Shown here: positions 1 through 64,000 of the stretch, piece by piece
Layout of the letters: each line of letters starts with the position of its first letter
Position numbering within the stretch: the first letter of the stretch is position 1
Source: Bryoerythrophyllum caledonicum
Taxonomy: Eukaryota; Streptophyta; Bryopsida; Pottiales; Pottiaceae
NCBI GenBank assembly: GCA_963971425.1
Contig: OZ020514.1
Location: 47,583,527-47,647,526 of the forward strand
Length of the DNA: 64,000 nt
Direction: 5' to 3'
The notes under the pieces: generated by a model
The model's database searches: none
What the model saw: only the letters and a program-made list of their open reading frames with translations
Told to the model about the DNA's origin: nothing
Position numbers and translations under genes: made by a program

Positions 1-3000
1 ACAACACGAAGATCACGAAGAGCAGGACACGAAGATCACGAAGAGAAAAACACGAAGAGGACGAGCAGACGAAGAGAAGAACACGATGAAGACGACTTGA
101 CGAAGAGCAGAACACGAAGATCACGAAGAGCAGAACACAAAGATCACGAAGAGCAGAACAGGCAGATCACGAAGAGCACAACACGAAGAGGACGAGCTGA
201 CGAAGAGCAGAACATAAAGACGACGAGCTCACGAAGAGCAGAACGCAAAGATTACAAAGAGCAGAACACGAAGAGCTCGAAGAGTAGAACACGAAGATCA
301 CGAAGAGCAAAACACGAAGAGGACGAGCTGACGAAGAGCAGAACACGAAGATCACGAAGAGCAGGACAAGAAGATCACGAAGAGCAGAACACGAAGAGGA
401 CGAGCTGACGAAGAGCAGAACACGAAGACGACGAGCTGACGAAGAGCAGAACACAAAGATTACGAAGAGCAGAACACGAAGATCAGGAAGAGCAGAACAC
501 GAAGAGGACGAGCTGACGAAGAGAAGAACACGAAGATCACAAAGAGCATAACACGAAGATCACGAAGAGCATAACACGAAGATCACGAAGAGCATAACAC
601 GAAGATCACGAAGAGCACAACACGAAGATCATGAAGAGCGGAACACGAAGAGGACGAGCTGACAAAGAGAAGAACACGAAAATCACGAAAAGCAGAACAC
701 GAAGAGGAGGAGTTGACGAAGAGCACAACACGAAGATCACAAAGAGCAGAACACGAAGATCACGAAGAGCAGAACACGAAGAGGACGAGCTCACGAAGAG
801 CAGAACACGAAGATCACCAAGAGGAGAACACGAAGATCACGAAGAGCAGAACACGAAGAGGACGTGCTGACGAAGAGCAGAACATGAGATCACGAAGAGC
901 AGAACACGAAGAGGACAAGCTGACGAAGAGCTGAACACGAAGACGACGAGCTGACGAAGAGCAGAACACAAAGATTACGAAGAGCAGAACACGAAGATCA
1001 CGAAGAGCAGAACACAAAGAGGACGAGCTGACGAAGAGCAGAACACGAAGACGACGAGCTGATGAAGAGCAGAACACAAAGATTACGAAGAGCAGAACAC
1101 GAAGATCACGAAGAGCAGAACACGAAGATTACGAAGAGCACAACACGAAGAGGACGAGCTGACCAAGAGCAGAACACGAACATCACGAAGAGCAAGAAGC
1201 GAAGATCATGAAGAGCAAAACACGAAGAGGACGAGCCCACGAAGAGAAGAACACGAAGACCACGAAGAGCATAACATGAAGATCACGAAGAGCATAACAC
1301 GAAGATCACGAAGAGCGGAACACGAAGAGGACGAGCTGACGAAGAGAAGAACACGAAAATCACGAAAAGTAGAACACGATGAGGAGGAGTTGACGAAGAG
1401 CACAACACGAAGATCACGAAGAGCAGAACCCGAAGATCACGAAGAGCAGAACACGAAGAGGACGAGCTCACGAAGAGCTGAACACAAAGATCACGAAGAG
1501 CAGGAAGCGAAGATCACGAAGAGCAAAACACGAAGAGGACGAGCCCACAAAGAGCATAACACGAAGATCACGAAGAGCATAACACGAAGATCACGAAGAG
1601 CACAACACGAAGATCATGAAGAGCGGAACACGAAGAGGACGAGCTGACGAAGAGAAGAACACGAAAATTACAAAAAGCAGAACACGAAGAGGAGGAGTTG
1701 ACGAAGAGCACAACACGAAGATCACAAAGAGCAGAACACGAAGATCACGAAGAGCAGAACACGAAGAGGACGAGCTCACGAAGAGCAGAACACGAAGATC
1801 ACGAAGAGGAGAACACGAAGATCACGAAGAGCAGAACACGAAGAGGACGTGCTGACGAAGAGCAGAACACGAGATCACGAAGAGCAGAACACGAAGAGGA
1901 CAAGCTGACGAAGAGCTGAACAGGAAGACGACGAGCTGACGAAGAGCAGAACACAAAGATTACGAAGAGCAGAACACGAAGATCACGAAGAGCAGAACAC
2001 GAAGAGGACGAGCTGACGAAGAGCAGAACACGAAGAGGACGTGCTGACGAAGAGCAGAACACGAGATCACGAAGAGCAGAACACGAAGAGGACAAGCTGA
2101 CGAAGAGCAGAACACGAAGACGACGAGCTGATGAAGAGCAGAACACAAAGATTACGAAGAGCAGAACACGAAGATCACGAAGAGCAGAACACGAAGATTA
2201 CGAAGAGCACAACACGAAGACGACGAACTGACCAAGAGCAGAACACGAACATCACGAAGAGCAAGAAGCGAAGATCACGAAGAGCAAAACACGAAGAGGA
2301 CGAGCCCACGAAGAGAAGAACACAAAGACCACGAAGAGCATAACACGAAGATCACGAAGAGCAGAACACGAAGATCACGAAGAGCGGAACACGAAGAGGA
2401 CGAGCTGACGAAGAGAAGAACACGAAAATCACGAAAAGTAGAACACGAAGAGGAGGAGTTGACGAAGAGCACAACACGAAGATCACGAAGAGCAGAACCC
2501 GAAGAGGACGAGCTCACGAAGAGCAGAACACGAAAATCACGAAGAGCAGGAAGCGAAGATCACGAAGAGCAGGAAGCGAAGATCACGAAGAGCAAAACAC
2601 GAAGAGGACGAGCCGACAAAGAGAAGAACACGAAGATCACGAAGAGCATAACACGAAGGTCACGAAGAGCACAACACGAAGATCATGAAGAGCGGAACAC
2701 GAAGAGGACGAGCTGACAAAGAGAAGAACACGAAAATCACAAAAAGCAGAACACGAAGAGGAGGAGTTGACGAAGAGCACAACACGAAGATCACAAAGAG
2801 CAGAACACGAAGATCACGAAGAGCAGAACACGAAGAGGACGAGCTCACGAAGAGCAGAACACGAAGATCACGAAGAGGAGAACACGGAGATCACGAAGAG
2901 CAGAACACAAAGAGGACGTGCTGACGAAGAGCAGAACACGAAGATCACGAAGAGCAGAACACGAAGAGGACAAGCTGACGAAGAGCTGAACACGAAGACG

Positions 3001-6000
3001 ACGAGCTGACGAAGAGCAAAACACAAAGATTACGAAGAGCAGAACACGAAGATCACGAAGAGCAGAACACGAAGAGGACGAGCTGACGAAGAGAAGAACA
3101 CGAAGATCACGAAGAGCAGAACACAAAGATCACGAAGAGCAGAACACAAAGATCACGAAGAGCAGAACACGAAGATCACAAAGAGCAGAACACGAAGAGG
3201 ACGAGCTGACGAAGAGAAGAACACGAAGATCACGAAGAGCAGAACACAAAGATCACAAAGACCAAACACGAAGATCAGGACGAGCTGAACACGATGAGGA
3301 CGAGCTAACGAAGAGAAGAACACGAAGATCAAGAAGAGCAGAACACGAAGATCACGAAGAACAGAACACGAAGATCACGAAGAGCTGAACACGAAGAGGA
3401 CGAGCTGACGAAGAGTAGAACACGAAGAGAACGAGCTAACGAAGAGCAAAACACAAAGATCATGAAGAGCAGAACACGAAGATCACGAAGAGCAGAACAC
3501 GAAGAGGACGAGCTTACGAAGAGCAGAACACGAAGAGGACGAGCTCACGAAGAGCAGAACACGAAGATCACGAAGAGTAGGACACGAAGATCACGAAGAG
3601 CAAAACACGAAGAGGACGAGCTGACGAAGAGAAGAACACGAAGATCACGAAGAGAATAACACGAAGATCACGAAGAGCATAACACGAAGATCACGAAGAG
3701 CACAACACAAAGAACACGAAGAGCACAACACGAAGATTATGAAGAGCGGAACACGAAGAGGACGAGCTGACGAAGAGAAGAACACGATGATGACGAAGAG
3801 CAGAACACAAAGATCAAGAAGAACAAAACACGAAGATCACGAATAGCAGAACACGATGAGGACGAGCTGACGAAGAGAAGAACACAAAGAGGACGAGCTG
3901 ACGAAGAGAAGAACACGAAGATCTAGTAGAGCAGAACACGAAGATTACGAAGAGCAGAACACGAAGAGGACAAGCTGACGAAGAGCAGAACACGAAGAGA
4001 ACGAGCTGACGAAGAGCAGAACACAAAGATCACGAAGAGCAGAACACGAAGATCACGAAGAGCAGAACACGAAGAGGACGAGCTCACGAAGAGCAGAACA
4101 CGAAGATCAGGAAGAGCAGGACACAAAGATCACGAAGAGTAGAACACGAAGAGGACGAGCTGACGAAAAGAAGAACACGAAGATCTAGAAGAGCAGAACA
4201 CGAAGATCACGAAGAGCAGAACACGAAGATCACGAAGAGCAGAACACGAAGATCACGAAGAGCAGAACACGAAGAGGACGAGCTGACGAAGAGCTCAACA
4301 CAAAGATCACGAAGAGCAGAACACGAAGATCACGAAGAGTAGAACACGAAGAGGACGAGCTCACGAAGAGCAGAACACGAAGATCAGGAAGAGCAGGACA
4401 CAAAGATCACGAAGAGCAGAACACAAAGAGGACGAGCTGACGAAAAGAAGAACACGAAGATCTAGAAGAGCAGAACACGAAGATCACGAAGAGCAGAACA
4501 CAAAGATCACGAAGAGCAGAACACGAAGAGGACGAGCTGACGAAGAGCTCAACACAAAGATCACGAAGAGCAGAACACGAAGATCACGAAGAGCAGAACA
4601 CGAAGAGGACGAGCTCACGAAGAGCAGAACACGAAGATCAGGAAGAGCAGGACACGAAGATCACGGAGAGCAGAACACGAAGAGGACGAGCTGACGAAGA
4701 GAAGAACACGAAGATCACGAAGAGCATAACACGAAGATCACGAAGAGCATAACACAAAGATCACAAAGAGCACAACACGAAGATTACGAAGAGCAGAACA
4801 CGAAGAGCAGAACACGAAGAGGACGAGCTGACGAAGAGAAGAACACGAAGATCACGAAAAGCAGAACACGAAGAGGACGAGTTGAGGAAGAGCAGAACAC
4901 GAAGATCACGAAGAGCTGAACAGGAAGATCACGAAGAGCAGAACACGAAGAGGACGAGCTCACGAAGAGCAGAACACGAAGATCACGTAGAGCAGGACAC
5001 GAAGACTAGGAAGAGCAAAACACGAAGAGGACGAGCTGACGAAGAGAAGAACACGAAGATCACGAAAAGGAGAACACGAAGAGAACGAGTTGACGAAGAG
5101 CAGAACATGATGATCACAAAGAGAAGAACACGAAGAGGACGAGCTCACGAAGAGCAGAACACGAAGATCACGAAGAGCAGGACACGAAGACTAGGAAGAG
5201 CAAAACACGAAGAGGACGAGCTGACGAAGAGAAGAACACGAAGATCAGGAAGAGCATAACACGAAGATCACGAAGAGCATAACACGAAGATCACGAAGAG
5301 CAGAACACGAAGATCACGAAGAGCAGAACACGAAGATTACGAAGAGCAGAACACGAAGAGGACGAGCTGACGAAGAGAAGAACACGAAGATCACGAAAAG
5401 CAGAACACGAAGAGGACGAGTTGACGAAGAGCAGAACAGGAAGATCACGAAGAGCAGAACACGAAGAGGACGAGCTGACGAAGAGTCGAACACGAAGATC
5501 ACGAAGAGCAAGACACGAAGAAGACGAGCTGACGATGAGCGGATCACAAAGATCACGAAGAGTAGAACACGAGGAGGACGAGCTGACGAAGAGCAGAACA
5601 CGAAGATCACGAAGAGCAGAACACGATGATCACGAAGAGCAGAACACGAAGAGGACGAGCTCACGAAGAGCAGAACACGAAGATCACGAAGAGCAGGACA
5701 CGAAGACTAGGAAGAGCAAAACACGAAGAGGACGAGCTGACGAAGAGAAGAACACGAAGATCAAGAAGAGCATAACACGAAGATCACGAAGAGCATAACA
5801 CGAAGATCACGAAGAGCAGAACACGAAGATCATGAAGAGCAGAACACGAAGATCACCAAGAGGGGAACACGAAGAGGACGAGCTGACGAAGAGAAGAACA
5901 CGAAGATCACGAAAAGCAGAACACGAAGAGGACGAGTTGACGAAGAGCAGAACAGGAAGATCACGAAGAGCAGAACACGAAGAGGAGGAGCTGACGAAGA

Positions 6001-6121
6001 GTCGAACACGAAGATCACGAACAGCAGGACACGAAGAAGACGAGCTGACGATGAGCAGATCACGAAGATCACGAAGAGTAGAACACGAGGAGGACGAGCT
6101 GACGAAGAGCAGAACACGAAG
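1..6121. repeat. Purine-rich satellite array with higher-order repeats
   Basis: The stretch is built from two interleaved short units. One is about 23 bp (AACACGAAGATCACGAAGAG plus CAG). The other is about 31 bp and has GGACGAGCTGACG in place of TCACG. T is rare on the plus strand, so strand asymmetry is extreme. Higher-order copies are visible: the block at 606-934 recurs at 1591-1919 (offset 985) and its first part again at 2660-2848 (a further 1069). A roughly 516-bp offset links 5421-5600 with 5938-6115. The array starts before base 1 and stops abruptly near 6121. The unit lengths sum to 54, a multiple of 3, which keeps several frames open on both strands. The predicted peptides are Arg/Glu/Lys/Ser low-complexity and are not credible genes. 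Confidence 0.95.
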
Positions 6122-6125
6122 ATCT

Positions 6126-6940
6126 GAAGGAAGGAGGGTGAATTGAATGAAACCAGGGAGCCTCTCCTTTCCTCCGGCTAGTAGTCAATTCCTTGTGCAT
6201 AAGGGAACCCTAATTTTTTTCTAGTCTCACACGTCACGCGGAAGCGCTGTCAAAATTTCACTAGAATTAGGGTTACAATTAACTCAACTCAACCAAGTGA
6301 TTAGTCTACAAGAATAAGAGAACGCAGCTAGAGGCTCATGCGTAGCTTAGTGTTAAGATGGGGGTTAATCATGTGAAGCATATGTGGGGTGCACGTGAAT
6401 GGTTGGTTACAATTTTTGAGTAAACATGTATGTTGAAGGTGCACTGCTGGTCGCTGGCTGTGAGGTCTAGGGTCGAGTCAAATGATTAATTGAAGGCTGC
6501 CATCATGTTAAGCACAAAAAACTAATAAGAATAAAAAAACAACTATGCGAAACGGAGTTATGGTCAAGGAGATAAATGGTATTATAAGTCTGTAGGAAAT
6601 ATGGGGGCCTGTCTGCTGCCGACTGATTCCAGGGTCACACCCAAGCCTGGAGCTGACCTTTAAGGATATAATCAAGTTTGTGATGCTGAATCGAACCCAT
6701 GTGAGTTGAAAACGTTGGATTTGGAGCTCTAGAGCAAAAGTTACCTCCGTTCAAAGGTGGGTGCAATTAAAAGGCTGGATTAAGTCACCACCTCACTAAT
6801 CAACCACAAGGAACCTAAGTAAGCATGAGATGTGTCACCATGCTTGTATAAATTGTGTGTGAATGGGCTGAGGATTGGTTACACAAGGAACTAGGCCCCG
6901 TATTAGGATCTTGTGTTCAAGATAAGCCACCCTTTAGGGG
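6126..6940. other. Unique-looking sequence, no gene seen
   Basis: This AT-leaning spacer lies between the satellite and the first decayed gene. I see no reading frame of substance, no recognisable RNA gene and no clear repeat in it. Confidence 0.6.
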
Positions 6941-6957
6941 CGGTTTATTTGGCTCAC

Positions 6958-7085
6958 AACGAGATAGGACGAGCATGTACCAATAATGACCGGGCGCGTA
7001 CGAACATCATGGCAGGGCGCAAACAAAGAGGGGTCTGGCAAGTGCAAAGAGGGGTCCGATGCGTGCGAACAGGGGCCGGGCACGT
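6958..7085 (+). repeat. Degenerate GGGCGCGT-type repeat, patch 1
   Basis: A short patch with phrases such as CCGGGCGCGTACGAAC, GCAGGGCGCAAAC and GGGCCGGGCACGTG at roughly 20-30 bp spacing. The same phrase style, in the same orientation, makes up the patch at 9950-10350 on the other side of the zinc-finger gene remnant. The repeat is too diverged for a fixed unit length by eye. Confidence 0.5.
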
Positions 7086-7258
7086 GATAAATCTATAAAT
7101 CAGTTATTGCAAATTAAGGGAGTTACAAAGTTAGCTGCCGGAAATGGAACAATGCTTTAAAGATGTCCTTATATTGCCTATATAAATGCCGGAACATACA
7201 AAATGTTTATTAATGCTACGCCTTCATCTTGCATTCTATTTGCCTATGCTCCACTTCA

Positions 7259-9572
7259 TCACGCATCAGCTCTACTTGGTTCACCACTTGCTCCAGCCCC
7301 ATCATGAAGCAAATTACGAGCCGCTTGCGTCCTCCAGTAAGGCCGATCCGAGTCTAGCAGAGCACGTAACATGGATGAGTTCCAAAGTGCTTTGAGAATC
7401 TTCATAGTCGCCGGACTATGTTCCTCAAGAAGGAAGTCAATAGCTTCCTCCTTCCAAATTTCCTTCCACTACGATTCTTCCCATTGCAACGCATTGTGAA
7501 GGTCAAGATCAGTGGCCTCTCCCAATTTTGACACCACACGTCCCTGGTGACTCCATAGTTTCCCATCTAGATGTCGCTTGAATTGGAATAGCTTGCGTCT
7601 AGCATCCCAATGTCCGCCCTTGACTTGGTAGAAGAAGTTCCGTTTACTAACATTCGCCGCGGTGGTTTGATATGAGCTTCTTGGCCACTTGTACAATTTC
7701 TTCGTGGTCATTTTCCCAACCAAATTGCGAGCTTACATTGGACTTATGTAGCTGGTGGCACTGCACACGCCAACTCCATACCAAATCTTCTCCCCACTTT
7801 TGAACATAGGCGTCCTCAGGTGTGGTCTCTAGGTTCAACTCCCAACTTGGTGGCATGTAGGTGGTGAGGCCAAACAAATCATACAAGCTCTGATGAAATG
7901 GTGCTCTACACTTTGCGCAAAATCTACGTGTCAAGAGACCACCTAGGAGGCACATTGGATGGTATAAACACCGGCACGTGCTAAGAACATATGTACCATC
8001 TAGTCCGAAAGGATTTAAAGAAACCGAGCAATCATCTCCATTTTGCGTGAAGCTTGGTGGTGTTGGCCATAATTTGTGTGCTTCCACGTTTCCGCTTGGT
8101 TGAAGGGCATGAGAAGACATAGCCTCTGCGTGGTCCCACTCCAACTTTGCCCAGTCAATGGATCCACCATCACGCACTGGCAAGTCACTTTGAAACATCT
8201 CATCGATATGTACCCAAAATGTGAGTCCAAAGTCAATTGGGATATTTGCCGTCAGATATTCGATGTCAATCTTCTCGACCTCTATTGCCATTTGCCTCGC
8301 ACAACCAACATTCAAGATGCATGCCACCTTTCATTGATAGTACTGCTCGTCTACCGATCTAATCATTTTTTGAAGGATTTTGTTTGCACTACAAAGCTGA
8401 ACTAGTTCTGTGCTTGGATTGGGTGGGGAAAACGATAGAGAATCCTTGGTGCCGCTGGAATCTACAAATGGTTGCGCTGCTACAGTCGGCGTCGGTAGAA
8501 AAACAGACGGACGACTAGCGAAGCGGTGACGCGATGGTCTTGGCGGGGTCCCTAGCAAACAGCTAGTAATATTGCCAATCAAGTTGACGAGAATTGTGTC
8601 GTCCACACCTCGAGCAACACCGCCAATATTAGCCTAGCTCGCAACAACTCGATGACACAACTCTTCTATCTCGATTGCTTGCTTGGTGATAATATCACCC
8701 TTTTTACTAGATTGTAGCTTGAGGTTTTGAATCTCTTCTTAGAGACGTTGAATTATCTCATCTTTCAAGCTTATAGTGTCCAATAACTCTTAGTGATCAT
8801 TGACGGCCGTACTTCGGGACCCTGATGCTACATGCCTTGTGTTGAAAGTGGTGACTACAACATCCATCATTGGCATTTCATCCATAACATGGATGGATTC
8901 TTCATCTCCCACATCCCCAAGGCGGGCTACAGGTTCATCATCGCCAACAGGATTTACGATTGGTAAATTCTCTTGGCCACCTCCTTGAACCATCGCAAGT
9001 GATGTTTGATGGAGCTTTACTCGCTACCGCTTTTTTCGTGAAGCACACGCCACTGCAGAACTCAATGAACGCCGACCTAGACGTCCATCTGAGTTCGAAT
9101 TAGGTGATGAATCTGACTCTACTGGAGGTACTCCTTCTGAGCCATACGCTTTCTGTGGCCCTAGTGTCGTAAACGGAAACCTTGGATGCTGCTCCCTAGG
9201 CACATCAGAATGCATCCACACCCTCGGCATTTTTGGAGTTTTTCGTACGGTCCTCCAATCCACTCGCATATTGAGAATGACCTCCATATATACCATGCGA
9301 GCAAGATAGAGAGGACAGTCATTGCGGGGCATGAATTCAAGCTCGTATAAGTATTGGTGCGCTTGGAGGGCACGAGTTCGAAACTTCTCGTTGGTGCCAT
9401 ACTTCAAATTTGCCTTGTTTGTGCGACGATTTATCAAATGGTGGTGAAGAGGAAACAACTTTGACAAGTGGCACCACTCAATGTAATCCTTGCAAGTGAG
9501 GAGAGACCATGGCGATGGCTCATCTTGCCAACCCTAGAATGCAATTTTTGCTCGATTGTTGAACACGTACAT
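7259..9572 (-). pseudogene. Decayed gene for a RING-like zinc-finger protein
   Basis: A single unspliced reading frame runs on the minus strand from ATG at 9572 (MYVFNNRAKIAF) to TGA at 7259-7261. It is interrupted by about seven in-frame stops (four TAG, two TAA, one TGA) and one frameshift near 7700. The N-terminal third is basic and compact (for example LHHHLINRRTNKANLKYG). The middle has acidic and Ser-rich stretches and a probable coiled coil (KDEIIQRL, EEIQNLKLQ). At about 7900-7990 lies a Cys/His cluster, CRCLYHPMC followed by RRFCAKCRAPFH, which resembles half of a RING or related treble-clef finger. The C-terminus is Trp- and Lys-rich. A ubiquitin-ligase role would be a guess, since the full eight-ligand RING pattern is not visible. 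It could be a multicopy mobile gene. I am sure it was coding but unsure of its family. Confidence 0.6.
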
Positions 9573-9949
9573 CCGCTTCTTCTAGATTTTTCCGTGCCTC
9601 GGCCTATCCTTGTCTTTCTCCCTCTTCCTCTACGCGGTGGACATTGGTGGCTGCAACTGGGCTTCCGGCTCACTCTCACTTTCTAAAGTGGAATACTCTA
9701 AAAAAATCTATCAAAATTTCCGTTAACTACGCTAAGCTCTATCTCAAAAAAACAAACAAAAATTAACACGTTGGATTTCAAAATAATCCATGGTAGTGAT
9801 GTTAATTAATTTGAACCGTGAACAACGATGATGCAATACGTCGTTAGTGTGCAAATCTGGAGCCTTAATCAAAGATCACGCAATCAGCCACCTTAGAAAA
9901 ATAGTTGAAGGCCACAATTTCCAATTGGAGTTTAGTGAGATAGGCTAAA

Positions 9950-10350
9950 CGCTCGCGGCCATTAATACCTACAAGCGGCGTGCACGTGACCTCGGGATTG
10001 AGCGCATGCTATATGGGGACCACGCACGTACGCTGGAGTCTCGCTCGTACAATTTGGGGTCTCGCGTGCAGGATTTGGGGTCTTGCTCGTACGATCTCGA
10101 GTCGAGCGCGTGGAATCTAGGGCTGCGCGCGCACATAGGGCGGTCGGGCGCGTGGCTAAAGGAGGGTGGGAGCGTGGCAAAGAGTTGGGCGCGTCATTAG
10201 CTAGGGCGGGCGCGTCTCAATCCGGGTCGGGCAGGTACCGTTGTAGGGCGGGTGCGCTTGGATCTGGGCTGAGCGCATGTGAATCTAAGCGAGGCGTGTG
10301 CGAATGTTGGCCAAGCGCATGCAAATTCAGACCGGGCGCTTAGCATCTGG
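9950..10350 (+). repeat. Degenerate GGGCGCGT-type repeat, patch 2
   Basis: About 400 bp of GC-rich phrases around GGGCGCGT, GAGCGCGTGGAATCT and TCGCTCGTACGAT, each followed by an ATCTGGG- or TTTGGGGTC-like tail, so the implied unit is about 25-30 bp. It matches the style and orientation of the patch at 6958-7085. Open frames cross it on both strands but encode low-complexity peptides, so I call it repeat and not gene. It ends just before the CACTA element at 10403. Confidence 0.55.
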
Positions 10351-11594
10351 ATTAGGCACATGCAGACTTGCATGCAAGGCCACGGATTATCATTTTACTA
10401 CACACTATAAGAAACCCGTGTTTTTTGTTATGACCTTAATCATGTCAACGTGTTTTTTTGATGTCTTGGAGCTAGCCAGTAATGTCCCCGTGAACGTGAG
10501 GATGTCCACGCGTCAATAATGAACAGTGGAGGTGGGAGGGTCCCGAAACGCGCGTGCGAAATAGGAGACGCGATGATGTCTCCAACAACGCGCCCATCTC
10601 CGAGGACGTCATCGAGGACATCTTGGGTGACGCAAAACAGCCACGCTGGCAGCAGACAAGCGTTTCACCTGAGGTAAGAATGTCGAAGTTACTGTTGTGC
10701 AAGGTAGAAAGCAGCCCAATGTTAAAAAAAACAACGAAACGGGCAGCGGTCTGCAAGAGGAGGAAAAAAAAGGCACGAGCCTTATAAAACTAGATTTATT
10801 TTTTTTAAAAATAAAAAATATAAAGTATATAAAATTGAAGAATATTCTGATTATATTTATTAACTTTGATCCTCTGAAATTTTTGATTTGTCCACTTCGT
10901 ATCAAAATGGTTTCCAAAATAAAATTTAATTTTAAATATTAAAAATACAAAATATTAATTAATATTATAATAATATTTTATAAAAACTGATTATTCTGTA
11001 ATTAAAGCGGACATATTAAATTCAGTACTGTATATTTAAATATTAAATAATATTTATTAATTAATATAATATTAAATTACCACTTTTCTACCAAAACCCG
11101 AATTATAAGGAATTTAGGGTGATTTTGTAAAGTCCTTGGTGGCTTACCCATTTGGACATATTATATATTTTGTAGTTTACAGCACTTCATCTACATGGCA
11201 AACACAATTCCATGTCGGACAAGGTGACACGTCATTTTGTGTATAGGTCCACGTCACTTGAGACATCCAATTGAAGATGTCTCGAGTAACGTCTAGATGT
11301 CTTTGAGGACATCCCACAGAGACGTCTCTGAAAACATCAGCAGTGTTTGGCAAAACATTGACATGTCCTGGAAAACATCGACATGTCCTGGAAAACATCA
11401 TCGTGTCTTGCAAACATAGTAGGATGAATTTCGTCAAGTTCATTGGATGAATAGAGGCGGCGAGGGTTAGCTGCTCCAGCCATAGTTAGGTCATGAGGCG
11501 GCTAGGATTAGCTGCTGCAGCCATAGTTAGGTCATGAGACCTTTAAATAGAATTTGAGGTTGCACAAAGCTCACTTTGGCCTTCATTTCTCCAA

Positions 11595-11735
11595 GTAGTT
11601 AGAGTTTAGAATGTAGAGGTTGGAGTTTTAGAGTGTAGACTGAGTTTACAAGTTAGAATGTTAGAGTTTAGAGTGTAGAGGTTAGAGTTTTGAGTGTAGA
11701 GGTTAGAGTTTAGAGTGTAGAGGTTAGAGGTGCAG
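11595..11735 (+). repeat. Short tandem repeat inside the CACTA element
   Basis: Imperfect tandem copies of GTGTAGAGGTTAGAGTTTAG, unit about 18-20 bp, seven or so copies. No coding role is apparent. Confidence 0.7.
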
Positions 11736-11954
11736 TGTTGGACATGCAATGTGCTGTGAGCGACATATAGACGTGACCATGTTGTAGAAGACGTATGCCG
11801 CAGCACTTAGGAAACGCAGGGACGTCTTTTGAAACATCCCCGTGTCTATGGAGACATATTTTAAATTGCGTGTATATCATATTACCACATTTGCAAGTAG
11901 GCCAGTAAGCATGAATTTGGATGAATGTACATGTTACATGTAAGATGAGGTATT

Positions 11955-12025
11955 CATGTCTTGTACTCATGTCTTGTACAACATACTCGTGTCTTGTACA
12001 ACGTATTCATGTCTTGTACAACATC
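11955..12025 (+). repeat. 22-bp tandem repeat inside the CACTA element
   Basis: About three to four copies of a roughly 22-bp unit containing CATGTCTTGTACAACAT, with small differences between copies. Confidence 0.75.
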
Positions 12026-12902
12026 TCTTGATGTCCCTCAAAACACCATCACATACACAGCGTCAACAATACCATGCATTAGGGGATGTCACGTCAGACA
12101 CGCATAAGTTCTTTGAGACGTCTGCAATGACACCCTCAGTGCCGACGACCATGGGTCGGCAATGTATTGGAGGACGCGATCATGTCCATCGCCACGTCCT
12201 CTAGGGCATGGCGATGTTCAACGAAATCAGCATCAAAATCCTGGTAGCGTCGGCGTAGACGTCGAGCAGGACATCTCCACGTCAACTCGGGACGTCTTAA
12301 AAAACACAGCCATGTTACCAATGACGTCCCCGCAAACACGAATCTGAAAAAAAAACCACGCAAATATCTGCTGACGTGGCACGCCACGTGACTCTTTCCC
12401 TGGTCCACATCAGAGGCCATGTGGGTCCACGTCACATGCCACATCATATGCCACGTCACCAATGGAGAGGATGAATTTCCCGGCCATGTGGCACTGCCCG
12501 TCATCCTGCCGCTTAGGTGTCGTCTATGTGGCACCCAGTTGGCACCATTTCCAGCCTCCCAAAATCTCCGAAAATCGTCCCTGTCGTAGGGATGTCCTCG
12601 CGTTTTTGGTGATGTCTCCACGCGTTACAGCGTGTTACACGCGTTGGTACGTCAGAGGGATGTAAGTTCGGATGTCTACATGTCTCCTGGGACATGATTC
12701 AGGACGTGACAAAAAACACCGGTTTCTTATTGTGACAAATGGACAGATTCTTATCTCAATTCATATAGGCTCCTCTCAAGTGGCTCCTTGTCCTAGTACT
12801 ATTCGTACTTTGCTAGAAACTAAGAGAAGGACCATCACACATTGGTGGAGGTTTTGTTTTTTTTCTTAAAATTCTAGTTTGTGTAGGGTTGTGATTATTG
12901 CA

Positions 12903-14163
12903 ATGGCCACTGATTGTAATATTGGAAAGCGTCCCGCGTATGTTGGCTTAGATGCTCAAGATGCATTTGAGCTTCCACCACTAGCATTGGAGAGTCAAGC
13001 CGCAATCCTTCTGATGAACCGAAGGCATTGTCGAAGAGGGCGAAGCAAAAAATGTGTGCACACGAGAAAGATGCGGGTTATCTACCAAAGGAGTATACCG
13101 CATTTCTTCGAGGTGTGGCAATACAATATTACCGTTGGTGGTGTGAAACTGACTTGGTGCGATTCCGTCAAGTTTATTTGAAGAAGGGAGAGCCAAGAAT
13201 CATGTGCCTTGAGGCCGACCTCTAGTCAAAATTTGAGCGCGCTCTGGAGAACCCTAAATTGTACAAGGATGCATATGACATGTACCACTATGCCTCATTC
13301 ATGGAGAGAGTAATCACTCAATGTACGAGTAATGCATCGCATGTATTCGATTGTGAGGTGAAAAAACCTCACAGGGCCAGCATCAGCCTCAAAACTTGGA
13401 ACTCTGCAAGTTCCTCAAAGGTGTGAAGACCACCATCGGCAGGTTTTCAAGCTCTCGTATGAGAGGCATGCCTTTGAATGAACAAGCAATGAAGTCAGCT
13501 ATGGAGATGCATATGTTGCACAATGTGCAATTCCTTCCAAAAGATATCGGAGTCTATGGACTTTTCGGATATGACGCCGTTGGTGGTTACGGAATGGTTT
13601 GGAAGGTTTGCATTGTAGGTGTGAGAGCCATTTTGTCATATATGGAGTTTGCCGGGAAAATGCCAACGGCGTCTCATCCGAAGGAGAAATTTAGACAACG
13701 GTCTCACGAGGCCATGATATGTCATGTTGCACACCGAGGAGTTATAAAGTTTTGGGTGGTGAATACGAAGAATATGGAGGCGTACACATTGTGGTGGAAT
13801 GGTGGTAGTTGGGCCCATTTTAAAACCGTCGATTCAAAGGCAAATCCGGCGGCTTTGATCAACTCAATCCTTTCAGCTCCATACATTTCGGCGGAGGATA
13901 CTGTACAAATTTTAGCCTTTCGGAAGAATAGAGCAAGACTTGCTTGGGCTTTGATGTGCACCATGGCACAAGTCCACAAGGCAAATGTCATTCACAATGA
14001 CATCGCTCCCACAAACGTGCTTGTCCACTTTCCTCCAGAGAAACCAGGGTCCGTCCTCATTGGCGTTTGTGATTGGGGAATTGCGAGCCGAGTATCACAC
14101 AAAGAGCCATCAAAATATGGATTCCGGACTACGACGGAGCTTGACAATCAACGTTGTAGATGA
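12903..14163 (+). pseudogene. Decayed protein-kinase-like gene
   Basis: Coding sequence starts at about 12903 (MATDCNIGKRPAYVGLDAQD) and runs in three successive frames. It has two frameshifts (near 13015 and 13370) and one in-frame TAG (after EADL, near 13224). The last frame (13396-14163, 255 residues) carries kinase hallmarks. These are a glycine loop GGYGMV (residues 63-68), a candidate Lys in FAGK (residue 88), and the catalytic loop HKANVIHNDIAPTNVLV, where HND replaces the usual HRD but Asp and Asn are kept. There is also a metal-binding motif DWG (226-228) in place of DFG. The sequence stops soon after DWG, so the lower C-lobe is missing. The N-terminal 150 residues match no family I know. 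It lies 170 bp downstream of the CACTA element. It may be a multicopy gene family; substrate unknown. Confidence 0.6.
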
Positions 14164-16182
14164 CATTAATACCATATTCATTAAAATGAGACAAAATGTG
14201 AGATTTGAGACTAAAAGCCCATTACTTTGGAAACAAATATTGTGAAAAGTTGTTGCAATTGGAGGCATACATCATGTATCATACAAGAAACATCCCAAAT
14301 CCAACAATAAAACAACATGACATTGCGACTCTCCATAATTTCATTAGACAAGACATACTATTAATAGATCATCATAGAGAATATAATTCCATCCATAGTC
14401 AAAGAGGAGTGAGTACAATAAAATATGGTAATACTAAAATTTTATTTTCATGTCACTGATCACCAAAATAGATAATCACAAGCAAATTTCTTTTTATAGT
14501 AGTCTAGGATCTATTCTATGGTCCCTATAACAAAACTTAGAAGAACTCATGAAGCATATACAATCGTTCCTACTTAGCAGTACCCGGTCTACAATTTATA
14601 AGTTTTTTTAGAGAGCTAAAATGGCTATTAAGACGGCAATATTTTGGATAAATCATGAGTATTGAGATCAACATGATCCAATTAAATTTGATATTGTTAT
14701 TCATAATTTGAGTTCCTAAAATATATCTTCTAAATACAATATTTTTTAAAAATCCTATCTTATAAATGATTATATAATTTATTTCTTTAAAATTAAACAT
14801 ATCTCTTACCAATTTATTTTAAATACTTAAAATCTTAATATGAATTTTTGTTAGTGATTATAAATGGATAATTGAATTTAATGATTAAACAAGTAGTAAG
14901 TGAATAAAATGAACTAGATGAATTGTATAAGTTTAACTAAATATAGGTTTTCCTTGCATCCTTGATAACAAGGTTTTTGCCGAAGATTACTTTCAAGAAT
15001 TTCTTAAATAACACGTTCAAATGTAGTAGCTGATGTTCATAAAGCTAGAGGTATTTTATTATTGATAGATTGAGTAAGCATGATCATATGTTATGCTTAA
15101 TTTCATTCAATAAGTTTAGAAATATACGATTTTTTTTAAAATAACGTATTTTAAATTTATGAATATTTATTTTAGTATAATCTTTTTGATCCAGGTTAAG
15201 TTTGTTTGCTTTTACATACTTTAGAAGAGGTTTGCTTTTCCTTAATTATTTTCTTGTTTAGATAATTTTCATATGCTTTCTTCAAAAATTCCTATTCATT
15301 ACAAACTTGTTAAGATTTTACAGTGTTTGCATTGTTTGAGATTGATTAAGCATTCAACATCTATACTTTGATGACTCTCACTTACTTGAAGTAAGTTTTA
15401 ATGTCAACTATCTCCTGGCTTATCTATCTTTGTAGAACCACTTAACGTTTTCAAAATACTTCAATATTACTTAACCCCAATAAAAGTTCGTGGTCAATTT
15501 TACACCAAAATCGCTTCTAAATTGTTGATTCTAGTGCAAGGAGTAACAAAGGAAACAAATACTTGTATCTCTAAATTTTACCGTAGGATCTTAAAAAATA
15601 CTTACCAAATAATCTACTTACAAAACTTCATTGACATTGACCCCATGGATTGAAAGATTTCTTCTCTGCGTTGAGTGGATCAACAAACTTTGATTTCACA
15701 TGTTGTTAAATACTTGCACTATTCATGGGATTCTAAATGCATTACCATGATGTTTAGCATGATTGAAGTTCCTTGTACACCAATATTCAAAGGTAAAGGA
15801 GTGTAGCATATTCAAAAATATTATGGAAAGAGGTTGAGTTCAGGAACAGTTAGTTATTCATATTTTATGGTTTTTTTGAACTAAATATGATTTAAAATAT
15901 TGATCGAGACAGTCACTATCAAGGATAACTTCACATCTCGTAGTAGAATAAATAAAATTGAAAAATTATGAGGATCTTTATGAGGAAAAGAAGTTTTTGT
16001 GTTCCTTGCCAATAAATGAGTGAAAATGTTTGACGGGTTAAATTTTTTTAAAACCCAAAGACAAATTTTGTTTTTGGACATCTTCAAAGAGGGTAATATT
16101 TTTATTATGTGTGAATAATCTAAATGTCAATAGGAACTTCTATGAAGATTTAAAGCTGCATGGAGTTTATATTTTTTACTTT
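14164..16182. other. AT-rich spacer, no gene seen
   Basis: Two kilobases of strongly AT-rich sequence with no convincing coding frame. It might hold upstream exons or introns of the methyltransferase-like gene that begins mid-domain at 16183, but I could not find one. No terminal repeats were seen. Confidence 0.5.
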
Positions 16183-17616
16183 GAGTGGTACAAAAACGCT
16201 TGATCTACAGGCCGGTTGTGGAGTTCAAAGTCGTCTTGGCGGTGTTATCAAAAGGGAAGCTTGCATTGACCTCATGATTGCTTATATGTCTTACGGGCTT
16301 CCCGTGCCAGAGTTGTTGTTACATGGCAACCGTATCCCTTCTTGGAATGAATCAGATGACAAGTGGGCAGAAGGCATTTTTGAATTTGCAAGGAAATCTC
16401 TTCAAGATGATGGTGATATCCTCCTATTTCATCCCGTAGATCAAGCGGTCTATCTATCCACTGATGTCTTTGCGGAGGCGTATGGTTTTGTCTCTTATCA
16501 AGATTGGTGTAGGATATATAAAATGCCCCTAACGTTTGCTAAGAAACATCAATGCACTGTAAATTTCAAACTTAGCTTCCTTTTTTTGTATTGGCACCCT
16601 TTCTGATTTGCAAGTTATTTTGTCAATTACCTCACATTTTGATCTTATACTTTAAATTTTGTAGACAAAAAGGTTCTTGATACTCCTCTACATCAAGGAG
16701 TCTTTCAAAGAGAACATGGTGGACTCCAAGTTTTCCATTGAGAAGAATCGGACCCTAAGTGCTCTTCAGACAAACCTCGTCGATAAAATTGTCCTCCACA
16801 ATTTAATAGACGCCAATATCGCCTCAAAAACTGAGCAGAAGCTTTGGAGAGGAGCTGGAGAGAAGTGCCCGATCTTGGTTCAGATGCTCGTGGGGAGCTT
16901 CTCCAAACCTGAGAATGTCGTTCTTGATTGCAATGCGACCACCGGTACTCCCCACATTACTTCCTGCTTTCTTTCCATATTCTACTCATTTCTTGATCAC
17001 TAATGCTGGGATTTTGTTATGCAAGAGCTTATGTTTAAGCATGTCGAAGAGCTGTCCGCGACCTTGTGGCATTGGAGGCTGATGTCAAAATTTATGAAGG
17101 GATTATAAATCCCCTCAATGCCCCAACAACAGGAAATTTAGTGCAGGGTAACCGTAAGCACCAAACTTCTCCAGTTATACTTGACAAGAAGCCACTAAAG
17201 AAAATCCCCAAAAACAAGATGTGTACGTCAGTCTAAGCCTATTATATTATTTTTTTACACGGCAATGTAGCAAAGTTTTCTCCTTCACTTTGTTAATTGC
17301 ACTTCAATGCTAACTCCTTTTAAAAAAAAAATTTTAGTAGTTTGATTTTTTCTGTGGCAGGTTACTGAATTTCTTCCCATCTCCTCCAAGCTCGGTATTT
17401 TCCCTACCTTGTTACATAAAACCTGTTGCTAGAGAACTAGAATGTCGTGAAACACCTATGCATTTTCCTAAATCTCCAAGGTTTAACAAGAATGTCAAGA
17501 TGTACTTAGACTTGGAAGCAGTGGATGCAAGTACAAGCGATAGCGGTAACAGTGCCCACGAGAGTTCAACCTCAACCGATTGTATTACAAGTAGAAATAC
17601 CTATATAGAGCCTTGA
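16183..17616 (+). pseudogene. N6/N4-type DNA-methyltransferase-like gene, 5' part missing
   Basis: Four exons join in phase: about 16183-16558, 16665-16944, 17028-17220 and 17361-17616, with GT-AG introns (16559-16664, 16945-17027, 17221-17360) and a TGA stop at 17614-17616. Exon 1 contains a helix plus GDILLFHPVDQ, like the strand after the catalytic loop in N6/N4 methylases. Exon 2 has EKCPILVQMLVGSFSKPENV followed by VLDCNATTG. This corresponds to the EKP...LL...FS.PGD.VLDPFAGSGT signature (AdoMet-binding motif I, degenerate here). Exon 3 continues with ACRRAVRDLVALEAD, the expected strand 2 with an acidic end. Exon 3 has one in-frame TAA (17036-17038), and the D/N/S-PP-Y/F/W catalytic motif is not seen, perhaps because the 5' part is lost. 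The tail is Ser/Thr-rich. Family assignment is inference from motif order. Confidence 0.55.
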
Positions 17617-18559
17617 CATAATATCCTCTATGTTTTTTGATTCATGTCATTCAATGCAGTTGAACGGAGTTCCTACAATTATGAATTCAAGGTGTTTTCT
17701 TTGTTTATTTTGTTTTCCCATTTGTCGTCAACTTGAAAGGTGTGAGTGGTCGTTTGTCTATCACAGTGTATCGCAAGATCTTCAGTCCACCTCAAAGGGC
17801 ACCTTGGCACCAAGGTCCCTAATTTTCCCTTTCGTGTTTTATGTATTACTCTCCCATCTTAAATGATACGAGAGCTTCCTTCCAATTCATTTGAATTTTG
17901 ACTTGTAATTATTCTAGTCTAGCCTGATTGTTTGGATAGAATCATTCATCCACTCTCATCTACATTCATTTGCATTCATCCATCTCAAATATCATCCATT
18001 TATAGTCACCAAAGTTCTGCAAAAAAATAATATATATGACGATAATACCTTCCATTATTCCAATTAGAATCATTATTTTCTACACAGCCATAGGTTTTTC
18101 AATCACTTTCAAAAATACATATCTACAAAATTATGTGGTAATAGGCATGTGAACTAATGATGCCAAAATCCTCACTGCTCACTATTCACTGCTCACTGCT
18201 CATTGCTCACTACTCACATTCTAGCATATTTGCCTCCGTAAAGAACAAAAACAATAGTTTACAAAAGAATCTATTAACTACTGAGCAACATAGGCTAGGA
18301 GATAAGAAATAAATATCTAGACCACAACATTTAGTAATTGGTCTACAAGGACCTCTTTAGTTGTCTCCTTTGCATGTGTTGAAGCCCCTTTCACATTGGC
18401 AAACCACACAATCAACACAAGTTGAATGAACTATTGATTTTGAAAACCTCTCAAGTACACAGAGATCAAGTCAATCTACAAAAAAGACACCAAGAGATTG
18501 TAAAGAAAAAAGATAGGCCAGTTGTAATGGAAGTTCCATCGTTAATCGCCTCTAACACC
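17617..18559. other. Spacer with a short CACTGCTCA-type microsatellite
   Basis: No gene is seen. At about 18173-18222 there is a run of roughly 10-bp units (CACTGCTCACTATTCACTGC style). The rest is AT-rich and unremarkable. The right part may be 3' noncoding sequence of the minus-strand Ty3 fossil. Confidence 0.5.
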
Positions 18560-20659
18560 TTTTATAGCTAGACCTTGTCTATGTAGACTTTCAATGTGCT
18601 AAACACTGTGGACACGGCCATTGATCCACGGCTACCTCTAAAAGAGATGAGATTAGGCATTCTAGATGCCACTCCGAAGAACACAAGTCACAAATGACCA
18701 TTGTAGCTGCCCGTTTGGCACTACCACACAAACAAAATTGTAATCTTACAGAGATGTGAGAAAGACTAGTATGAACAGTGCCATGAATGTGTGGCAAATA
18801 GCAAGGCGCCTAGTTGCGCGTGTGATCCTTCCATACCTTACCATCACAACCTTCTAATAGTAACACTCCCAAGTATTTCACCTCACAAAACTCCAAAGAT
18901 CACCCGTCCCGCCGTCACATCCAAGGTGGTCGGCATTGTTTGTTGCAAATATACATATTCTCCACGAGTAAATTGCCGCACTTGCTGCCGATAGCCTCCT
19001 TTCCATATTGTAGCATAGTGCAACGTATCCAAATGTTGAGCAATGGAGAGGTTTTCCAATGCCACAAGCATCACTCGTTTGATCAAATTTGCACGTTGCT
19101 CACACACTTGAGCCGACGTGTTCGGATTGTCCCTGTTGGCAACACGGTGTCAGCATCTGCCTCAATGGCCTTCGGTAATATTGGATGCCTTCCAAACAAC
19201 AAAAAGTAAGGGGTAAAGGATGTTAAGGATGCTTGCTTATTAAACCGGTAGCCTAGGGCTATCCATTGTTACCACAAATCTCAATCTTGGTGATGTCCTT
19301 TCTGCAATCTATACTTCCAAAGCCTCCTCTTAAAAAATTTCACCATGTACTCCGCCAAACCATTTGTTTTGGGGTGATTCTTCAAAGTAGAATGGTGATC
19401 TATCATCGCTTGCTCACACAACGTTTGAAACTTATCCAAAAACTTTTGTCTTTGGACTCTGAGCACTTTGGCTAGAGTTCCAAAGCAACTTAGAACACAA
19501 TCAAAGAAAACATAAGCGGCTCGTTCACTGAACTTGTCAGGCAAGGCAATCAATTCTACCCACTTCAAGAAATGTTCATCATCACTAATACATACTTGTT
19601 GTGTTAAGGTGTTAGTGGTAGTGGACTTGCAAAGTCCAAGCTCCTTCTGTATTCTAAGCCCATAAATGACAATGGTTGCAATTGTGGCATTGGAGCGTTA
19701 AAAGAGAGTTGCATACAATCACACACAATGCATCGGGCAACCAAAGGTTGAATTTGTGACTACATTCCTCACCACCTATAGTAAAGCAGGAACAAGTTGT
19801 AAGTCTTCCGCACTCCAAAGTACCCAAGGTCTTTATCCTTGTCTTTGATAAGCAACGGAGACGCCACAACTTTTTGGATACCATCCAACGACACTCTCAA
19901 AAGGTGAGTCTTCTCCTACACAAACCGTTTGGCTTGTTGTGAGACCCGATCTCTCTCTTTAACATACCAGGTAGGCACCACTTCTCCATTCTTTAGAAAC
20001 TGCATAACGTTCGTGTTCTCATAAATTTCTTAGGCGCTCGAGATTCTTCATCGCCATCCTCATCTATTGTTGTCATAGTAGCTTCTCCAGTGTCACCTCC
20101 ATGCATAGCCAACACATTTAGAAAGGCCAAACAATGCCAATTTGGCAACGGATTGACCTCATTTCACCATGCCACCAAGTCTCGTAATATTTTCTTGGTT
20201 AGGAATTGGATTGCGGCTAAAGCCGTTAGCATTCATCTTCACTAAGTCCGCTCTGAGCACCACCTTGAAGTTGTATTCCATCAACATCAAGACCCATCAT
20301 GCTAGGTTACCTGTCAATCTGTCAGATTCCATCAACCACCTTATATGTTGATGATTTGTAACCAACCTAAACTCGTTATTATAAAACTAACACAAAAAAT
20401 GAGCAATTGTCCATCTTGTGACCAAACATTTTCCTTCATAAGAGCTATACTGAGCTTTAGCATTGTTCTTATTCCGATTGGCGTACGCAATCATGGACTC
20501 CTTCCCATCATCATCCATTTGGGTCAACACCGCGCTAGTTTTCAACGCGCATAGTCTCCATGTAACAGATATGTCCTTCCTTCTATTGACCTTTGAAGTG
20601 TAGGTGTTGATCCCGAGCGATCCTTCAACTCGTGGAAGGCCGCCTCTTCCTCATCCCTC
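18560..20659 (-). mobile_element. Ty3-type LTR retrotransposon fossil with a PHD finger after the integrase
   Basis: On the minus strand, fragments in family order are present. Reverse transcriptase/RNase H remnants lie at about 20150-20640 and the zinc-binding start of integrase near 19650-19880. The integrase core and C-terminal part follow at 19100-19568 (KNHPKTNGLAE, then GYRFNKQAS and YFLLFGRHPILP). A PHD-type finger is at 18591-18797 (FCLCGSAKRA, CDLCSSEWHLECL, QWPCPQC). The copy is old and broken many times, and no LTR of its own was found. Its right edge coincides with the start of element G1 at 20660, so G1 probably inserted into it. A chromatin-reading module behind the integrase would fit targeting of integration, by analogy with chromodomain Ty3 elements. 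Confidence 0.7.
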
Positions 20660-23600
20660 TGTTACAGAACATGGTGTCGAGGGCGTCTCTGCATCATAGT
20701 GTCTTAGCTTAGATTAATTTGTCACAAATCTACGGGTTTAGGGATGTACAACGGCGCATCACATTCATCCGTGGATGTTTTCCATCCACTTAGGGTTGTA
20801 TGCATGTGCGTAAAGCGCCGCACACGTCCTTGACTTGGCGTCTTTGTCAAGTCAAGCTTTGTGAGTAAATTAGAGAGTGTTTAGTGATGACCTTTGCTTA
20901 AAAGTGATTGTTTATCATTAGTAAAGACTTTGCATGCTCTTATACTACTTGCACTTGTTGATTCTCCGGTCGTGGAGTACGACACGCTTGACTACCATAG
21001 TCATTCACTACTTATTCACTTGACAAAGACCTCCCCACATATTCTTCTTTAACTATGAAATTAGAGCTTAGAGAGATGGAATTTTTTTTAAGGTACCTAG
21101 ATTGATGTTGAAGTGCTCGTTTAGAAGATTCCAACGCAACAAACGACCCATGATTAGGACTATTTTTGAAGAAATAGTGGGCGGTGAAAGTTTGGAGTGA
21201 AAAAAGACAGTTGCTAGACCTACTGCCAATAGTTTCATCCATTTTGCAAATTTTCATCTGTCTTTCATTTTTTCATCCATCGGACAAGTTTTCATTTGTG
21301 GGACGATTCTTCATCCGCGACTGCAATTTTCATCCATTGTGGATGAAAGTGTAATTTTGGGTAGAACCATTTAACTGTGAGTTAATATCTTCCAAAATAA
21401 TTACTATTTTTGTATTTTGACTTCAAATTTGAGCTTTCTATGGGGGTTTCTTCCTAGTCTAATTGAGAAACTATTAATTGAAATGTTTTTCAAAAACCAC
21501 ATTTTTGTGGGTGTTACAAAAAAAATATTAAAATAGTCGCTTCTTTGAAGTTCATTTGTGGAGGCAATTTAGCTTGGATTTGAGCAAAATTTGCGCTCAC
21601 TTTATTTGAAATTTTCTACAGAAGCCATTACAATTATTGGATTGGCATTTGACGTTAATCTTCAGCATTAAATGATGATTTTTAAAGGCTGAATTGTGTT
21701 TTTGAACACCAACTTCCATAAATTTCCATAGAACTTCAAGTTTTGAGACTTGGGGAAACACTCTCTTTGCATTGCAGGTTTGCGACTCGAGCCATTGAGT
21801 GCAGGCATGTGCCAGTGGCTCTAACCCCTTGTCTTTCCTGCTTTTATTTTGTTGGTAAAGAGGATCCAGTTTTGATTTTTGGATTTTTGCGCGGTACCTT
21901 TCCGTGTTGTGGGCTTGTTGCTAGTGTTTTCCAATGGTCCCATTTATTATTCTATTAAATCGTGATAGGGTACGGTAGGGGTGGTATCGAGTTGATGGTT
22001 GGCAAGACCTTTTTATGTAAAGGGTTGTGGTTGGACCTATTGTGGGAATCCATTCCCACAAGGTTTTGGAAGTTAATCTAAAAATCCGGCAAAAACAAAA
22101 AAAATAGTTAAATAAGTACGATAGTCTAGACTAGAATCGAACATATAGTCAGTTTGTCGGAATAAAAAAGGGTGGACCCGGTTGAAATCCTTAATTGCTC
22201 CTAATACTGCTAAACAGGTGGCCGGAGTAGTTGTTGGAACTACGGGGAAGTTTGCCATCCCGAGCTGTCACCATCAATCGTACTGCTTCCGCCCTTGATG
22301 AAGGTTCTGCCGGACAATCCTGAAGACCCGAACGAAGTTAGTCTACTGAAGGCACGCTTACAGGGAATGGGTTGCGCCGGGTTCCTGGACGTTGCCTTGG
22401 GTATCCGAGAAAAGGTGTTCGTCCGGGAGTTGTTAGGAACGCCAGACCTCAAGTACGATGGGATGCTGCGAGGATAACCGAAACTGTAGGGAGTTCTCGA
22501 ATAGACGCAAGCATACGACTTCCGGGCAGGGCGTATGAAGGTAGTCGAACGGAGAGACGAGTTCCTGGCAATGGAGTTTGAAGGGAAGGTAGACCCGAAG
22601 GAAGGATTCTGCATCCAAGATCTGAAGCATCTGGACGCCGGGCTCGTGGTAGGGCTTTTGAACCCTATCTTCCATCCGGAAAAGCCGAAGCGGCTGGTGT
22701 CCAAATGGGCATGTACCTTCCTTGAAGCACTCCAGGGAATGATAGTGGTGGATTGGGGTACGCTTATGAGCGAGATGATTAACCGGCTCGTGGCAAATTT
22801 CCAGAAGGTGAAGAAATCCGCAACCCCTCTAGCCTCTTATGTGGCGCAGTTCTACTGCCACCATCAGCAACTCACGTAGACGGAATAGAGGGTGTATGAC
22901 GAATTCCTAAGCTTCCTGAAGTACGGAGGTGAGGAAACGGATGAAGAGTCCGGAGAAGATGCTGAGCTAGTGCCGCACACAACAACGACAGACACTCCGG
23001 AAGAAGACTAGAGGAACCAGAAGAGAGCATGAGACAAGGACCTGGATCCGGAGAGTCTGGATACCAGTCTATCAACCGGATCGTCCAGCTCAGATAAGGC
23101 CGGGCCGTCCGAGGAAGCCAGCTAGAAGAGGCCGAAGCTTAACCCAGAGGACTCCGAAGGCCAGATGGTGGAGATCGATGAGATTCTGCACAGACTGACC
23201 TGGAGAGTGAAAACTCCGGGAGGTCAACTACGCCATGAAGAAAGGAGTGGAGCAGGTTTTCTGGAGTCTAAGCGTCAGCCGGAAAGAAGAAGTCATTCTC
23301 CAAGTGCATGATCTCCGGAACAAGGAGATTTCCGTGAAGGCGGTGCACCTATAGGTCTCCAACTTGTATCAAGCCAACACGGCGTTGGAGAAATTCTCCG
23401 CTTGATCGTCTCCGCTTGATCAAAGAGCGTTGGATCTTCTTCGATCAAGCGGAAAAGATGGGAGACACCTAGGGTCAGATGAAGCTACTAGTGGACAACA
23501 TAACCCATGTGAGTCCGGAACACAGGGCGGCCCAAGTACCGGAGGACTTCATGACCCCTGACCAGACCACGGCTCCTCCGGAATCACCACAATCCGAGCC

Positions 23601-25764
23601 GGCTCCAGCCAGTGGAACCTCATCAAATCCGGAGGACCTCGATACACCATCACCACGTGCACTAGTAGAAGGCATCGTGTCTCCTAACCTTAGCACAGGT
23701 GAATTATTAAAGCAACTTCCGGATCCACTGACCCCTCCGATAGTGCGACTACTAGAGTCTCCGGAGGAGACCGATCTCCGGGCACGACCCAAGTCCGTAT
23801 CCCGGCGACTAGCACACGGACCAAGGAGTCCTTCCGGCAGCTATAGGGACCTAGTCAGAGAGGTCAAACCAACTGCCGAGCCAGAATGTCAGTCCCCTCC
23901 AGTCCCGGAAGCTGCTCCGGAATGGCAACCTCCGCCTCCAAACTCCAGAACTCCGGCGGCAAGGACTTCCCTAGCTGCCGAACCGGCAACCCGAAAGGTC
24001 GACTCTTCTCCGTCAACGTCAAAGAAGGTGAAGGATAAGTAGCGGGTTCCAGTGGAGATATCTCCCAAGCGTAGGAGCAAGAGAAATAGGGCACCGGGTG
24101 CCCCATCTTAGGATAATGTTTAGATATAGGATTTTTGGTTGTAAATCGAGACCGACAGCGATTAACGATGGGGCTCGCCGTTGCACCCGGCTGGAGATGT
24201 AATCGGCGGGTTTTGTAGCTTAAGTAGAAAATCCGGAGTCCGGAACCTTTTCCATGATTTAAGGATCTGAGATCAAATCTGTAATTTTTCCGGATTTCTC
24301 GGATCTATAGGATAAGATTCTCCAAATCTTCCGCAGATAGGATAAATACTAAAATTAAGGAACTTAGTTTGTACTTAGAAGATGGATTTTAGCAAAATTG
24401 ATCATCTTGTTTTCTTACGCTGAATATACTTCAATCCTTTTTTGCTAGATTTGCTTCCTAGTTCTTGTGGCGTGAAGTGTTGCCTTTGTAAGGAATGGAT
24501 CCATTGTGGTACACAGGGTTGTGGAATAATTCTTCCGGAGTTGAGTGATATCCTGTTTGCTAGAGAGAAACCGGTTGGGACTTACCTTGGGAGAACGCCG
24601 GAAGAGGTGGACGTGTATTGCACAGGTGTTCCTGGTAGTCTCCAGGGTCCGGAAGAAGTCCGGAGGGAAAGAGATGAACTGCAGAGGTGTTTTTGGTAAT
24701 CTCTAGGGTATAGAACAATCCGTGTGATCCCGGATTCCGATCAATCCGGAACTTATCCCCACAATAGGAAAAAAGCGTGAGGTGTAGGTCTAGAAGAAAC
24801 CGTCTTTGGTAAATTGTAACACTTGTTCCGGAGAATCACACCTGTACTTACCGGAATGCTGTTGTAGTCCGGACTTGTCTCTGCGTGACCGCGCCCAGAA
24901 GGCCATCTGGGAGTTGTGAGAGCATAGGTCTAGTAGCAACAATCAATCATTGATTAGCGGAGTAGGGAGAGTGGGTGTCTAGCCACTATAAGTTCCGGGG
25001 CAGTGGGTGTCTAGCCACTTAAAGTCACAAGGGAGTGGAGAATCCGGCCACTTACACAAAACAAGATTAGTGGCATTCCGGTCACTTGGTTAAACCTCTG
25101 GAAGACTCTCTGAGGAGGAATAGAGATAAATCAAACTACCTTCCGGTCATCTGGAAACTAGTTCTGGACACCATTGTATTAATTCTGGAATGTGGAAAGA
25201 TCTAAATCCGTAGTAAGTGGGTGAATAGAATAGCTAGCCTATCAACGATTGATTGGTAGTTTAGTTTTTGTTGGATATTTTGAGAAGAACAATAGATCTC
25301 TGTGGGAACAAAACCAGAGTGGTTTACTTGGGAAGCATTTAGTGATAATTGAGTGCATTCCGGAGGAATACTGACTCTACGAACTGCAACACATGTGCTA
25401 GCCGAAGGTGATGACTGGTGAACCACAAAGTTTGGTGGTTTTGAAGGTGTTGGTTGTCCGTTTGTACCCATAATTAATAGATAGCACTCGTGGATAAGTC
25501 CCGATGTGGTTGTTTTTAATACTGGGTATACAAAGTCGGCATTACTGCTCCCTGTGATTAGGTCACTCGAAGAGTGCTATTTCCACAAAATTTGGGCTAG
25601 GGTCGGATATCAATGAGGCTTTTGAGCCTGTTTTGGCGTTGGATACCAACCGTAGGCTTCGGGTCTGGGCGGTGGGCACATTTGACGACATTAAAGACGA
25701 ACTTCGTCATGTCTTGTGAGACAAGTTTCTGGGACGGGCTAGGGGCATCTTCCTACCCAATAGG
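20660..25764 (+). mobile_element. Family G (Ty3-type) copy G1: LTR-like 5' end and leader, split by element A1
   Basis: 20660-21770 matches the 5' regions of G3 (from 55084) and G2 (down from 39065). All start TGT followed eight bases later by a GTGGCGTCGAGG-like phrase, and they share a TTGACTTG.CGTCTTTGTC block and the same AT-rich stretch near 21370. The untranslated leader (about 21771-22040 and 25392-25764) is colinear with 56370-57010 of G3. Only this 5' portion is present. The copy ends where a CACTA-type end begins at 25765. Element A1 sits inside the leader, and the unoccupied equivalent site is visible in G3 at 56639-56643. No coding part of G remains here. The 3' boundary of the LTR is not defined by eye. 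Confidence 0.75.
22041..25391 (+). mobile_element. Family A element, copy A1 (gag-like, no LTRs seen), broken
   Basis: The left end is the perfect hairpin TGTGGGAATCCATTCCCACA and the right end is ...ACTGCAACA. Flanks CCTAT and CATGT are each one change from CCTGT, the sequence at the empty site in G3 (56639-56643), so a 5-bp target duplication is likely. Gag-like coding sequence resembling the A2 protein runs from about 22295 to 24120 in a decayed state, with on the order of ten breaks. The recognisable start region (GMGCAGFLDVALGI) and the block LNPIFHPEKPKRLVSKW are kept. Downstream come the conserved ATTAACGATGGGGC block at 24161, repeated phrases such as GTGGGTGTCTAGCCACT, and the terminal CTCTGTGGGAAC phrase about 90 bp before the end. 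Its imperfect duplication suggests it is older than A2 and A3. Confidence 0.8.
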
Positions 25765-26040
25765 CACTACAAGAAAACCATGTTTTTGGTGTCGTCAAGG
25801 TTGTTACGTCTTGTGTTTTCTGTGATGTCACACGTCAGGCAGAAATCTCTACAGTACCTCGAATTTAGTTTGACGTTGCATCAAACATGTCTCTGTTAAA
25901 GACAAAACGCGGTGATGTCACCATAGACAAGGACGTTCTTGGTGGCGTCCAAAAAGACATGGTCACATCAGAGTACAATGTCATAGAAAACGTCGGATGT
26001 CCACGTCAGCCACTGCGTTTATTTTCACTATAGGATGATT
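25765..26040 (+). mobile_element. CACTA-type transposon end fragment
   Basis: Begins CACTACAAGAAAACCATG, the same design as the 10403 element (CACTATAAGAAACCCGTG), followed by TTTTTGGTGTCGTC and several GACGTT, GATGTC and GACATGG motifs like that element's subterminal repeats. No matching right end with an AGG duplication was found nearby, so I treat it as a fragment or truncated copy. A weak candidate opposite end, TTTTTGTAGTG, lies at 28043-28053, but the flanking 3 bp do not match. Confidence 0.5.
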
Positions 26041-26800
26041 GCAGCCCGCTGCCCAAAAGCAAAACACTCAGAAAATGGGCACCTCCTCTACATAGATAGG
26101 CAAAATTTGTTTCTGTGGAAACTTTGGCTTTCTTTATATTGAATAAATTATTTAATGGACTTTGAGGAACACATGAAACTAAAAATTATTTAATGGCCCA
26201 ACTTATATGCACATGTTACATATATTTTGTGTACATAATATTTTGGAGTTCATTACATATGGGATTATCTCCTCATTAATTTGTATTATATCACAGAACA
26301 TGCTTGTTAATATAGCAATTCCATTAATTCATTGTTAACATTAACTTTATTATTGGCAAAGGTTTTAGTGCTTGTTTAAAACTTGCAAAAGTGGAAAAAA
26401 AACAAAAAAACAAGAAGGTGTGGGTGGCTTTCGGTGTTTCAAACTCTTAAGAGTGATTATCACAAATTAGGAATGGACGATATAGTAGAAGGTTGTTATA
26501 AGAATTACAAGACAGGTAAAAAAAAAAGGAAAGGTAAAAGTGGTCTTCTGGTTGGTTGAAGACAACTGAAAAGAGTGAAAAATAAAAAAAGATAGGTTTC
26601 TAGTTCTTGGATTGTCTTAAGAATTTGATGTAAAATGTGAATGGCAGCATGGTGCCGTCAATAAATAACAAGAACAAAATTGATGAATTGGTCTTAGGCT
26701 TCTTTAAAAATTGCAAGAGAGACAGACAAAAAATGGAGAATGACAAAGTGGTGTTTGTTGGCCACCTCCTTCTTTTAGAGTTGGTCATATCTTTTTGCTG
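26041..26800. other. AT-rich spacer, no gene seen
   Basis: AT-rich sequence with A-runs. No convincing reading frame or RNA gene. Confidence 0.5.
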
Positions 26801-26814
26801 GCTATTTTGTTGCA

Positions 26815-27132
26815 TTGCGGCCTTGTGATGGAGACGAGCGTCCATTTTGGATTGCTCAAGCAATTTCAGATCCCAACTCCAACCCGGATATGCCAAACAC
26901 CATCTGTATCCAATTCTTCCGCCCTATATCGCGCGATCGGGATGTTTTGAAGTCCTATAAAGATTGGGATACAAATTGCAGCCTTCGCTGGACAGTTGAA
27001 AAGGGGCTAGCCATAACGTGGGAGAGTACCGATTCAATCTTGACAGCATGGAAACCTAGGTCTTTAAAGAGGGATGGAGGTCATGTACAAGATTCAACTA
27101 CATCATTTAACGTCGCGCCAGTAGTACGATAG
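26815..27132 (+). CDS. Unidentified coding remnant
   Basis: A frame of 105 residues whose composition looks like real protein. It begins RPCDGDERPFWIAQAISDP and continues with CIQFFRPISRDRDVL, SYKDWDTN, SLRWTVEKG and ITWESTDSILTAWK. The alternation of Trp, Phe and Pro with charged residues suggests a folded domain and not a chance frame. I do not recognise the family. The first residues are probably not a true start, since the sequence upstream is AT-rich, so this may be one exon or the surviving end of a gene. It ends at 27132. Confidence 0.35.
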   Translation: MRPCDGDERPFWIAQAISDPNSNPDMPNTICIQFFRPISRDRDVLKSYKDWDTNCSLRWTVEKGLAITWESTDSILTAWKPRSLKRDGGHVQDSTTSFNVAPVVR

Positions 27133-27489
27133 TTCCAAAAGGTCAAGGGCTCCTTGGAAGCACTTGCTAGGTTCGAATCGTATTAGACTTAGATAAACGG
27201 ACTTTCCTTTTCCTAGATTTTGGATTCTGATGCGTGATACTTCATATAGTATGGTTAGATGCATTGGTGTTGAGATTATAGATATTTGTATTTTACACTC
27301 TGTATGACTATATCTGATGCCAATGATTGCTATGAAATATTCTCTCCATTGTTTTTGCATATTAGTAATAATTTACAGTATGTTTTTGTTTCTTTTTTTA
27401 AATAACAATGTGGTAAATTGCTTCTAATCTTGAAACAATAATACCAGTAATTGCCTTCATGGTGAATGATAGAAAGTAAATGTTGGTGT

Positions 27490-28053
27490 ACATTGTAGCT
27501 CTAGTGGAGCTAAAGTGTGAGAAAATCTTCTTTTTAGTTCATTGCACTTAGTAATGGTGCGCACTTTAGGTCAAATGAAGCTAAAGTGTGTGGAATTATT
27601 TTCTTGAGTTCATTGCACCTCTAAATGATGGGAACACTTTAGTTCAAAGAGAGCTAGTTTGTGTGCAACTTTTTTTCCACTTCTGAATACCATCATTTGA
27701 AACTCGTTACTTATTTTTAGCCAATGTGTACTCCACAAGGTGAACTGAAATTCTTTTGAATTAAAAAAAGGCCCATCAAAATATATTTAGCTAATTCTCT
27801 TACAAGTGACTATATGTCCGTCATTTAGCTCACTTTTAGCTCACTTGGAGCATGGTGCTAATCCAGGTTAGAAGGTTCGAGAGATTTTTGTAACTTCTAA
27901 GGCTTCAGTGTGAATATTTAGCTATTCATATTCAATGAACACATGTGGTATAAAAGAAGTGTTGACTAATGTGTTCTTCTTTTCAATATTATACTTAGAT
28001 TTGTAATGTAACCCTAAATCGTAGTACTTATTTTTCTAGGGATTTTTGTAGTG
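27490..28053. repeat. GCTAAAGTGTG-type motif cluster ending in CACTACAAAAA
   Basis: Imperfect direct repeats about 70 bp apart contain GCTAAAGTGTG or its complement CACTTTAG (about 27518, 27565, 27578, 27640, with another at 28110). Just right of most of them lies TTTTTGTAGTG (28043-28053), which read inward is CACTACAAAAATCCC. Clustered short motifs beside a CACTA-like end suggest the subterminal zone of another DNA transposon. I found no partner end, so this is tentative. Confidence 0.35.
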
Positions 28054-28483
28054 AACATTACCTCCCATTTAATGGAAACTCATATCCCGCCATATTGTAG
28101 AGTATAGATGTGCACTTTAGCTCTTATGTTCTACATGTGTTAATTTGGGAGTCGCTAAATCTCCCAATATAACAAATAGGGTGTTCTTTGTGTACTTGCC
28201 GTACCAATGAAGCCCTCTGATTTGGCCTTGGAACTATGCGCCTAGTCCCATCTGGCCACACCCATGAAAAAAAGGCCGTTCTTTCAACAAAACCTTGCTA
28301 TTCGGTGTCCATCTCTATCACGATCCATAGCAGAAAGAGCTGGAGGAAGTATCCCATGTTGTAGCTTGTGCAAAACAAGACCGTCTTCCCACACATCCCT
28401 AACAACTTAGGCCTTAACCGGTTCCTCATCCATTGCCCAATTAGGCAACGTTGATGCGGAGCCAGACATTAACGTGACATAAG

Positions 28484-29760
28484 CTACTGCATGCCACCCC
28501 GGAACTGTCTATCACAGTCTCCATGCCTTCTAGCACCAGTCAAATCCTCCTCCGAAGGACTTGGATTGCAAGATAGACCATCCGCATCCAAGTTCAGGAT
28601 GTCGCCCTGATGTACAACCTCAAAGTCATACTCCTCAAGCAACAAAGCCCACCTAGCAGGCTTGCCAGTAAGCTTGTCAAACTCCATGAACCACTTCAAA
28701 GGCTGATGGTCCATCACCAACGTAAAACGTTGCCCATACAAATAGGGCCTATAATGGGCTATGGTCCAAACTGCGGTCAGGGCCTCCCCCTCGTAGAACG
28801 AATAGTTGGATCCGCGTTGTTGCTTTTCCTAGAAGCAAAAGCGACAACGTACTCTCGACCCTCATCATCTTTCTGAGTCAATACAACCCCCAATCCCACA
28901 ACACAAGAGTTTGTGTATAACTGAAAAGGTCGTCTAGCATCCGGTCGCCGCAGTAGAGGCACTAAACTAGGCTTTAGCTTTAAGGTAGCAAATGTCTGCT
29001 GCTTCTCCCATCCCTAAGTCCATGGCTGATCCTTCAATATATCAAAATGATAACATCATCAATATAGCATCGGACAAACGGTAAACAGGTCAACACCCGG
29101 TCCATTGCCCTCCAAAACTCAGCGGATGCGTTCTTGATGTCAAATGGGAGAAACTTTCATTAATGATAGAGTTGATCCCTCCTATCCCGATCAACTCCCT
29201 AGAATGCAGTCTTCATCCGGTCATCCACCATCAATGGTATCTGGTGGTAACCACACCGCAAATCTAGAGTACAAAATACTCTAGCGTGGCCGACTACATC
29301 AAACAACTCCTCTGGCATAGGCATGGGATACCGGTCTAACTTGGTCTTGCGATTAACCGGCCTATAATCCCTACACATCCACTTCTCCGTCCAGTTGCCA
29401 AAGATATCCTTCTTTGATGGCATAACCGTGGCACAAGCGTACTTGCCGTTGGAGAGCTCAATCAAGCTGGCGGCCAACAACTCTTGACAACGAGTCTAAA
29501 CCCCAAATTTCTCAGAAAATATGAGCTTATACAGTCGTTGGAAGATTGGGTGGTCGTCTTCCAACTGGATTTGTATTGGTGTGCCTCTATAGCCCTCCAA
29601 CTCATGGAGACTAAAGGCAAAACAACTACGATACAAACAAATAAACGCTCGTACCCTTCGTGCCTCGGCACTAGTAAGATGTGGCCCCAAATCCAAAGGC
29701 CAATCATCAAACTCCGTGGTCTCTTTCTCCACCGTAGAAGACTTACCGCCAAGCGGCACG
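28484..29760 (-). pseudogene. G2 reverse transcriptase and RNase H region (fossil)
   Basis: Fragments in family order. GTPIQIQLEDDHPIFQRLYKL is the polymerase N-terminal approach at about 29530-29590. WMCRDYRPVNRKTKLDRYP and CTLDLRCGYHQIP are the fingers/palm at 29230-29400. FQLYTNSCVVGLGVVLTQ and FASRKSNNADPT are the RNase H start at 28800-28950. LVMDHQPLKWFM with DFEVVHQG and LNLDADGLSCNP is the RNase H end at 28560-28720. These patterns are typical of Ty3/gypsy pol. The region is broken and partial. Confidence 0.8.
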
Positions 29761-30049
29761 GCCAGTGATTGCTACTTGGTAGCAAAGACGGCATTGATGC
29801 CCCTAGACTCCTCACTCACGGAATTCATAGACAATCCCGTGTTGTGATGATAAAACCGGGCAAAGATATCCCGGGCATCCTCGACCAAGACTGCAAAACC
29901 ACACTGAGCACAAAGCTCCTCAGTTGCATGCCTCTTCAAACAAAAAAGCAACTCCGCTTCCTCAATCTTTATAAGATCTAGCACCACTGCCCCCTAACCA
30001 TGAGAGTTTGCCCTCTTCACACATGGATGGTTACTTAAATGGCATTGAA

Positions 30050-31010
30050 CGAGGGTATTGAGGTCAATGGCTTGACCCAACAAGTATCAACGCTGGCCCT
30101 CGAAGAGATCCAATGCGGCGGTGGTGCCTGTCAAAAAGTCCATCGCTTGCTCCCTCTCAACGGCACAAGCTCCTTGTAAGTTTGGGAAGAAGAATCCTAA
30201 ACCATGCCTAGACCACGTGTCATAAACGCCAAAGAGCCCAGATAGCACATCAATGTGGGAAATGCCCCCCGAGTGAAACCAGCGCGGTTGACCACGGCCA
30301 ATGATGGCTCATCATTCTTGGTAACCTCCATGGAAGCACGGTGGTTGTCTAAGATGTCACTACCTCACGGCGCACGGGCTGTTGCACTTGACTAAGTGCA
30401 AAGGTGAGCAATTTCGAAGATGCCATGTTGGTCCAAATTCAACGTGACCGATGGGCGTAAGAGCCCAAAGTCGCGGCATCAACAAACGTGGGGGGACCGA
30501 GAAGGTGATGGATGTATGCCCTATCCTCATGCACCTTTGTCCGTGTATTTCCCAATGGGGGTACATTCTCAATAATGTACCCGGGTGGCATCGATTGGTG
30601 GATAGTCTACCACTAGATGAGCTTGAGCAAATCCGCAAAGAGACCTGACCGTGGATCATTCAAGCCACGTCCACTGCCCGCCCGTGAATGGCCTTGGCAA
30701 GGCCATCCGGCAATCACCAAGTCCACGTGATCTAATCGGCGAAGATCATCCTCACTAATCAACGTCACATCACCTGGCAACTTCTCAAAACACCCTCAAA
30801 TCGCGGAAGGTGGTCACTACTCTCGATACAACGCTAGAAGATGTTGAATGTGATGGTGAATTTAACGGTTGGCTACAAAGCCACTATCCACGTGGATATA
30901 GAGTTGTACCTTGAGCCTGGATTCCAACACAGCCGCGAGCCTCGTCTTGATATTGACAAATAATTGTACAAAGGTACTACCCTCGTCCGGTGGTCGCTTC
31001 TCAATAGTGC
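30050..31010 (-). pseudogene. C5 cytosine DNA-methyltransferase domain within G2 (fossil)
   Basis: On the minus strand, between protease and reverse transcriptase, the motifs of an unpermuted C5 DNA methyltransferase appear in order. They are a degenerate motif I region (LAAVLESRLKVQ, about 30910), motif IV GWPCQGHSRAG with the nucleophile Cys (about 30690-30720), and motif VI YIIENVPP (about 30560-30580). A motif VIII-like GSYAHRSR follows (about 30440), then a motif IX-like stretch KELVPLEREQAMDF (about 30150) and LLGQAIDL (about 30070) as the motif X counterpart. Order I-IV-VI-VIII-IX-X argues against the permuted DRM type. In an active relative such a domain would methylate cytosine in DNA, possibly the element's own copies. 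The domain is broken here. G3 carries a better-kept motif I. Confidence 0.8.
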
Positions 31011-31704
31011 AAGCCAACAACGGAGTTGAAGAGTTGACTCAAAGGTGGGAAACATTAATAGCCTCCACAATCTCCCGACTGCGGCCTGTGAGCTTCAATT
31101 GAGTTCCCCATGGAGGAAGGGGATCCTTGCAATGACGTGCAGGGATCTCCACTATTCTGTGCTCGTGTGATTCCGCTACCTCCGACATAAAAGCATATGT
31201 CTCCTCCAAAAGCAAAGAACCACATGGCAAATCAGATGCCAATGCACTACACCCAAACATAGCATCCGCCGTAGAAGTCACCGCGCTAGCTGCGAAGACA
31301 ACCCGAATGAGCTCCTTTCTACTATCACCGGCAGACCACCCAGGCCTTATCCGAGCCTCCTCCGTCCAGTTATCCACCCCAAAACGGAGGGGATAAAGTA
31401 TCTGCTGCGCCAACAAAATGTCGTAGTTGGTGGCGCCACTCACCGCGCAATGGAGAGATACGTGAGAGAATAAAAGACTAGATCCCATGCCAAACATCAA
31501 CCGCAACAAATGTCCGGTGTAGCCCATGGCCTTCTCCGTGCCCCCTACTGATGTAACAATTGTAAATTGGCAAGGCTCAAGGTCCGAAGCACCTAGATCC
31601 AAATCCTGGGCTAGCTGCTTGCCAATCATCACTGGCTGAGCTCCGGAGTCCAGCATAACACGTAAGAGGGTAGCTCGGGTGGGATTGCCGTCCGTACGAC
31701 CAAC

Positions 31705-34700
31705 TGTCATAGTTTGCAGAGTTAGTATTCCTCCGGAAGGCACTTAATCGTCACTAATTGCTTCCAAAGTAAACCGCTCTGGTTTCGTTCCCACAGAGAT
31801 CTAGTGATCCTTTCAAATTAACCCCAAAATCACTAGTTTATTCATCACCTAGGTTAGTCAATCTAGTCAGGGATGATCCGGATCTTTCCGGATTCCAAGA
31901 CCCAAGCAAAAACTTTCCGGATCTAGATTCCGGAAGGTTTCATAGTTATTTCCGGAAAGGATTTCCGGGAACGTGGGGGGGTAGTTTGTTTTACCTCTGT
32001 TTCCCCTCAGAGTGGATTCCGGAAGGTTTAAACGAGTGACCGGAAGACCACTGATCCTATTTTGTGTAAGTGGCCGGATTCCCCACTGCCTTGTGACTTT
32101 AAGTGGCTAGACACCCACTGCCTCGAAGTTTATAGTGACCGGACAATCACTCTTCCTCTAATCTACTAACCTGTGATAGGGTGTTGGTCCTAGACGTAAC
32201 TCTCACGACATCTGGAAGGCCTTCCGGATGTGGTCACACAAAGGTACGGCCGGACTACAACGACGTTCCGGTAGCAGTTTTGTAGCTCTACAAGGATACG
32301 GATAGAGTTCTACTTGGAAGGACTCCTTCTAGAATCACATAGCAGGTTTTTCCTATCGTGGGGGTAAACTCCGGTTCTGGACCAGAATTCGGGTTCACAC
32401 GGACTGTTCCGTGCCCTAGAGACTACCAGGAACGCCTCTGCAATATATCTCTTCCCCTCCTGGTTCTTCCGGACTCTGAAGGTGACCAGGAACACCTCTG
32501 CAACCTCCTTCAGTTGTTCCGGACACTCCCCTACTGAATATCCAAACCGGTTCACTCCTTAGCACAACAACACATCCTTCTCTTTGAAGAAACTTACACA
32601 AAACTTTCTACCGCAACGGACCTTGAACCTCACACGTAAAATACTCTCTTCACAAATACTAGGTAGCAATTCTAGAAAAGCTCTGAAATATATTCAACGT
32701 AGAGGAAAAGAAAACAAGGTCCTGAGTTTTTCAAACCCATCTACTAAGTACAAGAATAGTTCCTAAATTAAGGCTTATCCTATCTGCAAGAAATCCGGAG
32801 GATCTTATCCCGAAAAATCCGGAAAAGAGAATCTCAGATCCTATTTTCCCGGGTCCGGTTTCCGGACATCCGAAAAGTACGCAAAATTCCGGAAAGGTCC
32901 TAAGTTTCCGGAAGGCTTAGTTTCCGGATTGAGTAGCCGGGTGCAACTCTGGGCCCCATCGTTAATCGCTACCTAATTCCAATCCCTAAGCTACTACTAC
33001 TCCTAAATCTAACCTATCTAAGGGGGTGATCCAACATTCTTGAATCTTGGACTGGTACGTCTCGTAGATGCCTCTGCCTTCGCCTTGCCGGCCCTCCTTC
33101 GCTGGGGAGTAGAAGATGCCGGAAGGTCTTGTGATCCGGCTCCGGAAGTTGGAGGCTGGGATGTTGCCGGTGGAGGGGGTTCGGAGGTGGAATCCACCAC
33201 AATGGTCTCCGGAGCTTCAGCAAAGCCTTGGAATTCGGCTCCGGGACTAAGAGGATCCGTCGCCAAACACCTAGCGAGTGGTGGAGTAGACTTCCGGCGA
33301 CCTGATGAGGGAGGAGTAGGTGCAGGCCGGAGGGGAGAAGGGGTTGCACCCTGACTTACCTCCGGTAATAACTCCGTCCAGTGCTTTCCAGCACCGGGGC
33401 TTGGGTTGCTGGAAGGACTGCCGGTCATGGGTGCAGCAGGCTCCGCCGGAGTTGGAATATCCGCCTGCTTCCCGGAGACCTCCGGGTGTACGCTTGGGGT
33501 TTCGGATTCATCCGGAGATGTCCGGATACGGACTCGAACTGCAATGTCCTCCGGTGCTTGAGTGCTTCGGTTCTCCGGTCCCTGAGTGGGTAGGTTGGCC
33601 ACCAGTTCCTGCATTCGAGTCCATGTCTCCATCTTCTTGCCGTGGTCGTGCAAGAACCGTATGATCTGGATCCGGTTCAGCCTTCCTTCCTTCTCCAGCT
33701 GATCTGTGAAGAGAAGACTCCGGTTGACCGTGTCAACCGGAAAGGCTAACGCGGCGCGTACCTCTGTCAAAGCCTGTGCGGAAGCGTCTGCTCGTTCTTC
33801 CGCTTCCTTCAGCTTCTTTCGGGACTCCGTCAACGCCGCAAACGTTTCGTCGCACGTCGCAGCAAACTTGTCTCGACTCCGGATGATGGCAGCCTGTTGG
33901 ATCTCTAAGGCTTGGAGTCGGAGTGTGTTCTTCTGTAGTTCTTGGATCGCTGTCGGTATGTCCACGACCCTCTCTACCTCTAACTCCCTCCTGATGCCGT
34001 CCAAGACTTCTCGTAATCGCGCTTCGGATTGGCACACGATCGCCGCACGCCATCCTGCATGCTGGATGAGCTCCAGTAGATCGGGCCCGTCGAGTCCAAC
34101 AAGGTGCGGGGGCTCCGCCGGAGGAATGCGACCTTCACGTGGTGCGGACCTGGGGCCTTGCGGAGGTTGCTCATCCGTTGGCTGAATTGATGTAGATGGC
34201 CCCGGTGTCGACTCCCGCGGTACAGATCTGCTCCGCTTCCGGTTTTGGGGAACTGTCTCGGGCAAGGAAGTCTCCACGTCCTCCGGTTCCTCGTTATCGT
34301 CTCCTGGTTCTGGACCTCCATAGTTCTGGATCTCCAGCAGCAGCTCGTATGCGTCTTGCTCGTCCGGGGTAAGCACATCGTGTTGCGCATAGAGGTGAGT
34401 GAGGTACGAGGGGAGAGGGGTGCCGGCCCTCTTCGACTTCTGGAGCCCCTTAACCATCCGGTTGATCATCTCGCTCATAAGCGAGGCCCAGTCTACACTA
34501 AATTTCTCTCTCATCGAACCTAATATGGTGGTGGCCCATTTAGACACCACCCGTTTAGGTTTCTCCGGGTGAAAGATCGGGTTCAAGAATCTTACCACAA
34601 TTTGCACGTCTTGATGCCGGAGGTCGTCGGTGCTGTAGCCTTCTTTGGGGTCGGCTTGCCTTGTGAATTCGTCCCCAAGTATGTCTTCGCACCGCTCCGC

Positions 34701-35509
34701 TGTCTTGACGGTTCCGCTGTTGAAGGAGTAGGTTTGCTGCCACTCCGGAATACCCCAGGTTTCGGGGTGAGCTCGGATTGTGCCATCGTACTGATTGTCC
34801 GGTGTCCCGAGCAGTTCCTCCACCAGTTTCGGATCCTTCACGCCCCACGCTACGTCGAGAAGCCCTCGGCAGCCCATATTGGTGAGGTAGTGTTCGAGGA
34901 CGGCTTTCTCCTCCGGGTCTGTCGGTATGATCGGGACCACCCGTTGAACCGCCGGTTGCGTCGTCGTACCACGAGTAGTCCGGGAAGGTTCTCCTTCCGC
35001 CATTTCTGCAGAGATTCCTCACAGTCTCTCCGGTATCACCTGCACGCACTGACCTCGCCACACACTCTCTCTAATGGAAACACTTCCGTTCTAGGGGGAT
35101 TACAATGCACGGGCAAAGGAAAAAGAGTAAGCCAAGAAGTGTGGGGAGTGAACCCTAACTTCTGGCTTAAATACCTTCTGCGGTGTACGGACGGCCGTTA
35201 CGGTTATAATAGCGTTTCCGGCTCCGGATCCATTTCGAATCCGGATTCTCTCCGGTTCCGGTTTACTTCCGGTTCCGGATGCTTCCGGCAGGTTCCGGAC
35301 GTGAGCGGTCTCTCTGGTTCCAAATCCCTTGGATTTATGGTAATTCCTAAACGGTTTTAAGGATCATTGGTACCCCTAGGTTGTCTTATTTCTTATTTGC
35401 CTATTCTATAGTTCAAACTTATGATTCTAACGTTCTAACACTAATTTTTTTTTGTTTGTGCCGGATTTTTAGGTTAACATCCGGAACTTTGTGGGAACAG
35501 ATTCCCACA
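31705..35509 (-). mobile_element. Family A element, copy A2, looks near-complete
   Basis: Minus-strand element whose start is TGTGGGAATCTGTTCCCACA (35509 downward) and whose end is ...CTATGACA at 31705. A perfect 5-bp duplication CCAAC lies at 31700-31704 and 35510-35514, and the interrupted protease frame of G2 resumes on either side. Length is 3805 bp. It encodes one long gag-like protein (33018-35003) without visible breaks. Downstream are the ATTAACGATGGGGC block (complement at 32953-32966), phrases shared with A1 and A3 (GTGGCTAGACACCCACTGCC) and TCTCTGTGGGAAC about 90 bp from the end. Despite the TG...CA ends and 5-bp duplication typical of LTR-type integration, I could not match the first few hundred bases to the last few hundred, so no LTRs are visible. 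It has no protease, RT or integrase and must be mobilised in trans if at all. Confidence 0.85.
33018..35003 (-). CDS. Gag-like protein of element A2, 661 residues
   Basis: An uninterrupted frame starts MAEGEPSRTTRG. Residues about 25-225 form the conserved domain shared with A1 and A4 (GCRGLLDVAWGVKDP, FLNPIFHPEKPKRVVSKW, WASLMSEMINRMVKGL, LPSYLTHLYAQHD). Its layout recalls the plant 'putative plant transposon protein' type of retroelement gag (PF20167-like); this is a pattern judgement only. Residues about 230-330 are acidic then Pro/Arg-rich. About 350-480 is helical with a likely coiled coil (FAALTESRKKLKEAEERADA). The last 160 residues are Pro/Ser/Thr-rich with a basic tail (RRTSPRFKNVG). 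No zinc knuckle is visible. It fills most of the element and is the only A-family reading frame in the window that looks whole. Confidence 0.75.
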   Translation of the reverse strand: MAEGEPSRTTRGTTTQPAVQRVVPIIPTDPEEKAVLEHYLTNMGCRGLLDVAWGVKDPKLVEELLGTPDNQYDGTIRAHPETWGIPEWQQTYSFNSGTVKTAERCEDILGDEFTRQADPKEGYSTDDLRHQDVQIVVRFLNPIFHPEKPKRVVSKWATTILGSMREKFSVDWASLMSEMINRMVKGLQKSKRAGTPLPSYLTHLYAQHDVLTPDEQDAYELLLEIQNYGGPEPGDDNEEPEDVETSLPETVPQNRKRSRSVPRESTPGPSTSIQPTDEQPPQGPRSAPREGRIPPAEPPHLVGLDGPDLLELIQHAGWRAAIVCQSEARLREVLDGIRRELEVERVVDIPTAIQELQKNTLRLQALEIQQAAIIRSRDKFAATCDETFAALTESRKKLKEAEERADASAQALTEVRAALAFPVDTVNRSLLFTDQLEKEGRLNRIQIIRFLHDHGKKMETWTRMQELVANLPTQGPENRSTQAPEDIAVRVRIRTSPDESETPSVHPEVSGKQADIPTPAEPAAPMTGSPSSNPSPGAGKHWTELLPEVSQGATPSPLRPAPTPPSSGRRKSTPPLARCLATDPLSPGAEFQGFAEAPETIVVDSTSEPPPPATSQPPTSGAGSQDLPASSTPQRRRAGKAKAEASTRRTSPRFKNVGSPP

Positions 35510-38500
35510 CCAACCACCATGACTTTGTCATCGTTTACCAAACGTACCACCTTTGGACGCACACTGCGTCGCTCCCGTGCGGATCGCACTGCAATGTCAA
35601 ACAAATAAGCCATTCCAGCGATCAAGGACTTATCCTCGGAGGACTATTCCATAAGTGTGGAAAAGGCATTGGCCTCAAACACGGAAATAGCCTCCGCCGC
35701 GAACTTGGCCCGCATTGCCATCAAATCCTTTTCGGCCGGTGGAGCCGTCCGCGATGCCTCCAACAATGGCATTGGTAACTTGCCCTCCAACATACTACCT
35801 GCCATGTGGAATAAACCGGATGGTTTAAAATCCAGTGTCAGAAAGTCCACACCGGCAAATACCGGCAACTGCATCACCATATACGCCAAGGTGTGTACGG
35901 CATCTCCACGGCTAGAATTAACTGGTGGGATCGGGGTTGGAGTCGGAGCGACAATAGAAGTCGCCGCATCCGCGATGCTGAACGAAAGAGGTAACCGGGA
36001 CTGACCAATGTGGTCTGGCAATCCCGTGTGGCGTGGACGGCCACTTATCCATGGCAAAGAGGAAGAAGATGCCACTACCTATGCGGTAGTCTGAGTAGGA
36101 GTGGCAAATGTTGCCACCACCTCCCCTGAAGCGCCATACAAATAGCAATCTAGGGCTGAAAATGTGTCGTGATCCCTCACCAGAGGTTGTGCGACCGCCA
36201 CTTGCTCCAAAGATGCCATCGCAATCATCTGCTTCCTTAGCTCCGCCATCTCGGTCTGAAGTTTCTTCACAACCTCTGATTCAGCAGCCGAAGACCCTGG
36301 GCGCTTCTCCGGTCCCCATTGCCCTATTAAGCGCTTCCACCTTGACAAACACTTCTACTAAAGTGGCGTTCGTGTGATATTGAAAAAGAAGATGTGTACT
36401 AATCAACTCCACCATCCGCTTGTCTAGCTTGGAGATGAAGATCTTCACCAGCTGGCGCTCCGTGAATACATCACCGACCTCCACTAACAATCGTGCCAAC
36501 CGGGTATATATGGTGCGTGGGATATTGTCCTTCTCTCGACGGAAATCCTCGATGTGATGCATCTCATCACGCTTGACCCCCCCTTGGTTCACCTCCAAGT
36601 GCGCCATGAATTGCGCCAAAGGATCAAAAGCTGGCGGATCGCCAACCGCCATCAATGCCGCACATGTAGCCATGGCCAACCGGGACATGGCCCCCATGCC
36701 AGATCGGTCGACCACAATGGCAATGCCCTTGCCTCTGGAGTCCTCACCGAGGAAACCTTCTTCCATCTTGGGCTCCTCAGTGGAAGTCGAGAGCTGAGCC
36801 ACCGCACTTTCTTTGAGCGCAGTTACCAACTCCACACGCTCGCGCTAGTTATCCTCAACGGGACGCAATTAAGTGTCGTGCTACATGGTCCACCGCCTGT
36901 ATGACTGAAGGGCTTCCAGCTCCAAATGTTGGAACAAGAGCTCAAACGCATACTAGTCGTTAAACGACGCCGTCCGTTGGCGCTTCTCCTTCATCTACGT
37001 TTGGAATCGGCGCCGCTAATCAGGTAGGGAGATGCTCTTAGCCTGTCTTGACAACCTGTCTCGTACGACATGACGGTGATCGTCCTCCATGTCATTAAAT
37101 GTGCCCATGCCTTAGACTCAAAGCCTTTGGTTGGTATCCAACGCCGAAACTTGCTCAAAAGTCTCGTTGGTATCCGAATGTGGCCCAAAGTCTGTGGTAG
37201 AAGCACTCTCCAAGTGGTCTGGTAAGGGGGAGCGATAATACCGGCTCCGCGTACTCACCATAAACAACAACAAACTTGGGACCTATCTACGGGTACTATC
37301 TAAAGGGTAAGGGTACAAACGGGCAACCTGGGCCTGTAAAACTACCAAACTTTGTGGTTCATTGGTCATCACCACCGGCTAGCAAAGGTCCAACCACAAT
37401 CCCCCACATAGAAAGGTCTTGTTGGCCAAAAAACCCAACTTCACCCCTACGGTACCCTATCACGATCTAGTACAACAAGAAAATGAGGCCACCGTAAAAC
37501 ACCGGCAACAAGCCTGCAACACGAGGAGGTACCGCACAAGAATCCAGAAATCAAAACCGGATCCTCTCTCCCAACAACATAAAAGCAGAAAAGACAAGGG
37601 GTCAGAGCCACTAGCACAAGCTTGCAGTTGATGACCCTAATGTCTAAAATTAAGGGAGTGGTGGGGATTGACTGTGGTGTTTAAAAACACTAACCCTCCA
37701 ATGAAATCAGATACATTGGTGAATAATCACGACAAACTCCAAAGTAACATTAAAATTAGGTCAAATGGCCTAAACCCTAACTATAAGCATAAATGTCACT
37801 CACATCCAAGTAACAATGCCCTTGTAAACTAGTCCCAAAATTTAGTACTAACTTTTTTTTTAAAATAACAAAAAACATGTGATTGTTTTCAGACGTCACG
37901 AAAACTAGCCAAATATTTTATTTTCTGTGAACTAACAAATTTATATATCAATAATCTTAGAATTCTCTCGCAAATCCAAACCCGCAATCATAATTAAAAA
38001 ATAACTAAAATTGCAAAAGTTAGATTTTTCAAGCATCCAGTCCAGGGATGTTCTGAAATTTCTGCTCACAAACTAATGTTATTGAGAACTTCTGCACGGT
38101 TTTTGATACCAGTGGATTTTGGAGCCCCTGTCACATTTATGTGCCCCCTGCCCATGAGCCACGTGTTCTTGACCGCAGCCCTTCTTTTTGTCCAATACAG
38201 GTTGTCCACAATCACGACTTCCTGAGTTCAACTCTACGCAGGCTCGGGCCCACGCCTTCCTTATTAACGCGTTGGGATTGTGACCCTTGCTCTTGCGCTG
38301 TCACCTGGGGTCCCATACGCTGCCTTGTTGGCGCGTTCCGATGGGCTGCTTTTGAGGAATGAGCCCATACATGCCTTGCAAGTTCCCTCCGCTTGCTCTC
38401 AAGTAGGTTACCACTACCGTGATGAGCCGTCGTCCCCTCAAGTTCTGATCCAATCAGCCCTCAATGGAACTTTCCACTGAATAATACTCCGTCTCGTACT

Positions 38501-39226
38501 GGATGGATGAAAAATCCGGGATCCTTCTCTCACGCACTCAGCGCCATCAACTCCAGAACAAGAACATGAGTATGAGCATGAGCTTCCTATCTCACACTCA
38601 AACCTCAAGTACCACTAAGACGAGTACTAACGCAACGTCTAATTTGTAACCCATTTTTTCCTCCACTCTTTCCATTTTCTACAAATTCTTCAAATGTAAA
38701 AATAGTGGAAAAACAAGAGAGATATGAAAGGGTCTTTATCAAGTGAAAGATGTAAATCACACGTAGTCAAGCAGAATCAACGAGTGCGAGCAGAATTAAA
38801 GAATGTGGAGCCTTTAATAATGCTTACCATCACTTACAAGCAAGCACTCACTAATCACTCTCACAAAGCTTAACTTGACAAAGATGTCAAGTCAAGGAAG
38901 TGTGCGGCGCTATACGCACACGCATACAATCCTAAGTGGATGAAAATCATCCACGGATGAATGTGGTGCATCGCCCTTCGTCCCTAAACACATGTAGATT
39001 AGTAACAAACTAATCTATGCTAAAACTACGATACGGAGAGGCCCTCGATGCCACGTCCCATGACATTTTGTATTTTATTGATACTAAGTACGTATTGAAA
39101 TCTACTTATATAATAGGCGTCAATGTCTGTCCGTCCGCCGCTCCCGGTCACATGACCTTTGGAATTGCCATTTGAATCAAATGTGCCTTTTGAATTGAAT
39201 GTGAACTTTGAAAGAATCCTCCATAT

Positions 39227-39435
39227 GTGCCCTTTGGAGGAATCCCTTATAGTGCCCTTTGGAGGAATCCCTTATAGTGCCCTTTGGAGGAATCCCTTAT
39301 AGTGCCCTTTGGAGGAATCCCTTATAGTGCCCTTTGGAGGAATCCCTTATAGTGCCCTTTGGAGGAAACCTTTATAGGGCCCTTTGGAGGAATCCTTTAT
39401 TGTGCCCTTTGGAGGAAACCTTTATAGTGCCCTTT
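39227..39435 (+). repeat. 25-bp tandem repeat, about 8.4 copies
   Basis: Unit GTGCCCTTTGGAGGAATCCC plus TTATA. The first five to six copies are nearly identical and the last three are diverged (AAACCT variants). Starts fall at 39227, 39252, 39277 and so on in steps of 25. There are no spacers, so this is a minisatellite. Confidence 0.95.
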
Positions 39436-41050
39436 TATTCAAATTTGGCTTATTGAGTTTTGAAATTGTATTATGTATCAAAAATAGAAAATAAAACCAT
39501 AATTTCCAACATAATGAAACTACACAATGTACTACCTCGGGTACATAAAATAAATGATAGTTATCTAAAGACAATAACATGTATATAAAATAAATAATGG
39601 GTATTTAAAGTAAATAGTAGGTATATATAGTACATAATGCATATATAATGGGTAAATTTTATTTTTGCATTTAGATATGTTTATTTAACTTGGATTGCCC
39701 CGGTCAGTGGATGACAACGGGGAATGGACTTGATTCGATTTAGATTCGATTCGAGCTTATAGGTTTTAAAATAAAAAACATGCAAATGTAACTTTAACAC
39801 ACCACCCTCCGCTCTCCCCGTCGGGATGACGGGTACCAACCCTAGTTTGATGATAATATAAATTACTTATTGAAATGAAATTAATGATAAAGGATACAAC
39901 ACTTTCGTACGTGTGAATATAGGTTTAGGGTTTCTGTCCTTCCGCATTAGACTAAAGTCATCAATGTCATACCCGGTGAACCCGGGTATCAACTGTGATC
40001 AAGGCATTCATACCTTACAAAATCGGTATCATTTTTGAGCCGCTTACCGATACTCGCTGACCCCAGGTATCAATAGGTTTTCTCAAGAATTGACAGTTTC
40101 ATGATTGCAAGAAAACATGTTGGACTTGCGTGATTATTCATGATGCTAGCTCTCTGGTATTTCATCATGAGAGCTCACGTCTTTGGGAGGATGGGGACGT
40201 CTTGAGCTAGTTTTGGGACATTGTTCATGTAAAGTTCGTATATAATCCAGTGAGCTTCATGAAGGTATGCGTACTGTGGCGGGAGTTCGTGAAGAGAGCG
40301 CGATTTTGAACGGCCCATTGTGGAGACCGTGATTTTGGCAAGTGCGTTGTTTAAAGCGAGATTTGAGAGAGCAGGAACTGGGAGAGCGCGAGAGAGTTTT
40401 AGCGAGTTGGTTTGTTAGAAAGGGTTTGCGTGAGCTTGAGGATTTGCGGAAGAGGGTGTGCAAGACCTTGAAGTGTGCGAGAGGGCTGCGCAAGGTTCAA
40501 GTTGTGCAAGAGGATTGGGCGAGCTTGAGTGCGTGAGAGTATCCGGGAGCCGGAGTGAGCAAACAGGATTCGTGAACCGTGGGTGAAGTGCAAGTGTTTG
40601 CGTAAGGAAGTGCGGCGTTGGGAGTGTGAAAGCTCGCGACGAACCTTCATTGGGCGAGGACAACGATTAACAAAAGCGTGAGCGGAAGCTGCGGTTTGAA
40701 AGCCAAGGAAGAGCGTTCCGGCGAGAAGAGGCATCCGCTGTTGCAAGAAAGAGTAGCGTCCGCTGGTGCGAGGCGGGCGTTGAAATTGTAGAGGCATCAT
40801 GGCTGTCTGCTTGGGTGAGTTCGAAGCCTGTGAATGTGAGCCGTTTCCAATTGCACAAATGTGTGGCTTGCATAGTTTTGAAGATGGTGGTTGTGGTTTG
40901 ATTGGAATTTTAGAGTTTAGAGTTTCGGAGTTTGGTATACTTAATTTTGTAGGATTATGTACGACCATTTTGGTTTGAACTTAGATACTTTGAAGAGAGT
41001 TTAGGGCTTAGGATTCAGACTCTTGTTTGGGTTATGTGTTCAGGGTTTGT
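39436..41050. other. Spacer, no gene supported
   Basis: AT-rich to 40100. From 40255 to 40700 there is a run of GAGCGCGAG, GTGCGAGAG and GCAAGAG phrases that opens frames on both strands, including a 189-residue minus-strand frame at 40399-40968. The composition is repeat-like, and I do not support a gene. Confidence 0.5.
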
Positions 41051-41059
41051 GGTTAAGTG

Positions 41060-41600
41060 ATTTGGATTTAGGGTTACAATTTAGTGTTACGATACAGGGT
41101 TCAGGATTTTTATTTCGAGTTGAGGGTTTTGGTTTTGTGATCAGGATTTATTGTTTCTGGATCAGCATTTTGAATTCGGGTTGAGGGTTTTGGTTTCGTG
41201 ATTAGGATTAATTGCTTTTGGTTGTGAATTCTAGATTTGAGTTGAGAGTTTCGGTTTTGTAATCAGGATTTATTGTTTTACAGATCAGCATTTTGAATTT
41301 GGGTTGAGAGTTTCGTTTTTGTGACTAATATTAATTGCTTTTGGTTGTAAATTCTAGATTCGAGTTGAGGGTTTTGGATTCGTGATCAAGATTAACTGCT
41401 TATGGTTCTGTATTCGGGTTGAGGGTTTCGGTTTTGTTATCGGGATTAATTGTTTCTAGTTTTTGATGTTGGATTCAGGTTCAGGGTTTCGGTTTCGTGA
41501 TCAGGAATATTTGTTTTGGTTCTAGATTTTGGATATGGGTACAGGGATTTGGTAAATTAGTCACAATTTTTTGTTTTGAGCAGAGTTTCATTTTTACTAG
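41060..41600 (+). repeat. Degenerate about 60-bp tandem repeat
   Basis: Seven to eight imperfect copies built around TTGAGGGTTTCGGTTTTGTG followed by ATCAGGATTAATTG and TTTTGGTT. T-rich on the plus strand and without coding features. It precedes the palindrome-rich territory that starts near 41970. Confidence 0.7.
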
Positions 41601-42201
41601 ATTTTATGGTACAATATGTGGTTCTTTGCATTTCAGGTTGAAGTTTTCTGTGGTGACTCCTAAACGATCTCATGAACTGCAGAAGGACTTCAAAGATTTT
41701 GCGTAGCTAAGGAAAGACTTGCTTGGAGAATGTCTTCTTTGTCTGTTCCATCGACTGGCCAATTGTAGGAGGATGACCGGTATGATCATTAAGAAAGAGC
41801 GGATTCATGATTTGTCGATCGGCTCCAGTTCAATTTCCATTCTTCCTTCAACTTAAAAGTTTGATTAGATAAGCTGCATGCTGAGTTCTTTGATTTTGCT
41901 CCTCCCATGAAAGTATCAATGTATTAGTGAATATCATCTGCAATTTGTGAATTGTGTGAGAAATTCAACCGGAGATCTCTGGATGATGTGCAATTGTGAG
42001 GAAAGTATTCTGTGAATAGTAATGCAAAGGTAGGAGCCCACAGCCGGAGATCTCCAGATAAAGTAGACCAGAGGAGTTACTCGCCGATTACGTAATCTCG
42101 ATTGGCTGTCAGCGACTCCTTGAACCAGCAGCCAAAGATCTTTGATTTTGATTGGAACCCGGGAGTACTCCGGTTCTTGGAGATCATCGTCTTAAGAGCC
42201 G

Positions 42202-42273
42202 GAGATCTCCGGTTTCGATTCTAGAAGCAGAGAAAGAGAGATCTCCGGTTTCGATTCTAGAAGCAGAGAAAGA
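42202..42273 (+). repeat. 36-bp tandem duplication
   Basis: Two identical adjacent copies of a 36-bp unit that starts GAGATCTCCGGTTTCGATTC, each carrying one half of the palindrome family. Confidence 0.9.
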
Positions 42274-42409
42274 GATACGTCCGGAGATCACCGTTTCTAG
42301 TTTTGTTGCTGCTTCTAGAGGCATGGTTTCGGGGACGTATGGTTTTGATAAAGTTAAGAACCAACATGAGATCTCTGGACCTACGTGGTCATATTTATCA
42401 TATACAATA

Positions 42410-44939
42410 CAGTGGTGCTTGGATAAGATCAACCACGTTAAGATCAATGTCTCGTTAAGAGCGTTGTCCCTGTCCCCTTTTGGTCCACAATGTGTGCGCT
42501 TTGCTTGGATAAGATCAACCGCTCGGTTAAGATCGATGTTCGTTTTCGTCAATGCCCGATCCGCTCCAATCCACGCAAAAACGTTTGTTTACGAGCAACG
42601 AGCGCCGTTCACCGTTATGCGTCGCCTGTCCCGCCTTCCCTCACACCCTCTACACACCCACACGCCCCGCAGCCGCCTTGCGACCCGCCGCACACCTTCC
42701 GCCGCCATGCGCGACGACGTCAGCTTCGCGTGAGACGTGCCGGGCTGCCGCCAGCCATTCTACGACCGCGGGGATTGCTGCCCGCACGCCCTTTGCGCCG
42801 ACCACTACGCCGACAACCTCTGCCCGGTGTGCTCGCCCGCTACGTCGTCCCAGAGCGCTTTGCTCGAAGTGGTACGCGTAACTTTGACTGACTCAATGAA
42901 GGATTGTCATTACGATCTACATCACGTTGCTCATTTGCCTCACGTCTGTCCTTGCTCCCCTTAGCCGACCAATCGTCCGGTGACGGTTGCAGTGACCACC
43001 CCCAGCAGACCAAGACCTGCTGCGGTACCCAACAAGCGCACAACCGGCACGGTCACTCCGTCGAAACACAAGACGCCCACCAAGCTGACCGATACCAATC
43101 GCCTGACGATCATCAAGATGCTCGAGACCGCTTCGGAGGCCGACAAGAAGCACGTGCGCAAGAACATTCAAGTCACGTACAACATCAGCAACTCCACGAT
43201 CACCAAGACGGTCGCCAAGAAGGAAAACATTGCGTCTGACGGTCCCACTGGCAAGATCCGTCACAGAGCTGGGATGCTGGGCAACGCCATCGAGCAGGCC
43301 ATTGTTCGTCGCGTCATCGACGTCAACGAAAACGGCGGCGTTGTCACGGACAACCAGCTAGACCTCTGGGGCCACGAGCTTGCGCAGGGCAACTTCTCCG
43401 ATTTCAAGGCCTCAAGAGGCTGGCGCGAAGGTTTGATGAGACGCAACGGTCTCCAGTACCAGACGCTGCAAGGAGAAGCGGCCGCTGTCACGGTGGAGAT
43501 GGCCCAGGACGGTCGCGCGGCCATGCGTGACATCACCAAGGACTGGCCGTTGGAGAACATTTACAACGCTGACGAGACAGGGCTGTTCTACCAGGTGCTA
43601 GGCTTGAGATCGATCGTCAAGGAGCAGCGCGCCGGCACACCCCAGTCCAAGAAGCACATGACCGTTTTGGTCTGCGCCAATGCCACGGGCACGGTCAAGC
43701 ACCAGCTGTTTGTCATCAATAAGTCTTACAGACCAAGATCAATGTGCGGTATTCTACCCGCCAACCTACCAGTCAAGTGGTCTACCAACGACACTGCCTG
43801 GATGACCCGTGTCATGTTTGGCAACTGGCTCTAGGAATGGGATGCTCAGCTCGAGCGTCCCACACTGCTGCTTGTGGACAACGCCTCAGTCCATAACATA
43901 CCTCAAGACGTTCTAGACGCGCTGCAGCACGTCACTCTCAAGTTTTTGCCCAAGAACACCACGTCGCATCTGCAACCGATGGATCAAGGTGTCATCGCGG
44001 CCATCAAGCGTCATTATCGCACGGCGCTCGTCAAGTGGTTTGCTAAGACTCTCTTCAAGCTCAAGGCGGACGATGCAGCTGGCAAGGTGACCACCAGCAA
44101 GGAGAAGCAGCAGGCGTTGCGCATCACGGAGCTCGAGACCGTGCACTTGCTCTCGGCTGCGTGGGACGCCATCACGTCGACTGCCATTGCCAACTGCTGG
44201 CACAAGGCCGGCATCCTGCCTCAGCGCATGGATGTCAACTACCTGCTCAACCCAACGGGTGGCGAGCAGGATGTCGAGAATGTCCAGGACTCTCAGCAAG
44301 AGTCCATCTGGGCGATGGCTGATAGCTTGCTCAACTTGCGTGACCATGTGGCTGACCTTCCGACTGACCTTCAGGCTGCCATTGACGATGCCGGCGCGGA
44401 TGGTGCAGAGGTCAATTTCTTTGAGGTCGCTGGAGAGCGTCAGGTCTACAAGCTTCTCCCCGAGGAACTGTGGCTCACGCAGGTGAGGGAGGAGATGGGA
44501 GCACAGGAGGAAGACACGGCGCCGATCAACGAGCAGATCAGATCGCCTTCGCCAATCGCCGATCAGCCGGCGACGCTCGAGCAGGCGCCGGAGGCGATGG
44601 GCGTCATTTTGGACTTCGCCAAGCACCCTGGCCTGCTCACCGGCCAGAGACTTGAGTAGGCAAAGAGCCTCAAGGCGTATCTCGACGCGCTGTAGAGTGT
44701 GCTGAATCACTAACGGGGACGAGAGGTGACTGTTGAAAGTAAACAGACCTCATTGTGTTGACCGCGTTGCTTTCCCTCACTGGAGCGCTTGCTTGGGTCG
44801 ACGCACACCTGCCGTAGGCGGCGCTCGAGCGCAAAAGACCAGGTAGGGCCAAAGAAGCGCTGTTTCGTTATGGTCAACGCCTGGATAAGATCATCGTTTT
44901 TGCCTGTCCGAAAACGTTAATCTTATCCAGGCACCACTG
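42410..44939 (+). mobile_element. pogo/Tigger-type DNA transposon (Tc1/mariner superfamily)
   Basis: Terminal inverted repeats CAGTGGTGCYTGGATAAGAT (about 24 bp, two mismatches) bound a 2530-bp element flanked by the TA duplication (42408-42409 and 44940-44941). Internal copies of TTGGATAAGATCAAC and its relatives recur near both ends (about 42502 and 44881), likely further transposase-binding sites. The interior is clearly more GC-rich than its surroundings. It encodes a two-exon transposase that is nearly intact. It sits inside the palindrome-rich territory and is younger than it. Confidence 0.92.
42707..44659 (+). pseudogene. pogo/Tigger-type transposase, two exons, lightly decayed
   Basis: Exon 1 (42707-42871) starts ATGCGCGACGACGTC after GCCGCC. 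It encodes a Cys/His cluster, GCRQPFYDRG then CCPHALCADHYADNLCPVC, unusual for this family. A GT-AG intron, 42872-42964, joins in phase. Exon 2 (42965 onward) has an N-terminal helix-turn-helix of CENP-B/pogo type (LTDTNRLTIIKMLETAS, then NISNSTITKTV). A second DNA-binding domain follows (AIVRRVIDVNENGGVVT, WGHELAQG), then the catalytic triad: NADETGLFY, LLLVDNASVHN and LQPMDQGVIAAIKRHYR (DDD). In-frame stops are TGA 42731-42733 and TAG 43832-43834. TAG 44657-44659 is followed by 17 more codon-like triplets, with one further TAG, before TAA at 44711-44713. There are no frameshifts. The transposase would bind the terminal repeats and cut and paste the element. Confidence 0.88.
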
Positions 44940-45149
44940 TAGTTTGCTTTGAAGAAGTTATGAATTATGAAATAGGGAGAGATCCCCGGTCATTGTTCAA
45001 ACGTCGACCATCAACATGCCCGCAGTTCGCTATTTTGTTTTCTGAATGTATCCAGAGATCTCTGGCTGAGAGATTTTTTTTTGGCTTGTTGAATGTGTTT
45101 GATTTGAAACTAGTGCTAACGTCGTGCAAATCTATTACTTGGTTGCAGG

Positions 45150-47767
45150 TTATCGTGGTCAATCTCTCTTCTTTCGGAATGCCGTCTCGGGAGACTCGTG
45201 TTTGTGGAGTTCTAGCTTTTCGAGTTTGTCTACCGCGGACCATACAATGTGAGATATGTCTACAGATAAAGACGGAATGTCTCTGCCTAAGGCATCAAAA
45301 TTAGAGTATCATTGGACGGGGCGTGGGAATTTGTTCACCAAATTTGAATTGAGAGATGGAGACACCCCGACATTGGACTCCAAGTTCTTGAGATGCAGGG
45401 CCTTCATAAGGAGGTTTGCCTCCTTGTCATCCCGGAAGTCACAGATCCTGCTAGCGATCTTGTCATATACGGTCTTATCCTTGACTTAGCAAAACTCAAT
45501 GACAACGTACTGGAGTCTTGCCAAAATGAGAACCTTCTGTTCCTCCCTCCTTCGGGAAACTGGTGGACAGCAGACTACATCAGGGAGTAGTGGCAATGGA
45601 TAGAGGAATCGCAAGCACCTTAGGAAACGAAGCCCTCTACTCGCCCCTACTCCAACTCTTCTTGAGTCACCACTCCTTGCGACTAGTAGAAAGCGTAAGT
45701 CCAGTGCTAGGGCTTTGGCTTTGGCATCATCCTTGCTGAAGCAGAAGGGAAAGAAGGCAAAGGCCAGAGCGGAAGGCCTGACTATCGAGAAGTGTCTTAA
45801 CTAGATACAAGGTGACCTTGCGAGGATAAAGCGGCCTCAAATAGAAGCAATCAAAAAGCTACAAGACGAGACCCTTCCAAGAGGTTTACATTCATATGAA
45901 TAAACCAATAATGACAGAGGATCCCACACCTAAGCTCAATGGCCGTCCCTAGCTTGAAGCATTTGGTGTAACTCTATCATCACTCATAGCACTACTCATC
46001 CCATTCGGTCTCTCTCAATAAGTTCTCACAATCATTCAGCCGGAGATTTCCGGCTACTTTTGACTGCTTATCTCTGATTTCAGGCGTTCCAACGAAAAGT
46101 GGTACCCACGGTCTTCACACACCTTCGAAAAGCAAACCTGAAAAATGCGAAGATACCTCTTTTCTTCGAGATGGACGACGTCGTTGTTGAGAAGTGGGTG
46201 AACATCGACAAGTTGTTCATTGTGGGAGCATGCCGGACTTAAACGGGTTGACGACCCTGCAAAATTAAAGTGTAAACCATTAGTGCAAAACAACTTCAAG
46301 CCGCTCTACAAGCTGCGGACAGAGGACCTTGACTACCTTGCGGACTTAGTGATTGCGATGAAGGTCTGCGCGAAGTCCTCGAAAGTGACGAATCAGGAAA
46401 CAAAGCCAGGTCAAGCCGAGACTCTCGAGAAGGCTGCCATTCGAGAGAAAAAATTCTGAATTATGAAGAATGAAATGATGCTGAGGTAGTGAAATCACCC
46501 GCTTCAATCCAAGGCAGCAAACTTCGTCCCTTATACCAAAGAGCAGGGGGACGATTTGTCGAAGGAGAAAGATAGTAAGCGTGCTGACCTTGAGACATAG
46601 ATGGATGTGACGAATCACTCCGCAAAAGGCAACAGTTGGTTTTAGGGCCGATTGAAAGCAATCAACAGAGAGACAGATCCAACTCCGGAAGTGCTTTTGT
46701 CTATTTGGACTCAACACTTTTAAAAAGCAACTGCAGATGCCACTCCGATTAAAGACACATTGCTATTCGACTCAAAGTACATGTGCAGGCTTTTGAAAGA
46801 CAACTCTGCGGGCTTTGTTGCCGAAATACTCATTATGGACAACGTTCAGGAGTAGCAAGGGGACCAGAAGCCCCATCTATACTTTTGGGTCTTCTATCGT
46901 ATGATGGATTCCACATGCCGTGCTATGGTCCTTAATACCTTCGAGTATAACTGAATCTTTAACCATCTTGAAGTGGACATGCAGGACGGGAGTACAAGAG
47001 TAAAATCCCCGATAGTTCTCGTTACGGACCAAGCCGAATACATTGAAATCATTCACCAAATTAGAGAGCAAAAGAGGCAGTCCCAGACCAAGCACAGATT
47101 GTAGTCGTCGCATGTCGTCTACTACCTCCCGGAAAAAGGTGATGAATTTCCGATCCCAGACATCAGTGTGGCGTTTATAGTTTATTGCCTCTTCTTGTAT
47201 GACTATAATGCAGCGGAGACGCCAGTCCAGTCTTTCAAGAGGTTGTTCAAAGGCCACCTAAAAAAATACCCGCATGCGTTTCAGCAGCTAAACATGCGTA
47301 GTCCATCAAGCGTTGGCAAAAACTTGAGGTTCCACAGTTGAGGATCTCGGTCCTAGACGTTTTGTTCACTAGGTATGTCAGAGAAGATATGGTGGTCGTG
47401 AATGTCAACGGGGGACCGCACTTAACATATCTTGGCCTAGTAAGTCTTACATTCTTCGCATTGCACTCTTTTCCAACGAACTTCGTTTCTTTTCGGAGTC
47501 GTACATTTCATACATGTCTCCCTAGCTGAAAAGAATTTTTTGCAGACGCACGACGAGCAGGTCCTGAAGATTGTAAACACCGAGGAAGCCAGACAAATGG
47601 CATGCTCTGACGCGGAAGAGATATTTAAATACCACTTAAATTTTGCTATTGAAGACAAAGACGGCGATGCGGATGAATCGATGGAGGTTGATATAACAAG
47701 CACGATTGAGGACGTCGAGGTCCAAACACGGTCCATGGCCACGGCTACCGGATCCGTAGGGGTATGA
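45150..47767 (+). pseudogene. Unidentified spliced gene, possibly methyltransferase-like at its 3' end
   Basis: Protein-like segments run along the plus strand. At about 45260-45590: LEYHWTGRGNLFTKFELRDG, then SDLVIYGLILDLAKLNDNV. At 46084-46230: AKIPLFFEMDDVVVEKWVNI. A long stretch at 46530-47320 shows six in-frame stops but no frameshift (HLYFWVFYRMMDSTCRAMVL, IVLVTDQAEYIEI, SSHVVYYLPEKGDEF). Then 47330-47439 reads VPQLRISVLDVLFTRYVRED followed by MVVVNVNGGPHLTYLGL. A GT-AG intron (47440-47546) is in phase. The last exon reads THDEQVLKIVNTEEARQM and ends TGA at 47765-47767. The layout YVRED.VVVNVNGG, then an intron, then an acidic strand resembles motif I of the gene at 16183-17616, so a remote N6/N4 methyltransferase relation is possible. 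I give this low weight. Confidence 0.4.
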
Positions 47768-48072
47768 TGCCGTCGGTGTCTTGCTCAGCTGAAGATCTCC
47801 AAGAACTCTTACCTTCGTAACGCCCTCCATTTTTCCGGATGGAACTGCATGAATGAGTTGTTTCCTACCGTTTGATACGGCTCATTGTAGTCCGAGGACC
47901 CGGAGAACCCGGAGATCGCCGGTTCCACAACACGAGTTTTCTTTTCAATAAATCTGCATTTTCTATTTCAACTGAACTTCACTTTCTATATTGATTCATA
48001 CTTCGGCAGCGTGTCGCATATGGCCTCTACCTCGATGCCCACATTGGCCCGCGACGTCCCCGAGATTCCGTC

Positions 48073-48924
48073 ATGGCCCATCCACTTGGGAATGACTCGT
48101 TGGTCAATGCTGTGGAATTAATTGGTTTTAGCAATGAAGATGTCCCGAAGAAGTGCAATAGCCCACCCCGTCACCCTGAAGGTGATGATGAGTCTACTTT
48201 GACATCCAAACGTACTCCACAGCCAGAGGAGCCTCCGGATCACATGGTAATCAGATTAGACTTCAATGAGCAGCGTACCCCTGTGCATGATCCTCTCCAC
48301 AACACATCAATGTCGGATTCCTTAACTTCAACGATATCCAAAATTTACCCCAGGAAGTCCTCGTAGAGAGTCAGATTCCGTCGCGTCAAAGACGACCAGG
48401 TCGCCTATGACGATGATTTTCAAGAGCCAATTGGAGTTGCATGCGTAATCTTTATTGGCTATGGAAAAGTGTGGGGTCGTAAACATGGAGGTTCTCTAGT
48501 AACCAACCAAAGATCTCCGGGTGCATATGAAATGTACATCAACCTCTGAAGCAAAAGGGGCCTCCTCTTCGACGATATTCAAGAACAAACTAGAGATCTC
48601 TGGATGGATCAGCCAACTCCGTTGCTAAAAGAATACGAGGCGGCGTACAAGTCTGTCCTTGACAACGTGATGCTTGACAGTCAACATTCCATGAAGCTGG
48701 TATCAGCAGAGCAAATGATGCGTGAATTGCCGCCCATGAGCCCTCCGCGCATCAGAGTGGATGCTCGTCTCGGACAGCTTTCTAAGAAAATAAAGAAGAA
48801 GCCAATCCCGAGGGATCTAGCGTCAACGAATCCTGAACAATCAGTTGGCATTCGCACACGAGCCCAAAGAAATAAGGTGAGGGAGTACTTTTCGATCAAA
48901 CCTACTGCCATTATTTCCTATTAG
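48073..48924 (+). pseudogene. Unidentified coding remnant
   Basis: One frame of 284 codons with two in-frame stops (TAG near 48364, TGA near 48547). It starts MAHPLGNDSLVNAVELIGFS, passes VRFRRVKDDQVAYDDDFQEP and EYEAAYKSVLDNVMLDSQ, and ends in a basic and proline-bearing tail (LSKKIKKKPIPRDL). No family recognised. It follows the unidentified spliced gene by 300 bp on the same strand and may be its further exons or a neighbour. Two members of the palindrome family fall inside it. Confidence 0.45.
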
Positions 48925-49700
48925 CTGTTTGTTGTCTATATTCTTATTGTGTCATTATTCGTCCACAAGTTTTTGCCAAGTCAAAGCAGTTTGACGACGA
49001 CGGGCACAGAATGCCCACAGAGACTACTAACGTCAAAATACCTTAAACCGACACTCAACCCTGAAGCGACACTGCAGACCTCGTCAGAACCGGATTTCTT
49101 CCTCTCGTTTTTTGTCATAATTTCTGTCAGAAATATTCCAAGTCTATTCCAAGCCCACCAATGAATGCAAGGATGGAGCTGGATGGAGCTAGCGGTTTGG
49201 TGGGATAGAGGTGACGGTTTAATGTGCTTTTAAGGTTTGGTTTTGTCACTAAACCTGGTCGCTTTAGGGTTGATTGGAGGAAACCCACTTTCTTTCTTTT
49301 TTCTCACAATCTACAACGTTGTTTTCAAATTTTTTTTCTTTCACAAATCATAACCTTATTTCTCTACCCAAGCATATTTTTTTTGCAATTAAATCTCAAC
49401 TTTTGAAACACAGAATCACTAAAGTGTCGGTTTAAGGTATTTTGACGATAATGTCCCTGCCAAAGCTGAAACCTCTAAGGATACCCCGCTTGCAGTTGCA
49501 GGTGCTTGATGTGTTTTAAAATACCTACGGCCTATCCTATATATAGAGATGAGTCTTTCCTGACTATTTTAGGATAGTCAGTCCAAAGCATTGTTTTTTG
49601 TTTTCTTGTAGTTGTACTAAGGTGTACAATTTTCTCGAACTGCGCGCTGGTATTTTGGATTCAAGTCCGTTCTAGGAGTGTCCCTCACCCTAAAAGGATA
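48925..49700. other. Spacer, no gene seen
   Basis: AT-rich sequence. AATACCTTAAACCGACACT near 49038 recurs in inverted orientation near 49425-49445 (AGTGTCGGTTTAAGGTATTT), giving an inverted repeat about 400 bp across, possibly a small MITE-like insertion. Confidence 0.45.
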
Positions 49701-49701
49701 G

Positions 49702-50712
49702 AACATGTACTAACTTTGCGGACCTATCACATCTTGTTTGACTTGAAGGGTGTTCTTGTGCATAGGGGAGAATTTAAGAAGGGTTGTCCGAAGGACATGA
49801 GACTAAGGCCTGGTTGCATAGACCTTCTCAATTGGATCATGGAAAAGTCAACTAAGGTAAACCCCCCCATAACCGTCAAGTTAAGCAGTTTGCATATGTA
49901 GAGAACCTAGATAATTATTAAATTATTTTTCAGTGATAGCCAATAGAATTACAATTTCAACCCAAGTGATTTCATATTTTTCCGATGTGTTATGAATTAG
50001 TTATGAATTTTCAAAGGCACATGTGAAGAAAGTTGGGTGAGCGTCAGTAAGTGGGGGCCATGACCCTTCCACAAATGGCCTAAAACCGCATGCATAACAA
50101 CCAAAAACCGGCAATGAGTCAACCTTAAACTAATTCTAGAAATATTCCATTTTCTCCAATCTTGCATGTACAACCACCAACTGTGCATCCAATTCATGCC
50201 ACCCTTGCCTTTACTCCCGCCATTAAAAATAGAGAGTTGGTTACATGTGCATGTAGTGGCGGTTTTAAGTGAAAAAGTAGTTGTCGGCCATGGGATATTG
50301 GCGGTTTTAGGGTGGCTTACCTTATATGTTTCTGGAGCATTGTCCTCGAGAAAAATATGGTGGAACTAGTTAAAGAGATGCGATCAAAGGGCACTCAGAT
50401 TCTGGAAGATGTGGTTGTCCTCACACAAAAAGATTGCTGTAAATCATCATATGTTTTCCTCGCCCTTCCTTAGAAGCCAATTTTTGTGAAGGACCTCGTT
50501 GTTATAACAAAACGGCAATGCCCACGTCTCCCATGGAAATTTTGCTGATAGACAATACTCCACTCAAAAACGTCTTTAATGACTTCTTCAGCGTTGTTCA
50601 CCCACCAACTTGGTATGGGGAATGTGATGACACGTTCTTCGTCTCCATCTTCAAGCCTTGGCTTGAAGGAGTGTTATCCTTAAATGAGGATGTTCCCAAC
50701 TACGTTAAATAG
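49702..50712 (+). pseudogene. FCP1/NIF-like HAD phosphatase gene, decayed
   Basis: Exon 1 (to 49856, followed by GTAAAC) reads YHILFDLKGVLVHRG then LRPGCIDLLNWIMEKS. This matches the start of NLI-interacting-factor/FCP1 phosphatases (LDLDGVLV...RPG...L), but the second Asp of the DxD nucleophile motif is Lys. After an intron of roughly 460 bp the protein resumes with FWSIVLEKNMVELVKEMRSK and KPIFVKDL. It then continues with ILLIDNTPLKNVF, VVHPPTWYG and WLEGVLSLNEDVPNYV, ending TAG at 50710-50712. These correspond to the family's SSA...N, KPxFxKDL, LIDDSPYK and WLEGL...DVPxYV blocks. One in-frame TAG (before KPIFVKDL) and one frameshift near 50510 mark it as decayed. Members dephosphorylate protein Ser, for example on the RNA polymerase II tail. 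This copy is probably inactive. Confidence 0.7.
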
Positions 50713-52653
50713 AACCCTCTTCCTCATGGCAATTCCGTACTAAGCAAATCTGACCTGTTGGTCCTGACCATGGTGTCCGGCATAACTCCGTTGCCTTTGG
50801 ACATTCTGTTTTCTTTCATAGTCTTTGACAACCTTTTGAAAATATGAAACCTCAAGGACCTATTTTTTGTAAATGTTTAGCGCGTAGGACATTTTTAGAA
50901 ATTGTAAATCATGTAGGACATTCTCTTTGGAAATATTTGACCCATAGGACATCTTTAGTAGCTGTGAATCCTCTGGGACATGCCATTCAAAAATGCAAAA
51001 CCGTAAGTGTATATGGGATAATGAGGCTTCAATTTTGTACGAACTTTCTCTATAAGTAATGGAATTTGTGGAGGTTCTACTTTTGAATTGTTCTTGCAAG
51101 TATTTTGGCCCCTAGACTTTGTGATTCAATATTGTCCACATAAAGTTTTAGACCGCGATACCTCCCTCTACGGGGATTCCCCTCGGCGATGCTTTTCTAG
51201 AGATCTCCGGTTGATGGCTTGTTGTGTCCTGCATCCTTTTTTGCTTCTAGATATCTTTGGTCATTCCATCGGAGGTTGCGCTTTCTTTGATGTGTCTAAA
51301 GATCTCCGGTTTCATTCCTATAATTTTGCACCCACAGATTCTTCTTAGCCTTCCTTTCAATGTTCATTTCCTAATTTGATGGTCGTGGCTTCCAATTTGT
51401 AGTTCGTAGTCATATCCCTTCGTGGTCCTCTCTGCTCTGACAAGGTCCTCAATACGACGAAGCTTCGCTCCGCACAGCTCTCTTCCTTCCGCACAACTCT
51501 CTTCCTTTGATGAGACGGCACATGTTATTTGAGTGTTGTTGCGCTACTTCAACGTTGCAATATGGCCGTCTTAGCGTCTAGAAAGGTTTATATAGTTGGT
51601 CCAACTTTTTCACCCTCTTAACATCTTATCACAAATTATGTTTCTGTATGCTACAAATAAGAGTGCAAGGCCTAGCTTTTATCGCTTTTTGAACCTTTTT
51701 TGAAAGGCCTCAATTAGTAGAAAACAATGCAATATTTGTGGCCTCAATGTGTTGTTGTTGCACATCACAATTCCTTCAAGAATCCTAGAAAGGCTATAGT
51801 CCATTAGCTGAAACATCATTTCCATGACACTCGATGAGTAGCGGGCATATGTAAAGCACTTAGAACGAAATAGTTCTATTACTTTTTCATAGATTACATG
51901 TGCCTATTAGCGACAACCACCGTATATGTATTGTATATCATCTTTTTATGATTAAATAGTTAACCACTGCACTCTTCATCCACATTCATTGGAAGATTTC
52001 TGGTTGTATGTACCAGTGACCACCACTGCTCTCTAAACTCTGATTTCTATACATCAATTGTGAATAGTTTGTGTCAACATCTCTGTCCCAAGTTTTTGAA
52101 GTTCACATGTGATTCTATAGATGCGCATCCCTGTGACTTTTAGCATGTCCAACTATTTCTTCTTTGAGGATACAGTTCTTATACTCAAGTCTATTTGAGC
52201 ATTCACTCGGAGATATCCGGTTACATGCTCTAGACTGAAGCATAGTATAACCTCGGATTCACTTGTTCTAGCCATTATTTCTTTCTTTACTGTCATTAAT
52301 GTTGCATTTAATGCTCAAATAATACTCTAAATTTACAAAATTTTAGGCTATACCATCTCGAATCGGGAAATCTTTGGATCTTTATTTCAATCCACAATCT
52401 GGAATTTAGCTCATAGTCCAAAAATAGCTAAATATGGCATAAAAGAGCTCTTCAACCATAGTCCGGTCATCCCTCCATTGTAGCGCACTTGGTCCAAAGA
52501 GTGGTGTGGAGCGTGTGATACTAATCCCACAACTTTCCTCCCCAATGGTTGGATCATCTATTATGAGCAACCATTTTGAGACACATAGAGGCTAGAGCAA
52601 TGGTCTTCTCCCTTTCACACAACCTTGGCTAAGTGGAACCTTAAAGAAAGTCA
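50713..52653. other. Spacer with palindrome-family copies, no gene seen
   Basis: No convincing gene. At 50840-51000 there is an imperfect repeat with a period of about 57 bp (TAGGACATTTTTAGAAATTG style, three copies). Three to four members of the CCGGAGATCTCCGG family lie between 51200 and 52220. The rest is AT-rich. Confidence 0.45.
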
Positions 52654-52868
52654 TTGGGCCAAAGGCAACCGCTCTTTAAACATATCTGGAGTAACAAACA
52701 AGAGGAAGAATGGACGAGTAAAACGACTTGTGAATGTCGCATCTACTACTGGAACCGAGCTATAATTGCGAAACTTGAATTTGGAGATAGAGGAGTATGG
52801 CGCAAGTCCTCAAAAGACTTGCAGAGAACTTCTAATCATCAAGCGATGATGCTGACGATGAGGATTGC
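52654..52868 (+). pseudogene. Short coding-like segment interrupted by element A3
   Basis: One frame leading to the insertion point ends in an acidic run (SSSDDADDED). The sequence on the other side of A3 (54918-55016) opens in a compatible frame as EVPGDNTVVLRGLSILQECL and runs to a stop near 55016. This suggests that A3 landed in the end of a gene. The upstream part is too short and decayed to name. Confidence 0.3.
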
Positions 52869-54912
52869 TGTAGGAATCCATTCCCACATAGTTCCGGATA
52901 TAGCCTTAAAATCCGGCTAGATATAAAATTTATTAAAAGATTAGTAAATAGAATATTATAGTAGGACGGAAATAGGTAGAAATAGGAAATAAGGAATCTG
53001 GGTTCAACGGGAATCTTTAAACAATGCTATTAGAATACTTAGTATTAGTGCGGACGTTCGGAGAAATCCGGACTATTTCAGGGGTGATCTGGAATCTGGA
53101 ACTGTCATCATCAAACGGACGTCATCCGGCGGCCATTTGTTCCTCATGACAACTCTAAGAGGAAATCCTCATGTAGGAAACCCTTCGGTGTTCCGGCACT
53201 CATCTACACCGCCATCAACTATCCTCCGGAGGTCGACTTCCCCAGCCTTGAGACGATGTATCGAGGAAGCTGTCAATCCGATAGGGAGCTTCCGGAACCT
53301 CATGGGAAAGCAGATATGGTCGGCCGGGAGGTCGGCAACAACACCACGAGCAGAGGAATCTCCAGCAGCAATTTTCGGATCCGGAACTCAGCAGTCGGAG
53401 GAGACTCCGGAGAAGACAGACGCAGGAAAGAAGATAGAGGAATCAAATTGGCGTAGGAATAAGAAGACACCATAGTTAGGAGTAGTATTAGGAAATCCCT
53501 AGTGCCTTTTGAATTAGAAGTAATTAACGATGGGGCTCAGGATTGCACCCGGCTATTAACAAAGGAGACTAAGGGAAGTTTGCATCCGGAATGCCTAAGT
53601 CTAGAAAACTGTGAGTCCGGAAAGAATTTCCAGACTTCAGGGAATTTCCGGACTTATGGGAATTTTTGGATTTCAGGGATTTCCGAATTTCGGGGATTTC
53701 CGGAATTCAGGGATTTCCGGATTTCTTGAAGCCGGAAGCCGGAATCCAGAAATCCAGATCTTAGATCCATAAATTTTGGATCTGAGATTTGAAATCCGGA
53801 TTTTGAAGGAAAAGATCTTTTAGGATAAGATTTTCCGGATTCCTCGCGGATAAGATGGAGCTGAGGTTAGGAACTTAGTTAGTACTTAAAGGATGAGTCT
53901 TGGAAGGCTCATCATCTTATTTCCTCTAGCTGAAAACATCTTAGCCTTTGAATATATTTCTCTATATCCTAATGTTGAGCGTTTTTGTGAGGAACGGATC
54001 CATTGTGGTTTGTGTTGTTGTGGATAGGTTCTGCGGTAGTGAGCGTTATTGTGTTTGTAACTTGAGGTAACCGGTTGGGACTTGCATTGGAAGATCGCCC
54101 GGAAGAGCTGGAGGAGAAATTAGATAGAGTCTGACGATCGACATGGACCGGAAGTAGCCTGGAGGGCGAGGGAGGGTACTGTAGGGGTGAGCCTGGTAGC
54201 TCCCAAGGCACGGAGAATCCGTGTGAACCCGGATTCCGGTTGCGGCCGGAATTTCCCCTTACGATAGAGAAAAAAGCCTGATGTGTATGTCTAGGAGTCC
54301 TCGTTGCAAACCGTAATACTCACTTGGTAGAATCACGACTGCGCTTGCCGGAATGTTGTTGTAGTCTAGACTTATCTCTACGTGGCCGCGTCCGGATGGT
54401 CATCCAGATGTTGTGAGAGTGTGGGTCTAGCAGCAGCAATCAACCACCAGTTAGCAAGTAGGGAGAGTGGGTGTCTAGCCACTTTAAGACACAAGACAGT
54501 GGGAAATCCGGCCACTTATACAAAAAAGGATCAGTGGCACTCGGCCACTAGCTTAAAAACTCCGGAAGAGGCTCCGTCAGAAGTTTTTCGAAATCCGGAA
54601 GATTCCGGAAACTAGGGTAACAAGTCCAGAATCCAGAAGGATCCATAAACTATTATTAGAATCCAATATCCAAAAGGATCCGGAATCTATTTTTAGAATC
54701 CGGAATCTGGAAGGATCCGGAAATAGTTGTAGAACGAGTGAGAATAAGGTTCCGGTGGATTGGTGCTTGGTATTAGTGGATTATTTAGTGATTCTAGAAG
54801 AAACAGCAAGTCTCTGTGGGGAACAACAAGTCTCTGTGGGGCGGTTACTTTGGAAGCATTTAGTGGCGATTTGGTGCATTCCGGAGGAATGCTGTCTCTA
54901 CAAACTGCAACA
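52869..54912 (+). mobile_element. Family A element, copy A3, short derivative
   Basis: Starts TGTAGGAATCCATTCCCACA and ends ACTGCAACA, with a perfect 5-bp duplication ATTGC (52864-52868 and 54913-54917). At 2044 bp it is about half the length of A2 and contains only a trace of the gag-like coding region (about 53130-53475). It keeps the ATTAACGATGGGGC block (53523-53536), the GTGGGTGTCTAGCCACTTTA phrase and the CTCTGTGGGGAAC phrase near the 3' end. The perfect duplication points to a fairly recent insertion. It is broken as a coding element. Confidence 0.85.
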
Positions 54913-57059
54913 ATTGCATTGAGGTACCTGGCGACAATACGGTGGTGCTTCGCGGGCTCTCTATTCTCCAAGAATGTTTGCGGATCAGATTGGAACAAAA
55001 AATATAATGAAGATTCAGAGAACTCAGATGATTAAAAGATGCCAATACCAAAGTACTACAAGTTACAACTACAATTACTGGTGTGTCGCGGGATGTGGCG
55101 TCGAGGACCACACTACATCTCGTGGTGTTAGCGTAGATTATATTAGTCTAATCTACGTTAGTTTATGTTTAGGGACGTATGGCGGCGCACCCCATTCATC
55201 CACGGATGACTTTTATCCACTTAGGGTTGCGCGTGTGTGCGTATGGCGGCGCACCCCATTCATCCACGGATGACTTTTATCCACTTAGAGTTGCGCGTGT
55301 GTGCATATGGCGCCGCACTTGTCCTTGACTTGACGTCTTTGTCGAGTCAAGCTTTGTGAGTGTTTAGAGAGTGATTTGTGAATGTTTACTTGTAAGTGAT
55401 GATTTTCATTAGTAAATGCTCCTCATTTTCTAGTTCTACTTGCACTCGTTGATTCTCCCCTTGTGGAGTGCGAGACGCTTGACTCTTGTGTGATTTCATT
55501 CTTGTTCAATTTACAAAGACCTCCCGCACTCTCTTCTTTAGTTCTTAAATGTGAGCTTAGGTGAGTAGAAAAAAATTGTGGGTACATAGATTGATGTTGT
55601 AGAGCACCGTTAGATGAAGACAACGCAACAAACGGCGCTCAATTTGGAGAGTTTTTGAAGAAATTGTGGGCGTTCAAAGTTTGGAGTGAAGAAGGGCAGC
55701 ATTCTGGTCTGCGCCAATTTTTCATCCACTGCGTCGTTTTTCATCCACTGCAACATTTTTCATCCACTGCGTCGTTTTTCATCCACTACTTTGTTTATCA
55801 TCCACTACGTCGTTTTTCATACATTGCATCTTTTTTCATTCGCCGCTTGTTCTTTATCCGCTGCGGCAATTTTTCATCCGATTCACGATTTTCCATCCAC
55901 TGCGCGAGTTTTCATCCGCTGCGGGTAGATTTCATCCACTGCAGATGAAATTGTATTTTGGCCAGATTTAAACAACTGTGAGTTAATATCTTCTAAAATA
56001 ATTACTATTTTTGAATTTCGACTTCAGATACGAGCTTTTTGGAGGGGTTTTTCCGCAGGAGACAAGAAAACTTTTGAGATGAAAGTTTTTTACAAATCAC
56101 ATTTTTATGCGGCTATACAAAAAAAAGGGTCGGCACTTTGGAAGGGGATTGCAAGATTTGATACTCAGTTTGGAGTGACATTCTTTGGCACCCATAGTTT
56201 GGGATTCCGTCATTTAATCCCAAATTGGTAGTGGATTGGCATTTGTCGCGTTTCTCACCCATTGAATTGCATTTGCATTGGGGGGGTTGTGTTTTTGAAC
56301 TTCGCGGACAAGTTCCCACTATTTCCCTTGGTGCTAGACTTTGGAGAAGTACTTCTAGTATTTCTCTTTGTACAGCAGGTCTGCGACTCGGGCCATCCAC
56401 TACAGGCGTGTGCCAGTGGCTCTGACCCCTTGTCATTTCTGCTTTTATGTTGTTGGGGGAGAGGATCCGGGTTGGATTTCTGGATTTTTGTGCGGTAGCT
56501 CCTCCGTGTTGCGGACTTGTTGCTGTTGTTTTCCGGTGGCCCCATTTATTGTTGTGTTAGCTTGTGATAGGATATCGTAGGGGTGAAGTCAGAGTAATGA
56601 CCGGCAAGACCTTTTTCATGTGGGGGGATGTGGTTAGACCTGTGTTAGCCGGAGGTGATGACCAGTAAAGCACATAGCTTGGTGATTTTGTAGGTGCAGG
56701 TTGCCCGTCCGTACCCTTACCCTTTAGATACCATCCGTAGATAGTTACCCGGGGGATTTTTGTTTATGGTGAATATGAGAAATTGATACTACTGTTCTCC
56801 CTCACCAAACTCTGCGGAGAGTGCACCGGCTTTAGACTTTGGGCCAGGGTCGGATACCGACAAGGCTTTTGAGCCTATTGCGGTGTTGGATATCGGCCGT
56901 AGGCTTTGAGTTTGGAGTGTGGGCATGTTTGACGACATGGAGGACGATCACCGCCAGGTTGTGGGTGATTGTTTCTCAGGTCGAGCTGGGGGCATCTCCC
57001 TACCCGATTGGCGGCTCCGTTTCTAGCCATGGATAAAAGGAAAGCGCCAGCGTTCACCG

Positions 57060-58740
57060 TCGTTCAACGACAAGTACGCTTTTGAGCTTTTGCCCCGACA
57101 TTTGGAGTTGGAGGCGCTCCAGACCTATGAAAGGAGGTCGGTACTGCATGCGGAGGAGTTGCGTCCAGTTGAGGATTACTGGCGCGACCGGGTGGAGTTG
57201 GTGACTGCGCTCAAGGAGAGTGCCGTTGCTCGTGTCCCGGCCTTTACCAATCAACCCAAGAAGGAGGGAGTCTCCTCTAGTGAGGATTCCATGCAGAAGG
57301 CATTGCCCTTGTAGATGAGGCGTCCTACATAGGGGCCATGTCGCGTTTGGCCTAGGCCACGGAGGCGGCATTGGTGGCCGTCAGTCCGCCACCAGTCTTT
57401 GACCCTCTAGCACGGTTCATGGCGCACTTGGAGGTGGAGTATGGGGGATTCCGATGTGATCAGATGCAGCGCATAAAGGATTTCCACCGTGCAAAGGAGG
57501 ACACGCCGCACACCAAGTATACCCGATTAACGCGGTTGGCGGCGGAGGCAGGTGATGTCTTCACGGAGCGCTAACTTGTGAAGATTTTAATCTCCAAGTT
57601 TGAGAAGAGGATGGTGGACTTGATCACCCCCCGTTTTCTTTTTGATTATCACGGCAACGCTAGTTTGGCTCAGGCGTTTGCTGAGGTGGAAGCGCTTGAT
57701 AGAGCGTTGGGCGTGTCCGAGGCCACAGACTTGGTCACGTCATTGATGGATGCTCCCAAGTCCAAGAAGCTTGCTACTCCGACGAGTAGCTTGGCAGAGG
57801 CACAACCTGAAAAGGTTGTGCATTGCTGGGCTTGTGGAGAACCCGGTCGCACCAAAGGGGACCCAAACTATTCCAAGAAGGAGGCAGAGAAGGGGAAGGT
57901 GAGGCCCAAGACCGAGGTGGCCAAGTCTGGTGACAAGGTTGCGGACAAGGGGAAGAAGCCGATTACTTGTTCTCACTGTGGCAAGTCCGGCCATAGTGAT
58001 GAGAATTGCTTTGTTCTCCACCCGGAGAAGCGATCGGGTTCATCACGGGAGAAGGACTTGAAGGCCAAAGTGACGGAGTTGGAGAAGAAGTTGAATGCGA
58101 ATGCTTCTTTGAGACAAGTGGTGGACGCACGGGCTCCGGTGAAGAGTCGTGGTTTGTCCTCAGCCATGGATGCCTATTTGTATGGCGCTTCCGGGGAGGT
58201 TGTGGCTGCATCTGCCACGCATGCTCAGACCACCGCACAGGCAGTGTCACCTTCATCCAGTGTACTAGGTACCAGTGGTCGTCCACGTGACGTGGGGTTG
58301 CTAGACCACATTCATCAATCACGGCTACCATTGTCGTTTGGCATTGCGGATGCAGCTGCTACTTGTGCCACTTTCCTTTTGCCTAGCGTACCACGAGCTT
58401 CTTCCACTCAAGTAGATGCCGCTCATTCCTTGGCATAGAAGGTGCTGCGGTTACCGGTGTTTGCCGATGTAGACTTTTTGACACCGAATATTCAACCATC
58501 CGGTGTATTCCACTTGGCAGGTAGTATGTTGGAGGGCAAGGTGCCCATGCCATCATTGGAGGTGTCGCAGGCAGTGACGGCTCCACCCACCAAGGAAGAT
58601 TTGGTGGCAATGCGAGCCAAGTTGACGGCGGAGGCTATTTTCGCGTTTGAAGCCAATGCTACTTCCACACTTATGGAGCAGTCCTCCGGGGATCAGTCCT
58701 TGATCTCTGGAGTGGCTTATTTGTCTGACGTTGCGGCCTG
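57060..58740 (+). pseudogene. Gag region of G3 (fossil)
   Basis: Capsid-like helices (VELVTALKESAVAR, RIKDFHRAKEDTPHTKYTRL, ILISKFEKRMVDLI) are followed by a Lys/Pro-rich linker and two zinc knuckles, the second a canonical CX2CX4HX4C. A helical stretch (DLKAKVTELEKKLNANAS) and a tail before the protease come next. In the family, gag forms the particle and the knuckles bind the RNA. The corresponding part of G2 is at 35515-36900 on the minus strand. Confidence 0.75.
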
Positions 58741-58762
58741 ATCGGCACGGGAGCGAGATAGT

Positions 58763-59480
58763 GTGCATCCAGGGGTGGTACGCTTAGTAAACGATGACGG
58801 AGTCATGGTGGTTGGTCGTACGGACGGCAACCCCACTCGAGCTACCCCCCTATGTGTTATGTTGGACTCCGGAGCTCAGCGAGTGATGATTGACAAGCAG
58901 CTAGCCCAGGATTTGGGTCTAGGTGCTTTGGATCTCGAGCCTTGTCCATTCACGATTGTTACATCGCTTGAGGGTACGGAGAAGGCCATGGGCTACACCC
59001 GACATCCGTTGCAGTTGATATTTGGCGTGGGATTTGGTCCTTTATTCTCTCACGTACCTCTCCAGTGCGCGGTGACTAGTACCACCAACTACGACATTTT
59101 GGTGGGCCAGCAGGCACTATATCCACTTGGATTTGGGGTGGATAACTGGATGGAGGAGGCCTGGATTAGGCCAGGGTGGTTTGCCGGTGATGGCACGAAG
59201 GAGCTCATCTCCGTGGTCTTTGCAGCTAGCGCGGTGACTTCGACGACGGAGGCTATGTTTGGATATGGTGCTCTAGCATCGGACTTGCCGTCTGGTTCTT
59301 CACTTTTGGAGGAGACATATGCATTTATGTATGGGGTGGAGGATTCACGCGAGCACCCACCAATGGCGATCCTTGTTTGTCATTGCAAGGATCCGCTTCC
59401 GCCGTGGGAGACGCCGTTGGAGCTCATTCGTCGAAGTCGGGAGATTGTAGACGCTCTTGATGCTCCACCGTTGTCAGTAG
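58763..59480 (+). pseudogene. Aspartic protease region of G3 (fossil)
   Basis: The retropepsin-like motif VMLDSGAQRVMI (about 58855-58890) is followed by LGALDLEPCPFTIVTS and YDILVGQQALYPLGF, the usual second half of Ty3 proteases. It belongs to the single gag-pol order of family G and lies directly upstream of the methyltransferase domain. The matching site in G2 is where A2 inserted. Confidence 0.75.
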
Positions 59481-59532
59481 ACTCTTCCACCCGTTGTTGG
59501 CTCGCACTATTCAGTGGCAACCACCTGATGAG

Positions 59533-59725
59533 GGTATTACCCTTGTGGAGTTATTTGCCGGTATCGGTACGGGGCTCGCGGCTGTGTTGGAGGCCGGGCT
59601 GAAGGTACGACGCTATACCCACGTGGATAGTGGCTTTGCAGCCAACCGTGCCGCTCACCATCACATTCAACATCTTCTGGCGTTGTATCCAGAGCAGTTA
59701 CCACCCCTCAGGGAGGTGTCCTTGC
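59533..59725 (+). pseudogene. Start of C5 cytosine methyltransferase domain in G3 (fossil)
   Basis: ITLVELFAGIGTGLAAVLEA is a textbook motif I (FxGxG) of C5 DNA methyltransferases, and RYTHVDSGFAANRAA follows as the motif II region with the acidic residue that holds AdoMet. The same order, protease then methyltransferase, is seen in G2, where the remaining motifs lie further on. Only the beginning is present here because the element ends near 59750. Confidence 0.85.
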
Positions 59726-59947
59726 CCCTGCATTATTCATCTAGGGGACCTTAATGTCTGAAAGCAAAATATGTTTATTACATTAAATCATTTGACAATA
59801 TAACAACAATGCCTTGATTTCATACTTCCCAACCAAGTAATATTCGCACTAGTTATCTAAGAAATCTTTTACTCTCCTAGCTTCTTCTATGTATTATCAC
59901 AACTCTCTTGATTTCGCATACATATACGTAGCTACTTTTATTATCCC

Positions 59948-60511
59948 TTAATTATTCAAACGACACGATCTGCGCACTCCTTCGGTTGACGGGCCACCCA
60001 TAAATGCATCTTGAAGGACGATATAATCATCATCTAGTGCCTCATCGCAATCTGGACGGTTGTCATCATTAGCACCTTCATCGCTCTTATCTTTGTATTC
60101 TCCATTGCTACCATCCGTAGTCCAAAAGCCCTCTATTTCAGAGTTGTCATTGCGAAGCTCTACGACTATTTCACCATCGCAACGCGAGCATCTGAATCTC
60201 TTTTGTCGATGTGCGTGAGGATCATTGCCGTCGGAATTTGTAGTTGGGCCGCTAGTAGAACGAATTGCTCGACTTGGAACAACAAATGCCGAAGTTGATG
60301 AAGAGCATTATAGAACATACGTGTCCAAAAACGAATGTACAACCACGTTTGGATCTTGTGCCCCTATTCCAATGAGGGGACGTCTACAAAGCGTTGAGGA
60401 TGATGCTTTGCTGTTGTTTCTTCCTCCACGGCCTCTAGACCCTCTATGGGCATTAGTCCTTCCACTGCCTTGTTGATATTGACCCATTGGATGAAATGGT
60501 GTCGTAGCACG
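59948..60511 (-). pseudogene. C-terminal part of an unidentified protein gene, cut by element A4
   Basis: The minus-strand frame runs from the A4 boundary at 60511 to TAA at 59948-59950. It contains a Gly/Arg-rich stretch (RGSRGRGGRNN), one in-frame TAA, a CxxC pair (FRCSRCDGE) and a strongly acidic tail (EGANDDNRPDCDEALDDDY), ending EGVRRSCRLNN. The composition is that of a real protein C-terminus. The family was not recognised, though mobile-element proteins often have such acidic tails. Confidence 0.45.
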
Positions 60512-60735
60512 TGTTGGCAAGTATTCACATCTTAACACAAAGATACCCTAAGGTATTCATTCCCACAGAGAATCACCAAGAACTACAATGACTAACAACA
60601 ATCCTAAAACTATTCAATGCTAAACATACCACAATAGATACATAATAAGAAAGAAAAGAAAGGTTAGACCATACGGTTTAGTCTTATCTACAACCACCCT
60701 TCCCCTTTACCATAAGGGAAGGGCTTTCCTCCTTG

Positions 60736-60893
60736 GGCGGAAATCCACGGCGGATACCCACGGCGGAAACCCACGGCGGAAACCAACGGCAGATATCCAC
60801 GGCAGATACCCACGGCAGAAACCCATGGCGGAAACCCACGGCGGAAACCCACGGTGGAAACCCATGGCAGACACCTACGGCGGATACCCACTT
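60736..60893 (+). repeat. 15-bp tandem repeat in A4
   Basis: About ten to eleven copies of ACCCACGGCGGAAAC with minor changes, in the 3' noncoding part of A4. The 15-bp period keeps frames open on both strands, so the small frames across it are not taken as genes. Confidence 0.95.
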
Positions 60894-60929
60894 AGTCCTT
60901 GTGGAGGAACAACTATACACCCATGTACA

Positions 60930-61780
60930 CTATGGACATCCGGAGATCATAAGCATCCGGAGGGGGTATATGATATATGACCACAGACGATTGCTCCGTG
61001 GACTCGTAGAGATTTTGGGGTTTGACACAAGTAACGACTATCCTTCCTTCCTCCTTCTCTGTTGACTGCTACTTCTAACTTGGGATGGTTGTGGTTTCAG
61101 TGTATTTCCCCCGTAAGGAGGATAAGGCCCTTGGCCTCTAGGACTTGTGTAATTCTCGGGGCGGCCACGTAGTTTTACCTACCTACCATCTGAATTAGTA
61201 GTCCTTCCTTTACCCCAAAATGGCTAAAAGAGCTTTATCTAGGGGGTCCGCATAGACATCCGCACAAGGGACCATTGACTCTACTCCTTTCCTTCAGAGA
61301 ACAACATCCTTCCTTCCTCACCCCCGATAGAAATCCGCACAGAGGAGGTTAGTTAGCTTTCCTTCCTTCTCTCAAGGTAACCCGAGTTGTTAGAGTAAGT
61401 CCTAGTTATATCCGCATAGACATCCGCACAAGGGATCTAACGAGGTCATATTCAGTCCTAAACACATGGTTTTTGGTTCAGTCCTCACCAATAGACATCC
61501 GCACAAAGGAAAAGACTAAGACTAGACTTAATGTTTTTAAGGTAAGGTAATGCTCCTTATGACTCAACCATCTGACCAAAGGTTAGTGTAGCAGGAATCT
61601 AACTACGCCCTCACAACCAGCTACATCCGCCACTGATAGGTCACACAAGGCACACCGAGACTCCTCCCTCATCAGTCACTCCCCCCTTGTCCTTCCCTGA
61701 ACACTCACAATCTCATCTGTTATTCCCATCCACACAACTAACTTTACTTGATGGAACAAGGAAACGATGACTTCGAAGGT
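60930..61780. other. 3' noncoding region of A4, no gene
   Basis: Repeated phrases ATCCGCACAAGGGA and TAGACATCCGCACA occur at least five times (about 61250-61510), and CTTCCTTCC runs are common. No coding frame. It corresponds in position to the phrase-repeat zones of A1-A3, though the phrases differ. Confidence 0.5.
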
Positions 61781-61784
61781 TAGT

Positions 61785-63959
61785 TCAGACTTTGAGGAGT
61801 GGACTACTTGAAATGGCACTCACAATCATGTATGCAATCCGAGCTCTCCAACCGTGGAAGGTTTTCTGAGAGCGTAGGTTTAGAATTAAAACTGAAAGCA
61901 AATACAGACAACAAGCAGTGAAGAGAGGTAGTGCTCGGAGTGAAGTAGTGCTCGGGTGAAGCTCGGGTCGGGTCGGGAAGGCGGGTACCGGGCTTGGAGT
62001 CGCGGTGAAGACCTTCTCCACAACGATGGGTCCGGACTTGTCCTTCGTGGATACCGGAAGGTGCAAGTAAGCGGAGCTCTCACTCGTGGACCTCCCCAGG
62101 TGAGATACACTCTGTAAAGGCGCCACGATTGGCGTGTCGCGAACGGAGTCTCCAAGAGGGAGAGTGTGGGGACCAACCCTGGATGAAGGCTCCCTCGTCA
62201 CACCCCTGTCCTCCTTCCAACCGCTCTGTGCTTGAGTGGTGATCTCCGAAGGGGAAGGGCATGCAGCAACTCCCATCACTGGAGCTGGTGGTGGAAGGTC
62301 TGGGCTATCAAGATCAACCACCTCCTTCGACCTGTCTTGGCCACCCAAACCTTGCCCACCCGAGTCCGTATCTAACCCTGAATCTGCATCCTTGCCCGAA
62401 CTGTCAAGATCCTCCCCAACCTTGGGGAGGATGTGGGTGAGGTTGCCCACCAACACCCTCATGTTAGCATAAGCCTCCTCCAACTTAATGGTCTCCTCCA
62501 CCAGGAAAGAAATCATCCGTTTGCTGGAGATGTGGCCATCTCTCTCCAGCTTGGCATCGAACATCTTGGCCTTTGCAACCGCATCCGCTGGGAAGTGCAA
62601 TGCGTCCTCTTCCTGCCTTAAAGCTGCCACCGAGGCATTGGCTTGCAGGAGAGACTCCCTTCAAGTCCCCTCTGCCTCCAATGCTCGACTCTTCATCTTC
62701 GTCACGTCCAAGGTGAGCCGGTGGACCCTCTACTCCATGATGCGGAGGTCACTCGCCCCTCCAACTCTCTCCTTGACCGCAACGATCAATCCCTCACGTG
62801 GAGGGTTGACCACCAAACCACTAACGTCTCCCAAAGTCCTATCCACGTCATCCACATACAATTGAATGGCCTCTATCAATTCAGAGGCCGGGTAAGTCTT
62901 ACCTCCGAGTTGTGCTGGTCCAGTGGCTGTAGCACGGGTGGCTGCACGGGTCCTGGTGGCAGAAGCTCCTCCCTGCCTCTGCCCCTGGCGCTTGGGCGGT
63001 GGTAGCGCCTCCTCCTCGGACTGCGATGCACTGCTCCCTCCTTCAGATCCTGGCTCGAGCTCCGACTCGGTCCCCTCGAACTTCTTCAACATGAGCTCGG
63101 TCCCATACGCGATGTCCTCCTGAGGAGTGGTCTCCTTGAAGTGGTGGTAGAGATGGATCAAGAAGGGACAGAGGGGGGATCGCTTAGCGTTGTTGATGCC
63201 CTTCAGCAACCTGAGCACTACCTCTCTGACGATGATGGCCCAATTCACCATCCTCTCTCCCAAAGAAGAACCATACACGGTGTTGGCAAGGGTGACCATG
63301 ATTTGGGAGGCCTTCTCGGGGTGCAGGATGGGCACGAGGAAGGAAAAGACTCGTTTAGCCCACGGGTCAGAGCAATCCTGCAATGAGTAGCCGTTCTTGG
63401 CATCCTTGGTGCTGAAACATCCCTTGGCGTACTCCTCCTTCCTCAAATTGGTCCATCCTCCTCCTTGTCGTGGGAACTCATATACCTCTTGCCACCTATC
63501 CATGGTCCACCTATCGGGACAAGCACGGATGTTGTCCCCCTCCAGTTGAGGTAGTGGGTTCCTCCGCATCTCCTCTACGGTAGAATCAACACAAAAACTC
63601 CAACAAAACTCAAGGAGAGAGAGGCAATCCATGCGTAGAAGGTCCTCCTTGAACTCCGTGAGCTCAAGGGGATCCTTGGGGATGGCCGGGCAAATGGCCA
63701 TGTGTGAGGAGGGTCCGGTTGCCATCTTTTGCGATGAGGTGGGGTGTACCTGTCTCCACCTCGCTCGGGTTTTCCTCTTGCACGAGAGGTCCGTCTCGTG
63801 GTTCCTCCGCCCTTCCCCGGTGCCTTGCTCTCGGCCGCCTGGCTTGCTGCCTTGCTCTTCGGGAGGTCCGCCTCGTCCTTCCGCCTCCTTGCTGCAGTCG
63901 TGCTCCTCGGGAGGTCCGCCTCGTCCTTCCGCCTCCTTACTGCAACAGTGTTCTCCCAC
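61785..63959 (-). pseudogene. Gag-like protein region of A4 (fossil)
   Basis: The N-terminal part starts with a repeated basic/acidic head (CSKEAEGRGGPPEE twice). It continues with the domain shared with A1 and A2: MDCLSLLEFCWSFCVD, RWTMDRWQEVYEFP, FLVPILHPEKASQIMV, WAIIVREVVLRLLKGI and LCPFLIHLYHHFKE. An acidic Ser-rich linker, a Gln/Arg-rich stretch, a helical part (AKMFDAKLERDGH, ISFLVEETIKLEEAYANM) and a Pro/Ser-rich tail complete it. The block order matches A2 exactly, so these are paralogous proteins, although sequence identity is low. About one break lies between the two halves. Confidence 0.65.
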
Positions 63960-64000
63960 AGTCCACCCCCGTGGTCTGCCTTGCGAGTCCGCCGTCTTGG

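Follow-up and report, generated by a model that had tools for sequence, protein, structure and literature searches.

The window analyzed here is a 64,000-nucleotide stretch of the genome of the moss Bryoerythrophyllum caledonicum. A moss host is also indicated by one gene, rbcS, which matches Ceratodon at 92%. The window contains three copies of a Ty3-like retrotransposon family (G1, G2, and G3), whose features are listed here from the 5' end of each element. C7b and L042 are copies from elsewhere in the genome.

38739..39066, minus strand: terminal repeat A1 of G2, with which the element starts on its 5' side; it holds the self-primer hairpin (81% identical to the C7b A1 across 363 nt)
37262..38738, minus strand: G2 5' leader, beginning with a primer-binding-like site (ACTTGATAAAGAC at the A1 end) and matching the C7b leader in two pieces (87% and 73%)
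35512..37261, minus strand: Gag part of G2 ORF1 (82-83% DNA identity to C7b ORF1)
31705..35511, unstranded: insertion between Gag and protease (gap between the C7b matches)
31042..31743, minus strand: aspartic protease ORF of G2, which shares its reading frame with the methyltransferase (E = 5.5e-4 for Asp_protease_2, a score under the curated cut-off)
30360..31119, minus strand: methyltransferase of G2 from motif I through motif VIII, broken by stops (PF00145, E = 1.5e-12 with the stops written as X)
29775..30358, minus strand: end of the G2 methyltransferase (motifs IX and X) and tail, frame-shifted (tblastn with L042)
29772..29774, minus strand: conserved UAG of G2, then CAA UCA (a leaky-stop context)
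28185..29771, minus strand: ORF2 of G2, coding for RT and RNase H (two matches to C7b ORF2, 88.7% and 83.1% identical; RVT_1, E = 0.0035, which is weak; RT_RNaseH, E = 8.2e-17)
55084..55490, plus strand: G3 A1 repeat (76% and 84% matches to C7b A1)
56766..59703, plus strand: G3 ORF1, with Gag, protease, and the methyltransferase start with motif I (80.2% identity over 2,959 nt to C7b ORF1)
20659..25765, plus strand: G1, a 5' fragment with A1, leader pieces, and the start of Gag; it has a perfect 13-nt self-primer pair

Copies in the window

Both G2 and G3 are broken. The first-pass annotation had bounded G2 at 28200-39065, which is accurate, as A1 begins at 39066. It had also read G2 as protease and methyltransferase followed by RT, RNase H, and integrase, and all of these are present except the integrase core: homology to the genomic copies breaks off near 28185, where roughly the first 14 residues of the zinc-binding domain have been covered. 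The methyltransferase is genuine; it lies in frame after the protease and runs to its last motif. Its PCQ (motif IV) and later motifs, also noticed in the first pass, are borne out: a stop-free piece of 60 amino acids with PCQ matches PF00145 on its own (E = 3.4e-11), and the stretch 30720-29775, which spans motif IV through the enzyme's last residues, matches L042 in three tblastn pieces (combined E = 7e-119). The break into three pieces shows that it is frame-shifted. ORF1 of G2 is split by the insertion at 31705-35511, which holds an open frame of 666 amino acids (33021-35018, minus strand) that matched no Pfam family at the curated cut-off. G2 also shows CG and CHG decay, which is a sign that old copies were methylated rather than of this enzyme's action.

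In G3, the protease lies at 58742-59599 (plus strand), and a methyltransferase was said to follow it. This was partly right: the motif I stretch is there, recognized via the roughly 80% DNA identity of the entire 56766-59703 region to C7b, but it is the only methyltransferase motif kept, and homology stops at 59703, upstream of motif IV. Neither RT nor an integrase core is present. In the profile search that had been set beforehand for both copies, G2 matched PF00145, but the G3 piece alone (59461-59751) had no Pfam match at E = 0.1.

A high-copy family

Across the 437-Mb genome, we found 123 matches to PF00145, at least two of which are not elements. All 35 scored matches of the moss genome to the relative P0001 were full length (within one residue) over Gag, protease, and methyltransferase; these are the best 35 of 4,010 first-look candidates, so full length was partly selected for. 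This result rules out a one-off fusion. An RT motif follows the methyltransferase in 16 of the 18 junctions examined; the other two are G2, whose RT was recognized by Pfam (weakly) and by BLAST, and L044. Thus, further copies with the same domain order do occur across the genome, and the first-pass proposal of a Ty3-type family with a C5 methyltransferase as a standing part, set between the protease and the RT, is upheld.

ORF1 encodes Gag (with a zinc knuckle), protease, and, at its end, the methyltransferase, while ORF2 encodes RT, RNase H, H2C2, a DDE integrase, and a PHD finger. For instance, ORF2 of copy L017 matches RVT_1 (E = 5.6e-32), RT_RNaseH (8.5e-35), H2C2 (3e-15), rve (3.5e-13), and PHD (2.3e-9), and no chromodomain was listed at its integrase C-terminus at E = 0.01. 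Upstream of RT, we found zf-CCHC (2.6e-5) and Asp_protease_2 (0.0018, below the cut-off); protease scores were mostly below the curated cut-off, but those of the relatives P0010 and P0013 were above it. Some copies carry near-identical or identical repeats. Most of the fetched copies were chosen for long open frames, and one stretch (L054) was left out. Overall, this is a high-copy, recently active Ty3-like retrotransposon of a moss, and its sequences indicate that it is Ty3-like in its coding domains and permuted in its ends. No match was found among plasmid records; seven methyltransferase loci from viral contigs are distant.

The methyltransferase resembles Dnmt3

The motifs of the element enzyme are in the unrearranged order I, IV, VI, VIII, IX, X. 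An origin from DRM is ruled out by this order, since the DRM-like exons of the host (L046, L047, and L052) have IX and X ahead of motif I. The element enzyme is under purifying selection (dN/dS of 0.03-0.05). By sequence and fold, it is closest to Dnmt3, with one DNMT3 reference in the trees; motif IV is PCQ in the element enzyme versus PCN in DNMT3B. The first-pass annotation had suggested placing the enzyme on a tree with the known plant classes. It came out as sister to Dnmt3, but this relationship rests on a single, long-branched human DNMT3B, in trees without plant DNMT3, CMT, or MET1. For the first tree, 37 of 142 proteins passed a motif and length filter, and L034 was left out (wrong frame). 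For the second, 20 of 41 element enzymes were hand-picked, and the motif filter removed five outgroup rows (L001, L032, L035, L036, and L038). Of the 41 enzymes in the trees, all but 18 have a known genomic context. In the shorter tree, support was only 87/86, and the DRM rows did not join DNMT3B. Element enzymes with differing domain orders form one group.

Expression and priming

In 17 of 18 copies, a UAG separates the methyltransferase from RT, RNase H, integrase, and PHD finger, which continue in the same frame; in L044, a sense codon replaces it. CAR-YYA, the tobamovirus-type leaky-stop context, directly follows the stop position in all 18. Two element types are represented among these copies, and the sites thus amount to two independent cases. 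In the window type, internal initiation of ORF2 is rejected, as there is no Met in 116 codons; the rejection covers this type only, because ORF2 of the C type does have a Met near its start (codon 24 in C7a and codon 82 in C2b). We infer that the UAG is read through to ORF2. Ribosomes would mostly stop there, with a minority reading through to yield RT and integrase. The methyltransferase would therefore be produced at levels like those of Gag and would be expected in the particle.

In eight of eight copies, the 13-nt site just after A1 is fully complementary to a hairpin sequence within A1; these copies again represent two element types and so two independent cases. Because of this pairing, it is likely that the element's own RNA primes reverse transcription, which would start from the 13 nucleotides after A1 paired with the A1 hairpin. 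In copy C9, four other 13-mers of the leader pair with the hairpin at 12 of 13 positions. A tRNA primer was rejected, judging by site type alone, as the copies inspected have no TGG-type site at the A1 end. The purine tract and primer site sit at the positions expected for an ordinary B+A LTR.

Ends and integration

The ends are split direct repeats, with A1 at the 5' end and B1-A2-B2 at the 3' end; the same direct LTR was not found at both ends. All eight copies with both ends are bounded by TGTC...GACA, with 4-bp target duplications directly outside. Of the ten pairs fetched, two gave no blastn hit to a second A repeat within the stretch.

To account for this layout, we suggest that normal cDNA would close into a two-LTR circle or concatemer with an exact A|B joint, and that the DDE integrase would then cut the internal palindrome GACA^GC^TGTC to give the integrated A1...B1-A2-B2 form. 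Cuts on GACAGCTGTC would fall 3' of CA on both strands. The most likely substrate of the methyltransferase would be the cDNA or circle of the element itself, modified either ahead of insertion or during it. The full route is a tentative proposal, in which we have somewhat less than even confidence: self-primed cDNA would close into circles with two LTRs or into concatemers, the Dnmt3 carried with Gag would methylate these, and the DDE integrase would insert them by way of GACA^GC^TGTC, leaving a circularly permuted element as the stable form in the genome. Integration at circle junctions was once proposed for retroviruses and later dropped. In the parts of the literature examined, we found no description of such a route for retroelements with a DDE integrase. 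More broadly, we think it probable that this is a Dnmt3-type, Ty3-like moss family with a leaky UAG, self-priming, and integration by way of a circle, whose own cDNA or circle is methylated.

Retroelements with a tyrosine recombinase (DIRS, PAT, and Ngaro) are not known to make target duplications. Integration by such an enzyme was rejected given rve and H2C2 in ORF2, the 4-bp duplications in all eight copies, and the lack of any tyrosine recombinase in ORF0, ORF1, or ORF2 at E = 0.01. The A1...B1-A2-B2 order is that of PAT and Ngaro elements (as described in part of PMC6681497), and Dnmt3 is also carried by SymbioDIRS elements (in the text of PMC5890265), so we considered an element of PAT/Ngaro type that gained the integrase region of a Ty3 element, or one that relies on a recombinase provided in trans. 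This is very improbable: besides the duplications and the RT_RNaseH, H2C2, and rve domains of ORF2, the two leaders scanned (C2b and C7b) have no frame above 216 amino acids on either strand. It is also improbable that the layout is secondary, with normal [B-A] LTR elements inserting and tandem copies or LTR recombination mimicking the split repeats. C9 does have additional tandem 599-bp A+B units, and the primer and purine-tract sites are at normal LTR positions, but recombination after insertion would not place matching 4-bp duplications just outside TGTC...GACA, so this reading is disfavored.

As to the substrate, the methyltransferase might instead target host DNA or RNA, such as the insertion region or the element's RNA. 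The targets of retrotransposon methyltransferases are unsettled in the literature, with RNA methylation raised for SymbioLINE (text of PMC5890265), and the PHD finger suggests contact with chromatin. However, the Gag-side position predicts packaging together with cDNA and the fold is closest to DNA methyltransferases, so we view a host or RNA target as unlikely. It is about an even question whether the family is simply the KnitGypsy-Dnmt3 lineage in another streptophyte, in which a Gypsy element captured Dnmt3 once, long ago, and was passed down or across to mosses, with no new mechanism. KnitGypsy-Dnmt3 is of Gypsy type, with an intronless Dnmt3-class enzyme under purifying selection and a DIRS-like repeat structure, and the single group formed in our tree fits one capture. 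On the other hand, the sections of PMC5890265 covered here do not mention a leaky stop, a self-primer, target duplications, or a PHD finger, nor do they describe such an element from a land plant.

Relation to known elements

KnitGypsy-Dnmt3 of Klebsormidium nitens (de Mendoza et al. 2018, PMC5890265) is the closest known element, compared by its description in the text only. By that description, the moss family differs in its land-plant host, the more than 100 PF00145 matches in the genome, and the position of the enzyme on the Gag side of UAG CAR YYA; the PHD finger, 4-bp duplications, and self-primer also go beyond that description. SymbioDIRS-Dnmt3 of Symbiodinium, as described there, shares a Dnmt3 in the Pol polyprotein of a retroelement but has a tyrosine recombinase, whereas the moss family has a DDE integrase and target duplications. 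The latter two features, and the absence of any recombinase found, likewise separate the family from PAT and Ngaro, whose split direct repeats it shares. Moss Tcn1 chromoviruses and Tf1/sushi elements (parts of PMC6317226 and PMC7175516) are also of Ty3 type with predicted self-priming, but Tcn1 has a chromodomain while the moss family has a PHD finger, methyltransferase, and split repeats; this likeness is by features and not RT sequence. The UAG CAR YYA context is that of tobacco mosaic virus, and rice gypsy readthrough candidates, citing RIRE2, likewise have a stop between ORFs (by description; both in part of PMC2754532), but the moss stop divides methyltransferase from RT.

Retrotransposon-borne Dnmt3 was already described from dinoflagellates and one charophyte (text of PMC5890265). 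A 2019 review reports Ty3/Gypsy and DIRS elements with adenine or cytosine methylases in stramenopiles, red and green algae, charophytes, and others, and land plants, such as tracheophytes, as without them (part of PMC6338049). In the moss Physcomitrium patens, DNMT3 carries out de novo methylation (part of PMC10952607). The literature text searched, including the portion of PMC8226279 covered, yielded no earlier account of a moss retrotransposon that carries a methyltransferase. What is new here is the land-plant host and the anatomy of expression, priming, and integration.

With many copies in a moss, some with identical repeats, methyltransferase-bearing elements extend to land plants. The family offers a system for asking what an element gains by methylating DNA, and its combination of split repeats, DDE integrase, and target duplications makes the integration of a retroelement from a circle testable.

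Window copies

The methyltransferase-bearing Ty3-type family is real, and wider than the first-pass annotation stated. Its three window copies are broken.

Parts of the window copies, by similarity to the genomic copy C7b
20659-25765: G1, a third copy, 5' fragment
39066-38739, minus: G2 A1 repeat
37261-35512, minus: G2 Gag; a leader lies between A1 and Gag
31705-35511: unrelated insertion in G2 between Gag and protease (gap in C7b similarity)
31704-29772, minus: G2 protease and methyltransferase
29771-28185, minus: G2 RT and RNase H; C7b homology ends there
ending at 59703, plus: G3 A1, leader and ORF1 as far as motif I

The methyltransferase had been placed directly after the protease in both G2 and G3. 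In G2, the protease frame (31042-31743, minus) does run on in frame into the methyltransferase, which matches the C5 methyltransferase profile PF00145 (E = 1.5e-12 with stops written as X; E = 3.4e-11 for the longest stop-free piece by itself); a frame shift puts the later motifs in a different frame. G3 does contain motif I, but homology ends at 59703, and a Pfam scan of its methyltransferase piece alone gave no match. RT and RNase H follow the G2 methyltransferase as described, but the integrase core is absent from both G2 and G3. An integrase stretch at 19356-19852 (minus) was rejected as part of either copy: it belongs to another element (37-52% protein identity).

The window also contains a fragment (RNase H, integrase and PHD) of a different Ty3-like element (18603-20623, minus; 34-52% identical), a DDE_1 transposase gene (PF03184; 42980-44659, plus) broken into two open stretches, tandem arrays of 25 bp (39177-39476) and 13 bp (60710-60917), and a dense 23/31-nt satellite from base 22 onward, its extent not delimited.

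We compared G2 with three genomic copies. In the protease-methyltransferase part, transitions (directions unpolarised) were at 0.19-0.21 for CG, 0.17-0.19 for CHG, 0.09-0.10 for CHH, and 0.05-0.08 for A or T positions; in the RT part, they were at 0.18-0.23 for CG and from 0.09 to 0.26 for CHG. This pattern fits an old copy whose methylated cytosines have decayed; it is no test of the element's own enzyme.

Copies in the genome

The surrounding assembly (437 Mb, 894 contigs) has 123 PF00145 matches among 1057 candidates, and large contigs are common to these matches and nuclear rbcS genes. The nuclear rbcS shares 92% identity with a Ceratodon purpureus protein, 84-87% with five of the seven Physcomitrium patens proteins among the 120 matches listed (of 865) and 75-76% with the remaining two; named proteins from outside the mosses in that listing reach 56-64%. 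By this one gene the host looks like a moss. P0001, a related Gag-protease-methyltransferase protein, is covered end to end, within one residue, by all 35 scored genomic matches (the best 35 of 4010 candidates), which bears out the claim that the methyltransferase is a standing part of the family. Of these matches, 30 show a frame of 1353 aa and 11 are free of internal stops.

At least two of the 123 matches are not elements. One, L001 (G000:C14:16014858-16018817), is a bacterial-looking stretch inside a 22-Mb contig, where a C5 methyltransferase of 364 aa sits next to an ORF resembling a transposase, presumably of an IS-type family; it reflects contamination or transfer. The other, L046, is a DRM-like exon of the host; the motif order is rearranged in it and in two more such exons (L047 and L052; all three on G000:C3), whereas one paper describes P. 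patens as lacking DRM1/DRM2 orthologs (PMC10952607).

We fetched ten copies picked for long open frames, with upstream and downstream stretches separate, and seven further, shorter stretches. Two types occur among them: the window type (C7b, L039-L043) and the C type (C7a, C2b and others).

Coding capacity

By Pfam, ORF2 encodes RT, RNase H, H2C2, integrase (rve) and a PHD finger. ORF1 and ORF2 share one frame, and a single UAG separates them in 17 of 18 junctions (17 fetched copies and G2); the exception, L044, has a sense codon there. CAR YYA follows the site in all 18: C-type copies read CAACCA and window-type copies CAATCA, so the 18 junctions count as two independent cases. UAG CAR YYA is a tobamovirus-type readthrough context (PMC2754532), and the stop is predicted from sequence to be leaky. 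In window-type ORF2 (L039, L042), the first 116 codons include no Met; in C-type ORF2, Met occurs at codon 24 (C7a) or 82 (C2b).

C-type copies have an additional upstream ORF0 of 216-223 aa (L016:3908-4555, L012:3884-4552 and equivalents). A Pfam scan of L016 ORF0 gave no match. ORF0 looks coding because dN between subfamilies is about 0.21-0.23 with saturated dS.

Element ends and putative self-primer

An upstream-downstream repeat was found in eight of the ten copies examined, and self-comparisons of four (C2b, C7a, C9 and C7b) give the layout A1...B1-A2-B2. Repeat A is 363-372 bp (A1/A2 identity 98.6-100% over eight copies) and repeat B is 231-233 bp (106 bp in C7b). All eight copies show these B1/A2 and A2/B2 joints; in each of them, the palindrome GACAGCTGTC lies at the B1/A2 joint, and the termini TGTC...GACA are flanked by an identical 4-bp duplication.

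A 13-nt site directly after A1 is a perfect complement of a stretch in the A1 hairpin in 8/8 copies. None of the 1174 other 13-mers per leader pairs perfectly; in the C9 leader, four pair at 12 of 13. Two of the 13 positions vary between the C and window types, and in both cases the pairing side carries a compensating change. The window-type pair is intact in G1 and decayed in G2 and G3. Self-priming has been predicted for the moss Tcn1 clade (PMC6317226).

A purine-rich tract lies upstream of B1. The A2|B2 joint fuses the A end before the 13-nt site to the B start after this tract, which makes reverse transcription look like that of an ordinary LTR in the order B+A. Integration would then occur via the internal B|A palindrome: a two-LTR circle or concatemer, opened there, would yield exactly the integrated form observed. 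At its 3' end, C9 has additional tandem 599-bp A+B units (L029, 4297-6324), as expected of multi-LTR circles or concatemers.

Relatives and prior work

With the end of the protease plus the methyltransferase as query, a search of 5.8 billion proteins gave 22 polyproteins; the best six, 1330-1339 aa long, share 70-75% identity with G2. In P0001, Pfam identifies protease and methyltransferase, and the Gag part was assigned by eye from two CCHC-like motifs. Its C-terminal end is the methyltransferase tail: P0001-P0004 stop at a common site, ALSATK, as do P0005 and P0006 with a different last residue. Domain order varies: methyltransferase-RT-RNase H-integrase in P0018, protease-methyltransferase-RT-RNase H in P0022, and RT-RNase H-methyltransferase-integrase-PHD in P0020 (EukProt GHRQ01002908.1). 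The last order suggests that the methyltransferase domain shifted within the element lineage or was acquired twice. A seven-domain profile matched 202 of 7999 scored candidate proteins, and jgi, ena or lgn contigs account for 116 of the 120 listed. P0024, a protein attributed to a Candidatus Obscuribacterales MAG, shares 78% identity with the methyltransferase domain of P0001; it probably comes from a mis-binned eukaryotic contig.

De Mendoza et al. (2018) describe KnitGypsy-Dnmt3 of K. nitens, an element with Dnmt3 in its Pol ORF, Gypsy domains and a repeat structure like that of DIRS elements, and conclude that the capture in that lineage was independent (PMC5890265). A 2025 paper cites reports of DNMT3 within LTR Copia and DIRS elements of streptophytes and dinoflagellates (PMC12344493). 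A 2019 review describes such transposons as absent from land plants (PMC6338049), and the main text of a survey of plant LTR elements, mosses among them, mentions neither methyltransferase nor PHD (PMC6317226). Our literature search found no methyltransferase-bearing retrotransposon in a moss. The family belongs to a known but rare kind of element; its host is a land plant, its copies are many and it has been active recently. It combines a Dnmt3 on the Gag side with a predicted leaky stop, a predicted self-primer and what appears to be a circularly permuted integrated form.
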